Origin: a virus
DNA length: 43,289 nt
Strand: one strand, 5' to 3'
Virus record (IMG/VR): IMGVR_UViG_3300009168_000064
Coordinates: 1 to 43,289 of that record
Shown here: positions 1 through 43,289 of the stretch, piece after piece
Position numbering within the stretch: position 1 is the first letter of the stretch
How the letters are laid out: every line of letters begins with the position of its first letter
Made by a program: the position numbers and the translations under genes
The notes under the pieces: generated by a model
Databases searched by the model: none
What the model saw: the letters and a program-made list of their open reading frames with translations, nothing else
Told to the model about the DNA's origin: nothing

Positions 1-7
1 ATGCAAA

Positions 8-45
8 GGGGGGGTGTATTCTGCGAGGCCCCCCCCTCCCCTTTC
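8..45 (-). terminator. GC-rich hairpin at the left end
   Basis: Seven G at 8-14 and eight C at 29-36 can form a very strong stem just after the last leftward gene. Only a short T run (TTT) follows on the minus strand, so it is an imperfect intrinsic terminator. It could instead be part of a genome end. Confidence 0.4.
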
Positions 46-76
46 AAATTATCTCCCAAGTTCTAACGAAACAGTT

Positions 77-325
77 TTAATAATCTGGAAATTCTTTTGT
101 AACTTTTACATAAATTCCTAAAACATTTTCTTTAACAATCTCATTGATCGCATCCTCAATCTCTAAATCATAATCTGCACTAGACAACTCGTATGATGTC
201 TTGGTTATGCGGGCTAAGAACGAAGTTGTATTGTATCCTGATTGCATGTCATAAGCATACCATGCAGCGAAGTCATCGAAAGGAGAGTAGGGATTGTCTA
301 ATGTAGTTAGCATAGTTCTAATCAT
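77..325 (-). CDS. conserved small phage protein, unknown function
   Basis: An 82-residue acidic protein without membrane segments. It begins MIRTMLTTLDNPYSPFDDF and continues with a W/Y-rich stretch and a helical, acidic second half ending in IVKENVLGIYVKV. I recall similar short 'MLTT.DNPY.PF..F..W' proteins from siphoviruses, with no assigned function. The start has a strong ribosome site (AAAGGAG four bases before ATG), which overlaps the end of the RNA polymerase gene, so the two are very probably cotranscribed and perhaps functionally linked. It is the last gene of the leftward strand. A second in-frame ATG four codons in is an alternative start. Confidence 0.8.
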   Translation of the reverse strand: MIRTMLTTLDNPYSPFDDFAAWYAYDMQSGYNTTSFLARITKTSYELSSADYDLEIEDAINEIVKENVLGIYVKVTKEFPDY

Positions 326-335
326 CTATCTCCTT

Positions 336-2993
336 TCAACCATTCGTTGCTTCATCCAATGTACTAAGTGATACACCCAATGCTTTAGCTACATCAGCTC
401 TAGTAGCACCAGATGCTAGCATAGATGCTGCTCTCTTAGTCTTAGCTGGTGTCATCAAGTAAACTTCATGTGGTGTAGCCAGCTTCTTAACTATCTCCAT
501 GTCGGCATTGCTAAGTATCTCGGTAAGCTTATGATCACTGATAGCCCCTGCTTGAATAGCATCCCATTGTTCTTGACTTATCTTGATTTGGGCCTTCTTA
601 GAACCGGTCTCAACACGAGCCTGCTCAAGAGACAACATCTTAATCTTGTTTAGTGTATCTTCATCCATGTTAGGATCATCGTTTCTCTTAGCTTTGATCC
701 TACTACTAGCAATGATTTGTGCCTGGCGCTCAAGGGGGCGTGCCTTCTTTGCTACGAATAGGGCGGCATCTAATTCCTCTACCTGTTTTGCATAGGTCTT
801 CTTAGCAGAGGGCACCCATACGGAGCGGGGGGTATTTTCAGCTTCAAGGCGGGCCTGGTTAGACATCTTCTTAAGCTTATTAGAATGATCGGCATAGAGA
901 CGTTCCATCTGTGTACCCGATGTAGTAGACATAAGTGTACGAGCATCGGTTGTTTCAGCTATCTTAGTACTCTTTGTAGTCCTTGGCTTACCTGTTCTAA
1001 AGTTTACCTTATTGGTGGGCTCATATCGAATCTCACCAGTAACCTTGTCAACAGGGCCGCCTTCTTTGTATGACCTAAGCTTCCTTTGTGGTACATACTC
1101 TGGTGACCTAGCCCTTGACAACAGGGTTGCTGCACCACCCTTAGCACTACCCTGATACTTCTGCTTTAGTTCTTTAATTCCATTATCATCATATGATTGC
1201 TTGTAATTAAGCTCATGCTTTTCAGCGTCAATAACAACCATCGAATGCTTAACAGCTCTAGTGATGTGATTAATAGGGGCGCCTTTAATGGACATGTCTG
1301 TAATAAGATTAGAAATCAAACCCATTTCTGTTTGGGTGTTTGACATTACTTTCATACCCTCATACTTTGGGTACGTTGCACGAGGGTCGAAGTTCATAAG
1401 TTCTTTAATAGCAGCTGTTGTATTAACATGACGCTGGTTGTTTGGTATCACAAGTACTGTGTCACCATCGAAGTCTGCGCCTGACAGTCTTCTTGCTACC
1501 TCATGGTTAATACCAATAGCATCGATTGTTTTAGAACTACCAAGAAGTCTTTTTGATTCAGCATGATTATTGTTTACTGTAAGTTCAGGGATTTCAAATG
1601 TGCCACCATGTGGGTGACGAATCAATACTACCTTTTCACCATGAAGAAAGGATGGTGCATATACCTGAGTTGGAGGTAGTGTAGATATTGGAAGAATAAC
1701 ATGCACACCTTGACGTGGTAATGCTGCAGCCTTAAGATGCACTGAAGCAGATGCTGTTTCTTCAGCGAATTCATTAAGCAACTTCTTACGAACAGCAGCA
1801 TTAGTAAGATCTTGAATACCCTTCAATTTCATTTGACGTTGTTCATGAGTCATGTCAAGCTGTGTCTTAGCAAGAGCAGGACTTTGTTTCGACAACATCT
1901 GAGAAGATAGGTTACGAGACCACTCGTTCCAATTGCCTTCTTCATTAACAATATTCATAGCCGAAGTAACTTTTTCGTTAGGTGTGCCTTTGTTATCAAC
2001 GATTTGACGAACCATAGATCCAAAAGGATTATCTTCATCTGCTTTGATTTCTTTCATAGCATCAAGTTTATTAGGCGAATCGCTTTTCTTTTTACTGGTA
2101 TGAAATTGGACATCTACTCCATCCGGTAGATCATCCTTGTACATGGCCATACCTTTTAGATAATGATTCTTACCAACAGCTACACGAACTTGAGCATAGT
2201 TCTTTCCACCCAACTCAACATCTTTAACGCCTCGCCTTACATAAATCATACCATCGGCGTCGCCGCCACCATCTTCTGCAAAAACAACATCAACCCGTTT
2301 TGGGTTAATTTGAAGAGGCGGATGCAAGCCATAGAAGTTTCTACCATGATCATCAGAAAACTGTTCAATGTGCTTAATCTTAGTTGGGTCCAGAAATATT
2401 TCTCTTTGCTTACTTCCAGGAGTACCAAGAACTTTCATGTTTGTATACTGTCCAGTACTAACTTGCTGTAATTTTAAATAATGCGTTTCATATCCTTCAT
2501 TATTTAATACCTGGACTGCAGTATCCATCATAGTTCTTGATACACCAGTACTATTCTCTACACCACTACCAATATCAATGAACCCATGCTTATCAACTTC
2601 TTCTCGCAACATCTTTGCTGTCGCCTGAAGATTGTCTGATTTATCAGCAGCGCCAGTAGCAAGAAGTGCTCTTACTGATGATTCATTCTTTCCCATCTTC
2701 TCACCAATAGCTACGTTTGAATATCCTTTATCCTTTAGTTTTTGTGCTTCTGTAATATCTTTTTGTCTTTGGTGATGTCTAGCAATAGACTTTTCTGCAC
2801 GATATTCTTTTTGAGACATATGAAGACCTTTAGCAATTAGAGCATCACTGAGTCCTTGACTTTTCATTTCTGAAATATAATCCAACAGATTCCTGTTATG
2901 GGTGTTTTCGTTTTCTCCAGATCCCCATGGATAACGCCCCGACCTACGAATAACACCATAATGCGCTAAATATTCTTCTTCCGTAATAAGCAT
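336..2993 (-). CDS. single-chain double-psi beta-barrel RNA polymerase
   Basis: An 885-residue protein with the signature of the two-barrel RNA polymerase superfamily. 'SGADFDGDTVLV' near residue 507 matches the Mg-binding D-x-D-G-D loop of beta-prime. It is preceded, as in beta-prime, by a 'VVLIRHP' strand and followed by a conserved helix region 'MSNTQTEMGLISNL'. Further upstream, 'LKGMAMYKDDLPDGVDVQF' (about 280-300) resembles the first barrel, that of beta. Known relatives include YonO of SPbeta and crAss-like phage polymerases. Helix-turn-helix-like stretches lie near residues 50-75 and 85-112 and at the extreme C-terminus. The N-terminus carries HYGVIRRSGRYPWGSG, related to a motif in two packaging-module proteins. 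ATG at 2993 has GGGGG upstream; 2999 and GTG 3002 are alternatives. It probably transcribes phage genes, and delivery in the virion is possible. Confidence 0.85.
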   Translation of the reverse strand: MLITEEEYLAHYGVIRRSGRYPWGSGENENTHNRNLLDYISEMKSQGLSDALIAKGLHMSQKEYRAEKSIARHHQRQKDITEAQKLKDKGYSNVAIGEKMGKNESSVRALLATGAADKSDNLQATAKMLREEVDKHGFIDIGSGVENSTGVSRTMMDTAVQVLNNEGYETHYLKLQQVSTGQYTNMKVLGTPGSKQREIFLDPTKIKHIEQFSDDHGRNFYGLHPPLQINPKRVDVVFAEDGGGDADGMIYVRRGVKDVELGGKNYAQVRVAVGKNHYLKGMAMYKDDLPDGVDVQFHTSKKKSDSPNKLDAMKEIKADEDNPFGSMVRQIVDNKGTPNEKVTSAMNIVNEEGNWNEWSRNLSSQMLSKQSPALAKTQLDMTHEQRQMKLKGIQDLTNAAVRKKLLNEFAEETASASVHLKAAALPRQGVHVILPISTLPPTQVYAPSFLHGEKVVLIRHPHGGTFEIPELTVNNNHAESKRLLGSSKTIDAIGINHEVARRLSGADFDGDTVLVIPNNQRHVNTTAAIKELMNFDPRATYPKYEGMKVMSNTQTEMGLISNLITDMSIKGAPINHITRAVKHSMVVIDAEKHELNYKQSYDDNGIKELKQKYQGSAKGGAATLLSRARSPEYVPQRKLRSYKEGGPVDKVTGEIRYEPTNKVNFRTGKPRTTKSTKIAETTDARTLMSTTSGTQMERLYADHSNKLKKMSNQARLEAENTPRSVWVPSAKKTYAKQVEELDAALFVAKKARPLERQAQIIASSRIKAKRNDDPNMDEDTLNKIKMLSLEQARVETGSKKAQIKISQEQWDAIQAGAISDHKLTEILSNADMEIVKKLATPHEVYLMTPAKTKRAASMLASGATRADVAKALGVSLSTLDEATNG

Positions 2994-3123
2994 GAGCATC
3001 ACCCCCTTCTTTTACCAAAGATGCGACCCATTTGAAAAACACAAGCGAACCTACTATCACACACAAAAACACAATAACACATGCGGTCACTAGCAGTATG
3101 TAGTAGATAAGCTTCGATCGCAC
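2944..3123 (-). CDS. small single-span membrane protein
   Basis: A 59-residue reading frame starting at GTG with GGGAG seven bases upstream. After a short basic start (RSK) comes a long hydrophobic segment, YYILLVTACVIVFLCVIVG, then a basic tail, as expected of a bitopic inner-membrane protein. Its last 17 codons overlap the start of the RNA polymerase gene in another frame, so translation may be coupled. It fills an otherwise empty gap between nuclease and polymerase. No family recognised; a holin-like or regulatory role is only a guess. Confidence 0.5.
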   Translation of the reverse strand: MRSKLIYYILLVTACVIVFLCVIVGSLVFFKWVASLVKEGGDAHAYYGRRIFSALWCYS

Positions 3124-3134
3124 GAAAAATCTCC

Positions 3135-3692
3135 CTAGAAATCAGAAGCCTTCATTTGTTCAATCTGTTGATCAAACGATATGATTTTCTCCATGATATC
3201 GATAATTCTTTCAGGAAATGGTTCGTAGACTCTAATTTCATCTCTTTGATAAATACGAAGTTCGATCTCTATTGAATATGGATCAACACTGTATTCCAAA
3301 CAAAACAAGGCAGCATAGACTTCTAGTTGCTGTTCTGAGGTAGGTGTAATGCCGGTTTTCAAATCATGAATACGAAGTTTACCTCGGCGAAAGGAAATGG
3401 TATCAGCCGTGCCGAAACAATTCTCAGAAAAATATAAAGGTTGCTCACATAACATTCTGTATCCAATAGCATCATTAACGTAAGTAGATAGGGCTTTGTT
3501 TGCTTTTGAAAATTTGACCCCAAGACGGATAGCTTCATGCGCAAGATTATGCAAATCAGTACCACGACGCGCTGCAGTAAATGCTACATAACGAGCTTCT
3601 AACTTCTGATCATCATAGTTAATCCAGTGATAATTGCTTGGACTAAGAAACGCGTGTTTCCCGTGCAAGTCCAAATGCGTGTTGAAGATCAC
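3135..3692 (-). CDS. PD-(D/E)XK nuclease, Cas4/RecB-like exonuclease
   Basis: A 185-residue protein with the core of RecB-type nucleases: 'GTADTISFRRGKLRIHDLKTG' around residues 94-114 supplies the catalytic Asp and the D-x-K pair, followed by 'EQQLEVYAALF', the usual Q-x-x-x-Y helix. 'RRGTDLHNLAHEA' near the N-terminus corresponds to the conserved G-x-x-x-H motif. No cysteine cluster of canonical Cas4 is evident. It probably processes DNA ends in replication or recombination. The start is GTG with GAGGAGG nine bases upstream, inside the end of the neighbouring nuclease gene (50-base overlap). Confidence 0.8.
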   Translation of the reverse strand: MIFNTHLDLHGKHAFLSPSNYHWINYDDQKLEARYVAFTAARRGTDLHNLAHEAIRLGVKFSKANKALSTYVNDAIGYRMLCEQPLYFSENCFGTADTISFRRGKLRIHDLKTGITPTSEQQLEVYAALFCLEYSVDPYSIEIELRIYQRDEIRVYEPFPERIIDIMEKIISFDQQIEQMKASDF

Positions 3693-3954
3693 CTAATATT
3701 TCCTCCTCATTTTGTGGATTAATAAATGAGGCAAACGACATATCATTAAGCAATCCAACATAGTATTCTTGATTAGGTTGAATATTCGCATCACCTGCGA
3801 GTTTAACTTCAAGCATGGCCCATTTGTTCTTATACAAGATTAAGACATCAGGCACACCTTGAATATGCCTAGGATCATTCCTTAAAATGAAACAACCAGG
3901 TAACAATTTTTCAACTTTCTTAATCAGACGGTATTGATATTGAGCTTCGTTCAA
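3643..3954 (-). CDS. VRR-NUC-type / Holliday-junction-resolvase-like nuclease
   Basis: About 103 residues. 'GVPDVLILYKNKWAMLEVK' contains the P-D...(D/E)-x-K catalytic motif of the small PD-(D/E)XK fold, preceded by a helix and 'ILRNDPRHIQ', as in VRR-NUC domains. The best start is TTG, five bases after a perfect GGAGG; an upstream extension of 24 codons lacks a good ribosome site. It sits directly after the collagen-like gene, whose stop overlaps this Shine-Dalgarno, and overlaps the Cas4-like nuclease gene. Two adjacent nucleases suggest a DNA-end or junction processing pair. Confidence 0.75.
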   Translation of the reverse strand: MNEAQYQYRLIKKVEKLLPGCFILRNDPRHIQGVPDVLILYKNKWAMLEVKLAGDANIQPNQEYYVGLLNDMSFASFINPQNEEEILGDLQHAFGLARETRVS

Positions 3955-3964
3955 TGTCACCTCC

Positions 3965-4510
3965 TTATGGAGTAAATGGTGTTGCGCAAATAAAGGTTTC
4001 CCACAAACGACCATTGACATCTTCAAATACTACTTCGGCCGGTTGAAAACCCTCTTCACATAATATGGTGCCTGTGGCGCCTTTAGGTCCTGTTTCACCT
4101 ACAGGTCCAGCAGGCCCGGGAGGTCCCTGTACACCTTGCGGTCCAGGCACATCAGACGGAGCTCCTTGAGGACCTGGTATTCCTTGTTCCCCAGGTTCCC
4201 CTGAAGAACCATTAAGTCCAGGTGCTCCATTACTTCCTGGAGGCCCAATGATTCCAGGTGCACCATTAGTTCCATCTCTCCCATCATTTCCGGGAGGGCC
4301 AGGTTCTCCAGGCGGGCCAGGTTCACCAGGTGGGCCAGCAGGTCCGGTATTTCCAGCTTCTCCAGAAACTCCAGGAGTTCCAACTTCTCCGGCTTCACCA
4401 CGTGGGCCTTCCTGTCCATCTTTTGCAGTACCAAACGCAGCTAACCCAAGCAGCAAACCCATAATCAAGAAACAAAGAACCGCCAGCCCTAGCCAAAATG
4501 ATGATCTCAT
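3965..4510 (-). CDS. membrane-anchored or secreted collagen-like protein
   Basis: 181 residues. The N-terminal segment LGLAVLCFLIMGLLLGLAAF after 'MRSSF' is a signal anchor or signal peptide. Residues about 33-150 are Gly-X-Y triplets, many GPP and GEP, followed by a 30-residue globular tail with two cysteines (ILCEEGF...FICATPF) that could act as a trimerisation or capping domain. It starts with GAGG five bases before ATG and overlaps the stop of the upstream gene (ATGA). Collagen-like repeats are common in tail fibres, but the membrane anchor and the location among nuclease and holin-like genes argue for an exported or envelope protein. Function unknown. Confidence 0.75.
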   Translation of the reverse strand: MRSSFWLGLAVLCFLIMGLLLGLAAFGTAKDGQEGPRGEAGEVGTPGVSGEAGNTGPAGPPGEPGPPGEPGPPGNDGRDGTNGAPGIIGPPGSNGAPGLNGSSGEPGEQGIPGPQGAPSDVPGPQGVQGPPGPAGPVGETGPKGATGTILCEEGFQPAEVVFEDVNGRLWETFICATPFTP

Positions 4511-4731
4511 TCGTGCCTCGGATCAATTCCTGGATAACGCATCCTCCATTGATGGACTTCGGTTGTATACTCTTCAGCCTCTGCTCGAGCTTGGCGAAGA
4601 TGGTCCTCACAGTTCTCAGAACCTTCCTTTCGAGCCTTAACAACTGAAGCATATGCAGTTATGATTCCAGCAATACCAGTAAGAACGGCTGCAAGAACAT
4701 AGAGAGCGGTAGAAATCTCTGCCAGGATCAT
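4507..4731 (-). CDS. small membrane protein, holin-like
   Basis: 74 residues with one strong N-terminal membrane segment (STALYVLAAVLTGIAGIITAYASVV) and a charged, helical, cytoplasmic-type C-terminus rich in E, R and H. Topology and size resemble small phage holins, but no family is recognised. The ribosome site AGGAGG lies four bases before ATG. It is the first gene after promoter copy J and its attenuator-like hairpin, and is translationally coupled to the collagen-like gene (ATGA). Confidence 0.65.
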   Translation of the reverse strand: MILAEISTALYVLAAVLTGIAGIITAYASVVKARKEGSENCEDHLRQARAEAEEYTTEVHQWRMRYPGIDPRHE

Positions 4732-4745
4732 ACAGCCCTCCTGTC

Positions 4746-4780
4746 AAAAATTTATAAGGAAACCACACAAAGCGGTCTCC
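4746..4780 (-). terminator. promoter-proximal terminator or attenuator (leader J)
   Basis: On the minus strand GGAGACC (4780-4774) pairs with GGTTTCC (4764-4758), including one G-U pair, and is followed by TTATAAATTTTT. It begins four bases past the -10-like box of promoter J, so transcripts would meet a terminator immediately, before the gene at 4731. Confidence 0.6.
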
Positions 4781-4809
4781 TCTCATATTAGTCCATGTTT
4801 AACGTGCGT
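4781..4809 (-). promoter_or_regulatory. phage promoter family, copy J
   Basis: Minus-strand CGCA, 14 bases, then TAATAT followed by GAGAG; the AAACATGG block is kept and the spacing equals that of the other nine copies. The -10-like box is TAATAT instead of TATAAT. Confidence 0.65.
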
Positions 4810-4811
4810 GA

Positions 4812-5312
4812 TTATATATAAATAAATTTCTGGCCTGTAGGAAAGACATAAGTATCGCTTGGGATGGCTGCTTGAATATGTTTACACAAAATCCCATTTG
4901 CTATAGCGGCCTCAAATACGGTTTCATAATGTAGTTGATTAACCACATCCAGAAGCGGACCCTTAGTATACCACCGGGGATGATTTCTGAATTGAGCCGC
5001 ATACTCATGTGCAAACCATCTAGGCCTCCATACGATGTTGGTGGCATCTAAGTTCTCTTTGTCCCCATCTAGCTGAATTGGGGTATTAAATATGTTTGTC
5101 TCTCCGGGGACAAACGCTTTCGCTACCAAAGACTTCACAGAACGTCTGTACTGAATATTATGTTTCATCAACCCAACGGTAAGATCTCCCTGAATCGTTG
5201 GGGATAGAACCATCTGCCTTCCTGTGAAATTGTTGTGTACTCTACCCCTATTGCTAATGGTATAAATAGGAAATTCTGGTATTTCTTTCTCATATTCGAT
5301 CTCAATATACAC
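4812..5312 (-). CDS. NUMOD4/HNH-like protein, catalytic residues degenerate
   Basis: About 166 residues. The start 'IEYEKEIPEFPIYTISNRGRV' matches NUMOD4-type modules (W/Y-x-x-I-x-x-F-P-x-Y-x-I-S-N-x-G-x-V). 'VKSLVAKAFVPGE...IQLDGDKENLDATNIVW' follows the HNH_3 pattern (V-x-x-L-V-A-x-A-F...D-G-x-x-x-N...N-L-x-W), but the expected N-H-x-D is replaced by Q-L-D, so nuclease activity is doubtful. GTG at 5312 has GGAGG seven bases upstream; a longer TTG start at 5342 is less likely. Probably a DNA-binding protein derived from a homing-type endonuclease, standing alone between the SF2 helicase and promoter J. Confidence 0.65.
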   Translation of the reverse strand: MYIEIEYEKEIPEFPIYTISNRGRVHNNFTGRQMVLSPTIQGDLTVGLMKHNIQYRRSVKSLVAKAFVPGETNIFNTPIQLDGDKENLDATNIVWRPRWFAHEYAAQFRNHPRWYTKGPLLDVVNQLHYETVFEAAIANGILCKHIQAAIPSDTYVFPTGQKFIYI

Positions 5313-5342
5313 GTTTTTGCCTCCATCCCGGCGTTCTGGCAA

Positions 5343-5503
5343 ATAACAGGGCCTTTGAAAAACTCTTTATGAATACGGGGTTTATATATTTATTATTACT
5401 CTCTATTATTTATATAAGTAATAAATGCCTATATGCCATAAGAGTACATAACAGCAGGTCAGAGCACGTCAAAGAACCTGGCTAGATACCCCGCGCCCCA
5501 AAC
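5343..5503. other. AT-rich non-coding gap
   Basis: A 161-base gap without a credible gene. The central part (about 5384-5435) is very AT-rich, with a partial inverted repeat (ATTTATTA...AGTAATAAAT), and could melt easily. It does not contain the promoter family motif. An origin or weak promoter role is possible but unsupported. Confidence 0.35.
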
Positions 5504-6703
5504 TCATTTGACGAAAATTGTCGACTCGCGTTCATTAAAGTTCTTTTTCTGATCCAAGGCTTTTTTCACGGCACTATCAATCGCCGACGAACTGCCGAGG
5601 ATATAGTAGTACAAATCGGTAAACGGTGTGTCCAAACGGTCAATTCGTCCTTGGCATTGAATAAAATTTTTGTACGAATAAGTAAGGGAGTAAAGCACCA
5701 TAGCATCCGTTTCCGTACAATTCCAACTTTCCGCCCCGGCAGAATATTGAACCAGGTATACCCAGCTATCCGTATCCGGTATTGGCTGATGCTGATGCCC
5801 ATTCCACTCAGCTATCGTGGTCACATCCCCAAGGCCCCTAAGAATTTGCAACTCGTAATCAAAATTGTAGAACACGATCAACTTAGGGTGAAACTTCATA
5901 ATGAACCGCACATTATCCAAACGACTAGGATCAGTATTGACAATGGTTCTAACTAGCCGAAATAGCTCACTAGCATCTTTAAGTGGACGATCTTCATATA
6001 CATGCCAACGATTCTTGACAACGAAATCCACAAGCTCCTTGTCGTATCCCACTGGCACGAAGTTGATGATCCGCTCCGTGTGCTTCACATAGGGCATCTC
6101 TACCAAGATCTCATTACGAAGTCGCTCGAGCTTAGACTCGCCTAGGTATCCCGTAACAATTGGGAACTTCACGTACGGCGCATAGATGACGTGTTGACGC
6201 TTGAAATCGGTGATGTTCTTGTACCACCCGTTGGCAATGAAGACAGGGGCATAATCCAGCCATGTATCTCCCGGAGTCGCGCTCAACAATATCCAGTGAT
6301 TCTTTTTTACCAGCTTCAGGAAATTCTTGACCCATGCTCCACTCCCCACCAGTCTCTGCTCATCGAAGATGAAGAACGCGTTCTCAATATCTAGGTAGTT
6401 CCCGATATTGTTCCAGGAGTCAACAGTCATGCATCCGGCAACAGAAGCATCGTAACTGTCACCAACACCAAATTTGGCTGCTTCGCCCTGCCACTCGAGG
6501 GAGTCTCTTTTCTTGGCAGTGGTAATAATATATAGATCTCGATGTGACTCACGCTCACAATAATACGCCAGAGAAACGGCGGACTTTCCAGCACCGACAC
6601 CTCCATACAAGATCTTCCCATTACTGAGGAACTGCAGGGCTTCCTTCTGATGTGGCATCAGCTCGAGAACGATCTCGGGTGGCTCCAACAAACATGCGTC
6701 CAT
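5504..6703 (-). CDS. SF2 DEAD/DEAH-like helicase
   Basis: 399 residues. Motif I GGVGAGKS at 34-41, motif II DEQR at 114-117, motif III SATP at 141-144, and motif VI QCQGRIDR at 349-356, in the order expected of superfamily 2. 'LMPHQKEALQFL' supplies a Q-motif-like N-terminus. It is shorter than typical SNF2-like phage helicases and has no extra nuclease or primase domain. GAGGAGG lies just before ATG at 6703. It may serve recombination, repair or origin melting alongside the SF3 helicase encoded at 10.7-14.4 kb. Confidence 0.88.
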   Translation of the reverse strand: MDACLLEPPEIVLELMPHQKEALQFLSNGKILYGGVGAGKSAVSLAYYCERESHRDLYIITTAKKRDSLEWQGEAAKFGVGDSYDASVAGCMTVDSWNNIGNYLDIENAFFIFDEQRLVGSGAWVKNFLKLVKKNHWILLSATPGDTWLDYAPVFIANGWYKNITDFKRQHVIYAPYVKFPIVTGYLGESKLERLRNEILVEMPYVKHTERIINFVPVGYDKELVDFVVKNRWHVYEDRPLKDASELFRLVRTIVNTDPSRLDNVRFIMKFHPKLIVFYNFDYELQILRGLGDVTTIAEWNGHQHQPIPDTDSWVYLVQYSAGAESWNCTETDAMVLYSLTYSYKNFIQCQGRIDRLDTPFTDLYYYILGSSSAIDSAVKKALDQKKNFNERESTIFVK

Positions 6704-6732
6704 ATCACCTCCTCAAAAATATATAAAGTCGG

Positions 6733-6762
6733 AAAAAAGGAGAAACCTTGTTAGGTCTCTCC
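6733..6762 (-). terminator. intrinsic terminator
   Basis: Minus-strand stem GGAGAGACCT / AGGTTTCTCC with loop AACA, then six T. It directly follows the small membrane-protein gene at 6769 and separates it from the helicase gene. Confidence 0.85.
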
Positions 6763-6768
6763 AATTCT

Positions 6769-6972
6769 TTAAGCACTTTTCTCAGCAAAACCTTCGGGAT
6801 AGTAGTACTCCTGGGGGTCAATGCCCTTGGTTTCCAAGAACTTGTAGAACGCATTCTTGTTACTCTGCTGCAGTGCAATCGCCGCAACGGCGACAGCACC
6901 AACCGCATAAGTAACCTTGTTGCGAACAACGTGGTTCTTGACCTTGATGGCCTTGTCCTTGATGTAATTCAT
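6769..6972 (-). CDS. small membrane-associated protein
   Basis: 67 residues: a basic, amphipathic N-terminus (KDKAIKVKNHVVRNK), one hydrophobic helix (VTYAVGAVAVAAIALQQ) and an acidic, tyrosine-rich C-terminus. ATG follows AAAAGGA by six bases. It forms a monocistronic unit: promoter copy A 24-52 bases upstream and an intrinsic terminator immediately downstream. No family recognised. Its small size, single helix and private promoter resemble the gene at 7066, suggesting related host-envelope roles. Confidence 0.7.
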   Translation of the reverse strand: MNYIKDKAIKVKNHVVRNKVTYAVGAVAVAAIALQQSNKNAFYKFLETKGIDPQEYYYPEGFAEKSA

Positions 6973-6995
6973 CTCGAATCCTTTTGTTGATTATG

Positions 6996-7024
6996 TCTCA
7001 CTATAATCAATGTAGAAGCTGCGA
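6996..7024 (-). promoter_or_regulatory. phage promoter family, copy A
   Basis: Minus-strand TCGCA, then a CTACATTG block, then TATAGT followed by GAGA, with the family's fixed 17-base distance from GCA to the -10-like box. It lies 24 bases before the ATG of the gene at 6769 without an intervening hairpin. Confidence 0.75.
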
Positions 7025-7027
7025 GAG

Positions 7028-7059
7028 AAAAAAGGAGAACACATGTTACTGTGCTCTCC
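7028..7059 (-). terminator. intrinsic terminator
   Basis: Minus-strand stem GGAGAGCACA / TGTGTTCTCC, loop GTAACA, then six T. It ends the gene at 7066 and abuts promoter copy A. Confidence 0.85.
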
Positions 7060-7065
7060 CTTCAT

Positions 7066-7266
7066 TCAACTTGAGATTTGCTTGTTGACTTCATGCTGAA
7101 CTGCTGCGTCAAACACGACCTTGGTAGCAAGGATCGCTGCACCGACCACCAGGACCTGCTTTGCAGTACGCTTGGTAACGTACCACATAACTTTCCTGTT
7201 GTATCGGGCAACTTCCTTGTTTGCCTTGCTCATGTCATTGCTGACAGTCTCTTCGATGATTCTCAT
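7066..7266 (-). CDS. small membrane-associated protein
   Basis: 66 residues from ATG at 7266 (GAGGAGT six bases upstream). An acidic then basic helical N-terminus (MRIIEETVSNDMSKANKEVARYNRKVMWY) precedes one hydrophobic segment, VLVVGAAILATKVVFDAAV, and a polar tail. It is monocistronic, with promoter copy B 24 bases upstream and a strong terminator downstream. Unrecognised; the layout parallels the neighbouring gene at 6769. Confidence 0.7.
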   Translation of the reverse strand: MRIIEETVSNDMSKANKEVARYNRKVMWYVTKRTAKQVLVVGAAILATKVVFDAAVQHEVNKQISS

Positions 7267-7289
7267 AACAATACTCCTCGTTAGTTGGA

Positions 7290-7318
7290 TCTCATTATAA
7301 TCCATGTAGATCCTGCGA
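7290..7318 (-). promoter_or_regulatory. phage promoter family, copy B
   Basis: Minus-strand TCGCA, CTACATGG block, TTATAAT then GAGA, standard spacing. The leader to the gene at 7266 is short and unstructured. Confidence 0.78.
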
Positions 7319-7323
7319 GGATA

Positions 7324-7572
7324 TTAGCCGTATGTGAACCAAACAAGGTCGCCTTCAGCATTATATGCCCTAGCAAGGCGAGTTAGTGGTCCAAACGAAT
7401 CAGTTTCGCCCGGCAACCACTTAATATCGGTGTATCCGAGCGCTTCCAACTGAGGGTTGATAATATTAATCTCTTCTTGGACATAATTCTCACCGTATGT
7501 GAGACCCTCGAGGCTTATAATTGTAGTAAGAGGAATGTAGTATGGGCCTTCGAAAATATTGTTATGCGTCAT
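7324..7572 (-). CDS. hypothetical small protein
   Basis: 82 residues, no membrane segment. Mixed alpha/beta appearance with 'EEINIINPQLEALGYTDIKWLPGETDSFGPLTRLARAYNAEGDLVWFTYG'-type composition; no motif recognised. Its ATG overlaps the stop of the upstream secreted protein (ATGA), so translation is probably coupled and the two may work together. The stop lies just before promoter copy B with no obvious terminator between. Confidence 0.65.
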   Translation of the reverse strand: MTHNNIFEGPYYIPLTTIISLEGLTYGENYVQEEINIINPQLEALGYTDIKWLPGETDSFGPLTRLARAYNAEGDLVWFTYG

Positions 7573-8117
7573 AATGTGTGTGGCAATCCTAGCGTTGGCG
7601 GTTGTGTAACCGGCGGTGTCGTCGGCACAATTGGTGACGTTGTAGATGGTGCGGGCGTCGTTGTTGCAGTCGGTGGCAACTCACACACGGCTGTGACTTC
7701 GGTCGCTGCGCCTGAGAACACTCCGTCCGGTCCAAGTTGTACGAAAACATCGATCTCGGTGGCGACAACAGTGACTCGACCAGTACCACTAATGACTTCT
7801 CCAGCAACTGCCTCGACGTCTGGAATAACCACTTCAGTCGTGCCACCCCTGAGGATGATGTTTGAACCTGGATGTACCGAATCATTGTTAGCTCCAATAA
7901 TAGTTACGTCGCAGACTTGGCCAATAAATTCGTCCGGAACATCTATGACAGCTACCTGATGTTCAGAACCTGGCTCACCACGAATAGTCTCTTCAATAAA
8001 TACGGGGGGTAATCCAACTTGTTGAGCATCGGCGGAAGTCAACGTGAATGCGTATATGAGAAAACCTACCGATGCAGCAATGATGACAGCGATGACTAAC
8101 GCCAATGCCCGCTTCAT
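7569..8117 (-). CDS. secreted or membrane-anchored protein with Thr/Pro-rich tail
   Basis: 182 residues. N-terminal signal sequence or anchor (KRALALVIAVIIAASVGFLIYAF), cleavage possible after ADA-Q. The middle (about 35-150) is beta-rich with two cysteines (VCDVTII, AVCELP) and repeated 'I.DV..(V/E)' strands, suggesting an Ig-like fold. The C-terminus is a Thr/Pro/Ser-rich linker typical of actinobacterial exported proteins. Start and upstream micro-gene stop overlap (TGATG). Possible superinfection-exclusion or surface protein; inference only. Confidence 0.7.
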   Translation of the reverse strand: MKRALALVIAVIIAASVGFLIYAFTLTSADAQQVGLPPVFIEETIRGEPGSEHQVAVIDVPDEFIGQVCDVTIIGANNDSVHPGSNIILRGGTTEVVIPDVEAVAGEVISGTGRVTVVATEIDVFVQLGPDGVFSGAATEVTAVCELPPTATTTPAPSTTSPIVPTTPPVTQPPTLGLPHTL

Positions 8118-8197
8118 CAGTAAATCTTAATCGTGATTAGAACGGCACAAACAGCGGTAACAATGTTGGCTACGGTGTTGATAGTGATCCGTTCCAT
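8117..8197 (-). CDS. 26-residue membrane micropeptide
   Basis: A reading frame of 27 codons with AGAGGA three bases before ATG. The product is almost entirely one hydrophobic helix (ITINTVANIVTAVCAVLITIKIY). It overlaps the end of the gene at 8170 and its stop overlaps the start of the secreted-protein gene (TGATG), the arrangement seen between genuine genes elsewhere here. The product may be functional, or the frame may serve translational coupling only. Confidence 0.45.
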   Translation of the reverse strand: MERITINTVANIVTAVCAVLITIKIY

Positions 8198-8565
8198 CGT
8201 TCCTCTTTCTCGGCTCTGTATTTTGCTCTTCTGTTAGCGGCATAACGTCGTCGTTGAGCACGTAAATGTTCTTTATCTTCCTCAGTCATTTTACCTAACG
8301 CAACTCGTTTAGAATAAGAAAGTCCGTTCTCATCCTTCGGGAGTCTTGCTTGCGGTTTGTGAGGATTTCTATCAGGTTGTGCCAATATCTCATCAACCTT
8401 CGCATACACATCTGGAAACATGTTTCGAAGTTGAATAGATTGATCCCTTAAAACGTCGTGTATGATTTCTTGCATAAGCGCATTATTATCAGTGGACGCC
8501 ATGATGTCGATGCCTTGGTCTCCACTAATAACATACGGTCTGCGTGGACGTCTTAACTGTGGCAT
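8170..8565 (-). CDS. basic hypothetical protein
   Basis: About 131 residues from ATG at 8565 (GGAGG three bases upstream); a later ATG at MASTDNN is possible. The first half contains 'LMQEIIHDVLRDQSIQLRNMFPDVYAKVDEIL', likely helical. The C-terminus is strongly basic (RAQRRRYAANRRAKYRAEKEERW), suggesting nucleic-acid binding. No family assigned. It belongs to a run of tightly overlapping small genes from 9.55 to 7.3 kb. Confidence 0.6.
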   Translation of the reverse strand: MPQLRRPRRPYVISGDQGIDIMASTDNNALMQEIIHDVLRDQSIQLRNMFPDVYAKVDEILAQPDRNPHKPQARLPKDENGLSYSKRVALGKMTEEDKEHLRAQRRRYAANRRAKYRAEKEERWNGSLSTP

Positions 8566-8735
8566 GTCCCTCCATGCCCGCCAATAGAAAAATAGGAAGT
8601 GGGCCAGCGGTCTTGACGGTTCGAGAGAAACCAATCAACACTTAGCCCACCACCCATGTCCACTCGTGACCACGCCTTGCATACGTGGCGCTTGCTCCGA
8701 ATCCGCAAGTTAGATCCGGGTTGCTTCAGGCCCAT
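8553..8735 (-). CDS. possible 60-residue protein
   Basis: Starts at ATG 8735 with GGAGGGG about ten bases upstream and ends just inside the next gene, overlapping both neighbours by roughly 13-26 bases, as other genes here do. Rich in W, G and R (KAWSRVDMGGGLSVDWFLSN). It has no recognisable domain. The same DNA also contains a long imperfect inverted repeat (about 8600-8655), so the region might act as RNA instead. Confidence 0.35.
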   Translation of the reverse strand: MGLKQPGSNLRIRSKRHVCKAWSRVDMGGGLSVDWFLSNRQDRWPTSYFSIGGHGGTCHS

Positions 8736-8937
8736 TGGGGTATGTCCCCTCCGGTTTAACAACGAGTGCGGTTTTTTGTTTACCTGAACATCGGCTGATC
8801 ACGACCGATGCGTTCTGTGTAGCCTTCACAGTCAACCCAGGGCGGTCTGACAAATATTCACGCAAAGCGGCAACTAAACGTAAATACCCACAGACAGTAA
8901 GACTTCTACTTTGAGGAGTGCGAGCTCTCACAAGCAC
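8710..8937 (-). CDS. possible 75-residue protein
   Basis: GTG start at 8937 without a clear ribosome site. The protein has a plausible helix-strand pattern (LRLVAALREYLSDRPGLTVKA, then ASVVISRC, TALVVKPEG) and is compositionally like a real product. No family recognised. An inverted repeat (CTTAG...CTAAG, about 8950-8970) lies just upstream and could be regulatory. Confidence 0.45.
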   Translation of the reverse strand: MLVRARTPQSRSLTVCGYLRLVAALREYLSDRPGLTVKATQNASVVISRCSGKQKTALVVKPEGTYPNGPEATRI

Positions 8938-8991
8938 TGGGTAGTGGTCTTAGCGCCCTGACGCTCTAAGCCTAATGCGGTTTAACGTCGC

Positions 8992-9192
8992 TTAGTCGAC
9001 GGATTTAACTGTCCATTCACTAATATCAAGAATTCTCGAAATAGCAAGATTGGACCAGCCTCTTTTCCTCATTTCTATAATTTGAGAACGACGAAGTGCT
9101 TTTTGTTCGTCCTTTGCATTAATTCGTTCTTTTTTGAAATCTGAAGCTGATTTACCTAATGCTTCTGAAATTTCTCGATTAGTTTTTTCCAT
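8992..9192 (-). CDS. small helix-turn-helix protein
   Basis: 66 residues from ATG at 9192. The last 32 residues, RRSQIIEMRKRGWSNLAISR followed by ILDISEWTVKSV, form a resolvase/MarR-like helix-turn-helix (G-W-S-x-x-x-I-S-x-x-L-x-x-S-x-x-T-V). The preceding part is a charged helix. The start overlaps the end of the micro-gene at 9179. It could regulate phage transcription; as the only stand-alone HTH protein seen here, it is a candidate binder of the promoter family. Confidence 0.65.
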   Translation of the reverse strand: MEKTNREISEALGKSASDFKKERINAKDEQKALRRSQIIEMRKRGWSNLAISRILDISEWTVKSVD

Positions 9193-9304
9193 TGCTTCTC
9201 TTAGTCGACGGACGATGACCGCTGTCAAGTTTGAGAATCCAAACACCCGCTGCTGCACAAAACAGAAGCACTATAGAAAGTATGATTATAACTAAGCGGT
9301 TCAT
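9179..9304 (-). CDS. 41-residue single-span membrane protein
   Basis: Too short for most gene callers but well supported: AGGAGA three bases before ATG, start overlapping the upstream stop (TAATG), stop overlapping the HTH gene start. The sequence is a typical bitopic peptide: MNR, then LVIIILSIVLLFCAAAGVWI, then a basic tail (SGHRPSTKRSNGK). Function unknown. Confidence 0.6.
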   Translation of the reverse strand: MNRLVIIILSIVLLFCAAAGVWILKLDSGHRPSTKRSNGKN

Positions 9305-9549
9305 TATTCTCCTATGCTAGTTGACAACAAATAGCGGGGTGGTCTGACCCAGACATACAGGTTCGGGCGGCTTGCCAATATGCCCTGCAGACAGTAAGAG
9401 CTCCACAAGGGTCGGGCGGGCTGCCCACCTTGCAGTATCTTAGCACCCCTAAGTTTATTTGCGTGTATCAGCGTTAACGTTAGGAACAAAATAAAGATAA
9501 GTGTACATGTGATCGTTGCGATCCACCACCACTTATCCATCGGTTCCAT
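9304..9549 (-). CDS. small membrane protein
   Basis: 81 residues from ATG at 9549, with GGAG four bases upstream. One membrane segment (WWWIATITCTLIFILFLTLTLI) near the N-terminus, then a basic soluble tail with several R/P/W residues. It is the first full gene after promoter copy C and its closed leader, and is coupled to the 41-residue membrane protein by TAATG. Unrecognised. Confidence 0.65.
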   Translation of the reverse strand: MEPMDKWWWIATITCTLIFILFLTLTLIHANKLRGAKILQGGQPARPLWSSYCLQGILASRPNLYVWVRPPRYLLSTSIGE

Positions 9550-9664
9550 GATTCTCCGAAAAAGAAAATGAGAAGAGTCCGCTAATGACGCCGCCCAACT
9601 GGTAAACATCCTTGTCTGCACGAGGTACCGTGCGTACAATCCTGTACTTCAGTCGTTTCATCAT
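9533..9664 (-). CDS. possible leader peptide inside leader C
   Basis: A 43-codon frame starting ATGATGAAACG shortly after the predicted transcript start and running through the whole terminator hairpin into the next gene. It begins basic (MMKRLKYRIVRTVPR). It has no convincing Shine-Dalgarno except a weak GAAGAG near the RNA 5' end. If translated, ribosomes would melt the terminator, a classic attenuation geometry. Confidence 0.3.
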   Translation of the reverse strand: MMKRLKYRIVRTVPRADKDVYQLGGVISGLFSFSFSENHGTDG

Positions 9665-9680
9665 TAAACGAACTCTTCTC
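9558..9680 (-). ncRNA. closed leader RNA C (attenuator or small RNA)
   Basis: The sequence right after the -10-like box of promoter C (GAGAAGAGTTCG, 9680-9669) is complementary, with one mismatch, to CGGACTCTTCTC (9581-9570), which is followed by ATTTTCTTTTT. The predicted RNA of about 120 bases would be closed end to end and terminate before the gene at 9549. Confidence 0.65.
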
Positions 9681-9705
9681 ATTATAACCCGTGTAAAACC
9701 TGCGA
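9677..9705 (-). promoter_or_regulatory. phage promoter family, copy C
   Basis: Minus-strand TCGCAGG, TTTTACA block, TTATAAT then GAGA, standard spacing. It begins one base beyond the stop codon of the gene at 9707. Confidence 0.8.
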
Positions 9706-9706
9706 C

Positions 9707-10009
9707 CTACTGGCCTTTCTTATCCATGAACTCTAGCCAAGGCCTAATGCTATCGTCTTCTTCAATGAACTGTTCCCGGAAAACTCGACGGGAATAACAA
9801 CGAACGTTCTGACCCATCTTCGTCATATAGAAACCGGTGTATACTTTTTCTAGGTTAGGAACAACTCGAGGATCTACCAGGATGTACTTAGTGCCGTCAC
9901 CCACATCACGAAGTTCACCGATATACTTCGATACCTCTTCGATATTCTGCGCTGTAATCTCCACTCCTTTTACAGTGAAAGGCTTACGAACAAACGTTGT
10001 AAATTCCAT
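9707..10009 (-). CDS. conserved phage hypothetical protein
   Basis: 100 residues from ATG at 10009 (GGGAT five bases upstream). 'FTTFVRKPFTVKGVEITAQNIEEVSKYIGEL' followed by 'LVDPRVVPNLEKVYTGFYMTKMGQNVRCYSRRVFREQF' is a pattern I recall from small conserved phage proteins of unknown function. Lies immediately after the ssDNA-binding-like gene in the replication operon, so an accessory replication role is plausible. Confidence 0.7.
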   Translation of the reverse strand: MEFTTFVRKPFTVKGVEITAQNIEEVSKYIGELRDVGDGTKYILVDPRVVPNLEKVYTGFYMTKMGQNVRCYSRRVFREQFIEEDDSIRPWLEFMDKKGQ

Positions 10010-10046
10010 GGATGATCCCTGTTCGTTTTTTCGGCGGGTTCTTACT

Positions 10047-10519
10047 TCAAGCTTTTGCCGGGGGGTTCTCATTAATAGAGTACTTTCGTTCTAGGGCGTC
10101 CTCTTCGATCGTGACAAATAGTGACTGGAGATATGCTTTAGTACCCGTCTTACCATTGACATTCCAATCATAACCACGCGCAATAAGATCAGCGCTCTTG
10201 ATATCAGCATAATCCAGAACTTCAACACTGTCTTCATCAAGCTGAGTACGACTCGTGGAAGTAAGCAATACCACGCGAGGAGGGCGGTTTTTAAAGTAAC
10301 GGCGACTGAGACGTAGGCAGTGTCTTCGTCTCCTTCTTCTCGGGCTTCAAGATAACGTACGTTCCAGCCGTCGGCGAGCATTTGCTCAGCAATTTCCTTC
10401 GGGAGAATAACTGAAAAATTACGATCTCCTTCACGATTAAACTGTCCTTCTTTACCAGCAAAATTACGGAAAATGATCGGAGCGTCTTCTACCATAAACG
10501 TCTTTGCCTGATCAACCAT
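10047..10519 (-). CDS. ssDNA-binding-like phage protein made by -1 frameshift
   Basis: The first 77 codons (from 10519) and the frame reaching 10047 together make one coherent 157-residue protein: 'NFAGKEGQFNREGDRNFSVIL' ... 'SVAVTLK' | 'NRPPRVVLLTS' ... 'ALERKYS'. The joint lies at T-TTA-AAA (10295-10289). After a -1 slip the next codons read N-R-P-P-R-V, as I recall in single-frame homologues, which are often called ssDNA-binding-like. The zero frame continues into an improbable 65-residue hydrophobic and basic tail ending at 10091. A 9-base spacer and a stem-loop follow the heptamer. Either programmed frameshifting or a one-base deletion in the A run explains this. The gene lies downstream of the polymerase gene. 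Confidence 0.75.
10252..10295 (-). promoter_or_regulatory. candidate -1 ribosomal frameshift signal
   Basis: The slippery heptamer T-TTA-AAA is in the zero frame at 10295-10289. Nine bases later CTCGCGTGG (10279-10271) pairs with CCACGAG (10258-10252), leaving one bulged C. Heptamer, spacer length and stem are those expected of programmed -1 frameshifting. Confidence 0.6.
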
Positions 10520-10661
10520 TCTTAATCACCTTATCGTCTGCCCAATTTGGATCATGATCTGGATGCTGCAAAGCAACATGCTTTTTAACAGCCTCCAAAG
10601 AAGGATATGTTCGTCCCTTGTGGCAAGAGCGTGGACAGTAGTACACTTTTACTTCAGCCAT
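10512..10661 (-). CDS. zinc-finger microprotein
   Basis: 49 residues, MAEVKVYYCPRSCHKGRTYP followed by SLEAVKKHVALQHPDHDPNW and a short acidic tail. C-x3-C with H-x4-H twenty residues on is a C2H2-like zinc-binding arrangement. The ribosome site AAGGAGG is excellent and the ATG overlaps the stop of the polymerase gene (TGATG); its own end overlaps the ssDNA-binding-like gene by eight bases. It is thus a true member of the replication operon and probably binds DNA or a replisome partner. Confidence 0.78.
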   Translation of the reverse strand: MAEVKVYYCPRSCHKGRTYPSLEAVKKHVALQHPDHDPNWADDKVIKNG

Positions 10662-13600
10662 CACACCTCCTTCACTAATTCTTCATATGGAACAAACTTC
10701 TCAATAGCCTTCAGGGCGTCATTCTTTAAGCCATCGAAGTAATCCATATCAGTGAAGAGTTCGTCGATCTCATCTCTGTATTTGGCAATATCCCGTTCTA
10801 CCCACAAGAAATCTTTGGTACCACTTACATGATACTTCTTATCACCATCTACTCGCCACAAGACTCCACCATCGTAGCGAACAGGCATGAAGCTTCCTGT
10901 CTGTCCAACATGTCTCATGTCCTTGATGTCTTCTGCTCCATGCATATCAAGATACATGCGACCCTTAGTTACGTTCTTAGTCTCGCACAAATCGTCGAAC
11001 TCTAGCGGTTCTTTGGAAAATAGCTCTTTATAGACAAACGGATGTTGGAACTGTGCACCAACAGCAGTCCAGCCGCGATCATCACGAGCAACATATACTG
11101 CATCGTTAATGAGACAGAACTTCTCGTATGTAGTTTCATGCTCGAAGACATACCCGTACTCCTCTCCTAATTCACAAATAAATCTGATGAGCTCTGGTGT
11201 AGCTCCGGGAATTTTAATAGAGTCTGTCTTAATATGAACTACTTGAAAGCCCTCGTCTTGCACTGCGTGCTTCAGATCAATCATGAACAAGGCACCACGT
11301 TTAGCTACGACGTTATCCTTGTTGCGATTGTCTTTGAACATGTTCTCAAAACGAGCACTGGTAAGACCGTACACAATGTTGATCACGATCTTCAAAGCGT
11401 AGGCAAGCTGGTCGCCGGCGTCCGGATCATTCTCAGCATTGATAAGAAATGGCGCAATCTTACCGTCTAGACAGGCTCGAGCTCGGTCGTAATCGCGATT
11501 CTTGATAGCAATACGAGCGTCAACCAAGTCACTATAGTTCCGGGTGTAAGGGCCAAATAGATTGAGTTGCTCGATACTGGACGGATGCATAGAAACCACA
11601 TCAAGTACCACCACGTCAGTGTAGTATCCTGGTTCTGAATATACGTATCCACCTTCGCCAGTAACTTCGTCACAATATGTGCTTTGCTTCCCATCAAATA
11701 CGTATCCCGGGAACTGTTCACTTAGATCCGTGTACTGGAATTTCTTTTGCGGATGCTTATCTTCGCCAAAGATAATCTTGGCTGTGTGTTGCTGAGTAGT
11801 ATGATTAATAGATAGTCCAGACAATTCAGATAGAATTTGCCTAGCCACGAAGTCTTGTTCTCTGGCTTCGAATACAGCTTCAGTAGAAATAACATCATTA
11901 ACACAATATTCCTCCACTTTCGACCAAACTCCCTCAGGCACTGGCTCGTCCCAAGGAAGATCTAGTTCTTGGTGATGAAGTCCAAGTTCAATCTGAAACT
12001 TCTTCAGACCTTGTTTCTTGGAACTAAAATCGAAAATATCAGCATAAGACAAGTTGTACGCTTCACCAAACATTGCACTATTATTGCCTTTTGGATTCTT
12101 AATGATTCGTTGACTCAAATCAAATAACTCTTCGAGAGTATAACCAAGATATCTTGCATATAGTATATGGTTGTCGTATCTACGGTTATTGAACCCAACA
12201 AGTCTCTGCCCAAAAAGAGGCTCGAGCTCCTCTGCCGTAGGATTGATCATACGAACAACTATCCCAGAGCCTTGTGTCTTCCAACACACAATGAACAAGT
12301 TGGGATACACTTCCACATCAAAGAACAATAGTGCTTTGTTCTCGACATGTTCTGGTTCTGGCATCTCATTTTTGCCAACGAATTTCATAGTTTGTACAAG
12401 TTTGATACAAGCGGTTGCTTGATTAGTACTGTTTGCTGCAAATGTTAGGATTACTGGGCGAAGATCTCGAACATCATAAGCAAGTCCAATCTCATAGGCA
12501 TCCTCTAGAATATGATGAATGAAATCAATTGATGGCTTCGTGCCAGGGTGAATTTCCTTCCGTAGATTCCTCTCAATGAGTTCCCTAAGACCTTTCTCAC
12601 TCTGAATACTCTTAGTCTCGATCATCTTCTTCTCTTTCTTAGGCAATCCCCCGTTGAGCGTCATGATATCGAGATTATTACATTTAGTGAGTTTCCTCCG
12701 AAGAGAACTATCACCCAAGAGAGTTTTTACTTCGACGCCAGTCTCAATCATAGAACCAAGCTCATGCACATCACCGCTGTAAATATAGTGCAGGTGTATG
12801 CCTTTGCCGCTTTTACTTAATTCTGTATACGTTGGCGGAAATTTTGACGCAGCCTCGATGTTCTTTGTAAGATCTTTTTCGCCGTTATCGTCGACCAAAT
12901 CGAAATCAATTACGATATGTTGTTCTGGAATCTTTACGTAATGTAGATCAGTAACATCAATGTCCTGCAGCGTAGTTGTTACTTGATCCCACTTTTTACT
13001 CGGATATCCACTATCCGTTGTCCCCTGTGCTGGTTGATGAGCGTACGCAGTATTGAAGGCAGAGTCATGATAAACAGGAATGTAGTCATCCAGTTCAATG
13101 ACGTAGGAGGTGTCCGGTACGAACGGGATCGGACCTTGCTCGGGAAGGCCTTTGAAACCAATGTATACACTCCTGTATTCTTTGTCTCCCATAAAATAAC
13201 GGTCCTTGAAGTCTTCAAAGTAACTACTCAGTTCATCTCGAACTTCGTGATACTGAAGCCGCTTAATGATGTTTGCTTCTTCACAATACTGCTTGTAAAG
13301 TTCCCAAACACGCTTAAGCTGAATCGCTTCTGTGGACTTGAAAATATCAAAGTGAGCTTCTACAAAGTTGTAGAAAGTGTCCGTCAGCATCATCATCTTC
13401 GTGGGAATATAGTTCTCGTAGTAATACTTTCCCATTTTTCGATAACGTTCTAGACACTTGTATGCAATCTGCCCAAGTTCAAAGTTGATGTTTTCAGTTA
13501 GAATATGGTATCGTCCTGGCTCAATCTTCACACCAGTTGGGTGAACGTCAATCAACCGTCGAGTATTACCTGCTTTTGCGTCTGTGATCTTTACTGGTTT

Positions 13601-14443
13601 GTTGGTACCAATGATCAAGAACGCGTTTGGTCGTATCGTATATGCAGATCTATACTTGATGTTGATTGTCATTGAGTCATGTCCCACAATCGAATTCAAC
13701 TTCGTGTTGTCTTCGACTCGAGACAAATCTCCATCGTGTTGAATAGCAACCAAAGGATTGCTCTCAAACGACTCCATAGAAAATGGACTGTGATTACTAG
13801 TAAGTGCTTTGGCTTCAAAGGTTGCTACATAGCCAGTGAACAATTTCTCGATAATATCGATGACTGTTGACTTACCAGTAGCTGGCGGTCCATAGAATAC
13901 TAGAAACTTCTGAATCCATTTGGAATCACCAGCCACAATAGCGCCAATAGCCCACTCAATTTTATCACGCTCTGTAGGAGAATATAGAACATTAAGTAGC
14001 TCATCCCATGCGTCGGTCTTACCGTTCTGTAACGAATATGGTAGACGTTTGCTGACAAAGTCTTTCTTCTTTACTTCCGTGTTGGCAAAGGTAATGTTCT
14101 CATCCAAGGGATGATAGTTACCCTTCTCCGGAAGGTTTCGAATATACCTGTTAAATCGTTCCCAACTACCTGAACTGAAGTTCCTAGTTAACAACGGTTC
14201 GATGGTTTGTCCTGCTTTTCTAGCTTCATCGACATAAGCATACAGATCAGCATCTACAAATTTCTGTACATCGAACTCACTTGTCGACCACATTCCTGAC
14301 GCTTCATCCCATACTGCATAAAATGAACCGCCTCTGATCATCAAGTCGTCAAAATGATCAACAACCCAGTCGGGGTACGCTTGTGCTAAACCTCTGGCTT
14401 CTCTAGTTCTTATCTTATAGAAATCCACGTCCCCTCCCTTCAT
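10661..14443 (-). CDS. fused SF3 helicase, AEP primase, exonuclease and family B DNA polymerase
   Basis: A 1260-residue replisome protein. Residues 1-430: SF3 (D5/P4-like) helicase with Walker A GPPATGKST at 185-193, 'FLIIGTNKPV' (sensor-like) and an Arg-finger-like 'NTRRL'. Residues 450-605: archaeo-eukaryotic primase signature, D513-F-D515, SGKGIHLH at 545-552 and GVEVK near 570. Residues 703-865: DEDDy 3'-5' exonuclease, D709/E711, D757, Y846/D850. Residues 940-1260: family B polymerase, motif A VLDVVSMHPSS (D948), motif B K1018...N1022..YG, motif C K-T-D1074-S, where the usual first Asp is Lys. Thumb and C-terminus follow. GTG at 14428, preceded by GGGAGGGG, is a strong alternative start to the coupled ATG at 14443. 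It is the sole replicative polymerase visible here. Confidence 0.88.
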   Translation of the reverse strand: MKGGDVDFYKIRTREARGLAQAYPDWVVDHFDDLMIRGGSFYAVWDEASGMWSTSEFDVQKFVDADLYAYVDEARKAGQTIEPLLTRNFSSGSWERFNRYIRNLPEKGNYHPLDENITFANTEVKKKDFVSKRLPYSLQNGKTDAWDELLNVLYSPTERDKIEWAIGAIVAGDSKWIQKFLVFYGPPATGKSTVIDIIEKLFTGYVATFEAKALTSNHSPFSMESFESNPLVAIQHDGDLSRVEDNTKLNSIVGHDSMTINIKYRSAYTIRPNAFLIIGTNKPVKITDAKAGNTRRLIDVHPTGVKIEPGRYHILTENINFELGQIAYKCLERYRKMGKYYYENYIPTKMMMLTDTFYNFVEAHFDIFKSTEAIQLKRVWELYKQYCEEANIIKRLQYHEVRDELSSYFEDFKDRYFMGDKEYRSVYIGFKGLPEQGPIPFVPDTSYVIELDDYIPVYHDSAFNTAYAHQPAQGTTDSGYPSKKWDQVTTTLQDIDVTDLHYVKIPEQHIVIDFDLVDDNGEKDLTKNIEAASKFPPTYTELSKSGKGIHLHYIYSGDVHELGSMIETGVEVKTLLGDSSLRRKLTKCNNLDIMTLNGGLPKKEKKMIETKSIQSEKGLRELIERNLRKEIHPGTKPSIDFIHHILEDAYEIGLAYDVRDLRPVILTFAANSTNQATACIKLVQTMKFVGKNEMPEPEHVENKALLFFDVEVYPNLFIVCWKTQGSGIVVRMINPTAEELEPLFGQRLVGFNNRRYDNHILYARYLGYTLEELFDLSQRIIKNPKGNNSAMFGEAYNLSYADIFDFSSKKQGLKKFQIELGLHHQELDLPWDEPVPEGVWSKVEEYCVNDVISTEAVFEAREQDFVARQILSELSGLSINHTTQQHTAKIIFGEDKHPQKKFQYTDLSEQFPGYVFDGKQSTYCDEVTGEGGYVYSEPGYYTDVVVLDVVSMHPSSIEQLNLFGPYTRNYSDLVDARIAIKNRDYDRARACLDGKIAPFLINAENDPDAGDQLAYALKIVINIVYGLTSARFENMFKDNRNKDNVVAKRGALFMIDLKHAVQDEGFQVVHIKTDSIKIPGATPELIRFICELGEEYGYVFEHETTYEKFCLINDAVYVARDDRGWTAVGAQFQHPFVYKELFSKEPLEFDDLCETKNVTKGRMYLDMHGAEDIKDMRHVGQTGSFMPVRYDGGVLWRVDGDKKYHVSGTKDFLWVERDIAKYRDEIDELFTDMDYFDGLKNDALKAIEKFVPYEELVKEV

Positions 14444-14985
14444 GGAAGATGATCTTTATCTACAAGATAATCACAGAATTGATACCAGATTTCAACCTTA
14501 GTTTGATCTAGATGATCAGGTGGCAGATTATTTATAGGGAACATACCCCCTAGACCGTCTTCATCGTAAGTTCTCCAGATAAACTGATACAAGATCTCAT
14601 CGATCTCTTCTGGATCAATATCTGAACCATCGTTAAATTCGTTCAAGCCAAGATTATTCAAGAATTCCCAAAACCATTCATGAGCAGGAATATCGGTTTG
14701 GAATTCAGCTCGTCTAGCAAATGCGATAAACATTTCGAGCACAGAACATGGAATTAATGTTCTCCACTCTACATCGTCTGGAATATCCGCTTGAAGGATG
14801 AATTCTTTTCTTAGTTCTTTTCCATCTTCGGCTCTGTTATCATCTCCGGATATAAGCCACACAAATTCTGTTTTGTGCATCTTCTTAAGTAGTTCCCAGT
14901 ACGTAGATGAAGGAAGATAACTATCTGGGTTTACAACCTTCGCACAGAGCCAATTGAAATATAGGTTTTCAAGCGGCTCGCTCAT
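14440..14985 (-). CDS. conserved phage protein of unknown function
   Basis: 181 residues, acidic, no membrane segment. The 'AHEWFWEFLNNLGLNEFND...IDEILYQFIWRTYDEDGLGGMFPINN...VEIWYQFCDYL' arrangement, with conserved Trp-rich helices, is one I recall from a widespread phage protein with no assigned role. Its stop overlaps the upstream start of the helicase-primase-polymerase (ATGA), and it follows the coiled-coil membrane protein by three bases, so it joins the membrane-protein operon to the replication gene. Confidence 0.72.
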   Translation of the reverse strand: MSEPLENLYFNWLCAKVVNPDSYLPSSTYWELLKKMHKTEFVWLISGDDNRAEDGKELRKEFILQADIPDDVEWRTLIPCSVLEMFIAFARRAEFQTDIPAHEWFWEFLNNLGLNEFNDGSDIDPEEIDEILYQFIWRTYDEDGLGGMFPINNLPPDHLDQTKVEIWYQFCDYLVDKDHLP

Positions 14986-14988
14986 GAG

Positions 14989-15729
14989 TTACTCTTCTCT
15001 GAATTTACGAACGGAATGCTTGAAGTCTTCGTGATTTAACTCGTCCTCAAGCTGCCCACCAAGCACCTCAACCTGAAAATATCCATGGTCAAGGAGAACT
15101 TCGAAGTCAGCCTTTAGATCATCGTTTCGAACATAAACAATGTTGGGGTCTTGAGATCCACGTCCAAACTCAAGTTCCCCTACCAGTTTATGGTGATTAT
15201 AAATGGGAGTATCATCAGTATCACAAAGAACATTATCAGCCAGATAATACTGAAGTGTGGTTTGGCTGTGATCTGGTTCGTTGAGAAAAAACTCATCCCT
15301 ATGGATGGTATAAGGAACGCCTGGTCGGCGCTTCTTTACTTCTTCCTCTTCGTTCCAATCGTCCTCAATCCCTGAGAATATGTTGTTTGGCTCTTGAGCA
15401 CTAGCAGTAGGATGTACTGACATTGATCTTAATTCTTCTGCTTGCCTTTCTAGAAAGTTCGTTCCTTCGTCTCTAAACTTTTTTACAACATGTCCTGCTT
15501 GTTGAAATAAGCCATTCATCTTTTCCTGATCCTCATCCAACTTGAATTGAAGCTGGACAACATCCGATTCAAATTTAACTGTGGTGTTCTCTAGCTTCTT
15601 GACTAGCTTTTCTAACCTCTTGTATCGGTATGAGCTAAACAAACATCCTACACCCACACCGACCCCAAAGGAGACAACTCCAACTGCTGATGGAATCGTC
15701 CATTGCGGTTTCCATTGCAATCGCATCAT
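14989..15729 (-). CDS. membrane-anchored coiled-coil protein
   Basis: 246 residues. N-terminal membrane helix (AVGVVSFGVGVGVGCLFSSY), then about 80 residues of coiled coil (KRLEKLVKKLENTTVKFESD...ERQAEELRSM), a short disordered linker, and a C-terminal domain beginning 'RPGVPYTIHRDEFFLNE...SQTTLQYYLADNVLCDTDD' that ends in 'VYVRNDDLKADFEVLLD'. I recall this C-terminal pattern from conserved phage proteins of unknown role. The start is coupled to the upstream DUF6353-like gene (ATGA). Probably anchored in the host membrane, or carried in the virion. Confidence 0.72.
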   Translation of the reverse strand: MMRLQWKPQWTIPSAVGVVSFGVGVGVGCLFSSYRYKRLEKLVKKLENTTVKFESDVVQLQFKLDEDQEKMNGLFQQAGHVVKKFRDEGTNFLERQAEELRSMSVHPTASAQEPNNIFSGIEDDWNEEEEVKKRRPGVPYTIHRDEFFLNEPDHSQTTLQYYLADNVLCDTDDTPIYNHHKLVGELEFGRGSQDPNIVYVRNDDLKADFEVLLDHGYFQVEVLGGQLEDELNHEDFKHSVRKFREE

Positions 15730-16616
15730 CCTCCCTTCTTATCAAGCTTGTCGTAGATGACGCCATCAACATTGAAGTCGAGCAGAATTGAACGTTCGCC
15801 GCCGTTCACAAAACGTGAATTATATGCATTATAGATATTAAAGTCAACATAATTATCACCAGAACCGTCGTTGTTTCTAAACCAACCAACAACAGCGCCG
15901 GCACCACTTCGTTCGATCCCCAACATGTCATACACTTCGTTGAGAAATAAATGCCCCCTGGCGATTAGGAGATTGTTGGCATAATTTTGCTGACACTGAA
16001 TGAAGAGTTGATTTACTTCTGGTTCTCTTCGCCATTCTTTGGACCATTCATCAAAGAATCGTGCATATGGAGACATCTTATTAGGATCAACTATCTTGAA
16101 TTCTTCTTTATTGTGTATCTCTGTCTTTGCTCCGTGATATAGATCGAGCTCTTTCTCTTCACCAAGTTCTTCACGTACACGATCTCTGTAATTATTAAAT
16201 GCTTCTTGTACTGCTGCATAAGCAGCCATCAATGCTGTGTTACGCTTAGTGAGTTCAAGATGTGATTTAGTGAGCATAGCAATTGAGCCTACGCCAATAA
16301 GAACTGCTGGCCCATATAGCTTTACAATCTTGATCGTGCCTTTGGTATATACATAACTTGCGTCTTTTGCGTATTCGTTCTCAGAATATGCAGTAAGACC
16401 AGTCTTGTCTGAAGTCTCTTTTAACGTCTTCACACTCTTGACATCATTATGAATCTCATCAAGAGTAGCAGAAAGCTTCAATGTTGCCCGACAAGCAAGA
16501 ACGGTACTAGTGACGACCCCAACAACACCAGCAACGAACAGAATATGAGGAGAATTCTTCTTAAGAATTAATGTTTGCCGACCAAAATTCCTTGTCAATG
16601 CAACCGGTAATGCCAT
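15726..16616 (-). CDS. DUF6353-like phage membrane protein, copy 1
   Basis: 296 residues with two hydrophobic segments (HILFVAGVVGVVTSTVLACRA; IVKLYGPAVLIGVGSIAMLTK) joined by a charged helix, then a helical 'AYAAVQEAFNNYRDRVREELG' and a C-terminal domain rich in W, N and Y ending 'VNGGERSILLDFNVDGVIYD'. Architecture, and segments such as 'Y..YRD.V.EE.G', match the gene at 18002, so the two are paralogues. The starts and stops of both neighbours overlap (TAATG, ATGA). Function unknown; DUF6353 assignment is from memory. Confidence 0.72.
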   Translation of the reverse strand: MALPVALTRNFGRQTLILKKNSPHILFVAGVVGVVTSTVLACRATLKLSATLDEIHNDVKSVKTLKETSDKTGLTAYSENEYAKDASYVYTKGTIKIVKLYGPAVLIGVGSIAMLTKSHLELTKRNTALMAAYAAVQEAFNNYRDRVREELGEEKELDLYHGAKTEIHNKEEFKIVDPNKMSPYARFFDEWSKEWRREPEVNQLFIQCQQNYANNLLIARGHLFLNEVYDMLGIERSGAGAVVGWFRNNDGSGDNYVDFNIYNAYNSRFVNGGERSILLDFNVDGVIYDKLDKKGG

Positions 16617-17269
16617 TAGATCTCCTCCAACTCCGGAAGCTCAATCAAGAATCCATCACGCACTTGACGAATTTCTACATTATTCAAAAATGTCCAGCCC
16701 CATTTATTGTCAATAGGAGAACTGTTCAATCCAAGAAGAACATACAGATCAGACAAAGAAGCGGCATCATACTTGTCGATAATATCGATCATGCGTTCTA
16801 CGACAAGCTCAGCTTCTTCTCTTGAGATTAGAATAACATCATTGAAATGATGCCTGTTCGCTCGCTGCAAACGAGGTTGATCAGGCAAATATGCTTGTTG
16901 TCTTGGGTCTCGTGGATCTACTGGACGTTGTTGCATCAGTGGATTATTGTATTGGACTCGCGTTATAGGACCATAGCCTGTAGGGCGTCGTCGATACCCG
17001 GATACTTCACCGTATACGACACGTTCTGCGCCCTTAGTAACTGAATCAACTAGTAAATTTCTAAATGCTGGAAGAAGTACATCAGACGCAACATACCTCA
17101 TGGCCAATTTGAAATCGCCACCAAAGAAAATATCCTTAAACTTACGGCCAATTCCCGGAGGCTTCTGAATAACTACTCCTGTAACAACCTTCTCTAGCTT
17201 CTTGTCTTCTTTCTTCTGCTTCTTTTCAGATTTCTCTTTGTCTTTATTGGTATTGCCTTGATAATCCAA
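16616..17269 (-). CDS. conserved phage protein with basic N-terminus
   Basis: 217 residues. TTG start at 17269 with AAGGAG five bases upstream. A lysine-rich N-terminus (KDKEKSEKKQKKEDKKLEK) leads to 'GRKFKDIFFGGDFKLAMRYV' and 'LLPAFRNLLVDSVTKGAERVVYGE', a segment I recall from conserved phage proteins of unknown function. A proline/arginine/glutamine-rich linker and a helical C-terminal domain follow. Coupled by TAATG to copy 1 of the DUF6353-like proteins, pointing to a shared complex. Confidence 0.7.
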   Translation of the reverse strand: MDYQGNTNKDKEKSEKKQKKEDKKLEKVVTGVVIQKPPGIGRKFKDIFFGGDFKLAMRYVASDVLLPAFRNLLVDSVTKGAERVVYGEVSGYRRRPTGYGPITRVQYNNPLMQQRPVDPRDPRQQAYLPDQPRLQRANRHHFNDVILISREEAELVVERMIDIIDKYDAASLSDLYVLLGLNSSPIDNKWGWTFLNNVEIRQVRDGFLIELPELEEI

Positions 17270-17278
17270 GATTACTCC

Positions 17279-17707
17279 TTAACTTGCGGGTGGAAGCGGA
17301 GGTGTAACATTCAATGCTTTTAGATCTTTCTCACCTTGCGCAATAGCTTCCTGCATATCCTTCGGCGTGATACCCTTAATGAAGTCAGCAGCGGCCTGTT
17401 CATTAGTCATGAGTTCCATAAACAACGCATCATAGGCAAGAATTTGAATGAATTCTTCTCGAATCGCATTACTCTTAATGAATCTGTTGCCGTCCCTAAC
17501 ACCATACGATGAAAGGATGATGTTCTTGATTTCATCAACAACGGCTTTAATATCCTTCGTTTCGATAATTCGTTGAATAGATTTTTCCAATCCTCCGGTA
17601 ACACCAAACTGAAGATCAATGATCTCGGTTTTGGTCAAATTGAAGTAGAATGACTCAGTGACTGTTTCACCATCAACGTTCTCGTAGGTGATATCACGCT
17701 TAAGCAT
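17279..17707 (-). CDS. conserved phage protein, possibly chaperone-like
   Basis: 142 residues, helical, acidic. 'FYFNLTKTEIIDLQFGVTGG' ... 'IIETKDIKAVVDEIKNIILSSYGVRD' ... 'RFIKSNAIREEF' resembles small proteins often annotated as tail-assembly-chaperone-like in other siphoviruses. Its location far from the tail genes makes that name uncertain. AAGGACG precedes ATG. It begins the operon running to 14440 after an intrinsic terminator. Confidence 0.62.
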   Translation of the reverse strand: MLKRDITYENVDGETVTESFYFNLTKTEIIDLQFGVTGGLEKSIQRIIETKDIKAVVDEIKNIILSSYGVRDGNRFIKSNAIREEFIQILAYDALFMELMTNEQAAADFIKGITPKDMQEAIAQGEKDLKALNVTPPLPPAS

Positions 17708-17725
17708 TCGTCGTCCTTTTTGTCG

Positions 17726-17758
17726 GAGAAAAAGAAAGAGCCCTTGTTCAGGACTCTT
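17726..17758 (-). terminator. intrinsic terminator
   Basis: Minus-strand stem AGAGTCC / GGGCTCT (one G-U pair), loop TGAACAA, then TTCTTTTT. It follows the small membrane gene at 17768. Confidence 0.8.
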
Positions 17759-17767
17759 CCTTCTTTG

Positions 17768-17950
17768 CTAACCTTCCTCGACCAGATCATACTGCCTGTT
17801 ACGATATGCTTCGAGAGCGGCATCGTACAGCCGTTCTGCAAGCAGGCCAGTACCGAACACCACTACTGCGGCGAACATGTACTTACCGAACTTGTGAATG
17901 AACGGAGTAGTCGGCTCCGTCTCAACGATCTCAATGACGTTGTCTGACAT
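17768..17950 (-). CDS. small single-span membrane protein
   Basis: 60 residues: acidic N-terminus (MSDNVIEIVETEPTTPF), hydrophobic segment KYMFAAVVVFGTGLLAERLY, charged helix and acidic end. Promoter copy D is 23 bases upstream, and the leader contains AAAGGA before ATG; a terminator follows, so it is a monocistronic unit. It resembles the genes at 6769 and 7066 in size and organisation but not clearly in sequence. Confidence 0.7.
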   Translation of the reverse strand: MSDNVIEIVETEPTTPFIHKFGKYMFAAVVVFGTGLLAERLYDAALEAYRNRQYDLVEEG

Positions 17951-17972
17951 TACATTCCTTTCGGGTAGGTTC

Positions 17973-18001
17973 TCTCATTATAATCAATGTAATTTTTGCG
18001 A
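17973..18001 (-). promoter_or_regulatory. phage promoter family, copy D
   Basis: Minus-strand TCGCA, ATTACATTG block, TTATAAT then GAGAGA, standard spacing. It abuts the stop of the gene at 18002 and has an open leader. Confidence 0.78.
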
Positions 18002-18757
18002 TTACAGCGGCACATAGTAATTGTAATCAAACGCCAGACAAGGACGTTCGTCTTCAGTAAGTACGGCTGTGAATTGCAATTCCATTAATCTATCGGATTT
18101 CCAACCAACATTTGACGAGGATGCAGTTGGATTAATACCTATCATGTAATAGAAATCATCGAATGTAGCATAATCGTGCGTCAATACTCGCTTATTGAGT
18201 AAATTCTCTGCTTTATGCAGTTTGTCTGCATCACTTGTGAAATATCGTCCTGTGTACATCTCCATACACAGCACATTACCTGGACCAGTTACGAGAACCT
18301 CCTGTGACGGAGGAGGATTCTCTTTTACTCTATCGGCTGCCACTTTATCTCGAATGGATTGGTCTTTACGTGCACCAAACTCTTCAATGACCTTATCTCT
18401 ATAATCAGAATATACCTGTTGGGATACTGTGAGTGCAGTTTGAGCTGCAATTGTCTTGTTGGTTGCAAATCGATTTGCGCAGACGATACAAGTGATTGTA
18501 GATGCTGCCGAAACGGCTGATGGAATATAAAGCTTCCAGACAAGTTTCGTCCGTTCGATTAAGCGTTCCTTAGGATCAGCATGTGTTCCAGTAGCATCTT
18601 CGTCTAATCTAATGATCTCTGCTGCCTCGAATGATGCTTTTCCTACTAAATATGCTGTAACAAGCGTACCCAAACCTGCTACACCTGACAAAATAAGAGG
18701 AGAATGGTGCTTTGCATTCCGTCGAACTAATCTACCGATATCGCCTATGTTCATCAT
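18002..18757 (-). CDS. DUF6353-like phage membrane protein, copy 2
   Basis: 251 residues with two hydrophobic segments (PLILSGVAGLGTLVTAYLVGKA; LYIPSAVSAASTITCIVCANR) separated by an acidic and basic helix, then 'SQQVYSDYRDKVIEEFGARK' and a C-terminal domain that contains 'DDFYYMIGINPTASSSNVGWKS' and ends '...LAFDYNYYVPL'. The domain order parallels copy 1 at 15726. Two ATG codons in tandem overlap the stop of the upstream micro-gene. Likely partner or antagonist of copy 1 in the same membrane assembly; function unknown. Confidence 0.72.
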   Translation of the reverse strand: MMNIGDIGRLVRRNAKHHSPLILSGVAGLGTLVTAYLVGKASFEAAEIIRLDEDATGTHADPKERLIERTKLVWKLYIPSAVSAASTITCIVCANRFATNKTIAAQTALTVSQQVYSDYRDKVIEEFGARKDQSIRDKVAADRVKENPPPSQEVLVTGPGNVLCMEMYTGRYFTSDADKLHKAENLLNKRVLTHDYATFDDFYYMIGINPTASSSNVGWKSDRLMELQFTAVLTEDERPCLAFDYNYYVPL

Positions 18758-18882
18758 CTACTCTTTCGCATCTCCCTGACGAAAATCCAAATAAGCCAGA
18801 ACCCACAGGTGATGAGAGTCATGAATACGTCGCCTACGAATCCGAAGAAACCGTAACGACGTGGACAATCACACTGCGTCAT
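18754..18882 (-). CDS. 42-residue conserved membrane microprotein
   Basis: MTQCDCPRRYGFFGFVGDVF, then MTLITCGFWLIWIFVREMRK and SR. One aromatic membrane helix with a Cys-Pro N-terminus and a basic C-terminal anchor. I recall close look-alikes ('CP..YFG..GFV.D..MT..TGG.WLIWI..RE') in many phages, so it is real despite its length. No Shine-Dalgarno is obvious; the start overlaps the upstream gene by 14 bases, and its stop overlaps the DUF6353-like start. Confidence 0.7.
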   Translation of the reverse strand: MTQCDCPRRYGFFGFVGDVFMTLITCGFWLIWIFVREMRKSR

Positions 18883-19072
18883 TTTTTTCATTCAGTTTTT
18901 TCACTTCGAGCAAATATGTAACTATTGTGTTATACAACAGACGTCCTGCCATGTTTGCGACTACCATATAAACAAATACTTTACGAAGTTGACGCTTATC
19001 CCAATTGACGTTAATGTCAAATCTCGCATCATTAAGCAAATCAATAAGAACTTTACGCTCTGCTTCATCCAT
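18869..19072 (-). CDS. small membrane protein
   Basis: 67 residues. A charged helix (MDEAERKVLIDLLNDARFD) is followed by a moderately hydrophobic segment, RKVFVYMVVANMAGRLLYNT, and a charged C-terminal helix. Its start overlaps the end of the gene at 19065 by eight bases. It lies in the operon that begins at promoter copy E. Unrecognised. Confidence 0.65.
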   Translation of the reverse strand: MDEAERKVLIDLLNDARFDINVNWDKRQLRKVFVYMVVANMAGRLLYNTIVTYLLEVKKLNEKNDAV

Positions 19073-19301
19073 GGTTTCCCTCGCAAGTCTCGCAGTTAGC
19101 CTGAGTCCACTCGCTCAGCCACTTTTCACACCAGGCATCCCAGCCACCAGCCAGAGTGACTCCACGCTGCTTGGCTTTGCCAGGCTGAATATGAATCCCT
19201 GATTGCGCAGGAATCAACTTAGCAATATCGCCAAGGAGGTTTGCGGCCATAGCAACATCACCATTAGTGCCTTTGAGGTGAATTGTCATTTTAAGTTGCA
19301 C
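19065..19301 (-). CDS. small cysteine-containing hypothetical protein
   Basis: 78 residues, starting at GTG 19301 with AAAGGA six bases upstream. 'GGWDAWCEKWLSEWTQANCETCEGNHG' at the C-terminus has three cysteines and a terminal His, which could bind metal; the N-terminus resembles a small alpha/beta fold. First gene after promoter copy E and its closed leader RNA, so its expression would depend on reading through that terminator. Confidence 0.62.
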   Translation of the reverse strand: MQLKMTIHLKGTNGDVAMAANLLGDIAKLIPAQSGIHIQPGKAKQRGVTLAGGWDAWCEKWLSEWTQANCETCEGNHG

Positions 19302-19321
19302 TATTAATCCTTTCGAATCAG

Positions 19322-19420
19322 AAAAAAATAAAATGAGAGACTAGGGTTCACAGCCCATCGAAAACTGTGTACCGGGTGGGTTGGTAAACGTACCAACGCC
19401 TTCGTGTCTCACCCTCTCTC
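19322..19420 (-). ncRNA. closed leader RNA E (attenuator or small RNA)
   Basis: GAGAGAGGG (19420-19412), directly after the -10-like box, pairs with CCC-TAG-TCTCTC (19346-19335), followed by ATTTTATTTTTTT. Inside lies a perfect seven-pair hairpin, GTTGGTA/TACCAAC (19380-19397). The predicted RNA is about 95 bases and ends before the gene at 19301. Confidence 0.68.
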
Positions 19421-19445
19421 ATTATAATACATGTAAAACTTGCGA
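19417..19445 (-). promoter_or_regulatory. phage promoter family, copy E
   Basis: Minus-strand TCGCAAG, TTTTACATG block, TTATAAT then GAGAGA, standard spacing. It starts six bases past the Rpf-like gene. Confidence 0.82.
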
Positions 19446-19451
19446 GGTTAG

Positions 19452-20030
19452 TTAGCAAGCACTCCAATTGGAACAACCTGCTCCATTCGCCCATACTTCC
19501 GCTGCCCTGGCGTCCTGAACATCCTCAGGAGCATCAGAGGCATGGGAATATCCTCCGTAACCACCCCACGTGCCATCAATGAATTGCCACTTGCCCGATG
19601 CAGTGGAGACAGGATTCTCGGCACGAATATCACCACCTGACTCACGTTGCATTACGTAACAAGGAGGAAGGTTACCTCCACAGGTACCATTACCAGGCTC
19701 TGAAGCCCTTCTGTTACCACCCGTACGTTCTACAGCGTCAGCCACTCTCGATCGTTGTTGCTCATCGTACTGAGCCTGCTCCAGCATTGCAGCATAGACA
19801 GCGGCTTGAAAATTAACGGCCTGAACATATTGAAAACGTGCTACGTCTCTGAGATACTCTCGGCGCTCAAGGATCATAGCCTTCTCTTGATCAGGCGTTA
19901 ACGTTTCCCCAGCATACGTAAGAATCTTTTCGTTTTTTTCGGTTTCTTGTTTGGGTTCCTCGGCTTGTGCAGCAAAGGCTACGCCCATAGTAATAAGTAA
20001 CAAAAGTACTAGGCTGAAATATCGCTTCAT
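19452..20030 (-). CDS. Rpf-like transglycosylase, secreted
   Basis: 192 residues. Signal peptide MKRYFSLVLLLLITMGVAFA with a probable cut near AQA-E. Residues 40-100 form a long helical region. The C-terminal domain (about 117-192), CYVMQRESGGDIRAENP then ASGKWQFIDGTWGGYGGY, is the transglycosylase-like domain of resuscitation-promoting factors, with predicted catalytic Glu130 and cysteines C124, C187 and C192. These enzymes cut actinobacterial peptidoglycan. A signal peptide suggests secretion by the host, for lysis or late wall remodelling. ATG has AAAGGAG six bases upstream. It follows promoter copy F and a closed leader bearing tandem repeats. Confidence 0.85.
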   Translation of the reverse strand: MKRYFSLVLLLLITMGVAFAAQAEEPKQETEKNEKILTYAGETLTPDQEKAMILERREYLRDVARFQYVQAVNFQAAVYAAMLEQAQYDEQQRSRVADAVERTGGNRRASEPGNGTCGGNLPPCYVMQRESGGDIRAENPVSTASGKWQFIDGTWGGYGGYSHASDAPEDVQDARAAEVWANGAGCSNWSAC

Positions 20031-20047
20031 GTTTTGCTCCTTTGTCG

Positions 20048-20161
20048 AGAAAAAGAGAGTGTATGTTGCAGTGTGCTCCCAATGTGAACTTTGTTATCGT
20101 TCACTGCATTAGTGTGCCCCCAATGGGGACTTTGTTATCGGTCACTAACCATACATCTCTC
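20048..20161 (-). ncRNA. closed leader RNA F with two 36-base modules
   Basis: GAGAGATGTATG (20161-20150), directly after the -10-like box, pairs with CATACACTCTC (20065-20055), leaving one bulged A; TTTTTCTC follows. Between the arms are two 36-base hairpin modules. The RNA would end about 20 bases before the Rpf-like gene. Confidence 0.72.
20070..20146 (-). repeat. two tandem 36-base hairpin modules
   Basis: Copies at 20111-20146 and 20070-20105 separated by five bases. In RNA both run AGTGA.CGATAACAAAG, a variable hairpin (CCCC-ATT-GGGG in the first), then GCACACT. AGTG and CACT can close each module. They differ in only a few positions. Confidence 0.8.
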
Positions 20162-20186
20162 ATTATAACCTGTGTAAAACTTGCGA
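20158..20186 (-). promoter_or_regulatory. phage promoter family, copy F
   Basis: Minus-strand TCGCAAG, TTTTACACA block, TTATAAT then GAGAGA, standard spacing. Confidence 0.82.
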
Positions 20187-20189
20187 GCG

Positions 20190-20217
20190 AAAAGGAAAGC
20201 CCCCGTAGGGACTCTCC
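20190..20217 (-). terminator. intrinsic terminator
   Basis: Minus-strand GGAGAGTCCC / GGGGCTTTCC with loop TACG, then TTTT. It ends the gene at 20220 and abuts promoter copy F. Confidence 0.8.
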
Positions 20218-20219
20218 GA

Positions 20220-20663
20220 TTATTCAGGCACATAATCACTTACCCGCTTGAATGTATGCCCATTTACATGTTCTCGTCTTCCATTCAAATGATCTGATAC
20301 TTTTGTAACACTAGCTCCAACAGATCTTGCCGCTAGGCTTTCACTTTCAAACCTTTTCCAAGTCGTCGTATCCACGACTGGAGTTCCAGGTCGGCCAATA
20401 ACGTTCCCATACTGGGAAATCGTTTGATATGTGTTATTATGAACAGTAGGTTTGTAATTAGCTAAGAGCCTTTGTTTGATTGAAATCAAAACATGCTCTT
20501 CCATTTCCATATCTGTCATTCCATACTTACGCATTATAAATAGTGCAGTAATTATTGAACCTGTGACTATACCAATAGTCGTTCCAATATAAATTTTCTT
20601 GTTATCCTTAATGTGTTGCTTAAATTTTTCGATTTTTGTTAATTCTGTTTCTTCAAATTCCAT
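20220..20663 (-). CDS. membrane protein with NUMOD1-like C-terminal domain
   Basis: 147 residues. Charged N-terminal helix, one membrane segment (IYIGTTIGIVTGSIITALFIM), a linker, then 'VVDTTTWKRFESESLAARSV' followed by 'GASVTKVSDHLNGRREHVNG', the NUMOD1/intron-endonuclease-type HTH pattern (F-x-S-x-x-x-A-A-x-x-x-G-x-x-x-x-x-x-x-H-L-x-G). Joining a DNA-binding-like module to a membrane anchor is unusual; it might tether phage DNA to the membrane. TAGGAG precedes ATG. It has its own promoter (copy G) and terminator. Confidence 0.68.
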   Translation of the reverse strand: MEFEETELTKIEKFKQHIKDNKKIYIGTTIGIVTGSIITALFIMRKYGMTDMEMEEHVLISIKQRLLANYKPTVHNNTYQTISQYGNVIGRPGTPVVDTTTWKRFESESLAARSVGASVTKVSDHLNGRREHVNGHTFKRVSDYVPE

Positions 20664-20694
20664 TTCATCTCCTATGTAGCTTATATTAAGAATG

Positions 20695-20723
20695 TCTCAT
20701 TATAAGCCATGTTTAGACTGCGA
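20695..20723 (-). promoter_or_regulatory. phage promoter family, copy G
   Basis: Minus-strand TCGCAG, CTAAACATG block, TTATAAT then GAGA, standard spacing. Its upstream edge merges with the T run ending leader RNA H. The leader to the gene at 20663 is open. Confidence 0.78.
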
Positions 20724-20824
20724 AAAAAAAAAGAGTGAGAGGATTCAGTGTGCCTGCAAACGCAAGCTTTTGCACTCATTAGTGTGCCTGCAAACGCAAG
20801 CTTTTGCACTAATCTTATCCTCTC
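20721..20824 (-). ncRNA. closed stand-alone small RNA H with two 30-base modules
   Basis: GAGAGGAT (20824-20817), directly after the -10-like box, pairs perfectly with ATCCTCTC (20744-20737), followed by ACTC and ten T. No gene lies between this RNA and the next promoter (copy G), so its predicted product is a free small RNA of about 95 bases rather than an mRNA leader. Confidence 0.75.
20747..20810 (-). repeat. two identical tandem 30-base hairpin modules
   Basis: Copies at 20781-20810 and 20747-20776 are identical and separated by four bases. In RNA each is AGTG, a hairpin (CAAAAGC/GCGTTTG with one mismatch), CAG and GCACACT. The AGTG...GCACACT ends match the modules of leader F, although the centres differ. 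Confidence 0.85.
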
Positions 20825-20849
20825 ATTATAACCCATGTAAAACTTGCGA
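20821..20849 (-). promoter_or_regulatory. phage promoter family, copy H
   Basis: Minus-strand TCGCAAG, TTTTACATGGG, TTATAAT then GAGAGG; the closest match to the family consensus. Confidence 0.82.
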
Positions 20850-21027
20850 CCTCTTTTGGAAAGTCTCCCCCGGGAAATTTTCGACCTTGAAAATGGCAAA
20901 ATCGTCTGAGAGGCCTCTATTTCGCGTTCTGAGACGTCGACCCCCCTATCCGGGGCAAATATACCAGCCACGATCCAAAAATGGCTTAGAAGGCTACACA
21001 GAGGGGTCAGAAAAATAGAACATATGG
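20850..21027. other. non-coding region upstream of promoter H
   Basis: Part of the longest gene-free stretch (20664-21101), which otherwise holds promoters G and H, RNA H and a terminator. This 178-base part has no convincing gene. It has several restriction-site-like palindromes (CCCGGG, AGGCCT, GACGTC, GTCGAC) and a 21-base sequence repeated at 29610. Confidence 0.4.
20861..20881. repeat. 21-base repeat, copy 1 (non-coding)
   Basis: AAGT(C)TCCCCCGGG(A)AATTTT; 19 of 21 bases match the sequence at 29610-29630. A third, weaker match (CTACCCCCGGGGCATTTTT) lies at the right end of the window. Confidence 0.6.
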
Positions 21028-21081
21028 TAAAAATGCGAAAACATAGGAACCATGTAAGATTTCTCTCACACAATTCCTATG
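21028..21081 (-). terminator. probable intrinsic terminator, long loop
   Basis: Minus-strand CATAGGAA (21081-21074) pairs with TTCCTATG (21049-21042), with a 24-base loop, then TTTTCGCATTTTT. It follows the gene at 21102. Confidence 0.6.
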
Positions 21082-21101
21082 CTTTCTCTACAATTCCGAC
21101 A

Positions 21102-21395
21102 TTATGGTTGATTTCTTGTCTTCATGATGAAGCCAACTGCTCGTGACACCATTACGTGCTTCTGCTCGTATGCCACGATGATCAGAATGCCGAGAAGATT
21201 TCCCGCCACTATGGCCATCGTATCCGGACTGACTCGGCTGCTTTTTTCGTCTTTCAGCCGAACCAATCGTTCAAGATTGCCCAGTAGCGCAGAATATTCC
21301 TCGCTATCCGGATCGCTCGTGCTCATCTCGACCAGAACCTTGTTAATTGGTTCCTCGAGAATTGACTCCTTCTTCTTAAAAAAGTTCCTCAACAC
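21102..21395 (-). CDS. small membrane protein, conserved in phages
   Basis: 97 residues from GTG at 21395 with AGAGGA six bases upstream. Basic start (LRNFFKKK), acidic helix 'STSDPDSEEYSALLGNLERLVRLKDEKS', then one membrane segment VSPDTMAIVAGNLLGILIIVAYE and a basic tail. I recall the 'PDSEEY..LL..L..L...K...VSPDT...V..NLLGI' pattern in other phage membrane proteins, function unknown. It has its own promoter (copy I) and a terminator. Confidence 0.72.
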   Translation of the reverse strand: MLRNFFKKKESILEEPINKVLVEMSTSDPDSEEYSALLGNLERLVRLKDEKSSRVSPDTMAIVAGNLLGILIIVAYEQKHVMVSRAVGFIMKTRNQP

Positions 21396-21414
21396 TAAAC
21401 ATCCTCTCTGTAGT

Positions 21415-21443
21415 TCTCAATATAACCCATGTTTAGTGTGCGA
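21415..21443 (-). promoter_or_regulatory. phage promoter family, copy I
   Basis: Minus-strand TCGCAC, CTAAACATGGG, TTATATT then GAGA, standard spacing; the -10-like box is TATATT. It lies immediately after the putative holin gene and is the rightmost copy. Confidence 0.72.
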
Positions 21444-21445
21444 GG

Positions 21446-21817
21446 TCAGTCATCTGTGTACGTGAAGTCTTGCTCATCAGTTATCTTGAACGTAACCGAA
21501 CGCATATGTTCAAGATCGTCCGGATCTATGTTCAATTCGAGCAAAAATACCTTTTTTCCGTCATCTTGCCTAATAACCAGTTGACCCTCGTGCGCAAGCG
21601 CATCGTGATATCGCTTTGAGCTGGCTTCGAGTAGCAAACCAAGAAAAAGCGTAAATAAGGAAATGGTGCCAAGTATGTTAACTACTCCTCGAGGGTCCCA
21701 GAACCATGAAATAACGAAATAGATAGATGCGTAAGCTGGAAGAATGACGTGAACCATGATAGTAGTCCACATGTAGCTACGAGAGTTCAAATATGACTTC
21801 GGTTTAGCTGCTTCCAT
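21446..21817 (-). CDS. putative holin or two-span membrane protein
   Basis: 123 residues. Two membrane segments (MWTTIMVHVILPAYASIYFVISWFW; VNILGTISLFTLFLGLLLEAS) separated by a short loop, then a soluble domain 'GQLVIRQDDGKKVFLLELNIDPDDLEHMRSVTFKI'. Layout and the C-terminal 'G....DDGKK.F.LEL..DP..L..M..V.FK' strand pattern resemble proteins placed after tail genes in other actinophages and sometimes called holins. AGGAG lies five bases before ATG. It directly follows the Gp37-like tail gene. Confidence 0.65.
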   Translation of the reverse strand: MEAAKPKSYLNSRSYMWTTIMVHVILPAYASIYFVISWFWDPRGVVNILGTISLFTLFLGLLLEASSKRYHDALAHEGQLVIRQDDGKKVFLLELNIDPDDLEHMRSVTFKITDEQDFTYTDD

Positions 21818-22918
21818 CTACACTCCTGGGACAGATAGCGTCGGATGGCCACTTTCGCCGTTTTCGTCCTCAATCTCTGCGTATTCTGTGACACGCATGA
21901 CAGCGATTTGGCCAAAGTTTCCGTCGAGAGAAATAAGATCACCTACATTGTAATCTTTTCGATATTGATACTGCGACGTGCTTGAAATATCCGCTTGACT
22001 GATCGTAATTTGTTGCTGGGCCTTGAGTGCTTGTTTTCCTAGGTTTTGCATCTTAACAATTTGCTCAATCAATGGGCTACCAGTCAAAGGAGCAGTTAAA
22101 TTGTCATCCATCCAGGATGCATCTACAAGCATCATTCGTCTGTCGTACTTAGTGGGCCCAAGATCTACCGGTACGTAATAGTACCTGCTAACGACCAAAG
22201 CCGAGTTCTTCAAGCTCTTGTTACTAAACAAGTAGTCTGCCGCAGAGAGATCTCCTGCTTTCCAAGAGAATATGACAGTCGCTGACCTATTAACGCCTTT
22301 GTAGATGGATATCACCGTTTGTGTACTGCTTCCAACTACTCCGAACGTGTTCCGTCGAATTGTTTTCATGCCAAGGTCATCAATGGCCAATATCTCTCGT
22401 ACACGGGTGTATACATCACCACGATCGATACTTCGGTTTTCTTGAATACCTGTAGCAGCGATCGAAGTTTGCGCAACGACGTTGACAAGCGCATCACCAG
22501 CGTTTTGTGTATTGACAATATGATCATTGATCAGCTTTACTACTTGATTATGCGTGTAATCAGCAAGAAGAACGTATTCAGCAATGACTCCACTAGCCCT
22601 AGCTAGGTTCATTCCAACAATTCGGTTTTCCAAATATGTATCAAAGGATCGACCAGTAATCACAAGCGTTGGATCTTCTTTTTCTTTCTCAGTGATCTCA
22701 TGATTCTCAACAATCATGACTTCGTAAGTATCTGCATGAGAAATAAGCGTTCCCAATGGCAGAAACTCTCTGAGACCAGTACTAAGTTGCGCTTGAAGCT
22801 CAAATTCTCCTGCTTCAGAATATCGTTCTATCCACATAACACTATTCAGTTTAGTAATAGCTTCTCCCCGCTCAAGGAGTGTAGGATCTGTTGCAAAATT
22901 AAACTTGAACAAATCCAT
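21818..22918 (-). CDS. tail protein, ReqiPepy6 Gp37-like
   Basis: 366 residues from ATG at 22918, preceded by a G-rich ribosome site (GGGGGGTG). The N-terminus 'LNSVMWIERYSEAGEFELQAQL' and 'TLVITGRSFDTYLENRIV' are hallmarks of the Gp37-like siphovirus tail family, related to tail-tip or hub proteins; a C-terminal 'DYNVGDLISLDGNFGQIAVMRVTE' strand domain follows. It comes after Dit in the usual tail order. An upstream 35-codon extension overlaps Dit in another frame and is unlikely to be used. Confidence 0.82.
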   Translation of the reverse strand: MDLFKFNFATDPTLLERGEAITKLNSVMWIERYSEAGEFELQAQLSTGLREFLPLGTLISHADTYEVMIVENHEITEKEKEDPTLVITGRSFDTYLENRIVGMNLARASGVIAEYVLLADYTHNQVVKLINDHIVNTQNAGDALVNVVAQTSIAATGIQENRSIDRGDVYTRVREILAIDDLGMKTIRRNTFGVVGSSTQTVISIYKGVNRSATVIFSWKAGDLSAADYLFSNKSLKNSALVVSRYYYVPVDLGPTKYDRRMMLVDASWMDDNLTAPLTGSPLIEQIVKMQNLGKQALKAQQQITISQADISSTSQYQYRKDYNVGDLISLDGNFGQIAVMRVTEYAEIEDENGESGHPTLSVPGV

Positions 22919-22920
22919 GT

Positions 22921-23769
22921 TTACACCCCCCAATACGCCGCATAGTACTGTACGAGGTTCCAGTTGATACTGGCAATATCTACGAAATGGAAACTGTTTT
23001 GACCAGGAAATAGAATTGGCCATACCGAAGTAGGCTCAATTCTGTCCATCAAAAAGGTAGTAGTTCCTCCACGAACCATGTACAAAGTCTTGTTAGAATA
23101 ATCGCTTGACAAATATAGCACATCTCCAGACACAAAGCCTCCATTAGGAGTAACTTTGAACTTCCAGTCTGGGTTTGTTGGAACGTCCTGAATCGTGAAT
23201 GAAGCTGCAGTGGCTTTGAACGTTACTTGTAAGCTGAAGCCATGTGGAGCTGTTGAGAGACCGTCTGGAATCAATACTGGATTTACTGTAGGTAGTTGTG
23301 CTGCTTTGAACTCCACTGGGTTTACAGCTCTGAACGTTGGGTCATCACAGCGAACAGTAAGCTGAACTTCCGGTAGTTGAACAAAATATGGAACCTCAAA
23401 TTTAGTGATAAAACCATAAATCCTAGCAACAAGCGTGCCAGCAGAGTTAAAGTGCAATACAATTTGTCCCGCTCTAGTAGCTGAGATAGCACGATAAAGT
23501 TCATCTCTAATATCAGAATATGATTCATCCAGGTTGAATCGTGGATTCAATACGACACGAATCACGATCTCTCTTGGCTTCAAACCGAAATCGTAGAATC
23601 GACTCTTTGTTTGAGTACCAAATCCATAGAACTTCGGAATAATATCTTCTGCATCTAGACCAACAATACCTTTAACCATGTATGTGGCAGACGCATCTCT
23701 ATCCCTCAAACTAAAGGTGATAGCTTCGGAAAGGTTGGATGCATACATCTCTATGCTTGTCAGCCTCAT
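22921..23769 (-). CDS. distal tail protein (Dit-like)
   Basis: 282 residues, beta-rich. The N-terminal part with 'DIIPKFYGFGTQTKSRFYDFGLKPREIVIRVVLNP' and 'VQLTVRCDDPTFRAV' follows the Dit family pattern; the C-terminal galectin-like part ends 'LFPGQNSFHFVDIASINWNL' (G-x-N-x-F). It forms the ring joining tail tube to tip. Its start overlaps the tape-measure stop by four bases. Confidence 0.82.
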   Translation of the reverse strand: MRLTSIEMYASNLSEAITFSLRDRDASATYMVKGIVGLDAEDIIPKFYGFGTQTKSRFYDFGLKPREIVIRVVLNPRFNLDESYSDIRDELYRAISATRAGQIVLHFNSAGTLVARIYGFITKFEVPYFVQLPEVQLTVRCDDPTFRAVNPVEFKAAQLPTVNPVLIPDGLSTAPHGFSLQVTFKATAASFTIQDVPTNPDWKFKVTPNGGFVSGDVLYLSSDYSNKTLYMVRGGTTTFLMDRIEPTSVWPILFPGQNSFHFVDIASINWNLVQYYAAYWGV

Positions 23770-26700
23770 GGTATGCTCAACTCCTCCTTAGCCAATGTAA
23801 GTTGGTTACGAGTTTGTTTGTAAATATCACTCGTAGACAATTGAGTTGGAGCATTAATTGTTTGCTCAAACTTGATCTCGTTCGGAGCATTTGGAGAAGT
23901 TGCTTCAGTGTCTCGAGTTGCTGTACCCGCAGCAATAGTACGAGCGTTGGCGTACGATGTTGCTGCATTGATTGCTTCTGAACTCTGAATATAGTCACTA
24001 ATCTTGGACGCATCCGTTGCTAGTTGAGTCAAATCAAGAACCGGCGTAATTACCGGATTGAATTCCTCAACAGCGCCAAGATCTTCAGTAATCTTGTTCA
24101 AACTATCCTTAAATATGTCAGCAGTTCTACTAATGAAGTCAGTAGAGCTAGCCGCAACTGTTGTATCACTATCCAAAGCGTATACAAGACCCTCAGCCAT
24201 TGATTTACCAATTTCGATAAATACCTTGGATGGAGAGTTTATACCAAGGAACCGCTTACCCGCATCAACGGCACCTTTAGCTACATCAACTACACCATCA
24301 GCAGCTTCCTTTGCTTTCGCTGCAAGCCCACCTGTCATACCATTGATGATTGCGCCTGCTAGCAATTTTCCTTGCTCTCTAAGTTCTCCACCTTTACTGT
24401 CGATAGTAATCCGAAGTTGCTTGATGAATTCAGTAACGACATCAAATGCTGCGTCAGCAAACTCATTCAAGTTCTCCGCAATACCTCGAATAACGGCAAG
24501 AACGAGATTCTTACCAGCCGTGATGATTCGATTGACGTTCTTTGCTATCTCGTCGATAAACGTTACAATAAGCGTCACCGCTGCAGGAACAATAAGTGTT
24601 ACTGCTTCGGTAAGTCCTGCCAGAACTTGTAGAATAACCCAAACACCAACATCGATAAGTCTTTGAATCGTGTTTCCAATACCGATAATGAATTGCTCAA
24701 TAACCCAAGCGGCAGCAGCTATGATTTCAAGCGACTTCTGCCCAATACCGACAATGAGCTGGATGATCATCTCAGCACCGACAGAAACAATCTGCCAAAT
24801 AGCGCTGGTGATTCCTTCAATGAACTTGACAATCAAGTCAACGCCGGCTTGAAGGATCTGTGTGTAATATGTCGCTACCGCAGCAATAAAGGAAGTGATA
24901 ATGTTCCCCATTGCTTCGGTGATTAGATGAATGTTCTCAGCAATCCCATTGAGGAATGTAGCAAGCAAGGTCATACCCGCTTGTACAATTTCATCAACGT
25001 GTTCTGCCAGCGAATCAAGGAACTTAATGATGATCTCAGAAACCAGATCCGTAATATGATCGATGTTCTCGCTGATTCCCTCGAGCAACTTGACAAGCAG
25101 CATCAAGCCCGTTTCAATAAAGTCGGGCCCCTTCTCGTTTAGGAAATCGAGAAGTGCTGTAGTAAGCTTGTCGAATACCGTTATGAATTTCGGAATCAAC
25201 TTAACAACGGTATCCATAAGGTGCTCGAGTACAGCACCAAGAGCTTCGGCAATTACCGGCGCAGCGTCAGTAAATACCTTGATCGTATCAACTATACCCT
25301 GTGCCAGACCCTCTAACAATGCGGGAATTGCTGCACCAATCGCCTTGAGGATTGCTGGTAGAGCTTCAGCAGCTGCCTTACCCGATTTAGCAATAACCTC
25401 AAGCGCTTTACCAACTAGCATTGCTCCAACACCGACCAAAGCGAAGCCGGCGCCAAGTGCCATCAAGGCTATTCCCAAAGCAAGCAATGTTGGAACAACC
25501 GGTGTAAGCGCCCACGCCGCAAGCCCAAGAACAGTCAATGCAATGGCTAGCCCAGCCAAGCCATGGAACAAATCTCCCCAGCTAAGGCCGGCGAACGCTT
25601 CGATAACTTTGAACAAAACACCCAACGAAAGGGCAACTACACCAATAGCTATTGCACCAAGAACGCTTCCTTGCATGGCGTATGTAGCAGCGGCAAGAAT
25701 AAGCAATGCTCCTGCCATAGCAACAAGGCCTCGAGCGATCTCTGCCCAAGACATACCACCAAACAGCTTCATTGCTCCAGCAATTGCACCAAGCGCAATA
25801 CCTACCAGAACCAAACCGGCTGCCGTAATTGGCAACGAAATAGGCATGAGCTGCATAGCTAGACCGATAAGCGCTAGCGCTGCTGAAACGCCAATGATCC
25901 CCTTGGCCAGATCAGCAAGACTCATCATTGCAAATAGCTTGATAGCCCCAGCCAATATCGTTAGACCAGTAGCCAGTAGAATAAGTCCTGCACCAGTGAT
26001 GACAATCGACTTTGGAATCAATCGAACTGCCAAGCCGATGGCAATAAGCGCTGCAGTAACACCCACAAGCCCCGTCTTCATTTCATCCCAGGACATTGAG
26101 GCAAATATCTTCATTGCAGCACCAAGAATAAGCAATCCAGTAGCGATTGCCAATATCCCAACTCCGGCCAACGCCATTTGTGCAGCATTTGCGGCCAAAG
26201 GCGTCGCCATCACTGTTAGAATTAGAAGCAACGCTGTTACACCAAGCAAACCTTTAGCAAGTTCTTCCCAACCAAGATCAGCTAGTTGCTTAGCGGCAAG
26301 AGCAAGTATAAATATAGACGTAGCTAGTAGATTAAGCCCAAAGGCCATAACAGCAAACTTGGCTGCGCTGGCTGGACCAGACGCCATCTTGGCCAATACT
26401 GAGAACGATGCCATGAGTTGACCGAAGCCAACCGCCATAGCAGTCAAAGCCTTGGTCAATGCCGCAGAGTCGATCATCGACAAGACCAACACAGAAGCAG
26501 TCAAGATGCCAATCGCGATGGCAATCTTCATGAGTGCTTCAGCCTTGATCTTTGTTTGCATCGACTTCAAGACACCAGTAAGCTGCTCGAACGTCTGACC
26601 AATCTTGTCAAACATTCCTCCGCCAATGTCAAAAGTGAAACCACTCTTGATAAATTTGGCAAGGAGGGCTGCGATTCCACCAAGTAGACCGACGTTTACA

Positions 26701-28508
26701 GCATCTAGGACCTTGTCAAAGTCGCCCTCGCCCATGGTGTCGGCGATCTTTTGACCAAGTTCCTGGAACCAGGTCTTGATGACTTCCCAAATTCTGTCCA
26801 AGACCGTAACAATCTTCGAGAGTGCATTACTGAACGGCTCCCAAATATCCGCCGCATGACTAAATGCATCTTTAACTGATGCCCAACGATCGCCAAGACG
26901 CCCAAAAGAATCAGCGACTCCATCAGGAACACTTGGATCGAGTGAAGTAAAGAAATCAAGAACTGCGTCTTTAAGAAGTCCGATAACCGCAAGAGGAGCA
27001 CTAATTACATCGCCTAGCTTTTCAAAGAACTTTTGAATACCCTTTCCTTCGACGAGGAAAGAATTAAGGTTGGTAAAGAAATCACCAATCTTGGCAGCGA
27101 ACTCAAGAAATGAACCGCTACCAACACCGACAGCCCCAACCAAATTAGCAATGAATTTAACGCCCTCTTTGATGATCGTCCAACCGATCTCCAAGATAGA
27201 GAACAAACCTCTAAATATGCTTCTAAGATTATCTACTGTATCTGCAGTAGGTTGCAATGCTCTTGCAAACCTCTGGAACAGTTGCGTCAATTCCATCAAC
27301 TGTTGACCAGTAACCGGTGGGAAAATATCCCTGAATGCGTCCTTAATCGGCTTGAGAATCTCCCCGAGGTTCTGCAATGCTTCTTTCATGGAATCAATAA
27401 GAAGGGCACGACCGCCCATCATCTTCCATGTGCCAAGCAGCTCGTTACGAGCGTCCGCATTCTTCCCAACAAATGTACCAATAGCGTTGTTAATGTCGCT
27501 AAACAACGATTTTGCTTCGTCGAAATTACCAATCAAGATTTCAAACGTCTCTGCCCAACCGGAGCCAATAGATTCCTTGACCGTACTCATAAGTTGGGTG
27601 AACGTCTTCACATCTTGCGCTGCCGCAAACGCTTTCTTACCGATGTCAGTTGTTTCATCGGCGTAATCACTAAGAGTGTTAGTCAACACCTCTGTGGTTA
27701 GCCACTGATCAGTAAGTGACTCATTGAACCCTTGGGTAGCACTTACCGCATTCCCAGCTTTCGTTACCCACTTATCCCCTTGCTTAGTGAGTTCCCCTGT
27801 AGCTTCAGCGGCATCAATAAGCTGCTGCTTGAACTCAACGGTACCCATGTTAGCAAGTTCAATGGATTTCCAGTCAATAAGTTGCACATGACCCTTTGAC
27901 AGAGCCTGCGCAAAGTTATACATAGCTCGACTAGCTTCTTCTGCGTTTGCACCAGAAACGGCAGCTACGTTAGCGACACCTTGAATAGATGCAACTGATT
28001 GATCAAGACTAACACCAGCGTTCGTAAACTTACCGATGTTAGTTGTCATGTCAGCAAATGAATAAATAGTTCTGTCTGAATACTCGTTCAATTCTTTAAG
28101 CTTCTGATTAACAGTTTCCAAAGATGCGCCAGAACCAGCCATGATGGTTTGAATAGAGCCAAGTTTAAGCTCGTATTCTTGGAAACCAGCCGTAATCTGA
28201 TCTAAGCTAAGCGATTTGACGATCTGAATTCCTGCATCAATCGCTTTATTTGTGATGTTGGAAAGTGCTGTAAGAGCAATAGTACTTAGGGCAAGGAACT
28301 TCTTACTAATGTTTTCAATTCCTTCACCCATGTGTGACATATCAAATTTATTAGCTTCTGCACTTACATCAGCGAGCCCTTGCTTAGCGCCTGTAAGTTT
28401 CAGTGCCTTATCCAGCTGACCGAGACTGGTTAGCGTCTGTTGTACTTTTCTTTCGAACGCAGAATTATCGAATTCCATACGGACGATGCGATCGTCGACG
28501 CTAGCCAT
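23766..28508 (-). CDS. tail tape measure protein
   Basis: 1580 residues, the longest gene. N-terminal helical domain with 'QEYELKLGSIQTIMAGSGAS' and 'GVANVAAVSGANAEEASRAMYNFAQALSKG', typical of tape measures. Residues about 690-1060 are very hydrophobic, with repeated units of roughly 40-50 residues beginning 'MSW.E..KGL.G' (likely membrane-inserting). A long stretch of hydrophobic helical repeats (FI.GI..NI..I...G..LI..F) follows, then 'FLGINSPSKVFIEIGKSMAEGL', a conserved tape-measure end motif. At about 1.5 A per residue it implies a tail of order 240 nm. GGAGG lies ten bases before ATG. Confidence 0.92.
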   Translation of the reverse strand: MASVDDRIVRMEFDNSAFERKVQQTLTSLGQLDKALKLTGAKQGLADVSAEANKFDMSHMGEGIENISKKFLALSTIALTALSNITNKAIDAGIQIVKSLSLDQITAGFQEYELKLGSIQTIMAGSGASLETVNQKLKELNEYSDRTIYSFADMTTNIGKFTNAGVSLDQSVASIQGVANVAAVSGANAEEASRAMYNFAQALSKGHVQLIDWKSIELANMGTVEFKQQLIDAAEATGELTKQGDKWVTKAGNAVSATQGFNESLTDQWLTTEVLTNTLSDYADETTDIGKKAFAAAQDVKTFTQLMSTVKESIGSGWAETFEILIGNFDEAKSLFSDINNAIGTFVGKNADARNELLGTWKMMGGRALLIDSMKEALQNLGEILKPIKDAFRDIFPPVTGQQLMELTQLFQRFARALQPTADTVDNLRSIFRGLFSILEIGWTIIKEGVKFIANLVGAVGVGSGSFLEFAAKIGDFFTNLNSFLVEGKGIQKFFEKLGDVISAPLAVIGLLKDAVLDFFTSLDPSVPDGVADSFGRLGDRWASVKDAFSHAADIWEPFSNALSKIVTVLDRIWEVIKTWFQELGQKIADTMGEGDFDKVLDAVNVGLLGGIAALLAKFIKSGFTFDIGGGMFDKIGQTFEQLTGVLKSMQTKIKAEALMKIAIAIGILTASVLVLSMIDSAALTKALTAMAVGFGQLMASFSVLAKMASGPASAAKFAVMAFGLNLLATSIFILALAAKQLADLGWEELAKGLLGVTALLLILTVMATPLAANAAQMALAGVGILAIATGLLILGAAMKIFASMSWDEMKTGLVGVTAALIAIGLAVRLIPKSIVITGAGLILLATGLTILAGAIKLFAMMSLADLAKGIIGVSAALALIGLAMQLMPISLPITAAGLVLVGIALGAIAGAMKLFGGMSWAEIARGLVAMAGALLILAAATYAMQGSVLGAIAIGVVALSLGVLFKVIEAFAGLSWGDLFHGLAGLAIALTVLGLAAWALTPVVPTLLALGIALMALGAGFALVGVGAMLVGKALEVIAKSGKAAAEALPAILKAIGAAIPALLEGLAQGIVDTIKVFTDAAPVIAEALGAVLEHLMDTVVKLIPKFITVFDKLTTALLDFLNEKGPDFIETGLMLLVKLLEGISENIDHITDLVSEIIIKFLDSLAEHVDEIVQAGMTLLATFLNGIAENIHLITEAMGNIITSFIAAVATYYTQILQAGVDLIVKFIEGITSAIWQIVSVGAEMIIQLIVGIGQKSLEIIAAAAWVIEQFIIGIGNTIQRLIDVGVWVILQVLAGLTEAVTLIVPAAVTLIVTFIDEIAKNVNRIITAGKNLVLAVIRGIAENLNEFADAAFDVVTEFIKQLRITIDSKGGELREQGKLLAGAIINGMTGGLAAKAKEAADGVVDVAKGAVDAGKRFLGINSPSKVFIEIGKSMAEGLVYALDSDTTVAASSTDFISRTADIFKDSLNKITEDLGAVEEFNPVITPVLDLTQLATDASKISDYIQSSEAINAATSYANARTIAAGTATRDTEATSPNAPNEIKFEQTINAPTQLSTSDIYKQTRNQLTLAKEELSIP

Positions 28509-28878
28509 TTGTCACCTGCCTCCAAATATCGTCAAGGATCTTGTCGAATACTGGCCGTATTGCAGGATTAATATAGTCTCTTCCTTCTACCCAACCACCA
28601 GTACCTGTACCATGGCCATATTGGAGAATAACAGCGACATTAACTCCGCCTTCTACATCATTATTATACCAATGAATAGCATGTATTCCACTTTTATGTT
28701 GTACCTTATAGCCCCAAGAACCAGCTGCGCGTCCTGTATCTCGTGGTGTCGCCCGAGATAAGGCATCAACGCCCATTCGACCATAACGATCTAGGGACTG
28801 AAATATTTTTTCACTCTTCATAAGTTCTAAAAATGACATTGTTTTCTTAAAATCACCAGAAGATTCGGCAGTGATCAT
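28501..28878 (-). CDS. HK97 gp10-like tail completion protein
   Basis: 125 residues. 'GRMGVDALSRATPRDTGRAAGSWGYKV' is the typical gp10/minor tail motif (A-L-x-x-x-T-P-x-D-T-G-x-x-x-x-x-W), followed by 'ILQYGHGTGTGGWVEGRDYI' (L-x-Y-G-x-G-T...G...I-N-P). Normally encoded between head-tail joining genes and the tube gene; here it comes after the tube, fibre and amidase genes, directly before the tape measure. GAAGGTG precedes ATG. Confidence 0.82.
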   Translation of the reverse strand: MITAESSGDFKKTMSFLELMKSEKIFQSLDRYGRMGVDALSRATPRDTGRAAGSWGYKVQHKSGIHAIHWYNNDVEGGVNVAVILQYGHGTGTGGWVEGRDYINPAIRPVFDKILDDIWRQVTNG

Positions 28879-28888
28879 TGATCACCTT

Positions 28889-29566
28889 CTATCGCACATG
28901 ACCTGTGGGTGCTCCATAGAATGCTGCATCACCAAATGCAAAGATTCCACCGTCTTGGCCCAATAGCCAATAACCATGGCCCGAAGGAGTAGCAGTAATA
29001 CCAACGATAGGATCATTAAGACTTTGTCCACCCATGCTTCCATGAAATTCTGCGTCACCGTAAGCAAACACTCCGCCATCACTACCCACTACCCAGTAAC
29101 CATCGCCACTAGGTGTGGTGGCCAACATTTGGGCACCTTTAGGCACATCATCACCCTCTTCCGCTGGTACTGAGCCACTATGACCGGCTTGACAAGCTGA
29201 CGCTATCGCTGCTCGCCTGTTGTTAGTGTTATCACCAGGACAAGCAGTAGCAGCACTGTCACCATGATGAACAACCTGTGGATTATCAACCAACCAATTA
29301 CGTCTACGAGCGTCATCGCAACAGGCGGCAATGAGTCCAATGTCTCCATCTGATACAGCATGAACCTCTCTATTGCCTGACAAACAAATCTGCAGGCAAT
29401 GTCCAGATTGTCCTGTAGTAATAAAGCTATCTTCTGGAGAACGCCACAATTCATAGCGAGTCAAACCGATACCAGCACTGTATTTATCAGTGCTTAGAAA
29501 CCGTGATACATTATCAGAGGGCGCGCCACCTCCCTCATGATGGATGGTAACACGATCGGCTCGCAT
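28889..29566 (-). CDS. N-acetylmuramoyl-L-alanine amidase with GYW...DGG repeats
   Basis: 225 residues. Amidase_2/PGRP-type fold: 'TIHHEGGG' at 7-14 gives the first Zn ligand (His9 or 10), and '[15 protein letters not shown]' at 98-112 the second His and the Cys109 ligand. Residues about 140-222 hold two repeats of 'G.GYW(V/L)(V/L)G.DGG(V/I)FA(Y/F)GDA.F(H/Y)G', a beta module I associate with Acidimicrobiia surface proteins, presumably wall or surface binding. No signal peptide. Its location between fibre and tape-measure genes suggests either the endolysin or a virion-associated lysin. The start is coupled to the acidic micro-gene (TAATG). Confidence 0.85.
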
Positions 29567-29688
29567 TATTCGTTCGAGTGTTCAGTGGGCTCTTCCTCAA
29601 CATCTTCTGAAGTTTCCCCCGGGGAATTTTCTTCTTCGGAAACTACAACAACTTCTTCACTCTCATCGTCTGGGTTACGCTCAAACAT
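29566..29688 (-). CDS. acidic 40-residue microprotein
   Basis: [20 protein letters not shown], then [20 protein letters not shown]: nearly half Asp or Glu, no basic cluster. AAAGGA five bases before ATG and a TAATG junction with the amidase gene support translation. The DNA contains the second copy of the 21-base CCCCCGGG repeat. It may only couple translation, or may be a DNA-mimic-like peptide (speculative). Confidence 0.55.
29610..29630. repeat. 21-base repeat, copy 2 (inside a micro-gene)
   Basis: AAGT(T)TCCCCCGGG(G)AATTTT; 19 of 21 bases identical to 20861-20881. The core TTCCCC-C-GGGGAA is an inverted repeat. Confidence 0.6.
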
Positions 29689-29703
29689 TGGTATTCCTTT
29701 CGG

Positions 29704-30639
29704 TTATAGGACTCGAAGCAAGGAATTGCAAACAATGTATGGCTGCATGTTATTGTGTGCGGCATTAGAACCAGAAGCACCAATATTGTGTGCGTGTGCT
29801 CCAGCTGCTTCCATGCCAGAGAATGTAACATCAGCATTAGAGTGATCCACATTAGGACCAGTATTCATGAACAACGTTGATGTCAACAATTCACCAATAA
29901 GCGCTGAATAACCAGAAAATCCGTGAATATGGCTACCTTGAACGTCAACAGAGTGTCCGTGTGATGCTAGTTCGGCCAAAGTGAGGACGTGAGCACTCTC
30001 GCCACCAACTGTACCGACAGCTAAAGCACCGCCGGCCATAACACCTACACGTTGACGTTTGTCAGGAAGACCAAAGGTAGTTCCATCGCCGGCACCGTAT
30101 GTTGTTCCAAATATAGCGAACAACGCCGCATAAGTAGTGCGAGAAATGGTCTGTCCGTTTGGAAACTTCCAACCCGGAGGTTCTGTGCTACCGAAATAGT
30201 CAATGGTTCCACCGAGTGGAATAACTCCAGCGCCTTGCCATGCAGTTCCGGTCCAAAGAAATTCCATGTTAGTGTCGGTTTCATAAATAACAACACCTTC
30301 GTCTGCCGCAACTAACCCGGTGGGACGAGTAACACTTGTACATATAATCCGTTCTTGCAACTTCCACCGTGTACCGGTCCAAATTCGTGTAAGATCGGTA
30401 TCGGTTTCATAAATAGCTTTACCTTCATCGCCGGCAACGAGTACTGGGCGAGTACTACTTGTACAAATAGTAAAACCGGAACCACCGGGTCCCATGGGTC
30501 CACGAACGTTTCCGGCATCGATGTTTGTTCCACCTCTAGTAACTAGAATAAGATTATTACCAACAACATTACCATTAATAACAGTAGCGGCTTCCATTGT
30601 AATCATACGTTCTTTAGTTAAACCAGTTACTGTGGCCAT
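29704..30639 (-). CDS. tail fibre with phage tail collar domain
   Basis: 311 residues. After a 45-residue N-terminus come a short 'RGPMGPGGSG' linker and two repeats of 'ICTS.TRP...AADEG..IYETDT....W.GT.W', a module frequent in phage fibres. Then comes the collar domain, 'GGTIDYFGSTEPPGWKFPNGQTISRTTYAALFAIFGTTYGAGDGTTFGLPD', and a His/Gly-rich C-terminus. Start overlaps the second tail-tube gene by 13 bases, with AGGAGG upstream. Probably receptor-binding. Confidence 0.85.
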   Translation of the reverse strand: MATVTGLTKERMITMEAATVINGNVVGNNLILVTRGGTNIDAGNVRGPMGPGGSGFTICTSSTRPVLVAGDEGKAIYETDTDLTRIWTGTRWKLQERIICTSVTRPTGLVAADEGVVIYETDTNMEFLWTGTAWQGAGVIPLGGTIDYFGSTEPPGWKFPNGQTISRTTYAALFAIFGTTYGAGDGTTFGLPDKRQRVGVMAGGALAVGTVGGESAHVLTLAELASHGHSVDVQGSHIHGFSGYSALIGELLTSTLFMNTGPNVDHSNADVTFSGMEAAGAHAHNIGASGSNAAHNNMQPYIVCNSLLRVL

Positions 30640-31454
30640 AGGTCCTCCTCATTCTTCTCGCTACTGCTGATTTCATAACTATCAGCATCCAACATTATTG
30701 CTGTATCAGAAATGATTTGGAACGTGGTGTCATCGAGCATGATAAGAGTGGTGGTATCTTCAGCTTGAGTATCGGCAGTCCATGTACCATCACCGTTATC
30801 AGTAATGATAAGACGGTCCCACTTCCTGATAAATGTAGCAAGACCCTTGAGGGACGGTAACTGTGCATCACTATCTTCATCACCATAAATAATGTCTTCA
30901 AGATCCGCAAGCATGTTCGGGTCCATCAGACGACTGTCAAATATAACATGCGCTGTTGGCCTATAATTTTCAATTTCTTCTGGAATTGCTGAAATTGTCC
31001 ACTCAAATTCAATTGGTTCCGTGTCCAAAGACATTGTTTGATAATCTCTTTGAGACGGAAGTGCAGTTAAATTATACAAAAGATGAATCTTGTAACCCGC
31101 TTCTGTACCAATAATATCGTCACCAACTCGTGTTTGATATGACAAACCGAATCTACTTTGTGATTGACCGGTAACGTAGAAGCCGGCTTGCTCTAAATAA
31201 GTTCCTTCGTAGTATAGAAATTCTTCTGGGTATGTAAATGCTCTAACTATAGCGGCAAAATCACCAACTGTTACAATGTCATTGAACTTAACCCCATCGA
31301 AATAAACTGGATCAACTTCATTTCCCATACTTTCTTCAACCGAAGTCAATCCGTTCCACGCAACACCATACCCATCTTCTTTGTAAAGGACGCCCTTGCT
31401 TACGCCGGTCTCATAGATACGTTCTCCAACTTGATCCCAAGCAAGTGTCGTCAT
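30627..31454 (-). CDS. tail tube protein, paralogue 2
   Basis: 275 residues. The N-terminal 190 residues match the gene at 32018 throughout: 'WDQVGER.YETGV..GVLY', 'GVAWNGLTSV.E', 'FTYP.EF', 'FGLS(Y/F)(R/Q)TRVG.D..G', 'YK(I/L)HL.Y', 'SP..EIEF.W.IS'. The C-terminal extension differs: 'DNGDGTWTADT' and 'LDDTTFQIISDTAIMLDADSYEISSS', a beta-rich end common in siphovirus tube proteins. GGAGGG precedes ATG. The two paralogues may form a mixed tube or tube plus terminator. Confidence 0.82.
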   Translation of the reverse strand: MTTLAWDQVGERIYETGVSKGVLYKEDGYGVAWNGLTSVEESMGNEVDPVYFDGVKFNDIVTVGDFAAIVRAFTYPEEFLYYEGTYLEQAGFYVTGQSQSRFGLSYQTRVGDDIIGTEAGYKIHLLYNLTALPSQRDYQTMSLDTEPIEFEWTISAIPEEIENYRPTAHVIFDSRLMDPNMLADLEDIIYGDEDSDAQLPSLKGLATFIRKWDRLIITDNGDGTWTADTQAEDTTTLIMLDDTTFQIISDTAIMLDADSYEISSSEKNEEDLWPQ

Positions 31455-31462
31455 TTACCCTC

Positions 31463-32005
31463 CTAACCGCTCGTATTGTATTGCGCTCTTCTTATGGCAT
31501 TAAGCTCACGATTCCTGCTTGCGATCTCGTTCCTGGACATCTTGTTTGGCTTGGAGTTCTTAATGTTACAGATACGAATCAACGCAAACAATCTATTCAA
31601 ATGCCAATACTCACACTCGAACGGGATGTTAAATGCAACCATCCAGTAGTAAATTAATTCAGAGGTGATGATCTCTCCTTTACCTTTACGTGCTGGCATA
31701 GATCCAAATGTAGTTGCCGACTCTTTTGATTCAATGTAGTCATTAATTTGTTTAATGTTTTCTTTAGAAAATCTGGCAAAAAGATCCGGAGGATAAATAG
31801 GAGAGATAATCATCGCCTCTACGTATGAAAGAATTTCTTCTGAAGTTTTCTCGTTATCTGCCAAGAATGGTTTTTGAAATTTTGACTCCCATTTTGACAG
31901 TGAGACTAAAGAATGCTCTAGCTCTAATTCGAAGTCACCGACTGACTCAAAAGTTTGTGCTTCTTCATTAAAGTATTCCTCTCCTAAAACAATAAGTTTG
32001 AGCAT
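31463..32005 (-). CDS. tail assembly chaperone
   Basis: 180 residues, soluble, helical. Position between two tube genes and 'FELELEHSLVSLSKWESKFQKPFLAD' plus 'SELIYYWMVAFNIPFECEYWHLNRLFALIRICNIKN' fit the single-gene tail chaperones of Gram-positive siphoviruses (bind tape measure and tube subunits). No frameshifted G/GT pair is visible. GGAGAG five bases before ATG. Confidence 0.75.
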   Translation of the reverse strand: MLKLIVLGEEYFNEEAQTFESVGDFELELEHSLVSLSKWESKFQKPFLADNEKTSEEILSYVEAMIISPIYPPDLFARFSKENIKQINDYIESKESATTFGSMPARKGKGEIITSELIYYWMVAFNIPFECEYWHLNRLFALIRICNIKNSKPNKMSRNEIASRNRELNAIRRAQYNTSG

Positions 32006-32017
32006 TCTCTACTCTCC

Positions 32018-32884
32018 TTAAGCTGGCCCAGCTACCCAAGCAGTTCCATTCCAGTGAGCTTGCCCAGGAGTACTAGCCGTTTGAGTTTGCACATACTGTC
32101 CAACGGTCCATGCCGTGTTCGGTGAGGCAACGATACCGGAGGCTTGAAGGGCAGCAACATCTGCAGGTACAGTAGAACCGCTTGGTGTCCATGATCCAGG
32201 AACACCTGCGGTTGCCCCAGTGGCTACTGCACCACTACTGAAAAGCGCAATGACCTCATCAGGTAGCGGCAGGTTAGCTGAACTAGCGCCATTACCATAC
32301 AGTTCGGCTTCAAGGAGCGTGAGTGAGGCTTCGTCTACCACGGTTGAGTCCACCACGATCAGGGAAGTAGGATTGTAGTCGGTAACGGGAACCGGTGATG
32401 TTGAGATCTCCCAACTGAATGTAATAGCCTCAGGGGAGTCGTTAATAGTGTTGTATGCCTTCTCCGACGGACTTGCAATACAACCGTAAACGAGGTGAAG
32501 CTTGTAGCCATGCGCTTCGCCTTCTGTGTCATTACCAACACGAGTACGGAATGACAACCCAAACATCTTCCTGGGCTGTTGACCAACCGCAACGCCATCC
32601 ACTGGAAGAGCGAGACCATCAAACTCGGAAAACTCATCCGGGTATGTAAACGCTTCGAGTGTAGCGCCAAACTCTTCTGCTGAAATGAGGTTCAGGTACT
32701 TAATGTTGTCTGCATACTGAGCAGTGGCTTCTGCTCCAGTAGGAGTTTCCGAAACGCTAGTAAGACCGTTCCAAGCAACACCAGTAGCATAAACGCCACT
32801 GACGTCAGGAATGTAAAGAACGCCATGATCTACACCAGTTTCGTAGAGGCGCTCACCAACCTGATCCCAAACGAGTGCGGGCAT
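32018..32884 (-). CDS. major tail tube protein, paralogue 1
   Basis: 288 residues. Same tube core as the gene at 30627 (residues 1-195), then a different C-terminus: a Gly/Thr/Pro linker and 'VASPNTAWTVGQYVQTQTASTPGQAHWNGTAWVAGPA', a small carbohydrate-binding-like decoration module seen at the ends of many actinophage structural proteins. AGGAGG precedes ATG. It is placed directly after head-tail joining genes, the normal tube position. Confidence 0.85.
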   Translation of the reverse strand: MPALVWDQVGERLYETGVDHGVLYIPDVSGVYATGVAWNGLTSVSETPTGAEATAQYADNIKYLNLISAEEFGATLEAFTYPDEFSEFDGLALPVDGVAVGQQPRKMFGLSFRTRVGNDTEGEAHGYKLHLVYGCIASPSEKAYNTINDSPEAITFSWEISTSPVPVTDYNPTSLIVVDSTVVDEASLTLLEAELYGNGASSANLPLPDEVIALFSSGAVATGATAGVPGSWTPSGSTVPADVAALQASGIVASPNTAWTVGQYVQTQTASTPGQAHWNGTAWVAGPA

Positions 32885-32896
32885 TGTGTCTTCCTC

Positions 32897-33202
32897 CTAG
32901 AAGAAAAGCTTGAAAACATCGTGATTGAGGTTCTCAGAGGTATAAAACCGATCGTATATACACAATGGTAATGCAGCGACTTTATCAGCGATACCACTGT
33001 CTGGATCTCTATCAATAACCGTCACCTGATACCGCAATCTAAGTAAATATGGCCTATCATCTGCAAATGACGTTTCTTCATAATCTCTTCTATAAACAAT
33101 ACACGGATATTCCATCTTTACCGTAGGCGGTGGTTGAAAATATACCTGATCGGTTTCGAGGATTGCGGCTAAGATAGCTTGAAGCTCAAGCCGTGGGGCC
33201 AT
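32897..33202 (-). CDS. tail terminator or head-tail joining protein
   Basis: 101 residues from ATG at 33202 (GGGGAG eight bases upstream). 'LELQAILAAILETDQVYFQPPPTVKMEYPCIVYRRDYEET..ADDRPYLLRLRYQVTVIDRDPDS' is typical of small siphovirus joining proteins: an N-terminal helix, a 'YPCIVY' strand, then 'Y.VTVID.DPDS.I'. Position before the tube gene supports a terminator role. Confidence 0.72.
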   Translation of the reverse strand: MAPRLELQAILAAILETDQVYFQPPPTVKMEYPCIVYRRDYEETSFADDRPYLLRLRYQVTVIDRDPDSGIADKVAALPLCIYDRFYTSENLNHDVFKLFF

Positions 33203-33515
33203 TGTAAACACTCCCCAAACTCAGGACGAGTCGGGGGCTCCTGACTTCCACATTTGTGACAGTCCACAGAACCCCCGCCCATCGTACGTACTTAATTTTG
33301 AAGAAGTGTTCAACGGCATAGTCATCAGCGACAATACTGATTGAATTTCCAACCGTAATATCATCGTTCAGACTTTCTCCAGGTTCTAATTTTCTTGTAT
33401 TTCTGATTACATCACCATAATATTTGGCTTCAGTAATCGTATCAACCCACACGCCTGAGTTAGATGGTTCTTCTATGGAATCGCCATAACCAACTTCTCC
33501 AAAGAATCTTGCCAT
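33186..33515 (-). CDS. head-tail connector / head closure protein
   Basis: 109 residues, beta-rich: 'GVWVDTITEAKYYGDVIRNTRKLEPGESLNDDITVGNSISIVADDY' and 'IKYVRWAGVLWTVTNVEVRSPRLVLSLGSVYNG' match small head-closure-like proteins (W-x-V-x-x-V-E-V-x-x-P-R-L-x-L). Between the capsid and terminator genes. AAGGAAGGGG upstream of ATG. Confidence 0.72.
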   Translation of the reverse strand: MARFFGEVGYGDSIEEPSNSGVWVDTITEAKYYGDVIRNTRKLEPGESLNDDITVGNSISIVADDYAVEHFFKIKYVRWAGVLWTVTNVEVRSPRLVLSLGSVYNGPTA

Positions 33516-33534
33516 CTTAACCCCTTCCTTAAAA

Positions 33535-35385
33535 TTATTCCTTAGGAGGCTTCGGGGATCGTGCTTCTGCCGTTCCCACTACACCACCATCATCAGGAAG
33601 TGATCCGTGAACCGGAGGAACACTTTGACGCTCGTTAGGAGGCTCAGGCACGATAATGTGAGCTGTACCATTAGGCGGAGCAACGTAAGTACCTTGCGTA
33701 ACAACAATTGCAGACTTGAGTTTGACCAAAGCGCCTGAACACCTGGTCTCAATCAAGTACTTGAACTGGTTGTAGTCGATGTCAAAGTCGTCGAACAGGC
33801 TAACTTGCCCGCCTTGATCAGCACCAATGACATAGTCATTCATGTTGACAATAACTGCCAAAGGAGCGCCGGCAGCCGGGTCAAAGATGTCAACCGGAAC
33901 AATCGAAGAAACACGAAGCTCTGAAGCAACTTGCTCCAAAGACGTGTAAATACGACGACCCAACGTGTCCTTCAAAAGCATGAATTGGGCAAGCATTGCT
34001 TCGCTGGTGTACATCGTGGGTGTACCACTACCACGGTACTGTGAACGCCACGAAACAACTGCATCAACAAAGTTGTCAATACCGCCAGCAGCAACATCCG
34101 CTTTGACCTGAATGGTAAAGAGCGGGTCGTCCTTAGCGATGGGACGAATACGATCTTCCAGAATCTTGTCAGGGTCCGGAACTGTACGGCCATCACCAAG
34201 AAGAATTGCACGTGCGAGCTCTTCGTCAAGCATGAGACGCATTTCGCCCTTCATCCAGGCGACTACGTCGAAGTCGGTGATGTCAATGATGTCATCACGG
34301 TCCAACTTCTGCTTCTTGTAGATGGTTTGAGGAGCAGTTTCACGACGAGCAGTTCCGTAGAACTCCTCTTGCTTCTCTTCACCAGTAATATAACCCTTCG
34401 CACGAGCGTCATCGTACGTAAGGTCTGCCCAATGCGTCTTAACTCGACTAAACGGCGTCTTACGAGCTCCACCAAGAACTGAATTCACCCATTCAGTACG
34501 CCGAGTGTAGAATTCAGGTGCAGTCGTAAGGGCCCGTGCCTCTGGGAACAGAACATCAATCTGATTGATGCCATGTGCCAGCGCATAGTTCTCAACGGCC
34601 TGCTTAAGTGAACCGACCTTGGTTGCATCAGCAACAATATCTTTAACATCAGAATGAGAAAGAACAGGAGACGTGTCCTTCTCGTCCTTTTCAAAAACGT
34701 TTCGGGTCATCTTGCTACCTTCCTGATCGGTCTCGTTAGAATCGTCGTTGAGGTTACTCTGCTCTGCACTACCGCCTGAGTTATCCTCAAGGGCTTGTCC
34801 TAGCATGTAATGAAGGACATCTTTTTGCTTATCAGTCATAGAATCATAGATGTCTTGGATGGTCTCCCCATCCGCTTCTTCATCATCAGCATGAGTAAGC
34901 TCTTCTTCTACTTCTTCGGTAGTTCCGTGTTCAAGTTCAAGACCAGTGTAGATAATAACCTCATCGTCAATTACGTCTTCGCCGCCATCAGAGTGACGGA
35001 TAGTGACGTTCTCAATGAGAGCACCAGGATTAGCACCCGAAAGAACGAGACTTACTTCACGAATAGCTCCGTGAAGAACTCGACCCGCTCGCTCGACAAG
35101 TTCATTAGCCCAGATAGAAAGCATGTTGATGTCACCATGCTCTACCAAGCCTTTTGTATGAGTTGCCTTCGGTGATGTATTAAAGAATCCATAAGCATAA
35201 ACACCATCATCACGATTTTCGAGAACCGCATGACCAAGAACATTCTCGGGATCGGAATGACCGTGCTGCCAAACGAGAGGAACTCGCGTTTGATCTTGAT
35301 GCTTGAACGCGCCTGACATAATCGTTCGGCCATCGGAACACTTAAGCCCCGCTTTAGTTGCGTAGCCGCTGAAGTCCGCTTCCAT
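33535..35385 (-). CDS. fused head maturation protease, scaffold and major capsid protein
   Basis: 616 residues. Residues 1-130: S78-type prohead protease, 'VWQHGHSD' (His41/43) and 'REVSLVLSGANPGA' (Ser112 or 116). Residues about 130-225: acidic, low-complexity, scaffold-like. From Met226 on: HK97-fold major capsid protein, with 'VFEKDEKD', a delta-like helix region, then 'LLDEELARAILLGDG' and 'SLFDDFDIDYNQFKYLIETRCSGALVKLKSAIV'. A strong internal ribosome site (AGGAAGG seven bases before ATG 34710) would yield the capsid subunit alone. The C-terminus is a Pro-rich tail. The start overlaps the portal gene by 32 bases. Confidence 0.88.
   Translation of the reverse strand: MEADFSGYATKAGLKCSDGRTIMSGAFKHQDQTRVPLVWQHGHSDPENVLGHAVLENRDDGVYAYGFFNTSPKATHTKGLVEHGDINMLSIWANELVERAGRVLHGAIREVSLVLSGANPGALIENVTIRHSDGGEDVIDDEVIIYTGLELEHGTTEEVEEELTHADDEEADGETIQDIYDSMTDKQKDVLHYMLGQALEDNSGGSAEQSNLNDDSNETDQEGSKMTRNVFEKDEKDTSPVLSHSDVKDIVADATKVGSLKQAVENYALAHGINQIDVLFPEARALTTAPEFYTRRTEWVNSVLGGARKTPFSRVKTHWADLTYDDARAKGYITGEEKQEEFYGTARRETAPQTIYKKQKLDRDDIIDITDFDVVAWMKGEMRLMLDEELARAILLGDGRTVPDPDKILEDRIRPIAKDDPLFTIQVKADVAAGGIDNFVDAVVSWRSQYRGSGTPTMYTSEAMLAQFMLLKDTLGRRIYTSLEQVASELRVSSIVPVDIFDPAAGAPLAVIVNMNDYVIGADQGGQVSLFDDFDIDYNQFKYLIETRCSGALVKLKSAIVVTQGTYVAPPNGTAHIIVPEPPNERQSVPPVHGSLPDDGGVVGTAEARSPKPPKE
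34707..34723 (-). promoter_or_regulatory. internal ribosome site for the capsid subunit
   Basis: AGGAAGG, seven bases, then in-frame ATG at 34710, right at the scaffold-capsid border of the fusion gene. This would give a nested, independently translated major capsid protein of about 391 residues. Confidence 0.55.
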
Positions 35386-36622
35386 TTTGACTGTTCCTTT
35401 CTAAATCGTCAGACCCCGGAACTTTTAATTCTGATTCCGGTTGAGGCATGTTGCTGTTAACAAGCTTATCGGCTTTGGGATCGCTTGCTGGTTGAATACC
35501 CATAAACCCTCTGATTTCGTTTGCTGTAAGAATTTCGTTACGAGTAAACTTATCAGCGATCTCCGCAATCTCATTAACAGGTACAAGCTTAAACGGATCA
35601 CGAAAGTACTTAATACGTTCTTTATTCTGCGTGCCCTGGGGTCCAAGGAACGCTCGCTGCATGGATTCAATAACAGCATCAATGATTGGTTCAATTGTAC
35701 GGTTAAAATAATTAAGCATGTCTTCTTCTTTAGCACTACCGTTCATTACTTCCTCGGTAAGACCGAGCTGGTTGTACAGTAGTGCGGTAAGGTACTCTAC
35801 CTGCTTAAGGAGGTTGTTTTCGGCAGGTCGGTTAAGTTGAGTAACCTTTTCGGTACCGTCGATGTAGGCAATACCGTACTGACTCCCCCTCAATTGGAAC
35901 TCAATATCCTCGCGTCGAGCCTCTGCTTGCTGTCGACGAGCCTCTGACTTGATCACATATGGAAGCTGAATGATAACATCCAATCGACCCGAACTAGATT
36001 GTTCGTCCACTGAGTCAAGAAGACCTAGTTTTCTGATCAATCGTTGAAGAGTTGAGTTCGGTTCGTTCATAACTGAATACAAAGGATTCTCAATAATAGC
36101 TACCATTCGCTTTTCCAAAGTAATTTCTTCTCGTTTACCTTTGTTTTCATTGTAAACGCTAAGACGAACGTGTTTTGGATACCATGTGATGATTTCACCT
36201 ACACGCATCGTGTAAATGTCAAACATTTCATTGGTTTCCGGACTTCTAGAGGTATCAACAGGAACAACTACAGCTACGCCTCTATCAAAAAGAGTCATAG
36301 CAATGTCTTGTCTAAACGCTCTAGGAGACTGATCAAGATTTGGCTCTAACGTAAAACAAGTATTTAATGGACTATCAATGTCGTTGATATAACGTCCATC
36401 CTTGTCGATTTTTACGTGTTTAATTAGCAAACCGGCGACATCAAGGCTTAATCTCGTATAAATAGCTGAGATAATGGATCGTTCATTGTAAACTTGTAAT
36501 CTTGACCTTGAGGGAGATGCTCCTTGATAACCGCTTTGAACATAATCTGTATTTGCATAATCATCGCTATTATTACTACGAAAAGCGTTCCAGGCTTTCT
36601 TAACTCGATCCATAATTGCCAA
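35354..36622 (-). CDS. portal protein
   Basis: 422 residues, HK97-family phage portal. 'RSIISAIYTRLSLDVAGLLIKHV' near the N-terminus, 'GLTEEVMNGSAKEEDMLNYFNRTIEPIIDAVIESMQRAF' (the conserved helix and 'N..' loop) and 'TRNEILTANEIRGFMGIQP' near the C-terminus are characteristic. It forms the twelve-subunit DNA channel at one vertex. Followed directly by the capsid fusion, preceded by an H-x-G motif protein. Confidence 0.9.
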   Translation of the reverse strand: MAIMDRVKKAWNAFRSNNSDDYANTDYVQSGYQGASPSRSRLQVYNERSIISAIYTRLSLDVAGLLIKHVKIDKDGRYINDIDSPLNTCFTLEPNLDQSPRAFRQDIAMTLFDRGVAVVVPVDTSRSPETNEMFDIYTMRVGEIITWYPKHVRLSVYNENKGKREEITLEKRMVAIIENPLYSVMNEPNSTLQRLIRKLGLLDSVDEQSSSGRLDVIIQLPYVIKSEARRQQAEARREDIEFQLRGSQYGIAYIDGTEKVTQLNRPAENNLLKQVEYLTALLYNQLGLTEEVMNGSAKEEDMLNYFNRTIEPIIDAVIESMQRAFLGPQGTQNKERIKYFRDPFKLVPVNEIAEIADKFTRNEILTANEIRGFMGIQPASDPKADKLVNSNMPQPESELKVPGSDDLERNSQNGSGLQRLRN

Positions 36623-36637
36623 GATAAGTCACCTCCC

Positions 36638-37153
36638 TTATAGTATTCTCAAAGAACTTCTACTCAAAGTTCTTCCACCTCTTCTAAGAATTTGATCTGC
36701 AATCAAAGCGCCGGCAACACCAACCATAACTTGGTCTGATTTATAGCTGGTCTTTTTATTTGCGTTTTTTGATCTAACTGGGACAATATCAGTAATTCTT
36801 GTCGAACCATAACGCTTAATTAGATCCATAGCTGTTGATTTACCAGCTTTATGTCTTTCTAATTGCGCACCAACACGCTTTGACTTTCGTTCTAGACCAC
36901 CACGAATTCCTCTACCTCTGACAAGGTCAACTACACCTAGTCTTCCAGTAGCACCTCTGATTCTAGAACTTATTGGTCCACCTTTAGTTCCCGCACGCAC
37001 GAGCGCTTGCTGTCGACGTTCTCTACGAACACCCCACTTCATTCCAGGAACGCCGCTATGTTCAAAATATCGATCAATTTGCTCATGAGTCATGCCGTTT
37101 GCTTCAAGCATAGACCCAATGTCATCGATTTCTTCTTCGGAATATGCAATCAT
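36638..37153 (-). CDS. basic virion-module protein with HSGVPGMKWGVRR motif
   Basis: 171 residues. An acidic helix 'AYSEEEIDDIGSMLEANGMT', then 'YFEHSGVPGMKWGVRRERR', followed by a strongly basic region (KRVGAQLERHKAGKS) and 'VGVAGALIADQILRRGGRTL', a glycine-rich hydrophobic helix. H-(Y/S)-G-x-x-G-M-(K/R)-W-G-V-R-R occurs in many phage proteins encoded near portal or capsid genes; function not known to me. Start overlaps the terminase stop (four bases). Confidence 0.72.
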   Translation of the reverse strand: MIAYSEEEIDDIGSMLEANGMTHEQIDRYFEHSGVPGMKWGVRRERRQQALVRAGTKGGPISSRIRGATGRLGVVDLVRGRGIRGGLERKSKRVGAQLERHKAGKSTAMDLIKRYGSTRITDIVPVRSKNANKKTSYKSDQVMVGVAGALIADQILRRGGRTLSRSSLRIL

Positions 37154-38895
37154 TCAAACGCCTCCTTGTTCGCCTTGTAGGCAACATATGCGTCCATCAT
37201 AGCCGAAACATTGTCAATCTTTTCTTCGGCACGTTTCTTTAGAAGTTTTCGGTTTCCATTAGTATCTTCTAAAGTGACCGCATTGCCCATGGCAAACGAC
37301 ATGAGGTCTTGATCAAAGATTAGTTTTCTTTCCTCCGCTAGAATCTTCAATTCTCCAAGAGGAACTGATTCTGTTCTTGCTCCTTGGATGACCTTCTCAA
37401 GTCCATAAGCACCATTCTCGATTTCCCATCGAGTAACAAACTCTTTGGCATTGTATGGGTCAAATCCAAAGCAACGAACATCATACTCGTTTGCTTGAAT
37501 GAATGCATCTAGATCGTCGTAGACTTCCATCATGTCCAAGACAGTTCCATCCAAAACATGGAGACTGCCTTCAGAGATGAACTCTTCATACTTGTGTCGC
37601 ATAGCACCAGGAAGTTTCATCAACGTCAAAGACGTAATGTAGCTTCTAGTTTTGATGCCAAAAGAATAATTCTGGAATGGAAAGACAAAAGTGAACGCAC
37701 AGAAGTCATCACCTTGTGAGAGGTCTGCCCCGAGAGCGCATGGCATACTCCAAAACTCTCTTGCGCGATGAGGAAGCGTCTCTTCGTACGTGAAGAAGTA
37801 CGTGTAGCCCTCCATGGGAATGCCAAACCTCTTTGCGAGGATGTCATTCCTTGCGGCTGGCGCTTTCTCAGCTCTTTCCACGTCCAAATGATAAACATCG
37901 TAGGTCACTGTCTTACCGAGATTAGGATTTGCCTTCAACCACATAGCTGGATTAGCAACTTCTTCAATTTCATCCAACTTGTAGTGCCAGATTGAAATGT
38001 GAGGAGCTTGGTACTCTCCTCGAAGAATGCTAGCAAGTTCCATTTTGACAGTATCACCAGAACCGTTCCTAACTGTTCCTTCAGAACTGATAGCAACGAT
38101 CAGATAGTCTTCCATCTTCGAGGCGCCTTGCTCAATTGCTCCAACCACATCTTCTCTAATGTCTCCAGACAACCATTCGTCGATCGTCGAGACCTTAGGA
38201 CGTAGTCCTTGAAGCTTGTTGATCGTCATAGGACGAATCTCGAGCAATGAACCAGTTAAGAAATTCTCGATACCCTTCTTAGTTGAAGCTAGCTTTACTC
38301 TTTGGGCCCTTGAGCCGGTGGTGTTCTGTAGAGAACCCTCGGTCAAGAACTTAAACAGAGGGCCCCTTGCTCTAGTGATGGCAGTACGGAAGGGGGACAT
38401 TACTTCTTCGGCCTGCTTCATGGTCGGGGCCGTTGTGATCTGATGAGTAGTTGCGGTATCTACATTTAAGAAGTAGGCTTGGATGCAATGGGCATACATT
38501 GACTTAGCGGACCCTCTGGCCACGATCAGGTATTGCTTGGTAGTCAGGCGTTTCTTTATTAGCTTCTTTACATAGTGGCCACCAGATCCAATTTCATCTG
38601 GTTGATAAACACTTCTCTCAACAAAGTAATACCAACCAAAAATTTGTTCTGCCCAAAGTTTAAATGTATCTAGCAGATGTAGATCACTACCATCAGTAAG
38701 TGTTAATTCAAACTCACAATACTGAATGAAACCAACTACAGCCTGATCATCGTAATAGATGTTAGGATTATCGATCAGAGCATCAATGCGATTCATCTCT
38801 AAAGAAACTTCTTCATTAACTGGAATGTCACCAGCAAGGACTTGCGCCCTAAACTGTTCATAATAAAAAGGAGTTGCAGTATTAGATAATGCCAA
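37150..38895 (-). CDS. terminase large subunit
   Basis: 581 residues, Terminase_1 type. ATPase: 'YLIVARGSAKS' (Walker A-like, 122-132), 'APTMKQAEEVM', Walker B 'VSTIDEW' (235-241), 'AISSEGT' coupling motif. Nuclease: 'ALGADLSQGDDFCAF', 'CFGFDPYNAKEF' and C-terminal 'DNVSAMMDAYVAY' supply the RNase H-like acidic residues. Packages DNA at the portal. Probable small subunit is encoded at 40330, separated by four genes. Confidence 0.92.
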   Translation of the reverse strand: MALSNTATPFYYEQFRAQVLAGDIPVNEEVSLEMNRIDALIDNPNIYYDDQAVVGFIQYCEFELTLTDGSDLHLLDTFKLWAEQIFGWYYFVERSVYQPDEIGSGGHYVKKLIKKRLTTKQYLIVARGSAKSMYAHCIQAYFLNVDTATTHQITTAPTMKQAEEVMSPFRTAITRARGPLFKFLTEGSLQNTTGSRAQRVKLASTKKGIENFLTGSLLEIRPMTINKLQGLRPKVSTIDEWLSGDIREDVVGAIEQGASKMEDYLIVAISSEGTVRNGSGDTVKMELASILRGEYQAPHISIWHYKLDEIEEVANPAMWLKANPNLGKTVTYDVYHLDVERAEKAPAARNDILAKRFGIPMEGYTYFFTYEETLPHRAREFWSMPCALGADLSQGDDFCAFTFVFPFQNYSFGIKTRSYITSLTLMKLPGAMRHKYEEFISEGSLHVLDGTVLDMMEVYDDLDAFIQANEYDVRCFGFDPYNAKEFVTRWEIENGAYGLEKVIQGARTESVPLGELKILAEERKLIFDQDLMSFAMGNAVTLEDTNGNRKLLKKRAEEKIDNVSAMMDAYVAYKANKEAFE

Positions 38896-38910
38896 AACTG
38901 CCTCCTTAGT

Positions 38911-39282
38911 TTACATACCCTTAAATTTTAGTTGTTTGTATGCAGTTTTTCTACCAGCATTCATTAACGCTTTTCCAGCAGGACTATTAAACAACGTGTA
39001 TACACTAGCGGCTGTGGTTGCTCCGGCAAGAACACCCTTAGCTACCATCTGTCCTTTTTTAATTTTAGTTGGATTAAGTCTGCTGTAACTTGACTCAAGA
39101 TTAATTCTTTCGTTTACTTTCTTCAATTGTTTGTTACTAAGTTCGTGTGTCTTCCTACTACGCAAATGCTTAGTAGTTTTGAAGTCACTAGCTTCTTTTC
39201 GTTCTTTTCTAGATCTCCGAACGCCCCACCGCATCCCTTTGGTGCCGTAATGCTCGATAAAGTCCGATACGCTGCTCGCCAT
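38911..39282 (-). CDS. basic virion-module protein with HYGTKGMRWGVRR motif
   Basis: 123 residues. 'DFIEHYGTKGMRWGVRRSRKERKEASDFKTT' at the N-terminus, then a lysine/arginine-rich helical middle and 'GVLAGATTAASVYTLFNSPA', a hydrophobic stretch. It shares motif and layout (motif, basic region, hydrophobic helix) with the gene at 36638. ATG has GAGG six bases upstream and lies 74 bases inside the connector gene in another frame, an unusually long overlap. Confidence 0.72.
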   Translation of the reverse strand: MASSVSDFIEHYGTKGMRWGVRRSRKERKEASDFKTTKHLRSRKTHELSNKQLKKVNERINLESSYSRLNPTKIKKGQMVAKGVLAGATTAASVYTLFNSPAGKALMNAGRKTAYKQLKFKGM

Positions 39283-39640
39283 CTAGCACCTCCTCAGGGG
39301 TAAGCTCAACTTCTCGGAAGATGTTGAGTCTCCATTCGTACTCTCTAATCTGATCTTGTGCCGATTGAAGCAAGAACGATGTCCCCGGAGGATCGAATAG
39401 AACTCGAACCTTTAGGTAAATATACGTTTTAACTAGATTAAGTTGGTTTGGTGGAACAATAAAATCGGCCCACACTGCGCTATCGTCTACAATGAAGAAC
39501 CCGCCTTCGGGTCCTACACCCAATTGGTCAAGAATGGAGAAAGCAGCGTTGATATGAGTAATTACATCTGGGTCAAACGCTAGATAATCCGCTTCAAGAC
39601 CAAGAATTTTCTTAGTACTCTTCAGAATGCTCTCCTCCAT
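39209..39640 (-). CDS. head-tail connector (gp6-like)
   Basis: 143 residues, helical. 'ILKSTKKILGLEADYLAFDPDVITHINAAFSILDQLGVGPEGGFFI' followed by 'IYLKVRVLFDPPGTSFLLQSAQDQIREYEWRLNIFRE' matches siphovirus connector proteins (D-x-D-I-x-x-H-I-N...Q-L-G-V-G-P...R-L-L-F-D-P-P). Encoded before the terminase here, as in some Gram-positive phages. The C-terminal 25 residues lie in the overlap with the next gene. Confidence 0.78.
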   Translation of the reverse strand: MEESILKSTKKILGLEADYLAFDPDVITHINAAFSILDQLGVGPEGGFFIVDDSAVWADFIVPPNQLNLVKTYIYLKVRVLFDPPGTSFLLQSAQDQIREYEWRLNIFREVELTPEEVLDGEQRIGLYRALRHQRDAVGRSEI

Positions 39641-39655
39641 AATTCACCTCCCTAA

Positions 39656-39910
39656 CTATCTGTTGAAAATGCGAGCAACTTCTGAGTTCACGGCGTCAAC
39701 ATCGTAGCCGGCTTCTTTAAGCCGCTTTCGACGTACGTTTCCTCTACCCCAATAACCAGCAACCACTTCGTTAGCGATTTCTTGAACAGATTTTGTATGT
39801 TGGCGTTCCTCGATAGGAACTTGATTAGGATCTGAGTCAGAAACAGGAGTATAATCTCCTGCAGGCACCTGGCCTTCAGCCGGCTCAGGGTTAGGCTTAG
39901 ATTTAGCCAC
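39656..39910 (-). CDS. small protein with a Cpl-7-type (CW_7) wall-binding motif
   Basis: About 84 residues from GTG at 39910 (AAAGGAG six bases upstream). After a Pro/Asp-rich N-terminus, residues about 47-84, 'VQEIANEVVAGYWGRGNVRR' then 'KRLKEAGYDVDAVNSEVARI', follow the CW_7 pattern (I-A-x-E-V-I-A-G-x-W-G-N-G-x-x-R-x-x-R-L-x-x-A-G-Y-D-x-x-x-V-x-x-x-V-N). Known CW_7 motifs bind peptidoglycan fragments and occur in lysins such as Cpl-7. A single copy without a catalytic domain in the packaging cluster is odd; it may be a virion wall-binding protein. Confidence 0.75.
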   Translation of the reverse strand: MAKSKPNPEPAEGQVPAGDYTPVSDSDPNQVPIEERQHTKSVQEIANEVVAGYWGRGNVRRKRLKEAGYDVDAVNSEVARIFNR

Positions 39911-39929
39911 CACATACTCCTTTGTTCGA

Positions 39930-40340
39930 CTACCAAAGCTTTGTATCATGAGGAGATCGTGCTATAACAGTCTTTGGAAGTAGCTTATCACTACCGAAAT
40001 GTATGGCATTATGGGTATTTTGTGTGGTAGTTATTAGGTATTCTGGATCAAATATCCACTCTTCGCCGTGAATAATATCATCAACGCCCATTGGATTGAT
40101 GTGATGAATAAGCAACTGACCGTAAATCTCATACCCAGGAACACCTAAATCACACCCATCGTCTCGTAATATAACCTGATTACGAGCACGTTTCCACTCA
40201 TAAGAAGTGTAGAATTTCTGGTTAATATAGCGATCAAAGCCAAATGTAGAACGACCAATCGCTCCATTTAACTTCAAATAGTCAAATCTTTCGTCAAACC
40301 CAACTATTCTACTAAGCTCGGAATATGACCTAATCATCAT
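39930..40340 (-). CDS. HNH endonuclease of the packaging module
   Basis: About 136 residues from the tandem ATG at 40340. 'SYEWKRARNQVILRDDGCDLG' (strand-helix with Cys), 'LLIHHINP' (central His pair) and 'EYLITTTQNTHNAIHFG' (N...H) are the HNH core. Many siphoviruses place such an HNH protein beside terminase, where it assists cutting at cos sites. The start overlaps the upstream gene end by 11 bases. Confidence 0.83.
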   Translation of the reverse strand: MMIRSYSELSRIVGFDERFDYLKLNGAIGRSTFGFDRYINQKFYTSYEWKRARNQVILRDDGCDLGVPGYEIYGQLLIHHINPMGVDDIIHGEEWIFDPEYLITTTQNTHNAIHFGSDKLLPKTVIARSPHDTKLW

Positions 40341-40680
40341 AATCCATCTCGTCAGTTTCTTCGAACGTTCTGCCAGCATACGTACGCATAGCGTTCAACG
40401 CCGACTCATAAAGCTCTTCGACTCGCTTTGCTGAGGCCATCATCTCTACTTTGGAATTAAGTAGTTGATTCTCTCGATGAAGACGCTCTTGCTCTAGTCT
40501 TTCTCTTGTAGAACCAAGTTTTAGGTAATGAGTAATTACCTGAGCTGAAGCGTTTCCCTCCGTGAGTTGCTTCTCAGCCAAATCAATGGCAAGGGAGACC
40601 AGCTGGTTCTCCCTACCTTCATCTGTAGTAGCCGGCCGTCGCCGGGGTTTGCGCTTAGGAGCCAATTGGCCTCCTTTCAT
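40330..40680 (-). CDS. probable terminase small subunit
   Basis: 116 residues, helical and charged. Basic N-terminus (KRKPRRRPATTDEGRENQ) followed by 'LVSLAIDLAEKQLTEGNASAQVITHYLKLGSTRERLEQERLHRENQLLNSK' and 'ESALNAMRTYAG', a pattern I recall beside HNH and terminase genes and usually treated as the small terminase. Its stop overlaps the HNH start; its own start overlaps the fibre gene stop. Confidence 0.7.
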   Translation of the reverse strand: MKGGQLAPKRKPRRRPATTDEGRENQLVSLAIDLAEKQLTEGNASAQVITHYLKLGSTRERLEQERLHRENQLLNSKVEMMASAKRVEELYESALNAMRTYAGRTFEETDEMDYDD

Positions 40681-42125
40681 CGCGCTCTGAAAGTTATCCC
40701 ATCAAGAGAAATCCATCCAGCGGTTTGACCTGTAGGAGAAGTCATCCGCATAATACCATCACCGACCGCAGAACCAAGACCATGAATACGCATTTGACCA
40801 AAAGTGTCACTGTTCACAATGGGAAAGAACTCACTAAGTGGTGGTCTATACCCAGTTGGTAATGTAGCAACCGTAGCATTACGATTAGACCCATGATTAA
40901 CAACACCTTTAATGTGAACAATACCAAATGGATCTTTATAATACGCAGCTGTTTCGTATTCACCACCAAGGTTTGTCCAACCTGTTGCTAAAGGTAACGC
41001 AATCCAAGCTTCTACCGATGGAATAAGCGGACCACCGGGATCGCCTTTCTCTCCTTTATCACCTTTTGGACCACCAGCAATTCTCCATACTTCAAGTGTA
41101 GGAGCAGCTGGATCAACAGCATTACCACTAGCAGCATAACTTGAAGTCCAAACCCCGCTGGGAGAATATCCAACCATGTTTACCAAATCGCCTACCATTA
41201 AATATGCTTCAGTAGACAAATGTACAGAAGAGAAACCAACAACTGGTAACGTTTCTCGTTTAACCATAATTCCATTAACTTGAATTCCTACAATAGAACC
41301 ATTACTTGGTCCAGCAGGACCAGATCTAACATACCCATTAATATGATACAAACCTTCAGTAAGAATTTTAATTTGATAAGTAAAACCAGCTACATCAACT
41401 TTCTCAGTATCTGTTCCTGTTTGAAAAAGCGTAGTTGGTACAACAATAACTTGTGATGCAGCGCTTGGAATGTTCAGATCCGCATTCCCCCGGAGAACAG
41501 TTCCTGCCACAGCAGCCACACTAGACGGATGCGGAGGACCAACTGGACCTGGTGGACCGGTTGCTCCTTGTGGACCAGTGTCAAGTTTCTGAATTGTGTA
41601 AAGAGAACGATTATCCGCATTAGCAGCAACTTGTGGTGTTACTGCAATTTGAATATAATCACCAGCTAACATATCAAAAATCCAGTTACCTTCTGCAATA
41701 CCAAATGATCCACCAGTACTGCTTACTGTACTTACCGTTTCTACCAAAGTTCCTGCGGATCGATACTGTTCTATGAAAGCAGTAATCCATCCCGCTGCGC
41801 CTTGAACGGTAGTAAGTGCAGTCACCCTATAACGACCAGCAGCAGCAACTGTAATCTTGTTTTGACCAACGATTGAGATCCCGGCCGTTTTGTGTACTAG
41901 TGTCATTCCAATAACTTGCTTAACGTTGGCTGCCATAGCCCCTGGCATTGGCCCAAAAACACCCCACTCTACCAAGTTAGTAGCTGCGGGACCGGCAGGA
42001 CCTTCTGGGCCAGCTGGGCCTACAGGACCTGGTGGGCCTTGCTCATGAAGTACCGAAACGGATGATGAAGTAGGATCGACGATAATCGTTTGTGATCTAG
42101 AAATAACATTGATCTCGTCGCTCAT
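40677..42125 (-). CDS. collagen-like tail fibre
   Basis: 482 residues. The N-terminus 'MSDEINVISRSQTIIVDPTSSSVSVL' is nearly shared with the next gene, probably a virion anchor. A short G-P-P/G-P-A collagen run follows, then a C1q/TNF-like beta domain (about 50-180), a second 'GPQGATGPPGPVGPP' linker, another beta domain, 'GPKGDKGEKGDPGG', and a C-terminal 'W..LPL..GW.NLGG.YE.A.Y..D..G.V.I.G.V' module typical of fibre tips. Likely receptor-binding fibre. Confidence 0.82.
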   Translation of the reverse strand: MSDEINVISRSQTIIVDPTSSSVSVLHEQGPPGPVGPAGPEGPAGPAATNLVEWGVFGPMPGAMAANVKQVIGMTLVHKTAGISIVGQNKITVAAAGRYRVTALTTVQGAAGWITAFIEQYRSAGTLVETVSTVSSTGGSFGIAEGNWIFDMLAGDYIQIAVTPQVAANADNRSLYTIQKLDTGPQGATGPPGPVGPPHPSSVAAVAGTVLRGNADLNIPSAASQVIVVPTTLFQTGTDTEKVDVAGFTYQIKILTEGLYHINGYVRSGPAGPSNGSIVGIQVNGIMVKRETLPVVGFSSVHLSTEAYLMVGDLVNMVGYSPSGVWTSSYAASGNAVDPAAPTLEVWRIAGGPKGDKGEKGDPGGPLIPSVEAWIALPLATGWTNLGGEYETAAYYKDPFGIVHIKGVVNHGSNRNATVATLPTGYRPPLSEFFPIVNSDTFGQMRIHGLGSAVGDGIMRMTSPTGQTAGWISLDGITFRAR

Positions 42126-42141
42126 TCAGTCACCATCCTTT

Positions 42142-42894
42142 CTACGGAATAAGAGCAGCATACATTTGGTTACCGGTTGGTGAAGCAGACAGCTGCGCAT
42201 CAGTAATTCCAGTAGGCATAGCTGCAGCACCAGTTCTTTGAGCACAAAGTCTTGGGGCACGCTGCTGTCCAGTGTTCAATACCGCTGTTGTTCCAGCAAA
42301 CGTGGCCATTGTGCCCGTTCCAACGATGATTTGAGCTACTGCATACCGCTTTCCTGCCACAATTGGTACGCCGGCAGTGAGTGGAATAACGTATTCGGTG
42401 GTTGCTGCTATGAATAAACCAGGAGTATTAGCTGTAATACCAAGCCGAGTAAGGTCCCTTGTGGTAGGATTCTCCTCGAAAATGGCTTGTTGAAGAAGTG
42501 TAGGCGCCGCTCCTGATGCCGCAGTAGACCCAGTAGCAACGATAATGCTGCCAGCAGTAAAGGATTTATCGGCATAAATATAGGTAATACGGATGATTTG
42601 TGTACCATTGGTAACAGCACCACTGGAAACATACCTACGATTATGGGATTCAATCCCATTAGCAAGCCGATCAAACCCATCGGCACTTGGTGGACCTGGT
42701 ACAGTTGAATCTGCGCCTGCTGGACCTGGTGGACCTGCCGGACCGGTTGCGCCGGCTGGACCTGCGGGTCCTCCTGAGGGACCAATGGGACCAGCTGGAC
42801 CTGGTGGACCTGAACTAATTACCGAGACAGCCGCAGACCCTGGTTCAACGATAATCGTCTGTGATCTAGTAATGACATTAACTTCATCACTCAT
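42142..42894 (-). CDS. collagen-like tail fibre paralogue
   Basis: 250 residues. Same anchor (MSDEVNVITRSQTIIVEPGS), a collagen run (GPPGPAGPIGPSGGPAGPAG...), then one globular beta-rich domain from about residue 75 ('HNRRYVSSGAVTNGTQIIRITYIYADKSF') to the end. About 26 N-terminal residues align closely with the gene at 40677, but the C-terminal domains differ, suggesting two receptor specificities on a common anchor. Start overlaps the upstream stop (ATGA). Confidence 0.8.
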   Translation of the reverse strand: MSDEVNVITRSQTIIVEPGSAAVSVISSGPPGPAGPIGPSGGPAGPAGATGPAGPPGPAGADSTVPGPPSADGFDRLANGIESHNRRYVSSGAVTNGTQIIRITYIYADKSFTAGSIIVATGSTAASGAAPTLLQQAIFEENPTTRDLTRLGITANTPGLFIAATTEYVIPLTAGVPIVAGKRYAVAQIIVGTGTMATFAGTTAVLNTGQQRAPRLCAQRTGAAAMPTGITDAQLSASPTGNQMYAALIP

Positions 42895-43211
42895 AGGGTC
42901 ACCGTCCCTCTAAAGGTGACCTCCAATGGTCTATCAAATACCGGAACTGGCTCTCCTCCGGTGACTCTTTTGAGGTCCATATAACCGCTATTAGCTTTGA
43001 TTTGCGCAGTCACAAGATCATCTAACTTCAATAGCAATTCACCATCAGCGCCATTAGTTACAAAGCTAACTACCCATGTAGCAATCAAGGGCGAGTCTGA
43101 CGACGGTTCCGATCGGATTTCGCTAGTAAAGGTATCGGCGGAGACGTTCATACCAAGCTTTACTCGAAGAACATTCGTTCTACCCTTGTGAACGACGACT
43201 TCATTACTCAT
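42891..43211 (-). CDS. BppU-like N-terminal domain protein
   Basis: 106 residues from ATG at 43211 with GGAGGGAGG immediately upstream. 'SADTFTSEIRSEPSSDSPLI' and 'GELLLKLDDLVTAQIKANSGYMDLKRV' follow the N-terminal domain of baseplate upper proteins (D-x-F-T-S-x-I-R...G-x-x-x-x-x-L-x-x-x-x-T-x-x-I...G-Y-x-D-L). It is the first gene of the leftward series and coupled to the fibre genes, so it probably links them to the virion. Confidence 0.72.
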   Translation of the reverse strand: MSNEVVVHKGRTNVLRVKLGMNVSADTFTSEIRSEPSSDSPLIATWVVSFVTNGADGELLLKLDDLVTAQIKANSGYMDLKRVTGGEPVPVFDRPLEVTFRGTVTL

Positions 43212-43289
43212 CCTCCCTCCAATCCCTTTCGTCCCAATCATCCCGATTGAAAAAGTTGGTCAGATACTACCCCCGGGGCATTTTTTTAG
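43212..43289. other. right-end segment
   Basis: 78 bases without a gene apart from the ribosome site of the BppU-like gene. It carries a third, weaker CCCCCGGGG match at about 43268-43286 followed by seven T, close to the window end. No member of the promoter family is present. Confidence 0.35.

Follow-up and report, generated by a model that had tools for sequence, protein, structure and literature searches.

A predicted single-chain, two-barrel RNA polymerase family of phages and the promoter motif that accompanies it

The window analyzed here, the whole 43,289-nucleotide stretch of IMG/VR virus record IMGVR_UViG_3300009168_000064, encodes a phage protein that, on the evidence of its predicted structure, is almost certainly a single-chain two-barrel RNA polymerase (RNAP) akin in shape to cellular polymerases. 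Our joint reading, which we hold to be very probable, is that this enzyme is DNA-dependent and transcribes the replication half of the phage genome from a promoter of its own, without a host sigma factor. The basis for this reading is the predicted fold, the conserved active-site motifs, the sequence and location of the promoter, and its co-occurrence with the polymerase. Sequences of the family are already on record under misleading labels, and as far as the literature searched shows it is unstudied: no functional study of PHROG 4291 was found, descriptions of the promoters and the tag were not found either, and the family member in Scarif is annotated only (PMC11536984). New here are the distinct architecture, the cognate promoter and a possible packaging tag. 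The polymerase gene and its parts are as follows.

336-2993, minus strand: predicted single-chain two-barrel RNA polymerase (PHROG 4291 and AlphaFold2 model)
1461-1475, minus strand: DFDGD metal-binding loop, residues 510-514, barrel A (homolog alignments, msRNAP match)
2136-2156, minus strand: KGMAMYK, residues 283-289, barrel B (alignment of 23 diverse homologs)
2664-2888, minus strand: two N-terminal helix-turn-helix (HTH)-like units, residues 39-113 (Pfam, PHROG and model helices; first unit by eye)
351-449, minus strand: C-terminal HTH, residues 852-884 (Pfam HTH_23, profile matches to HTH-like chains, model helices)
2910-2975, minus strand: disordered N-terminal tag EEYLAHYGVIRRSGRYPWGSGE, residues 10-31 (conservation, hhalign, pLDDT)

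The open frame occupies positions 336-3002 on the minus strand and yields 888 residues from a GTG, while an ATG at 2993, for which AAGGGGG is better placed, is the better start and gives 885 residues. PHROG 4291 covers the protein over its full length (residues 4-886 of 888, 1166.6 bits), and tblastn retrieved 250 phage records; in 249 the alignment spanned 80% or more of the query. These records come mostly from phages of Arthrobacter, Gordonia and Streptomyces, and also from Lactococcus, Curtobacterium, Rhodococcus, Microbacterium and Faecalibacterium phages; among the matches listed, most are labelled HTH DNA-binding protein and some RNA-dependent RNA polymerase. Relatives in actinophages and other phages (Mudcat, Circum, Scap1, Rima, Conley and Lactococcus P092) belong to the same family over the full length, with about 36-53% identity among the matches listed, and in most of them the gene lies at or near the genome end. 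The three motifs that a sequence-only reading had singled out are all present, namely DFDGD, VVLIRHP (about residues 457-463) and LKGMAMYKDD (residues 282-291). Their key residues D510, D512, D514, K283, G284 and R462, together with P464 and H465, are invariant in an alignment of 53 homologs from IMG/VR and in another of 23 homologs drawn from both actinobacterial and Firmicutes phages; Y288 is likewise invariant with K283 and G284 in the 23 diverse homologs.

The AlphaFold2 model, built from 53 sequences (mean pLDDT 80.1, pTM 0.67), matched maize RDR2 over residues 225-816 (Z 16.9) and QDE-1 over residues 228-727 (Z 16.7, 4.3 A, 378 residues), as well as the phage polymerases P74-26 gp62 (Z 13.2) and P23-45 gp64 (Z 12.9). 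Both double-psi barrel regions of this predicted, not solved, structure align to QDE-1, RDR2 and gp62/gp64, so that the proposed single-chain two-barrel assignment and the suggested comparison with QDE-1 gave concordant results. Foldseek alone also ranked QDE-1 as the top match (E 1.7e-7). Moreover, residues ~423-620, which include the DFDGD loop, resemble in the model the largest subunits of cellular (msRNAP) polymerases (Z ~9.9). A T7-type enzyme had been argued against from the motifs; the model gave a two-barrel fold instead, with no T7-type polymerase among the Pfam matches or the structural matches listed. The N-terminal ~225 residues of the model had no match to a known fold among solved structures. 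A PDB sequence search with the polymerase returned nothing and a profile search only HTH-like and chance matches, while a viral structure library gave mostly weak matches to phage proteins that are uncharacterised or named RdRP.

The HTH-like stretches expected at both ends were recovered. At the N terminus, HTH_38 matches residues 81-109 (E 0.0016) and the phrog_3855 HTH profile gives E 2.6e-6; at the C terminus, HTH_23 matches residues 858-882 (E 1.9e-4) and the model has helices at 852-887. Since all Pfam HTH scores fall below the curated cut-offs, these assignments also rest on predicted helices and on recurrence within the family, both stretches being found again in the 23-homolog alignment. 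As judged from sequence, a role of these HTHs as promoter readers is plausible. A protein of 88 residues at 8992-9258 (minus strand) matches the N-terminal HTH region of PHROG 4291 (profile positions 45-113); it looks like a stand-alone copy of the polymerase HTH region and also resembles sigma region 4. Adjoining this small gene is a match to the Rfam Pistol ribozyme at 8929-9001 (minus strand; 37.4 bits, gathering threshold 34.5, E 0.002).

The ten promoters announced from sequence alone are clearly set apart in the window. Ten minus-strand copies of TCGCR-N6-ACA-N5-TATAATGAGA, a consensus with no -35 box, have scores of 34.7-45 bits, whereas the runner-up on that strand reaches 4.8 bits. 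All ten lie on the coding strand at 4.8-21.4 kb, in the replication half, and the structural genes at 22-43 kb yielded no copy.

21415-21443, minus strand: phage promoter site 1, immediately behind the tail genes (motif profile)
20821-20849, minus strand: phage promoter site 2 (motif profile)
20695-20723, minus strand: phage promoter site 3 (motif profile)
20158-20186, minus strand: phage promoter site 4 (motif profile)
19417-19445, minus strand: phage promoter site 5 (motif profile)
17973-18001, minus strand: phage promoter site 6 (motif profile)
9677-9705, minus strand: phage promoter site 7 (motif profile)
7290-7318, minus strand: phage promoter site 8 (motif profile)
6996-7024, minus strand: phage promoter site 9 (motif profile)
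4781-4809, minus strand: phage promoter site 10, a variant, nearest the RNAP operon (34.7 bits)

Tandem repeats of 33-36 nt at 20070-20146 and 20747-20813 lie directly downstream of the promoters at 20158 and 20821 and precede any clear ORF; they may correspond to small noncoding transcripts. Beyond the RNAP gene, where the genome ends, a half-motif TCGCA..ACA (TCGCAGAATACACC, 17-34, minus strand) sits in G/C runs and may mark an end or packaging site.

Of 24 phage genomes that encode the polymerase, 23 contain the promoter element, with 213 strong sites and only 3 opposite-strand matches above threshold. Pooling the 213 sites gave TCGC(A/G)-N6-ACA-N5-TATAATGAGA with little information upstream; there was no -35, the upstream hexamers being no nearer to TTGACA than random ones. 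Whereas random positions lie outside long ORFs in 25% of cases, the sites do so in 93%; a Shine-Dalgarno sequence and start codon follow 74% of them (26% for random), at a median of 15 nt from the motif end. As a caveat, a window-seeded profile supplied most of the sites, although unseeded k-mer counts recovered the same cores independently in several genomes: TATAATGAGACC occurs 11 times in Gordonia phage Conley, for instance, and ACCCTATAATGA 8 times in Lactococcus P092. According to its annotation, the first site in Conley also comes after the minor tail genes. The range of the element extends from Streptomyces phages to a Lactococcus phage: P092 carries the 3' half of the motif only, TTTTACATACCCTATAATGA, and in polymerase-bearing Firmicutes contigs the element takes forms like TCGCG-N6-AC-N-TATAATGAAAGGAG. 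Faecalibacterium phage FP_oengus encodes the polymerase and has only two weak sites, one of them 939 nt before the polymerase gene; a different promoter of its own was not found in this genome. Both FP_oengus and the half-motif of P092 count against our main reading. In Lactococcus phage P092 (W13), a tRNA-like sequence, GACTTTAGCTCAGAGGTAGAG, stands directly after promoter copies at about 23609 and 23997 of the record, as if the polymerase might make tRNA-like RNAs directly.

Control scans showed that the promoters track the polymerase in near-perfect co-occurrence. The exact pattern occurred in at least 119 IMG/VR stretches, and a version with a spacer 3 nt longer in none. The RNAP is encoded in 23 of the 24 viral contigs that bear the motif and measure 40 kb or more, and the lone exception (46,468 bases, 17 motif copies, the same kind of gene set) appears to be a truncated relative that breaks off before the polymerase arm. 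In 257 billion bases from 85,000 cellular genomes there were 16 motif stretches, against ~15 expected for random sequence of uniform composition; one stretch with five copies resembles a phage contig that was sorted into a MAG, and a polymerase homolog was present in 5 of the 15 cellular genomes bearing the motif. A literature search for the promoter core in phages found no paper.

The alternative that survives best, which we consider unlikely, holds that the motif is a host sigma-70 (extended -10) promoter, or that host RNAP is redirected to it by a co-inherited small phage HTH or sigma-like factor, the polymerase acting elsewhere. TATAAT is also the host -10 hexamer, which counts against a dedicated promoter, and the motif core contains it; the 88-residue protein, with its likeness to sigma region 4 and to the HTH region of the RNAP family, would be a candidate for such a factor. 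However, enrichment of a -35 is absent, the motif stands at chance level in cellular genomes, the spacing is rigid, and the same motif occurs in phages of both Actinobacteria and Firmicutes, always with the RNAP save in truncated contigs. A plain host sigma-70 promoter was rejected on the first two of these points. Very improbable, in our view, is that a repressor binds the repeats as operators or stoperators: they are indeed short, oriented, intergenic and multi-copy, but the TATAATGAGA core precedes the ribosome-binding site by the median distance given above, in the direction of transcription, and the motif tracks the polymerase.

Transcription by the phage's own polymerase is therefore the reading we develop here. 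The RNAP would initiate without a host sigma factor at a promoter of ~29 bp, TCGCR-N6-ACA-N5-TATAATGAGA, with the N- and C-terminal HTHs probably contacting the upstream TCGC and ACA blocks. The TATAAT/GAGA block would be melted, with a presumed RNA start in or just after GAGA, and the enzyme, assuming catalytic activity and direct recognition, would serve the non-structural (replication) half of the genome. A precedent exists in P23-45, where two-barrel phage RNAPs have motifs of their own (PMC10770324). Given a strongly conserved promoter that accompanies the polymerase family, initiation, specificity and sigma-independence are testable with one protein and one oligonucleotide. Besides, a pair that spans phages from GC-rich Streptomyces and Gordonia hosts to Firmicutes and whose motif is at chance level in cells would be a natural orthogonal expression system.

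Known two-barrel polymerases help to place the enzyme. YonO of Bacillus phage SPbeta is likewise a single-chain phage RNAP with a two-barrel fold, QDE-1-like neighbours and a DxDGD motif, and the sequence-only reading had grouped the two. The two-barrel kinship holds, whereas membership of the YonO family does not: hhalign gave 5% for the single sequence and 0.6% probability (E 0.1) between family profiles, the YonO profile being built from 19 relatives, and the front halves differ. Consistent with this failed profile match, a search of SPbeta with the RNAP family profile was empty. The best profile alignment, although non-significant, puts DFDGD on the FDNDGD of YonO, and the invariant K271-G272-L273 of the YonO profile was matched by eye to the K283-G284 site. 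In a YonO-family model the match to RDR2/QDE-1 begins at residue 7 and extends to about 795 (Z 21-25), while our protein aligns with them only over ~214-816; where the N-terminal part of YonO is QDE-1-like, it has a disordered tag and HTH-like units in front. The two are thus distant cousins. Late genes are transcribed by YonO from a single start (PMC5467207), in contrast to the many promoters in the replication arm here and none found among structural genes. The motif was not found in SPbeta 54-74 kb, and the region upstream of yonK, searched for TATAAT-like motifs, yielded none. The YonO promoter was left as an explicit open question (PMC5467207), which a large two-barrel family with one specific start signal makes directly testable.

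The nearest solved folds, those of Neurospora QDE-1 and plant RDR2 (Z ~16-17), belong to cellular RNA-silencing enzymes, and this is what favors an RNA-dependent RNA polymerase, the name given by PHROG 4291 and several GenBank records; we grant this reading as slight a chance as the operator one, as the Pfam RdRP model PF05183 scores 17.8 bits, below its curated cut-off of 23.8, YonO has the same fold neighbours and yet is strictly DNA-dependent (PMC5467207), and DNA promoters co-occur with the gene. Additionally, the non-virion RNAPs Thermus P23-45 gp64 and P74-26 gp62 have the two-barrel core in common with our protein (Z ~13), differing in size (about 590 residues) and in promoter. We know of no HTH additions in gp64 or gp62. 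The P23-45 enzyme transcribes the early genes and part of the middle ones, for which a GC-rich motif of its own has been proposed (PMC10770324). The virion RNAPs crAss-like phi14:2 gp66 and P23-45 gp96 are also two-barrel phage polymerases, in much larger or fused proteins; they have no place among the matches listed for the model, an absence that does not speak against the kinship proposed earlier for the crAss-like enzymes.

The polymerase gene itself sits downstream of a variant copy of the promoter, in an operon with two nuclease genes.

3135-3692, minus strand: exonuclease (phrog_3953, E 1.2e-75), directly upstream of the RNAP gene
3643-4026, minus strand: endonuclease-like gene (phrog_93, E 1.4e-11), same operon as the RNAP
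4746-4780, minus strand: terminator-like hairpin GGAGACCGCTTTGTGTGGTTTCC and T-rich tail, directly behind the promoter of the RNAP operon, a candidate attenuator (sequence)

Sixteen genomes have a promoter at most 5 kb ahead of the polymerase gene, and in about ten of these the distance is 895-964 nt; this promoter precedes the endonuclease-exonuclease-RNAP operon and is usually a weaker variant. A terminator-like hairpin follows at once in 8 of these 16 RNAP-proximal promoters, compared with 16 of 210 others (Fisher p 4e-5). From these features we infer that positive feedback on the operon may be damped by attenuation: placed behind a variant of its own promoter, often with a hairpin, the RNAP would form a damped self-amplifying loop.

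Conservation in the polymerase is especially high over its first 30 residues (LAHYG...SGRYPWGSG), although the model predicts them to be disordered (pLDDT < 50). Within this tag H14, G16, S21-R23, P25 and G27-G29 are invariant in the 23 homologs from phages of Actinobacteria and Firmicutes, and in the loci examined the string GRYP[WYFH]G was confined to the polymerase, counting three apparently truncated copies. The N terminus resembles a tag on head proteins: hhalign gave 94% probability over 12 columns against the DUF7211-type tag and below 1% for five other polymerase segments, and the polymerase was absent at E <= 1 with the Pfam DUF7211 model (PF23847). Head-module proteins of RNAP-encoding phages bear LAHYGVKGMKWGVRR (Pfam DUF7211), and the window has two such genes.

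36638-37153, minus strand: head-module gene with DUF7211 tag HSGVPGMKWGVRR (tag match)
38911-39282, minus strand: head-module gene with DUF7211 tag HYGTKGMRWGVRR (tag match)

Of the 47 head tags found, 45 fall within the leading 12 kb once the sequences are oriented, and the opposite strand had none. Several different head-module proteins carry the tag (LxHYGVKGMKWGVRR) in all 12 genomes searched, and in some genomes it is joined to a 2'-5' RNA ligase-like domain. A capsid-targeting signal is suspected from its presence on several different proteins beside terminase and portal, and it looks like a shared sorting or packaging signal; a PDB search with the head tag gave nothing meaningful, and literature searches found no paper on 'GMKWG' and no virion proteomics of a relative. 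The short, indirect resemblance of the polymerase N terminus to this tag suggests virion packaging, for which phi14:2 gp66 and P23-45 gp96 are precedents. Tentatively, and with slightly more doubt than belief, we propose that the tag (LAHYG..SGRYPWGSG, kin to LAHYGVKGMKWGVRR) carries the RNAP in the capsid, so that it would be ejected with the DNA and would fire the replication-arm promoters at once, its own operon included. If the tag is a packaging signal, this would explain how the first transcripts are made, and the enzyme would be a stand-alone, tag-packaged virion RNAP whose promoter is conserved across phages of both Actinobacteria and Firmicutes.

Elsewhere in the window, a 1260-residue protein at 10661-14443 (minus strand) has a DUF5906/D5-like helicase domain in front and, by eye, DNA-polymerase-like motifs in its rear part, an apparent helicase-polymerase fusion.

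Follow-up and report, generated by a model that had tools for sequence, protein, structure and literature searches.

Phage-encoded, single-chain RNA polymerases with a DFDGD motif are known from YonO of Bacillus phage SPbeta and from phage P23-45, and these are the enzymes that most resemble the one considered here. The promoter of YonO is unknown, and its mapped start precedes an unannotated non-coding RNA in SPbeta (PMC5467207), while gp64/gp96 of P23-45 is a two-barrel phage RNA polymerase that uses phage-specific promoter motifs (PMC10770324). An intergenic motif of 50 bp (43 bases) in Vardy and Conley, Gordonia phages of cluster DJ, has been called sigma-70-like (PMC9671010, PMC10868162), and genes are shared among the actinobacteriophage clusters EL, BI, AM, AU, CC and DJ and RosaAsantewaa (PMC7302621). 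Among small RNAs, highly transcribed non-coding RNAs occur in cluster A mycobacteriophages and Rhodococcus phage WC1 (PMC10986025), and RNA anti-CRISPRs (Racrs) are mimics of host CRISPR repeats (PMC10651486).

The DNA analyzed here, which we call the window, is a virus record of 43,289 bases whose main genes lie on the minus strand (Table 1). It encodes a YonO-like RNA polymerase with a full-length match to a phage protein family (E=0 over residues 4-886) and with its catalytic motif from residue 508 on; a Pfam RdRP match to the same frame is sub-threshold (E=0.0014). About 250 deposited phages encode such an enzyme, often annotated merely as a "helix-turn-helix protein". In contrast to what is described for YonO, a conserved 29-bp motif is repeated here some ten times in each genome, and both single-gene units and several small RNAs are driven from it. 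In SPbeta, TTATAATGGG lies in the long gap before yonK, on a record on which the published start has no placement. The Vardy/Conley motif, which is likewise intergenic, contains TATAAT and occupies the same genome region in similar phages, is almost certainly the same promoter as ours, but it was described as a sigma-70 -10 element in single genomes, without a polymerase link, a start site or the RNAs. The cluster A and WC1 RNAs are, like those presented here, non-coding RNAs of actinobacterial phages, but of another phage lineage (PMC10986025), and the Racrs are small phage RNAs of solitary repeat-like hairpin units, of which the tandem hairpins of RNAs H and F are reminiscent in layout. Measured against the open-access literature, in which we found no description of these RNAs, the new elements are the lineage-wide promoter, its tie to a YonO-like polymerase, a predicted start directly behind the box, and RNA families with a closing stem.

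Table 1. Polymerase genes, promoters and closed RNAs of the window
Feature	Position	Strand	Matrix score	Remarks
YonO-like single-chain RNA polymerase	336..3002	-		888 aa; motif GADFDGD; phrog_4291
Phage promoter, mRNA type	6996..7024	-	31.8	
Phage promoter, mRNA type	7290..7318	-	39.5	
Closed RNA C	9570..9680	-		111 nt; +1 at 9680, arm end +111 (9570)
RNA C promoter	9677..9705	-	40.1	
DNA primase/polymerase gene	10661-14443			Relatives known from phages of Gordonia, Streptomyces and Arthrobacter, at most about 55% identity
Phage promoter, mRNA type	17973..18001	-	39.2	
Closed RNA E	19335..19420	-		+1 at 19420, arm end +86 (19335); GACACGAA family
RNA E promoter	19417..19445	-	40.7	
Closed RNA F	20055..20161	-		+1 at 20161, arm end +107 (20055)
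RNA F promoter	20158..20186	-	38.2	
Phage promoter, mRNA type	20695..20723	-	36.1	Directly behind RNA H; ORF 20220-20663
Closed RNA H	20737..20824	-		+1 at 20824, arm end +88 (20737)
RNA H promoter	20821..20849	-	40.9	
Phage promoter, mRNA type	21415..21443	-	28.8	

The promoter and its candidate polymerase

The promoter reads CGCA-n4-TTACA-n5-TATAATGAGA. A matrix built from 116 sites is informative from -25 to +4, counted from the G of GAGA, and nowhere else; in order, it contains TCGCA, an A/T-rich segment that ends with ACA, five unconstrained bases, TATAAT and GAGA. It detects 715 sites in 2.15 Mb of related phage loci, all of them on the coding strand, and has no hit in reversed sequence. 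The exact pattern matches 107 times in 2.3 Mb of phage loci, as against four times in 257 Gb of bacterial and archaeal genomes, for which we estimate about two matches by chance; two of the four lie on phage-like contigs with further promoter-like sites, and another within a CRISPR spacer of Streptomyces sp. NRRL F-5122. When the promoter alone was used to fetch IMG/VR contigs, the polymerase was present on 22 of the 32 obtained, and on 12 of the 13 with a length of at least 42 kb. Given this scarcity in bacterial genomes and the presence of the polymerase on contigs fetched in this way, the motif belongs to the phage lineage and not to its hosts. The family that carries it is large and consists mostly of phages of actinobacteria, among them Gordonia phage Pherobrine, Streptomyces phage RosaAsantewaa, Arthrobacter phages Mudcat and Gordon, and Microbacterium phage Damascus; it is also found in a saliva siphovirus. 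Lactococcus phage P078 has an altered form, TTACA-n5-TATAATGAGA, from which CGCA is absent, and a Faecalibacterium phage with a polymerase 41% identical has no sites detected by this matrix.

We infer that the phage's own YonO-like RNA polymerase is probably the enzyme that reads this promoter. At the same time, co-occurrence is no proof of recognition, because a single lineage shares the promoter, the RNA polymerase and the DNA polymerase; relatives with the DNA polymerase but without the YonO-like enzyme were sought as a control, and full-length ones seem always to have both. The other candidate is the host sigma-70 RNA polymerase, assisted by a phage DNA-binding factor at CGCA/TTACA, and annotators have indeed named the promoter a sigma-70 motif (PMC9671010). 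The TATAAT expected of a -10 hexamer is present and perfect. Nonetheless, we regard this candidate as unlikely: the promoter has no -35 hexamer about 17 bp upstream, nor any information upstream of -25 from the G of GAGA, and actinobacterial and Lactococcus phages have the motif's core in common.

The position of the start argues in the same direction. Sigma-70 enzymes initiate about 7 nt past the -10 box. Here the GAGA directly behind the box pairs with the 3' arm of the closed RNAs described below: when the arms were defined only from nucleotide 5 on, three or more Watson-Crick pairs also involved GAGA in 16 of the 19 cases that have a U tract, as against none of ten controls. Since GAGA is matched by the 3' arm, it should be part of the RNA, and initiation should lie nearer the box than for sigma-70, as the original prediction had proposed in placing the start at or next to the G after the box. 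The G of GAGA would be the first base transcribed, though the start may lie one or two bases further upstream; the base preceding the G is also able to pair in 26 of 54 cases. Given a start at GAGA, the 5' untranslated regions of mRNA-type units measure 23-28 nt (interquartile range, 459 units).

Closing stems in the window and its relatives

According to the original prediction, the 5' ends of transcripts from promoters C, E, F and H are partners of their own terminators. At all four loci the first bases do pair with an arm adjoining a U run, in minus-strand RNAs of 86-111 nt; the stems of C and H are contiguous, but those of E and F are bulged and not perfect duplexes. In RNA C, the 5' arm GAGAAGAGTTCG pairs with the 3' arm CGGACTCTTCTC, with one G.U pair, ahead of ATTTTCTTTTT, and in RNA H GAGAGGAT pairs with ATCCTCTC ahead of ACTCTTTTTTTTTT. 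The stem of RNA E combines GAGAGA/TCTCTC and GGG/CCC around a three-base bulge and is followed by ATTTTATTTTTTT; that of RNA F pairs GAGAG-A-TGTATG with CATACA-CTCTC, leaving a one-base bulge, and is followed by TTTTT. Folding z-scores are -7.4 for C, -4.2 for H, -3.2 for E and -2.9 for F, the last taken on a sequence ending 4 nt short of the 3' arm (the full RNA F closes). Both H and F consist of two tandem hairpins, which share an identical motif, GTGCAAAAGCTTGCGTTTGCAGGCAC, in H and a near-identical inner motif in F. RNA C occupies a slot behind the DNA polymerase that in about ten relatives holds closed RNAs of other sequence.

Pairing of this kind is far more frequent than expected by chance. 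For the 127 promoters of the window together with 15 relatives, 15 arm duplexes reach -14 kcal/mol or lower, as against a mean of 1.1 (maximum 8 in 30 swaps) after 5' arms were exchanged between promoters, and 10 reach -16 kcal/mol or lower, as against 0.5. In the larger set of 628 promoters from 93 loci, strict closing stems (contiguous, score at least 8, with a U tract) number 55, compared with 2.45 (maximum 5) in arm-swap controls. Filtering for ORFs inside the RNAs lost true cases to chance ORFs and was dropped. Even without the U requirement there are 50 real stems and 5.2 in controls, and at least seven T within 12 nt after the arm are found for 34 of these 50 real arms but only 8 of 52 control arms. 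A count of closures based on folding proved too loose (147 versus 70-83 in controls), and the strict stem count was used instead.

The arms change jointly, both between loci and between phages within one homologous RNA family, and we therefore consider the pairing to be selected at the RNA level, as had been predicted. Exchanged arm pairs within one such family include GAGAGG/CCTCTC, GAGAAG/CTTCTC, GAAGAG/CTCTTC and GAGACCCGG/CCGGG..TCTC. The clearest compensation of the closing stem is that of some Gordonia phages in which the 5' end reads GAGACCC... and the 3' arm is altered to match (CCGGGaTTCTC, CTTGTTGGcTTCTC). In the E family, own arms pair better than foreign ones (median -12.2 versus -10.3 kcal/mol, p=5e-5); the difference is modest because the arms are alike, and it is the members with exchanged arms that carry the argument. 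Homologues lacking the pairing had been named as evidence that would count against the prediction; those examined alter both arms together.

Small-RNA genes or leaders

Most promoter units are found in two zones around the start of the DNA polymerase gene, 4-8 kb ahead of it and 4-10 kb beyond it. The majority are of the mRNA type: 435 of the 628 promoters have a ribosome-binding site plus a start codon no more than 75 nt downstream. By strict counting, only around one promoter in ten (55 of 628) gives a closed RNA. What follows them bears on whether they are attenuators, that is, 5' leaders in which a ligand, a protein or an antitermination factor opens the terminator for the next gene. Within 120 nt past the arm, an ORF preceded by a ribosome-binding site, with no promoter between, is present in 23 of the 55 strict cases; among these are C, E and F of the window, where the ORF directly downstream lacks a promoter of its own. 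In the remaining 32 there is either a fresh promoter (17) or no ORF (15). Moreover, the genes behind one RNA family are unrelated: the first ORFs after E-family RNAs fall into 15 groups without sequence similarity, the largest of seven members, so that no conserved controlled gene was found behind this family, which sits ahead of new promoters and of ORFs alike. These observations run counter to leaders or attenuators as the rule, a reading we now consider improbable, and argue for self-contained RNA genes, so that the small-RNA alternative offered by the original prediction appears to fit better. Leaky read-through into the following gene is possible in about 40% of units.

A second alternative is that the stems are plain terminators, which merely end transcription and insulate neighboring units, with functionless RNA in between. 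In the 17 cases with a new promoter the next start lies mostly 32-40 nt past the arm, and the U run and promoter thus abut, as an insulator would have it. A terminator, however, has no need of 40-110 nt of structured RNA between its arms, and three families have covarying, conserved cores, including a long-range helix that termination would not require. We consider this alternative very unlikely.

Conservation of the cores is best seen in the first family, that of RNA E, or GACACGAA family, with cores GAGACACGAAnGnGU and UUUUCGUUGGG and about 40 loci. Among 17 sequences there are 75 two-sided pair changes, compared with 28 in shuffles, and the covariation score is 0.50, compared with 0.22 when shuffled and 0.09-0.17 when partners are slid by 1-3 columns. 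The family covaries strongly. A covariance model, suggested with the original prediction as a check, was run on it and hits 31 places across 94 loci, each time on the coding strand, and RNA E itself with E=3e-16. A further count gives 177 cells changed on both sides (42 when shuffled) and a covariation score of 0.60 (0.20 when shuffled). The family also has a long-range loop-loop helix, absent from the search model, which pairs in 94% of cells (CGAA:UUCG, CUAA:UUAG, GACA:UGUC, GUAA:UUAC, UCAA:UUGA) and shows compensatory change in each of its four pairs. The distance between hit and promoter start is 0-17 nt in all 28 hits examined, and no more than 1 nt in 22 of these. Another 17 hits were obtained, among them ones in the Gordonia phages Secretariat (near 31510-31645 of NC_048876), Gill, Schwartz33, Hydrus and Petito, and in a DNA search the region is unannotated in at least 23 Gordonia phage records and in four of Arthrobacter, the latter over a short stretch. 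A T-arm-like hairpin in L040, L092 and L083 prompted a tRNA-like reading of the whole family, which was dropped because the loop varies freely and the window copy has none.

The second family, GAGAGGACGUyAyG...UACCrUGCGUCCUC, has compensatory change in 13 of 20 predicted pairs over 10 sequences, and the third, UCUGGCUGA...GAUACG...UAGAyAAGGACCAC, in 9 of 15 over only four sequences; RNA C, compared by eye with this third family, gave no convincing match. The fourth, to which H and F of the window and many relatives belong, consists of two or three tandem hairpins with a shared, phage-specific inner motif and differing outer stems. A fifth group is made up of single RNAs that resemble tRNAs, from phages of Gordonia, Arthrobacter and Lactococcus, and ARAGORN reports a tRNA with a two-base anticodon on contig L099. 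The original prediction knew of no described family with this architecture, and Rfam 15 bears this out, giving no match to the first four families where these were searched, at gathering or relaxed thresholds; above the gathering threshold it finds only a Pistol ribozyme in the window, and Pistol and tRNA in related loci.

Overall, we consider it likely that each closed unit is a small-RNA gene complete in itself, in a phage lineage that has a transcription system of its own; the promoter, the closing stem, covariation and the absence of a conserved downstream gene are established from the sequence. Each unit would consist of the 29-bp phage-specific promoter, most likely read by the YonO-like RNA polymerase, and a structured RNA of 40-150 nt starting at or next to the G of GAGA. 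The promoter would fix the 5' end as GAGA, and an arm ending in UCUC directly before the U run would pair with it. This outermost helix and the U run most likely terminate transcription, and the same helix most likely leaves both ends of the RNA tied and protected. The diverse cores probably act in trans, as regulators or decoys, and where an ORF directly follows, partial read-through may feed it. The repetition of identical hairpins within one RNA hints at a multivalent role in titrating a protein or an RNA, and the tRNA-like RNAs hint at mimicry.

A bolder reading, which we put forward only tentatively and hold to be rather doubtful, is that the lineage combines the first known promoter code of a YonO-type enzyme with an arsenal of interchangeable structured small RNAs on a closed-end scaffold, directed against host RNA processes or defenses. 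Loop-loop folds, tandem decoy hairpins and tRNA-like RNAs without a normal anticodon are the forms that such an arsenal would take.

Regardless of how the individual RNAs act, the motif provides a candidate promoter, with a predicted start, for YonO-like polymerases, a question left open for YonO itself (PMC5467207). The analysis also uncovers several structured RNA families, one of them unannotated in the deposited Gordonia phage records, whose phages grow on laboratory hosts. Finally, the layout of one unit for one RNA suggests that these phages routinely include small RNAs among their accessory genes.

tRNA and tRNA look-alikes behind phage promoters

In contig L099, a tRNA lies immediately downstream of a copy of the phage promoter (5342-5414); ARAGORN reports it as abnormal, with a two-base anticodon, but Rfam scores it as a tRNA. 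At position 13224 of Gordonia phage Pherobrine (L023), the promoter drives a closed RNA, that is, a small RNA whose first bases pair with the 3' arm directly before its U run, and this RNA carries D-arm-like and T-arm-like hairpins together with a four-base loop where the anticodon loop would be. RNAs of the same type occur at L093 1077 and L098 338, and neither ARAGORN nor Rfam calls a tRNA at any of the three loci. These closed RNAs are tRNA look-alikes.

Pistol ribozymes and their surroundings

In the window and in three relatives, a Pistol ribozyme stands behind the DNA polymerase. On the minus strand of the window, two stretches that look structured, at about 9400-9330 and 8900-8830, share the sequence CTTACTGTCTG ... 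GTCAGACC(A/G)CCC, and the latter comes after the ribozyme.

Pistol ribozymes scoring above the Rfam gathering score
Sequence	Position	Strand
Window	8929-9001	minus
L010	14920-14970	
L011	14964-15025	
L014	16144-16198	

Promoter-like sequences in SPBc2 and in bacterial genome records

Bacillus phage SPBc2 carries GGCTTATAATGGG, which resembles TATAATGAGA, at about 3385 on the minus strand between yonN and yonK. It sits within the 1.7-kb gap upstream of yonK in which the YonO start has been mapped (PMC5467207).

A Clostridia MAG contig (CANQBJ010000025.1) has a promoter match at 1392, followed by GAGAGAGGACC... and the arm CTCTCTTT, a sequence arrangement that is possibly another closed RNA.

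A further match, at 3424-3451 on the minus strand, is found in Streptomyces sp. NRRL F-5122 (NZ_LMWH01000236.1), whose CRISPR array, with a repeat of about GTTTCTATGCCCTGCGGGCCTTTCGTTCCTGCGGAAC, includes the spacer TCGCAAGAATTACACGGCCTATAATGAGACT. Judged by its sequence, this spacer is the phage promoter itself, and its target is a sequence present many times in each phage of the lineage.

Follow-up and report, generated by a model that had tools for sequence, protein, structure and literature searches.

The fusion of a superfamily 3 (SF3) helicase, a primase and a family B DNA polymerase (PolB), known as HelPrimPolB, was reportedly first described in a 2016 survey of viral replication. The name HelPrimPolB was given by Kazlauskas et al. 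(2020; PMC7544198), citing earlier work, to the group of PolBs that are fused to an SF3 helicase and a PrimPol. A protein with this fusion, GP55 of Lactococcus phage 1706 (L002:13583-17536), has been purified by Zhang et al. as a 'four-in-one replicase' (PMC12205980). Unwinding by GP55 depends on UTP or dTTP, its RNA priming has a strong site at 5'-CCAAC-3' and prefers GTP for initiation, and it further possesses 3'-5' exonuclease, polymerase and strand displacement activities (PMC12205980). GP55 is mostly dimeric, its primase and polymerase are able to cooperate in trans, and its alpha-helical domain (aHD) is essential for priming; mutations of K189 abolish the helicase activity, those of D509, Y655 and F667 the primase activity, those of D712 and E714 the exonuclease activity and that of D949 the polymerase activity (PMC12205980).

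Here we analyzed a 43,289-nucleotide stretch of viral DNA (hereinafter, the window; IMG/VR record IMGVR_UViG_3300009168_000064), which encodes, on the minus strand at positions 10661-14443, a 1260 aa protein starting with ATG. The open reading frame is uninterrupted, with no internal stops, and a single chain contains, in this order, an SF3 helicase, an archaeo-eukaryotic primase (AEP), an aHD, a DEDDy exonuclease and a PolB, that is, the succession of SF3 helicase, AEP and PolB that characterizes HelPrimPolB or GP55-like proteins. The match to PHROG 4210 in the PHROGs search runs end to end, from residue 6 to residue 1259, with 1782 bits. Compared by published description, the HelPrimPolB group, where the SF3 helicase and PrimPol are likewise N-terminal to PolB, revealed no difference from the window protein. 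GP55 has the same domain order and a similar length (1317 aa), the additional 57 aa falling in extra segments that are mostly close to the C terminus; 496 of the 1217 aligned residues (41%) are identical, and all 7 residues mutated in GP55 are the same in the window protein (K191, D515, Y656, F668, D709, E711 and D948). Gordonia phage Pherobrine gp63 and Streptomyces phage RosaAsantewaa gp39, with 54-55% identity to the window protein over the whole length, are annotated as 'DNA primase/polymerase', a label that leaves out the helicase. The PrimPols of phage NrS-1 and pRN1 ORF904 also join the AEP catalytic fold and a helicase domain in one protein, but differ in being without a PolB and in having a helix-bundle domain in place of the aHD.

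Taken together, we consider it highly probable (about 0.95) that this protein is the phage's own replicase, an orthologue of GP55 within the HelPrimPolB group, which would work as follows. The N-terminal SF3 helicase domain would open the duplex and aid dimerization, and the AEP and aHD would jointly synthesize a short primer of RNA on the strand thereby exposed. The C-terminal PolB would then receive this primer, either in cis or from the other subunit of the dimer, and extend it, with proofreading by the exonuclease; the SSB and SF2 helicase encoded downstream might assist. The domain composition, the AEP fold and the conservation of the catalytic and GP55-mutated residues were established directly here, and each of the predicted activities is one demonstrated for GP55. 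A single chain that unwinds, primes, copies and proofreads amounts to a minimal replisome and might serve as a tool for amplifying DNA without added primers, a value that rests on the published GP55. What the present analysis adds is the conservation of the active sites across the family, the outlying P-loop of GP55, natural split versions of the replicase, and a consistent partner gene for an RNA polymerase homologue.

The initial annotation of this locus recognized the motifs of the helicase, primase, exonuclease and PolB in series within 1260 residues, and both the profile matches and the AEP model described below agree with that reading. It also implied that such a fusion is rare, and named wide description of the same fusion elsewhere as grounds for abandoning the claim. 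Given that the group has been named (PMC7544198), that GP55, with the same fusion, has been characterized (PMC12205980), that the family corresponds to PHROG 4210 and that it is present in more than 250 phage records, the claim of a new fusion falls: the fusion is real and was correctly read but already known, and the window protein is one more member of the family. The survey of databases for the same domain order, which had been proposed along with that claim, yielded matches at E<=1e-100 in 253 of 50,697 phage records, 251 of these at a coverage of at least 80%. Two features, the aHD after the primase and the linked RNA polymerase gene, were missed initially.

The helicase core (residues ~140-400; 13244-14026, minus strand) matches PF19263 (DUF5906) in Pfam above the cut-off (E=1.2e-12) and the P4-family primase C-terminal domain TIGR01613 in NCBIfam below the model cut-off (E=1.9e-16), and profile matches to primase-helicases in PDB, including 6k9e and 6k9c, were found for the same part. 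Its motifs are Walker A GPPATGKS at 185-192, the sensor N281 and the arginine finger R295/R296. The exonuclease (residues ~700-865; 11849-12346, minus strand), with D709, E711, D757, Y846 and D850, matches phrog_1252 and phrog_403. The palm, fingers and thumb of PolB occupy residues ~866-1255 (10679-11848, minus strand), with D948 as motif A, K1018-N1022-YG as motif B and KTDS at 1072-1075 as motif C; in profile searches, residues 925-1076 match models of DNA polymerase II as well as chains in PDB.

The primase is faint at the sequence level: PF09250 was detected at E<=1 in 46 of 64 relatives, with the best E-value of 0.0017, which is weak, and a sequence-profile search with the AEP and aHD part returned no primase among its PDB matches. 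Therefore residues 425-700 were modeled with AlphaFold from a 64-sequence alignment, giving a mean pLDDT of 92.1; a structure prediction had been suggested in the initial annotation, and it bore out the AEP fold. All 8 Foldseek matches of the model at E<=0.001 are NrS-1 or pRN1 primase-polymerases, the best VIA-align match is the NrS-1 PrimPol (Z 9.8, with 142 residues aligned at 3.4 A), and 15 of the best 15 matches are primase-polymerases. Thus, the AEP catalytic domain (residues 455-604; 12632-13081, minus strand) is clear in the modeled structure, and it contains motif I DxD (D513, D515), the motif II histidine (H550/H552) and the acidic residue of motif III (E571). The four helices that follow in the model form the aHD (residues ~611-694; 12362-12613, minus strand), where Y656 and F668 correspond to Y655 and F667, the priming-essential pair of GP55; the matches listed in the structure search with this domain were generic helical proteins.

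Conservation was scored over 159 aligned replicase sequences. Invariant among these are G185, G190 and K191 of Walker A, N281, R295 and R296 in the helicase; D513, D515, H550 and E571 in the AEP; D709, E711, D757, Y846 and D850 in the exonuclease; and D948, N1022, YG 1025-1026 and KTDS 1072-1075 in the polymerase. H552 and K1018 have one exception each, and the acidic Walker B residues D237 and D239 are retained in 157 and 154 sequences, respectively. The helicase thus displays Walker A, an acidic Walker B, the sensor-1 asparagine and the arginine finger that define SF3, and the C-terminal half displays Exo I-III and the Pol motifs A, B and C of family B. Motif C is KTDS instead of DTDS, the first aspartate being missing, as would be expected if the fused protein carried decayed modules, such as a catalytically dead AEP or a polymerase without activity. 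However, GP55, whose polymerase works, has KTDS as well, so this variant is normal for the group, and the invariance of KTDS across the alignment, together with the conservation of the P-loop lysine and of the main acidic residues at the active sites for priming, exonuclease and polymerization, makes such decay very unlikely.

A difference between the two replicases concerns the P-loop, which is the canonical GKS in the window protein and GKG in GP55. The serine, S192, is found in 154 of the 159 sequences, and the remaining 5, namely GP55 and four of the 158 others, have glycine. This glycine might be linked to the UTP/dTTP preference of GP55, in which case the UTP/dTTP-driven unwinding may not carry over to the window protein and, GP55 being an outlier, may be atypical of the family.

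The possibility that the long frame results from an assembly or sequencing fusion of neighboring genes, such as a missed stop, which had been raised in the initial annotation, deserves consideration also in light of the adjoining SSB gene, where a one-base frame break occurs in the same contig. No sign of such an error was found in the replicase gene itself, however. The whole replicase is encoded as a single ORF in 157 of 174 related loci, the fused protein spans at least 80% of the query in the 251 phage records mentioned above, and a fused protein of the same family, GP55, has already been purified, so an artefact is extremely improbable and the genuine fusion is retained. Beyond phages with database records, the scan of IMG/VR yielded at least 445 confirmed relatives, and that of GTDB genomes 101, with many Clostridia among the matches listed.

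Among the other 17 loci, two (L150 and L165) carry an HNH-like gene within the replicase and one (L149) has a frameshift-like break; the rest are below the span limits, mostly at contig ends. In L150 (10600-11950) and L165 (2200-2900), the replicase is split between the exonuclease and the polymerase, with the HNH-like gene in between, at approximately residue 908-929 of the window protein, after '...YTDLATGEQS'. The upstream half ends at a stop codon of its own and the polymerase half reopens with its own ATG, and no group I intron was detected in these loci with Rfam; accordingly, an intron was rejected and these are split genes. In T4-like phages, polymerase genes are split by homing endonucleases in a similar pattern. 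Another candidate for a split replicase, gene 55 ('helicase') of Streptomyces phage CricKo (L018:5971-6468), was discarded because an intact full-length replicase is encoded a few genes downstream; the product of this gene, 165 aa long, is a paralogue of part of the helicase domain with 26% identity.

Immediately downstream of the replicase, two small genes on the minus strand had been described initially as an SSB-like and a zinc-finger gene, and both are real. The first encodes a 49-aa C2H2-like zinc-finger mini-protein (10512-10661) whose ATG overlaps the replicase stop and for which no Pfam match was found; the second, an ssDNA-binding protein (10056-10519), matches PF24083 over its first part with E=4e-29. 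The frame of the SSB gene is broken near position 10290, so that two frames are present in the window, and the operon of this contig may not be intact. The break falls on T-TTA-AAA, which could point to a programmed -1 frameshift; however, none of 10 close relatives is shifted there, which makes the loss of one base, by error or mutation, in the window contig the likelier and probable explanation, and of the 152 sources where the SSB is detected, 149 have a single-frame match longer than 120 aa. Beyond the SSB gene follow an HTH gene (8992-9258), an SF2-type DNA helicase (5504-6703, minus strand; phrog_62, E=4e-52), an HNH nuclease, an exonuclease (3135-3692, minus strand; phrog_3953, E=1e-75) and an 888-aa protein. 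The initial suggestion of a nearly self-contained replisome is right. Amid these replication and nuclease genes, at 3965-4510 on the minus strand, lies a gene for a collagen-like Gly-X-Y protein with tail-fibre-type PHROG matches.

A resembling series of genes is found in Streptomyces phage Scap1. Phage 1706, similarly to the window, encodes an SSB (gp66), a helicase, a nuclease and RNA-polymerase-like genes downstream of the replicase, the labels after the replicase being, in order, single strand annealing protein, helicase, endonuclease, exonuclease and RNA-dependent RNA polymerase. The host lineages differ, however, the best TerL match of the window being to Streptomyces phages. Judging from the 84% identity between the terminase of the window and its counterpart in Streptomyces phage RosaAsantewaa, the host is probably an actinobacterium.

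The 888-aa protein (336-3002, minus strand; phrog_4291) is a homologue of two-barrel, QDE-1/YonO-like RNA polymerases, with both the DxDGD metal-binding motif and the double-psi-barrel core of this class. The ADFDGD motif is invariant in 34 aligned sequences, and Pfam gives a weak RdRP match. The structural model (mean pLDDT 76) aligns to RDR2 and QDE-1 with Z 17-18 over 366-420 residues, in contrast to the far lower Z of ~10 for multi-subunit polymerases; a plain Foldseek search with this model gave no match at E<=0.001, with RNA polymerases at the top of its rows. In actinophages, this protein is often labeled as HTH or hypothetical protein.

The homologue was found in 250 phage records, compared to 253 for the replicase. 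By the first word of the phage name, both genes give the same counts (Arthrobacter 95, Gordonia 55, Streptomyces 54, Lactococcus 13, Siphovirus 12, Curtobacterium 7, Rhodococcus 4 and Microbacterium 4), the pairing being based on these counts by name and not on matched lists of records. The terminase counts are similar for Arthrobacter, Gordonia and Streptomyces (98, 55 and 54, respectively), so shared descent could account for the pairing. A tentative and rather doubtful alternative is that the replicase and the RNA polymerase homologue, the latter encoded among the last genes of the same phages, form a paired core and act together, one replicating and the other transcribing the genome largely without host polymerases, with a ribozyme of the same operon possibly cutting the transcript.

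This ribozyme is a Pistol self-cleaving ribozyme (8929-9001, minus strand; RF02679, 37.4 bits against a cut-off of 34.5) that sits in the replication operon where the HTH gene ends. It is present in 7 of 9 close relatives (L004, L005, L007, L009, L011, L012 and L017). With a model built from these seven and the window sequence, whose automatically derived structure departs from the genuine pistol fold so that detection is mainly by sequence, it was found in 22 of 90 sources, always on the strand of the replicase and downstream of it. Upstream of the replicase, two phrog_2152 paralogues are encoded near each other on the minus strand (15726-16616 and 18002-18757), the first of which also matches PF19880 (DUF6353).

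What the first reader, a model, noticed from the sequence alone, without database searches (positions are those of the whole stretch)
20721..20849. Stand-alone small RNA with two identical hairpin modules
Promoter H is followed by a terminator and then a second promoter (G), with no gene between. The predicted product is a short RNA made of two identical 30-base modules (AGTG, hairpin, GCACACT) inside a perfect eight-pair closing stem. An entire transcription unit for a repeat RNA suggests function in trans, for instance protein sequestration or a decoy.
Basis: partly seen in the sequence, partly recalled or inferred. Interest (0 to 1): 0.75.

Follow-up and report, generated by a model that had tools for sequence, protein, structure and literature searches.

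The report
Phage tandem-hairpin RNA with protein partner
A phage carries a gene for a short, folded RNA made of two repeated hairpins, and comparison with related phages suggests this RNA is one half of a small RNA-protein pair that comes in many matching versions, although its job has not been tested.

Summary
On the minus strand, promoter 20821-20850 drives a ~100-nt RNA: an 8-bp closing stem, two identical 30-nt modules, a T10 tract, then a second promoter; no gene lies between. It folds better than 200 of 200 shuffles (z -4.9). Module A (R-GUG-CAAAA-[stem]-A-CAC-Y) recurs in other phage contigs with 25 compensatory cells against 7.9 expected, and as three related copies in cultured Arthrobacter phage Qui. 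It is not in Rfam.

It is one of many unannotated stand-alone RNA genes in this lineage. A small protein with a NUMOD-type helix-turn-helix (window 20220-20663) has such an RNA at its stop codon, inside it, or just upstream in 28 of 28 cases; 7 were fetched after the expectation was formed. Similar proteins carry the same RNA class (21 of 28; shuffled mean 3.0, maximum 12).

Best reading: the RNA half of a co-diversifying phage protein-RNA cassette, acting in trans by binding that protein. Expression, binding and effect are untested.

The parts
20821..20850 (-). promoter 'G' of the twin-module RNA
   Evidence: matrix score 45.9; core match with 0 mismatches
20817..20824 (-). 5' arm of closing stem, at the inferred transcript start (GAGAGGAT)
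   Evidence: sequence; pair probabilities 0.97-1.0
20781..20810 (-). module 1, family A: AGUG CAAAA GCUUGC GUUU GCAGGC A CACU
   Evidence: model R1 48.4 bits (identical to a training row, so matched by construction)
20747..20776 (-). module 2, identical to module 1
20737..20744 (-). 3' arm of closing stem (ATCCTCTC), also the terminator stem
   Evidence: sequence; (9-pair stem)
20723..20732 (-). T10 tract of the terminator
   Evidence: sequence
20695..20724 (-). promoter 'H', in front of the NUMOD-type protein gene
   Evidence: matrix score 38.0
20220..20663 (-). 147-aa protein: N-terminal hydrophobic helix plus C-terminal I-HmuI/NUMOD-like helix-turn-helix
   Evidence: PF22083 E 1.9e-5, just below the curated cut-off; phrog_27818; fold match to 1u3e_M, probability 1.00 but E 0.063; family by hmmsearch
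20158..20187 (-). promoter of the second twin-module RNA (class B), 33 nt past the protein stop
20049..20161 (-). class B RNA, modules 20111-20146 and 20070-20105 (AGUG..GAUAACAAA..GCACACU)
   Evidence: z -4.66, 0 of 200 shuffles; same class by eye in L044
19334..19422 (-). class I RNA of the same island (not part of the pair)
   Evidence: model R2 78.1 bits, E 1e-20; a training row of the model

Best explanation
The element is a stand-alone RNA gene transcribed from a phage-lineage promoter and closed by a stem that doubles as terminator. It belongs to a group of tandem-hairpin RNAs that form a cassette with a small phage protein (N-terminal membrane-type helix, C-terminal NUMOD/I-HmuI-type helix-turn-helix). 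Most likely the RNA acts in trans by binding that protein, one protein per hairpin module, the internal loop (CAAAA opposite A in class A) being the recognition site; the pair has diversified into many matching specificities. Whether binding neutralises the protein, as in AbiF-RCd22 or type III pairs, or builds a membrane-tethered complex is open; I lean slightly to neutralisation or control of the protein. Shown: gene anatomy, conserved RNA fold, constant adjacency, agreement of protein similarity with RNA class. Inferred: transcription, binding, membrane insertion, mode of action. In the window the class B RNA sits in the canonical place after the protein; the class A RNA (the finding) lies upstream of the same gene, so which protein class A binds in this phage is not settled.
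For: Promoter, terminator and folding. Covariation of module A: 100% of 102 cells paired, 25 cells changed on both sides against 7.9 +/- 2.1 shuffled (0 of 500), score 0.533 against at most 0.120 when slid (alignment fitted to the structure). Class C RNA: 14 of 34 pairs with compensatory change in 5 sequences. G-U pairs occur in stem 2, which fits RNA pairing rather than a DNA dyad. Adjacency: 28 of 28 protein genes have an RNA promoter at the stop (20), inside the ORF (5) or upstream (3). Seven of these were fetched after the expectation was formed, 7 of 7 met. In 13 cultured Gordonia/Rhodococcus loci, 7 of 7 such genes but at most 14 of 394 other CDS are followed by an RNA unit (nominal hypergeometric P 4e-10; phages are related). 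RNA class follows protein similarity: 21 of 28 (shuffled mean 3.0, max 12, 0 of 20,000); without pairs over 60% identity 13 of 28 (mean 3.0, max 11, 0 of 20,000). Within one close protein group the helix-turn-helix part is less alike between RNA classes (0.47) than within (0.64); the strand part hardly differs (0.81, 0.86).
Against: No expression, binding or toxicity data. NUMOD-type domains are known as DNA binders. RNAfold prefers a cross-paired fold for this RNA. Direct adjacency fails for some class A RNAs: in L013 the protein lies ~880 nt away with other genes between; in L009, L015 and L030 another RNA lies between. L016 (class A) has a class F protein as nearest neighbour. RNA classes were assigned by eye after a first tree had been seen, and shared descent of whole loci can give part of the agreement. 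Some 'embedded' units were called by script only. Class F, G and U RNAs are multi-hairpin but not clear tandem repeats.
Confidence: 0.5

Rival explanations
1. RNA decoy against a host or defence protein (RNA-based anti-CRISPR, tRNA-nuclease or RNA-binding-protein sponge); the neighbouring protein is only another accessory gene of the same island.
For: Stand-alone unit; accessory and class-swapped among relatives; the same islands carry anticodon-less tRNA-like RNAs that look like mimics.
Against: Does not predict the constant link with one protein family or the agreement of RNA class with protein similarity. No Rfam hit. Host genomes and their CRISPR repeats could not be searched.
Confidence: 0.17
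2. The tandem repeats are DNA operators: the helix-turn-helix protein binds the repeat DNA just after the promoter and represses or blocks it; the RNA is incidental.
For: The C-terminal domain matches the DNA-binding endonuclease I-HmuI; repeats sit right after promoters next to the gene.
Against: Stem 2 changes freely with compensation and contains G-U pairs; the 5-nt against 1-nt loop is asymmetric; a closing stem and T tract are not needed for an operator.
Confidence: 0.15
3. Cis-acting leader, attenuator or insulator: the hairpins only set read-through into the next gene.
For: Terminator-like end; units lie between genes.
Against: A new promoter follows directly here and in several relatives; neighbours vary; far more conserved loop sequence than a terminator needs.
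Confidence: 0.07
4. Small-molecule sponge or tandem aptamer: each CAAAA/A internal loop binds a nucleotide or second messenger.
For: Conserved internal loop with variable stems in two or three copies.
Against: No ligand evidence; no riboswitch hit in Rfam; the protein link is unexplained.
Confidence: 0.05

Closest known systems
AbiF (Abi_2) protein with ncRNA RCd22, C. difficile prophage (PMC12373285; abstract and section list read)
   Same: phage-borne pair of a protein gene and an associated structured RNA with two copies of a motif; per the abstract the RNA binds the protein and acts in cis and in trans
   Different: protein is Abi_2/Cas13-like, not NUMOD-type; toxicity and binding shown there, untested here
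Type III toxin-antitoxin pairs ToxIN, CptIN, TenpIN (PMC4627078; passages read)
   Same: tandem-repeat RNA next to a protein gene; cognate specificity
   Different: toxin is a Kid-like ribonuclease that cuts the RNA into repeats; solved repeats are H-type pseudoknots; repeats precede the toxin gene. Here a NUMOD-type protein, hairpins with an internal loop, RNA mostly after the gene with its own promoter
RNA-based anti-CRISPRs (recalled; only term counts in a search listing seen)
   Same: phage stand-alone repeat-like small RNA
   Different: solitary CRISPR-repeat mimics (recalled); resemblance to CRISPR repeats not testable here
Phage pseudo-ToxI decoy repeats (recalled)
   Same: phage-encoded repeats that bind a toxin
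   Different: target is a host toxin; no Rfam match of any kind found for this RNA
I-HmuI NUMOD domain (PDB 1u3e)
   Same: fold of the C-terminal domain of the neighbouring protein (probability 1.00, TM 0.30/0.26, E 0.063)
   Different: 51 aligned columns only; N-terminal hydrophobic helix instead of the nuclease part

Membership tests
Type III toxin-antitoxin | RNA of tandem repeats next to a protein gene | tested here: met
Type III toxin-antitoxin | ToxN/Kid-fold endoribonuclease toxin | tested here: not met
   neighbour matches PF22083 and the I-HmuI fold; no Kid-fold chain among the 50 rows shown of 95; model is poor outside the C-terminal domain
Type III toxin-antitoxin | repeat is an H-type pseudoknot of a known antitoxin family | tested here: inconclusive
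   no Rfam match at gathering or E<=10; pseudoknots not modelled; covariation fits a hairpin with internal loop
Type III toxin-antitoxin | protein toxic alone, neutralised by the RNA | not testable with these tools
   needs an expression assay
AbiF-RCd22 | Abi_2 family protein | tested here: not met
   Pfam scan of the neighbouring genes shows no Abi_2
RNA-based anti-CRISPR | identity to a host CRISPR repeat | not testable with these tools
Known Rfam family | reaches a gathering score | tested here: not met
   only Pistol elsewhere in the window; the E<=10 search of 19000-21500 gave only mir-2024 and sbrA, below gathering and outside the RNA

The most novel reading that the evidence does not exclude
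A new class of polymorphic phage protein-RNA pairs: a membrane-anchored NUMOD-type protein that reads RNA, not DNA, through its helix-turn-helix, paired with a tandem-hairpin RNA gene at its stop codon. Specificities diversify like immunity groups, so the pair may tell self from rival phages (superinfection exclusion or a phage-phage addiction pair).
Probability: 0.3. Interest if true: 0.92.

Novelty: new variant of a known kind. Interest (0 to 1): 0.78.

Why it matters
If right, cultured actinophages (Gordonia phages Pherobrine, Gill, Rickmore; Arthrobacter phage Qui; Rhodococcus phage ReqiPepy6) carry a hidden set of RNA genes and protein-RNA pairs that annotation has missed or mislabelled. 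It would show an RNA partner for a domain type known from DNA-binding homing endonucleases, offer a natural series of matched and mismatched pairs for specificity studies, and make the function of a phage region rich in small unknown proteins testable.

Tried and rejected
Rfam at gathering in the window, in 14 IMG/VR loci and in 5 further loci (two IMG/VR, three cultured phages) gave only Pistol; E<=10 on 19000-21500 gave nothing relevant. blastn of 20400-21200 against phages and of the RNA against plasmids: no match. The pattern scan for two CAAAA modules gave 13 loci; by eye 5 lie in closing-stem RNAs after the promoter, of which L025 and L028 are the L015 element and L026 is the L016 contig, so only L030 and L032 are new; the other 8 sit in unrelated sequence and were dropped. 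Genome contigs gave one distant MAG locus. Antisense or kissing-loop action was considered and rejected because hairpin loops are not conserved. ARAGORN calls no tRNA in the window or in the 8 loci given to it, tRNA-like RNAs included. The genome search with R1 found 4 of 47 records at E<=0.05, fewer than cmsearch: it missed L015 and L009. Paper searches showed no description of these RNAs or of the pair in their listings; only open-licence PMC papers are held, and most listings were off target.

Counts to read with care: the module descriptor was written after seeing the modules (13 forward, 1 reverse, 1.3 shuffled, in 37 sources). RNA classes were set by eye after the 21-row tree; the window protein was labelled B (downstream RNA) although A lies upstream. 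The protein search gave 26 records; I fetched 7 that were new and not near-duplicates. Of the eight records at 99% or more identity, all 8 carry the class F RNA by blastn. FortCran, Paella, duplicate records and the second places in Avazak, Artorias and FortCran were not looked at. L014 (near-copy of L011), L054, L025, L026, L028 and the chance loci were left out of the promoter counts. Start codons of some proteins are uncertain (L008, L021, L061). An earlier count said 34 sources; the outputs list 37.

Full report
What is there. The window is a 43,289-base virus record with its recognised genes on the minus strand: terminase, portal, head, tape measure, holin, DNA primase/polymerase, and an 888-aa protein of phrog_4291 with a DFDGD motif. 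The motif resembles that of YonO-type single-chain RNA polymerases (recalled; the YonO paper PMC5467207 was seen only in a listing). Ten copies of one promoter motif lie on the minus strand between 4.8 and 21.4 kb and none on the plus strand. The finding lies between two of them. The RNA starts at GAGAGGAT (20824), carries two identical modules (20781-20810, 20747-20776), closes with ATCCTCTC (20737-20744) and ends in T10; the next promoter follows at once. Folding energy is -37.4 kcal/mol against -23.3 +/- 2.9 for shuffles, z -4.93, 0 of 200. Result against a simple reading: the predicted minimum pairs the AGUG and CACU arms across the two modules; the modular fold scores -31.4. In relatives whose copies differ, arms pair within modules (24 of 25) and rarely first with last (4 of 11).

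It is not alone. The same motif precedes other units without an ORF in this phage: a second twin-module RNA (20049-20161, z -4.66), a class I RNA (19334-19422) and one near 9.6 kb. In 37 sources (window plus loci) a re-estimated promoter matrix gives 257 forward and 1 reverse hits; 145 are followed by a ribosome site and ORF, 112 are not, and 96 units carry a closing stem plus T tract by an automatic rule that also catches some coding leaders (23 of the 96).

Module A. The consensus is R-GUG-CAAAA-[stem 2]-loop-A-CAC-Y. A model built from four variants finds it in 7 of 47 sources (window, L013, L016, L030, L015, L032 at E<=0.04, L009 at E 0.22; the matches L013 4843-4868 and L053 are probably chance). 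On 12 distinct rows all 102 cells pair and 25 are compensatory (shuffled 7.9 +/- 2.1, 0 of 500); that alignment is fitted to the structure. GUG, CAC and the CAAAA/A internal loop stay; stem 2 and loop vary. By eye, relaxed versions with other 5' loops (AAAAA, UAAAA, AUAAU) occur in L011, L012, L021 and three times in Arthrobacter phage Qui, where annotators placed a gene (gp76) on it.

Cultured relatives. The DNA polymerase is nearest to Gordonia phages (54-55% identity). The same promoter occurs in Streptomyces phage RosaAsantewaa, Gordonia phage Pherobrine and Arthrobacter phage Circum (7, 14 and 9 forward, 0 reverse), and in further Gordonia and Rhodococcus phages. Several have stand-alone RNAs: tRNA-like RNAs with D and T arms but a tetraloop in place of the anticodon loop (32 Gordonia records, none annotated; 'tRNA-OTHER' in ReqiPepy6 and ReqiPoco6); class I RNAs (23 matches at E<=0.1 in 47 sources, the weakest marginal; also ReqiPepy6, ReqiPoco6, Secretariat, Schwartz33 and Fazel), whose 14-sequence alignment has 13 of 20 pairs with compensatory change; and multi-hairpin RNAs such as class C (14 of 34 pairs with compensatory change in 5 sequences).

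The protein link. Comparing genes around ten tandem-module RNAs brought up one recurring small protein; an HMM from nine copies found 21 strong matches. It has an N-terminal helix of membrane type (from sequence only) and a C-terminal domain that AlphaFold models well (pLDDT about 90) and Foldseek matches to the DNA-binding protein 8b6e and to I-HmuI 1u3e, probability 1.00 but E 0.063. All 21 have an RNA unit at the stop codon, inside the ORF or just upstream. I then fetched seven further homologues expecting an RNA at the stop codon; all seven have a promoter overlapping or abutting the stop and a structured RNA behind it. Together: 20 at the stop, 5 embedded, 3 upstream, 28 of 28. In 13 cultured loci, 7 of 7 such genes but at most 14 of 394 other CDS are followed by an RNA unit (nominal P 4e-10; the phages are related). 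The tRNA-like and class I units of that set are not directly after this gene.

Matching specificities. Assigning each protein the class of its adjacent RNA by eye, the most similar protein carries the same class in 21 of 28 cases (shuffled mean 3.0, max 12, 0 of 20,000), and in 13 of 28 when pairs above 60% identity are excluded (mean 3.0, max 11, 0 of 20,000). Examples: window and L044 (37% identity) both precede class B; L015 and L030 (37%) both adjoin class T2. Inherited neighbourhood alone could give part of this signal. The hint for recognition is that, in the close group F/G/U/K/Tw, the helix-turn-helix part is less alike between RNA classes than within (0.47 against 0.64), while the preceding strand part hardly differs (0.81 against 0.86) (29 and 7 non-independent pairs).

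How it most likely works. The simplest account is a protein-RNA cassette in which each hairpin module is a binding site for the helix-turn-helix protein. RNA pairing with G-U pairs and an asymmetric conserved internal loop argue that RNA, not repeat DNA, is what selection sees. Whether the RNA neutralises the protein, as RCd22 does AbiF in a C. difficile prophage (PMC12373285, abstract), or forms a membrane-bound complex cannot be told from sequence. For the window, class B is in the canonical place after the protein; class A lies upstream and may be the second RNA of the same protein or belong to a lost one. Class A or its relaxed form is directly next to the protein gene in window, L016, L032, L011, L021, L012 and Qui, and not in L013, L009, L015 and L030.

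Known systems. It resembles type III toxin-antitoxin and AbiF-RCd22 pairs in layout but fails their protein criteria, and no Rfam family matches. I therefore do not file it under either. Verdict: real, more than chance, one member of a series that the listed searches did not find described, with a testable partner.

Noticed in passing
window 8929-9001 (-); L008 14988-15055, L012 14964-15025, L009 15749-15805, L011 14920-14970, L016 15588-15647, L013 14970-15029, L015 16144-16198, L021 15213-15284, L019 3592-3639: Pistol ribozyme conserved downstream of the DNA polymerase gene in the window and 9 of 14 loci searched, often soon after a lineage promoter.
   Followed up: partly
L058 8222-8308, L061 1133-1216, L062 2504-2587, L066 1957-2040, L067 5198-5290, L071 4693-4785: tRNA-like stand-alone RNAs with D and T arms but a tetraloop instead of an anticodon loop and no visible CCA end; 32 Gordonia phage records by blastn, unannotated there; 'tRNA-OTHER' in ReqiPepy6 and ReqiPoco6.
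   Followed up: partly
window 19334-19422; L066 1815-1925; L030 3538-3653: Class I RNA with a T-arm-like hairpin (GGUUCGAAUCC in L030) and strong covariation; in many IMG/VR loci and in Gordonia and Rhodococcus phages.
   Followed up: partly
L009 5261, L008 5101, L012 4843 and 15977, L015 5020, L013 5082: Promoter and closing-stem RNA unit embedded inside the ORF of the NUMOD-type protein, between the hydrophobic helix and the helix-turn-helix: DNA that seems to code for protein and RNA at once.
   Followed up: partly
L078 1047-1181: Arthrobacter phage Qui gp76 is probably not a gene: it lies on the three-module family A RNA.
   Followed up: yes
window 336-3002: 888-aa protein with DFDGD motif, phrog_4291 'RNA-dependent RNA polymerase'; possibly the polymerase that reads the shared promoter.
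   Followed up: no
L009 4875-5085, L015 4142-4370; L030 1865-2085 (on the reverse complement of the locus): Class T2 and three-hairpin class A RNAs lie next to each other in three phages, and class A there has a third hairpin followed by a conserved CAAUGU.
   Followed up: no
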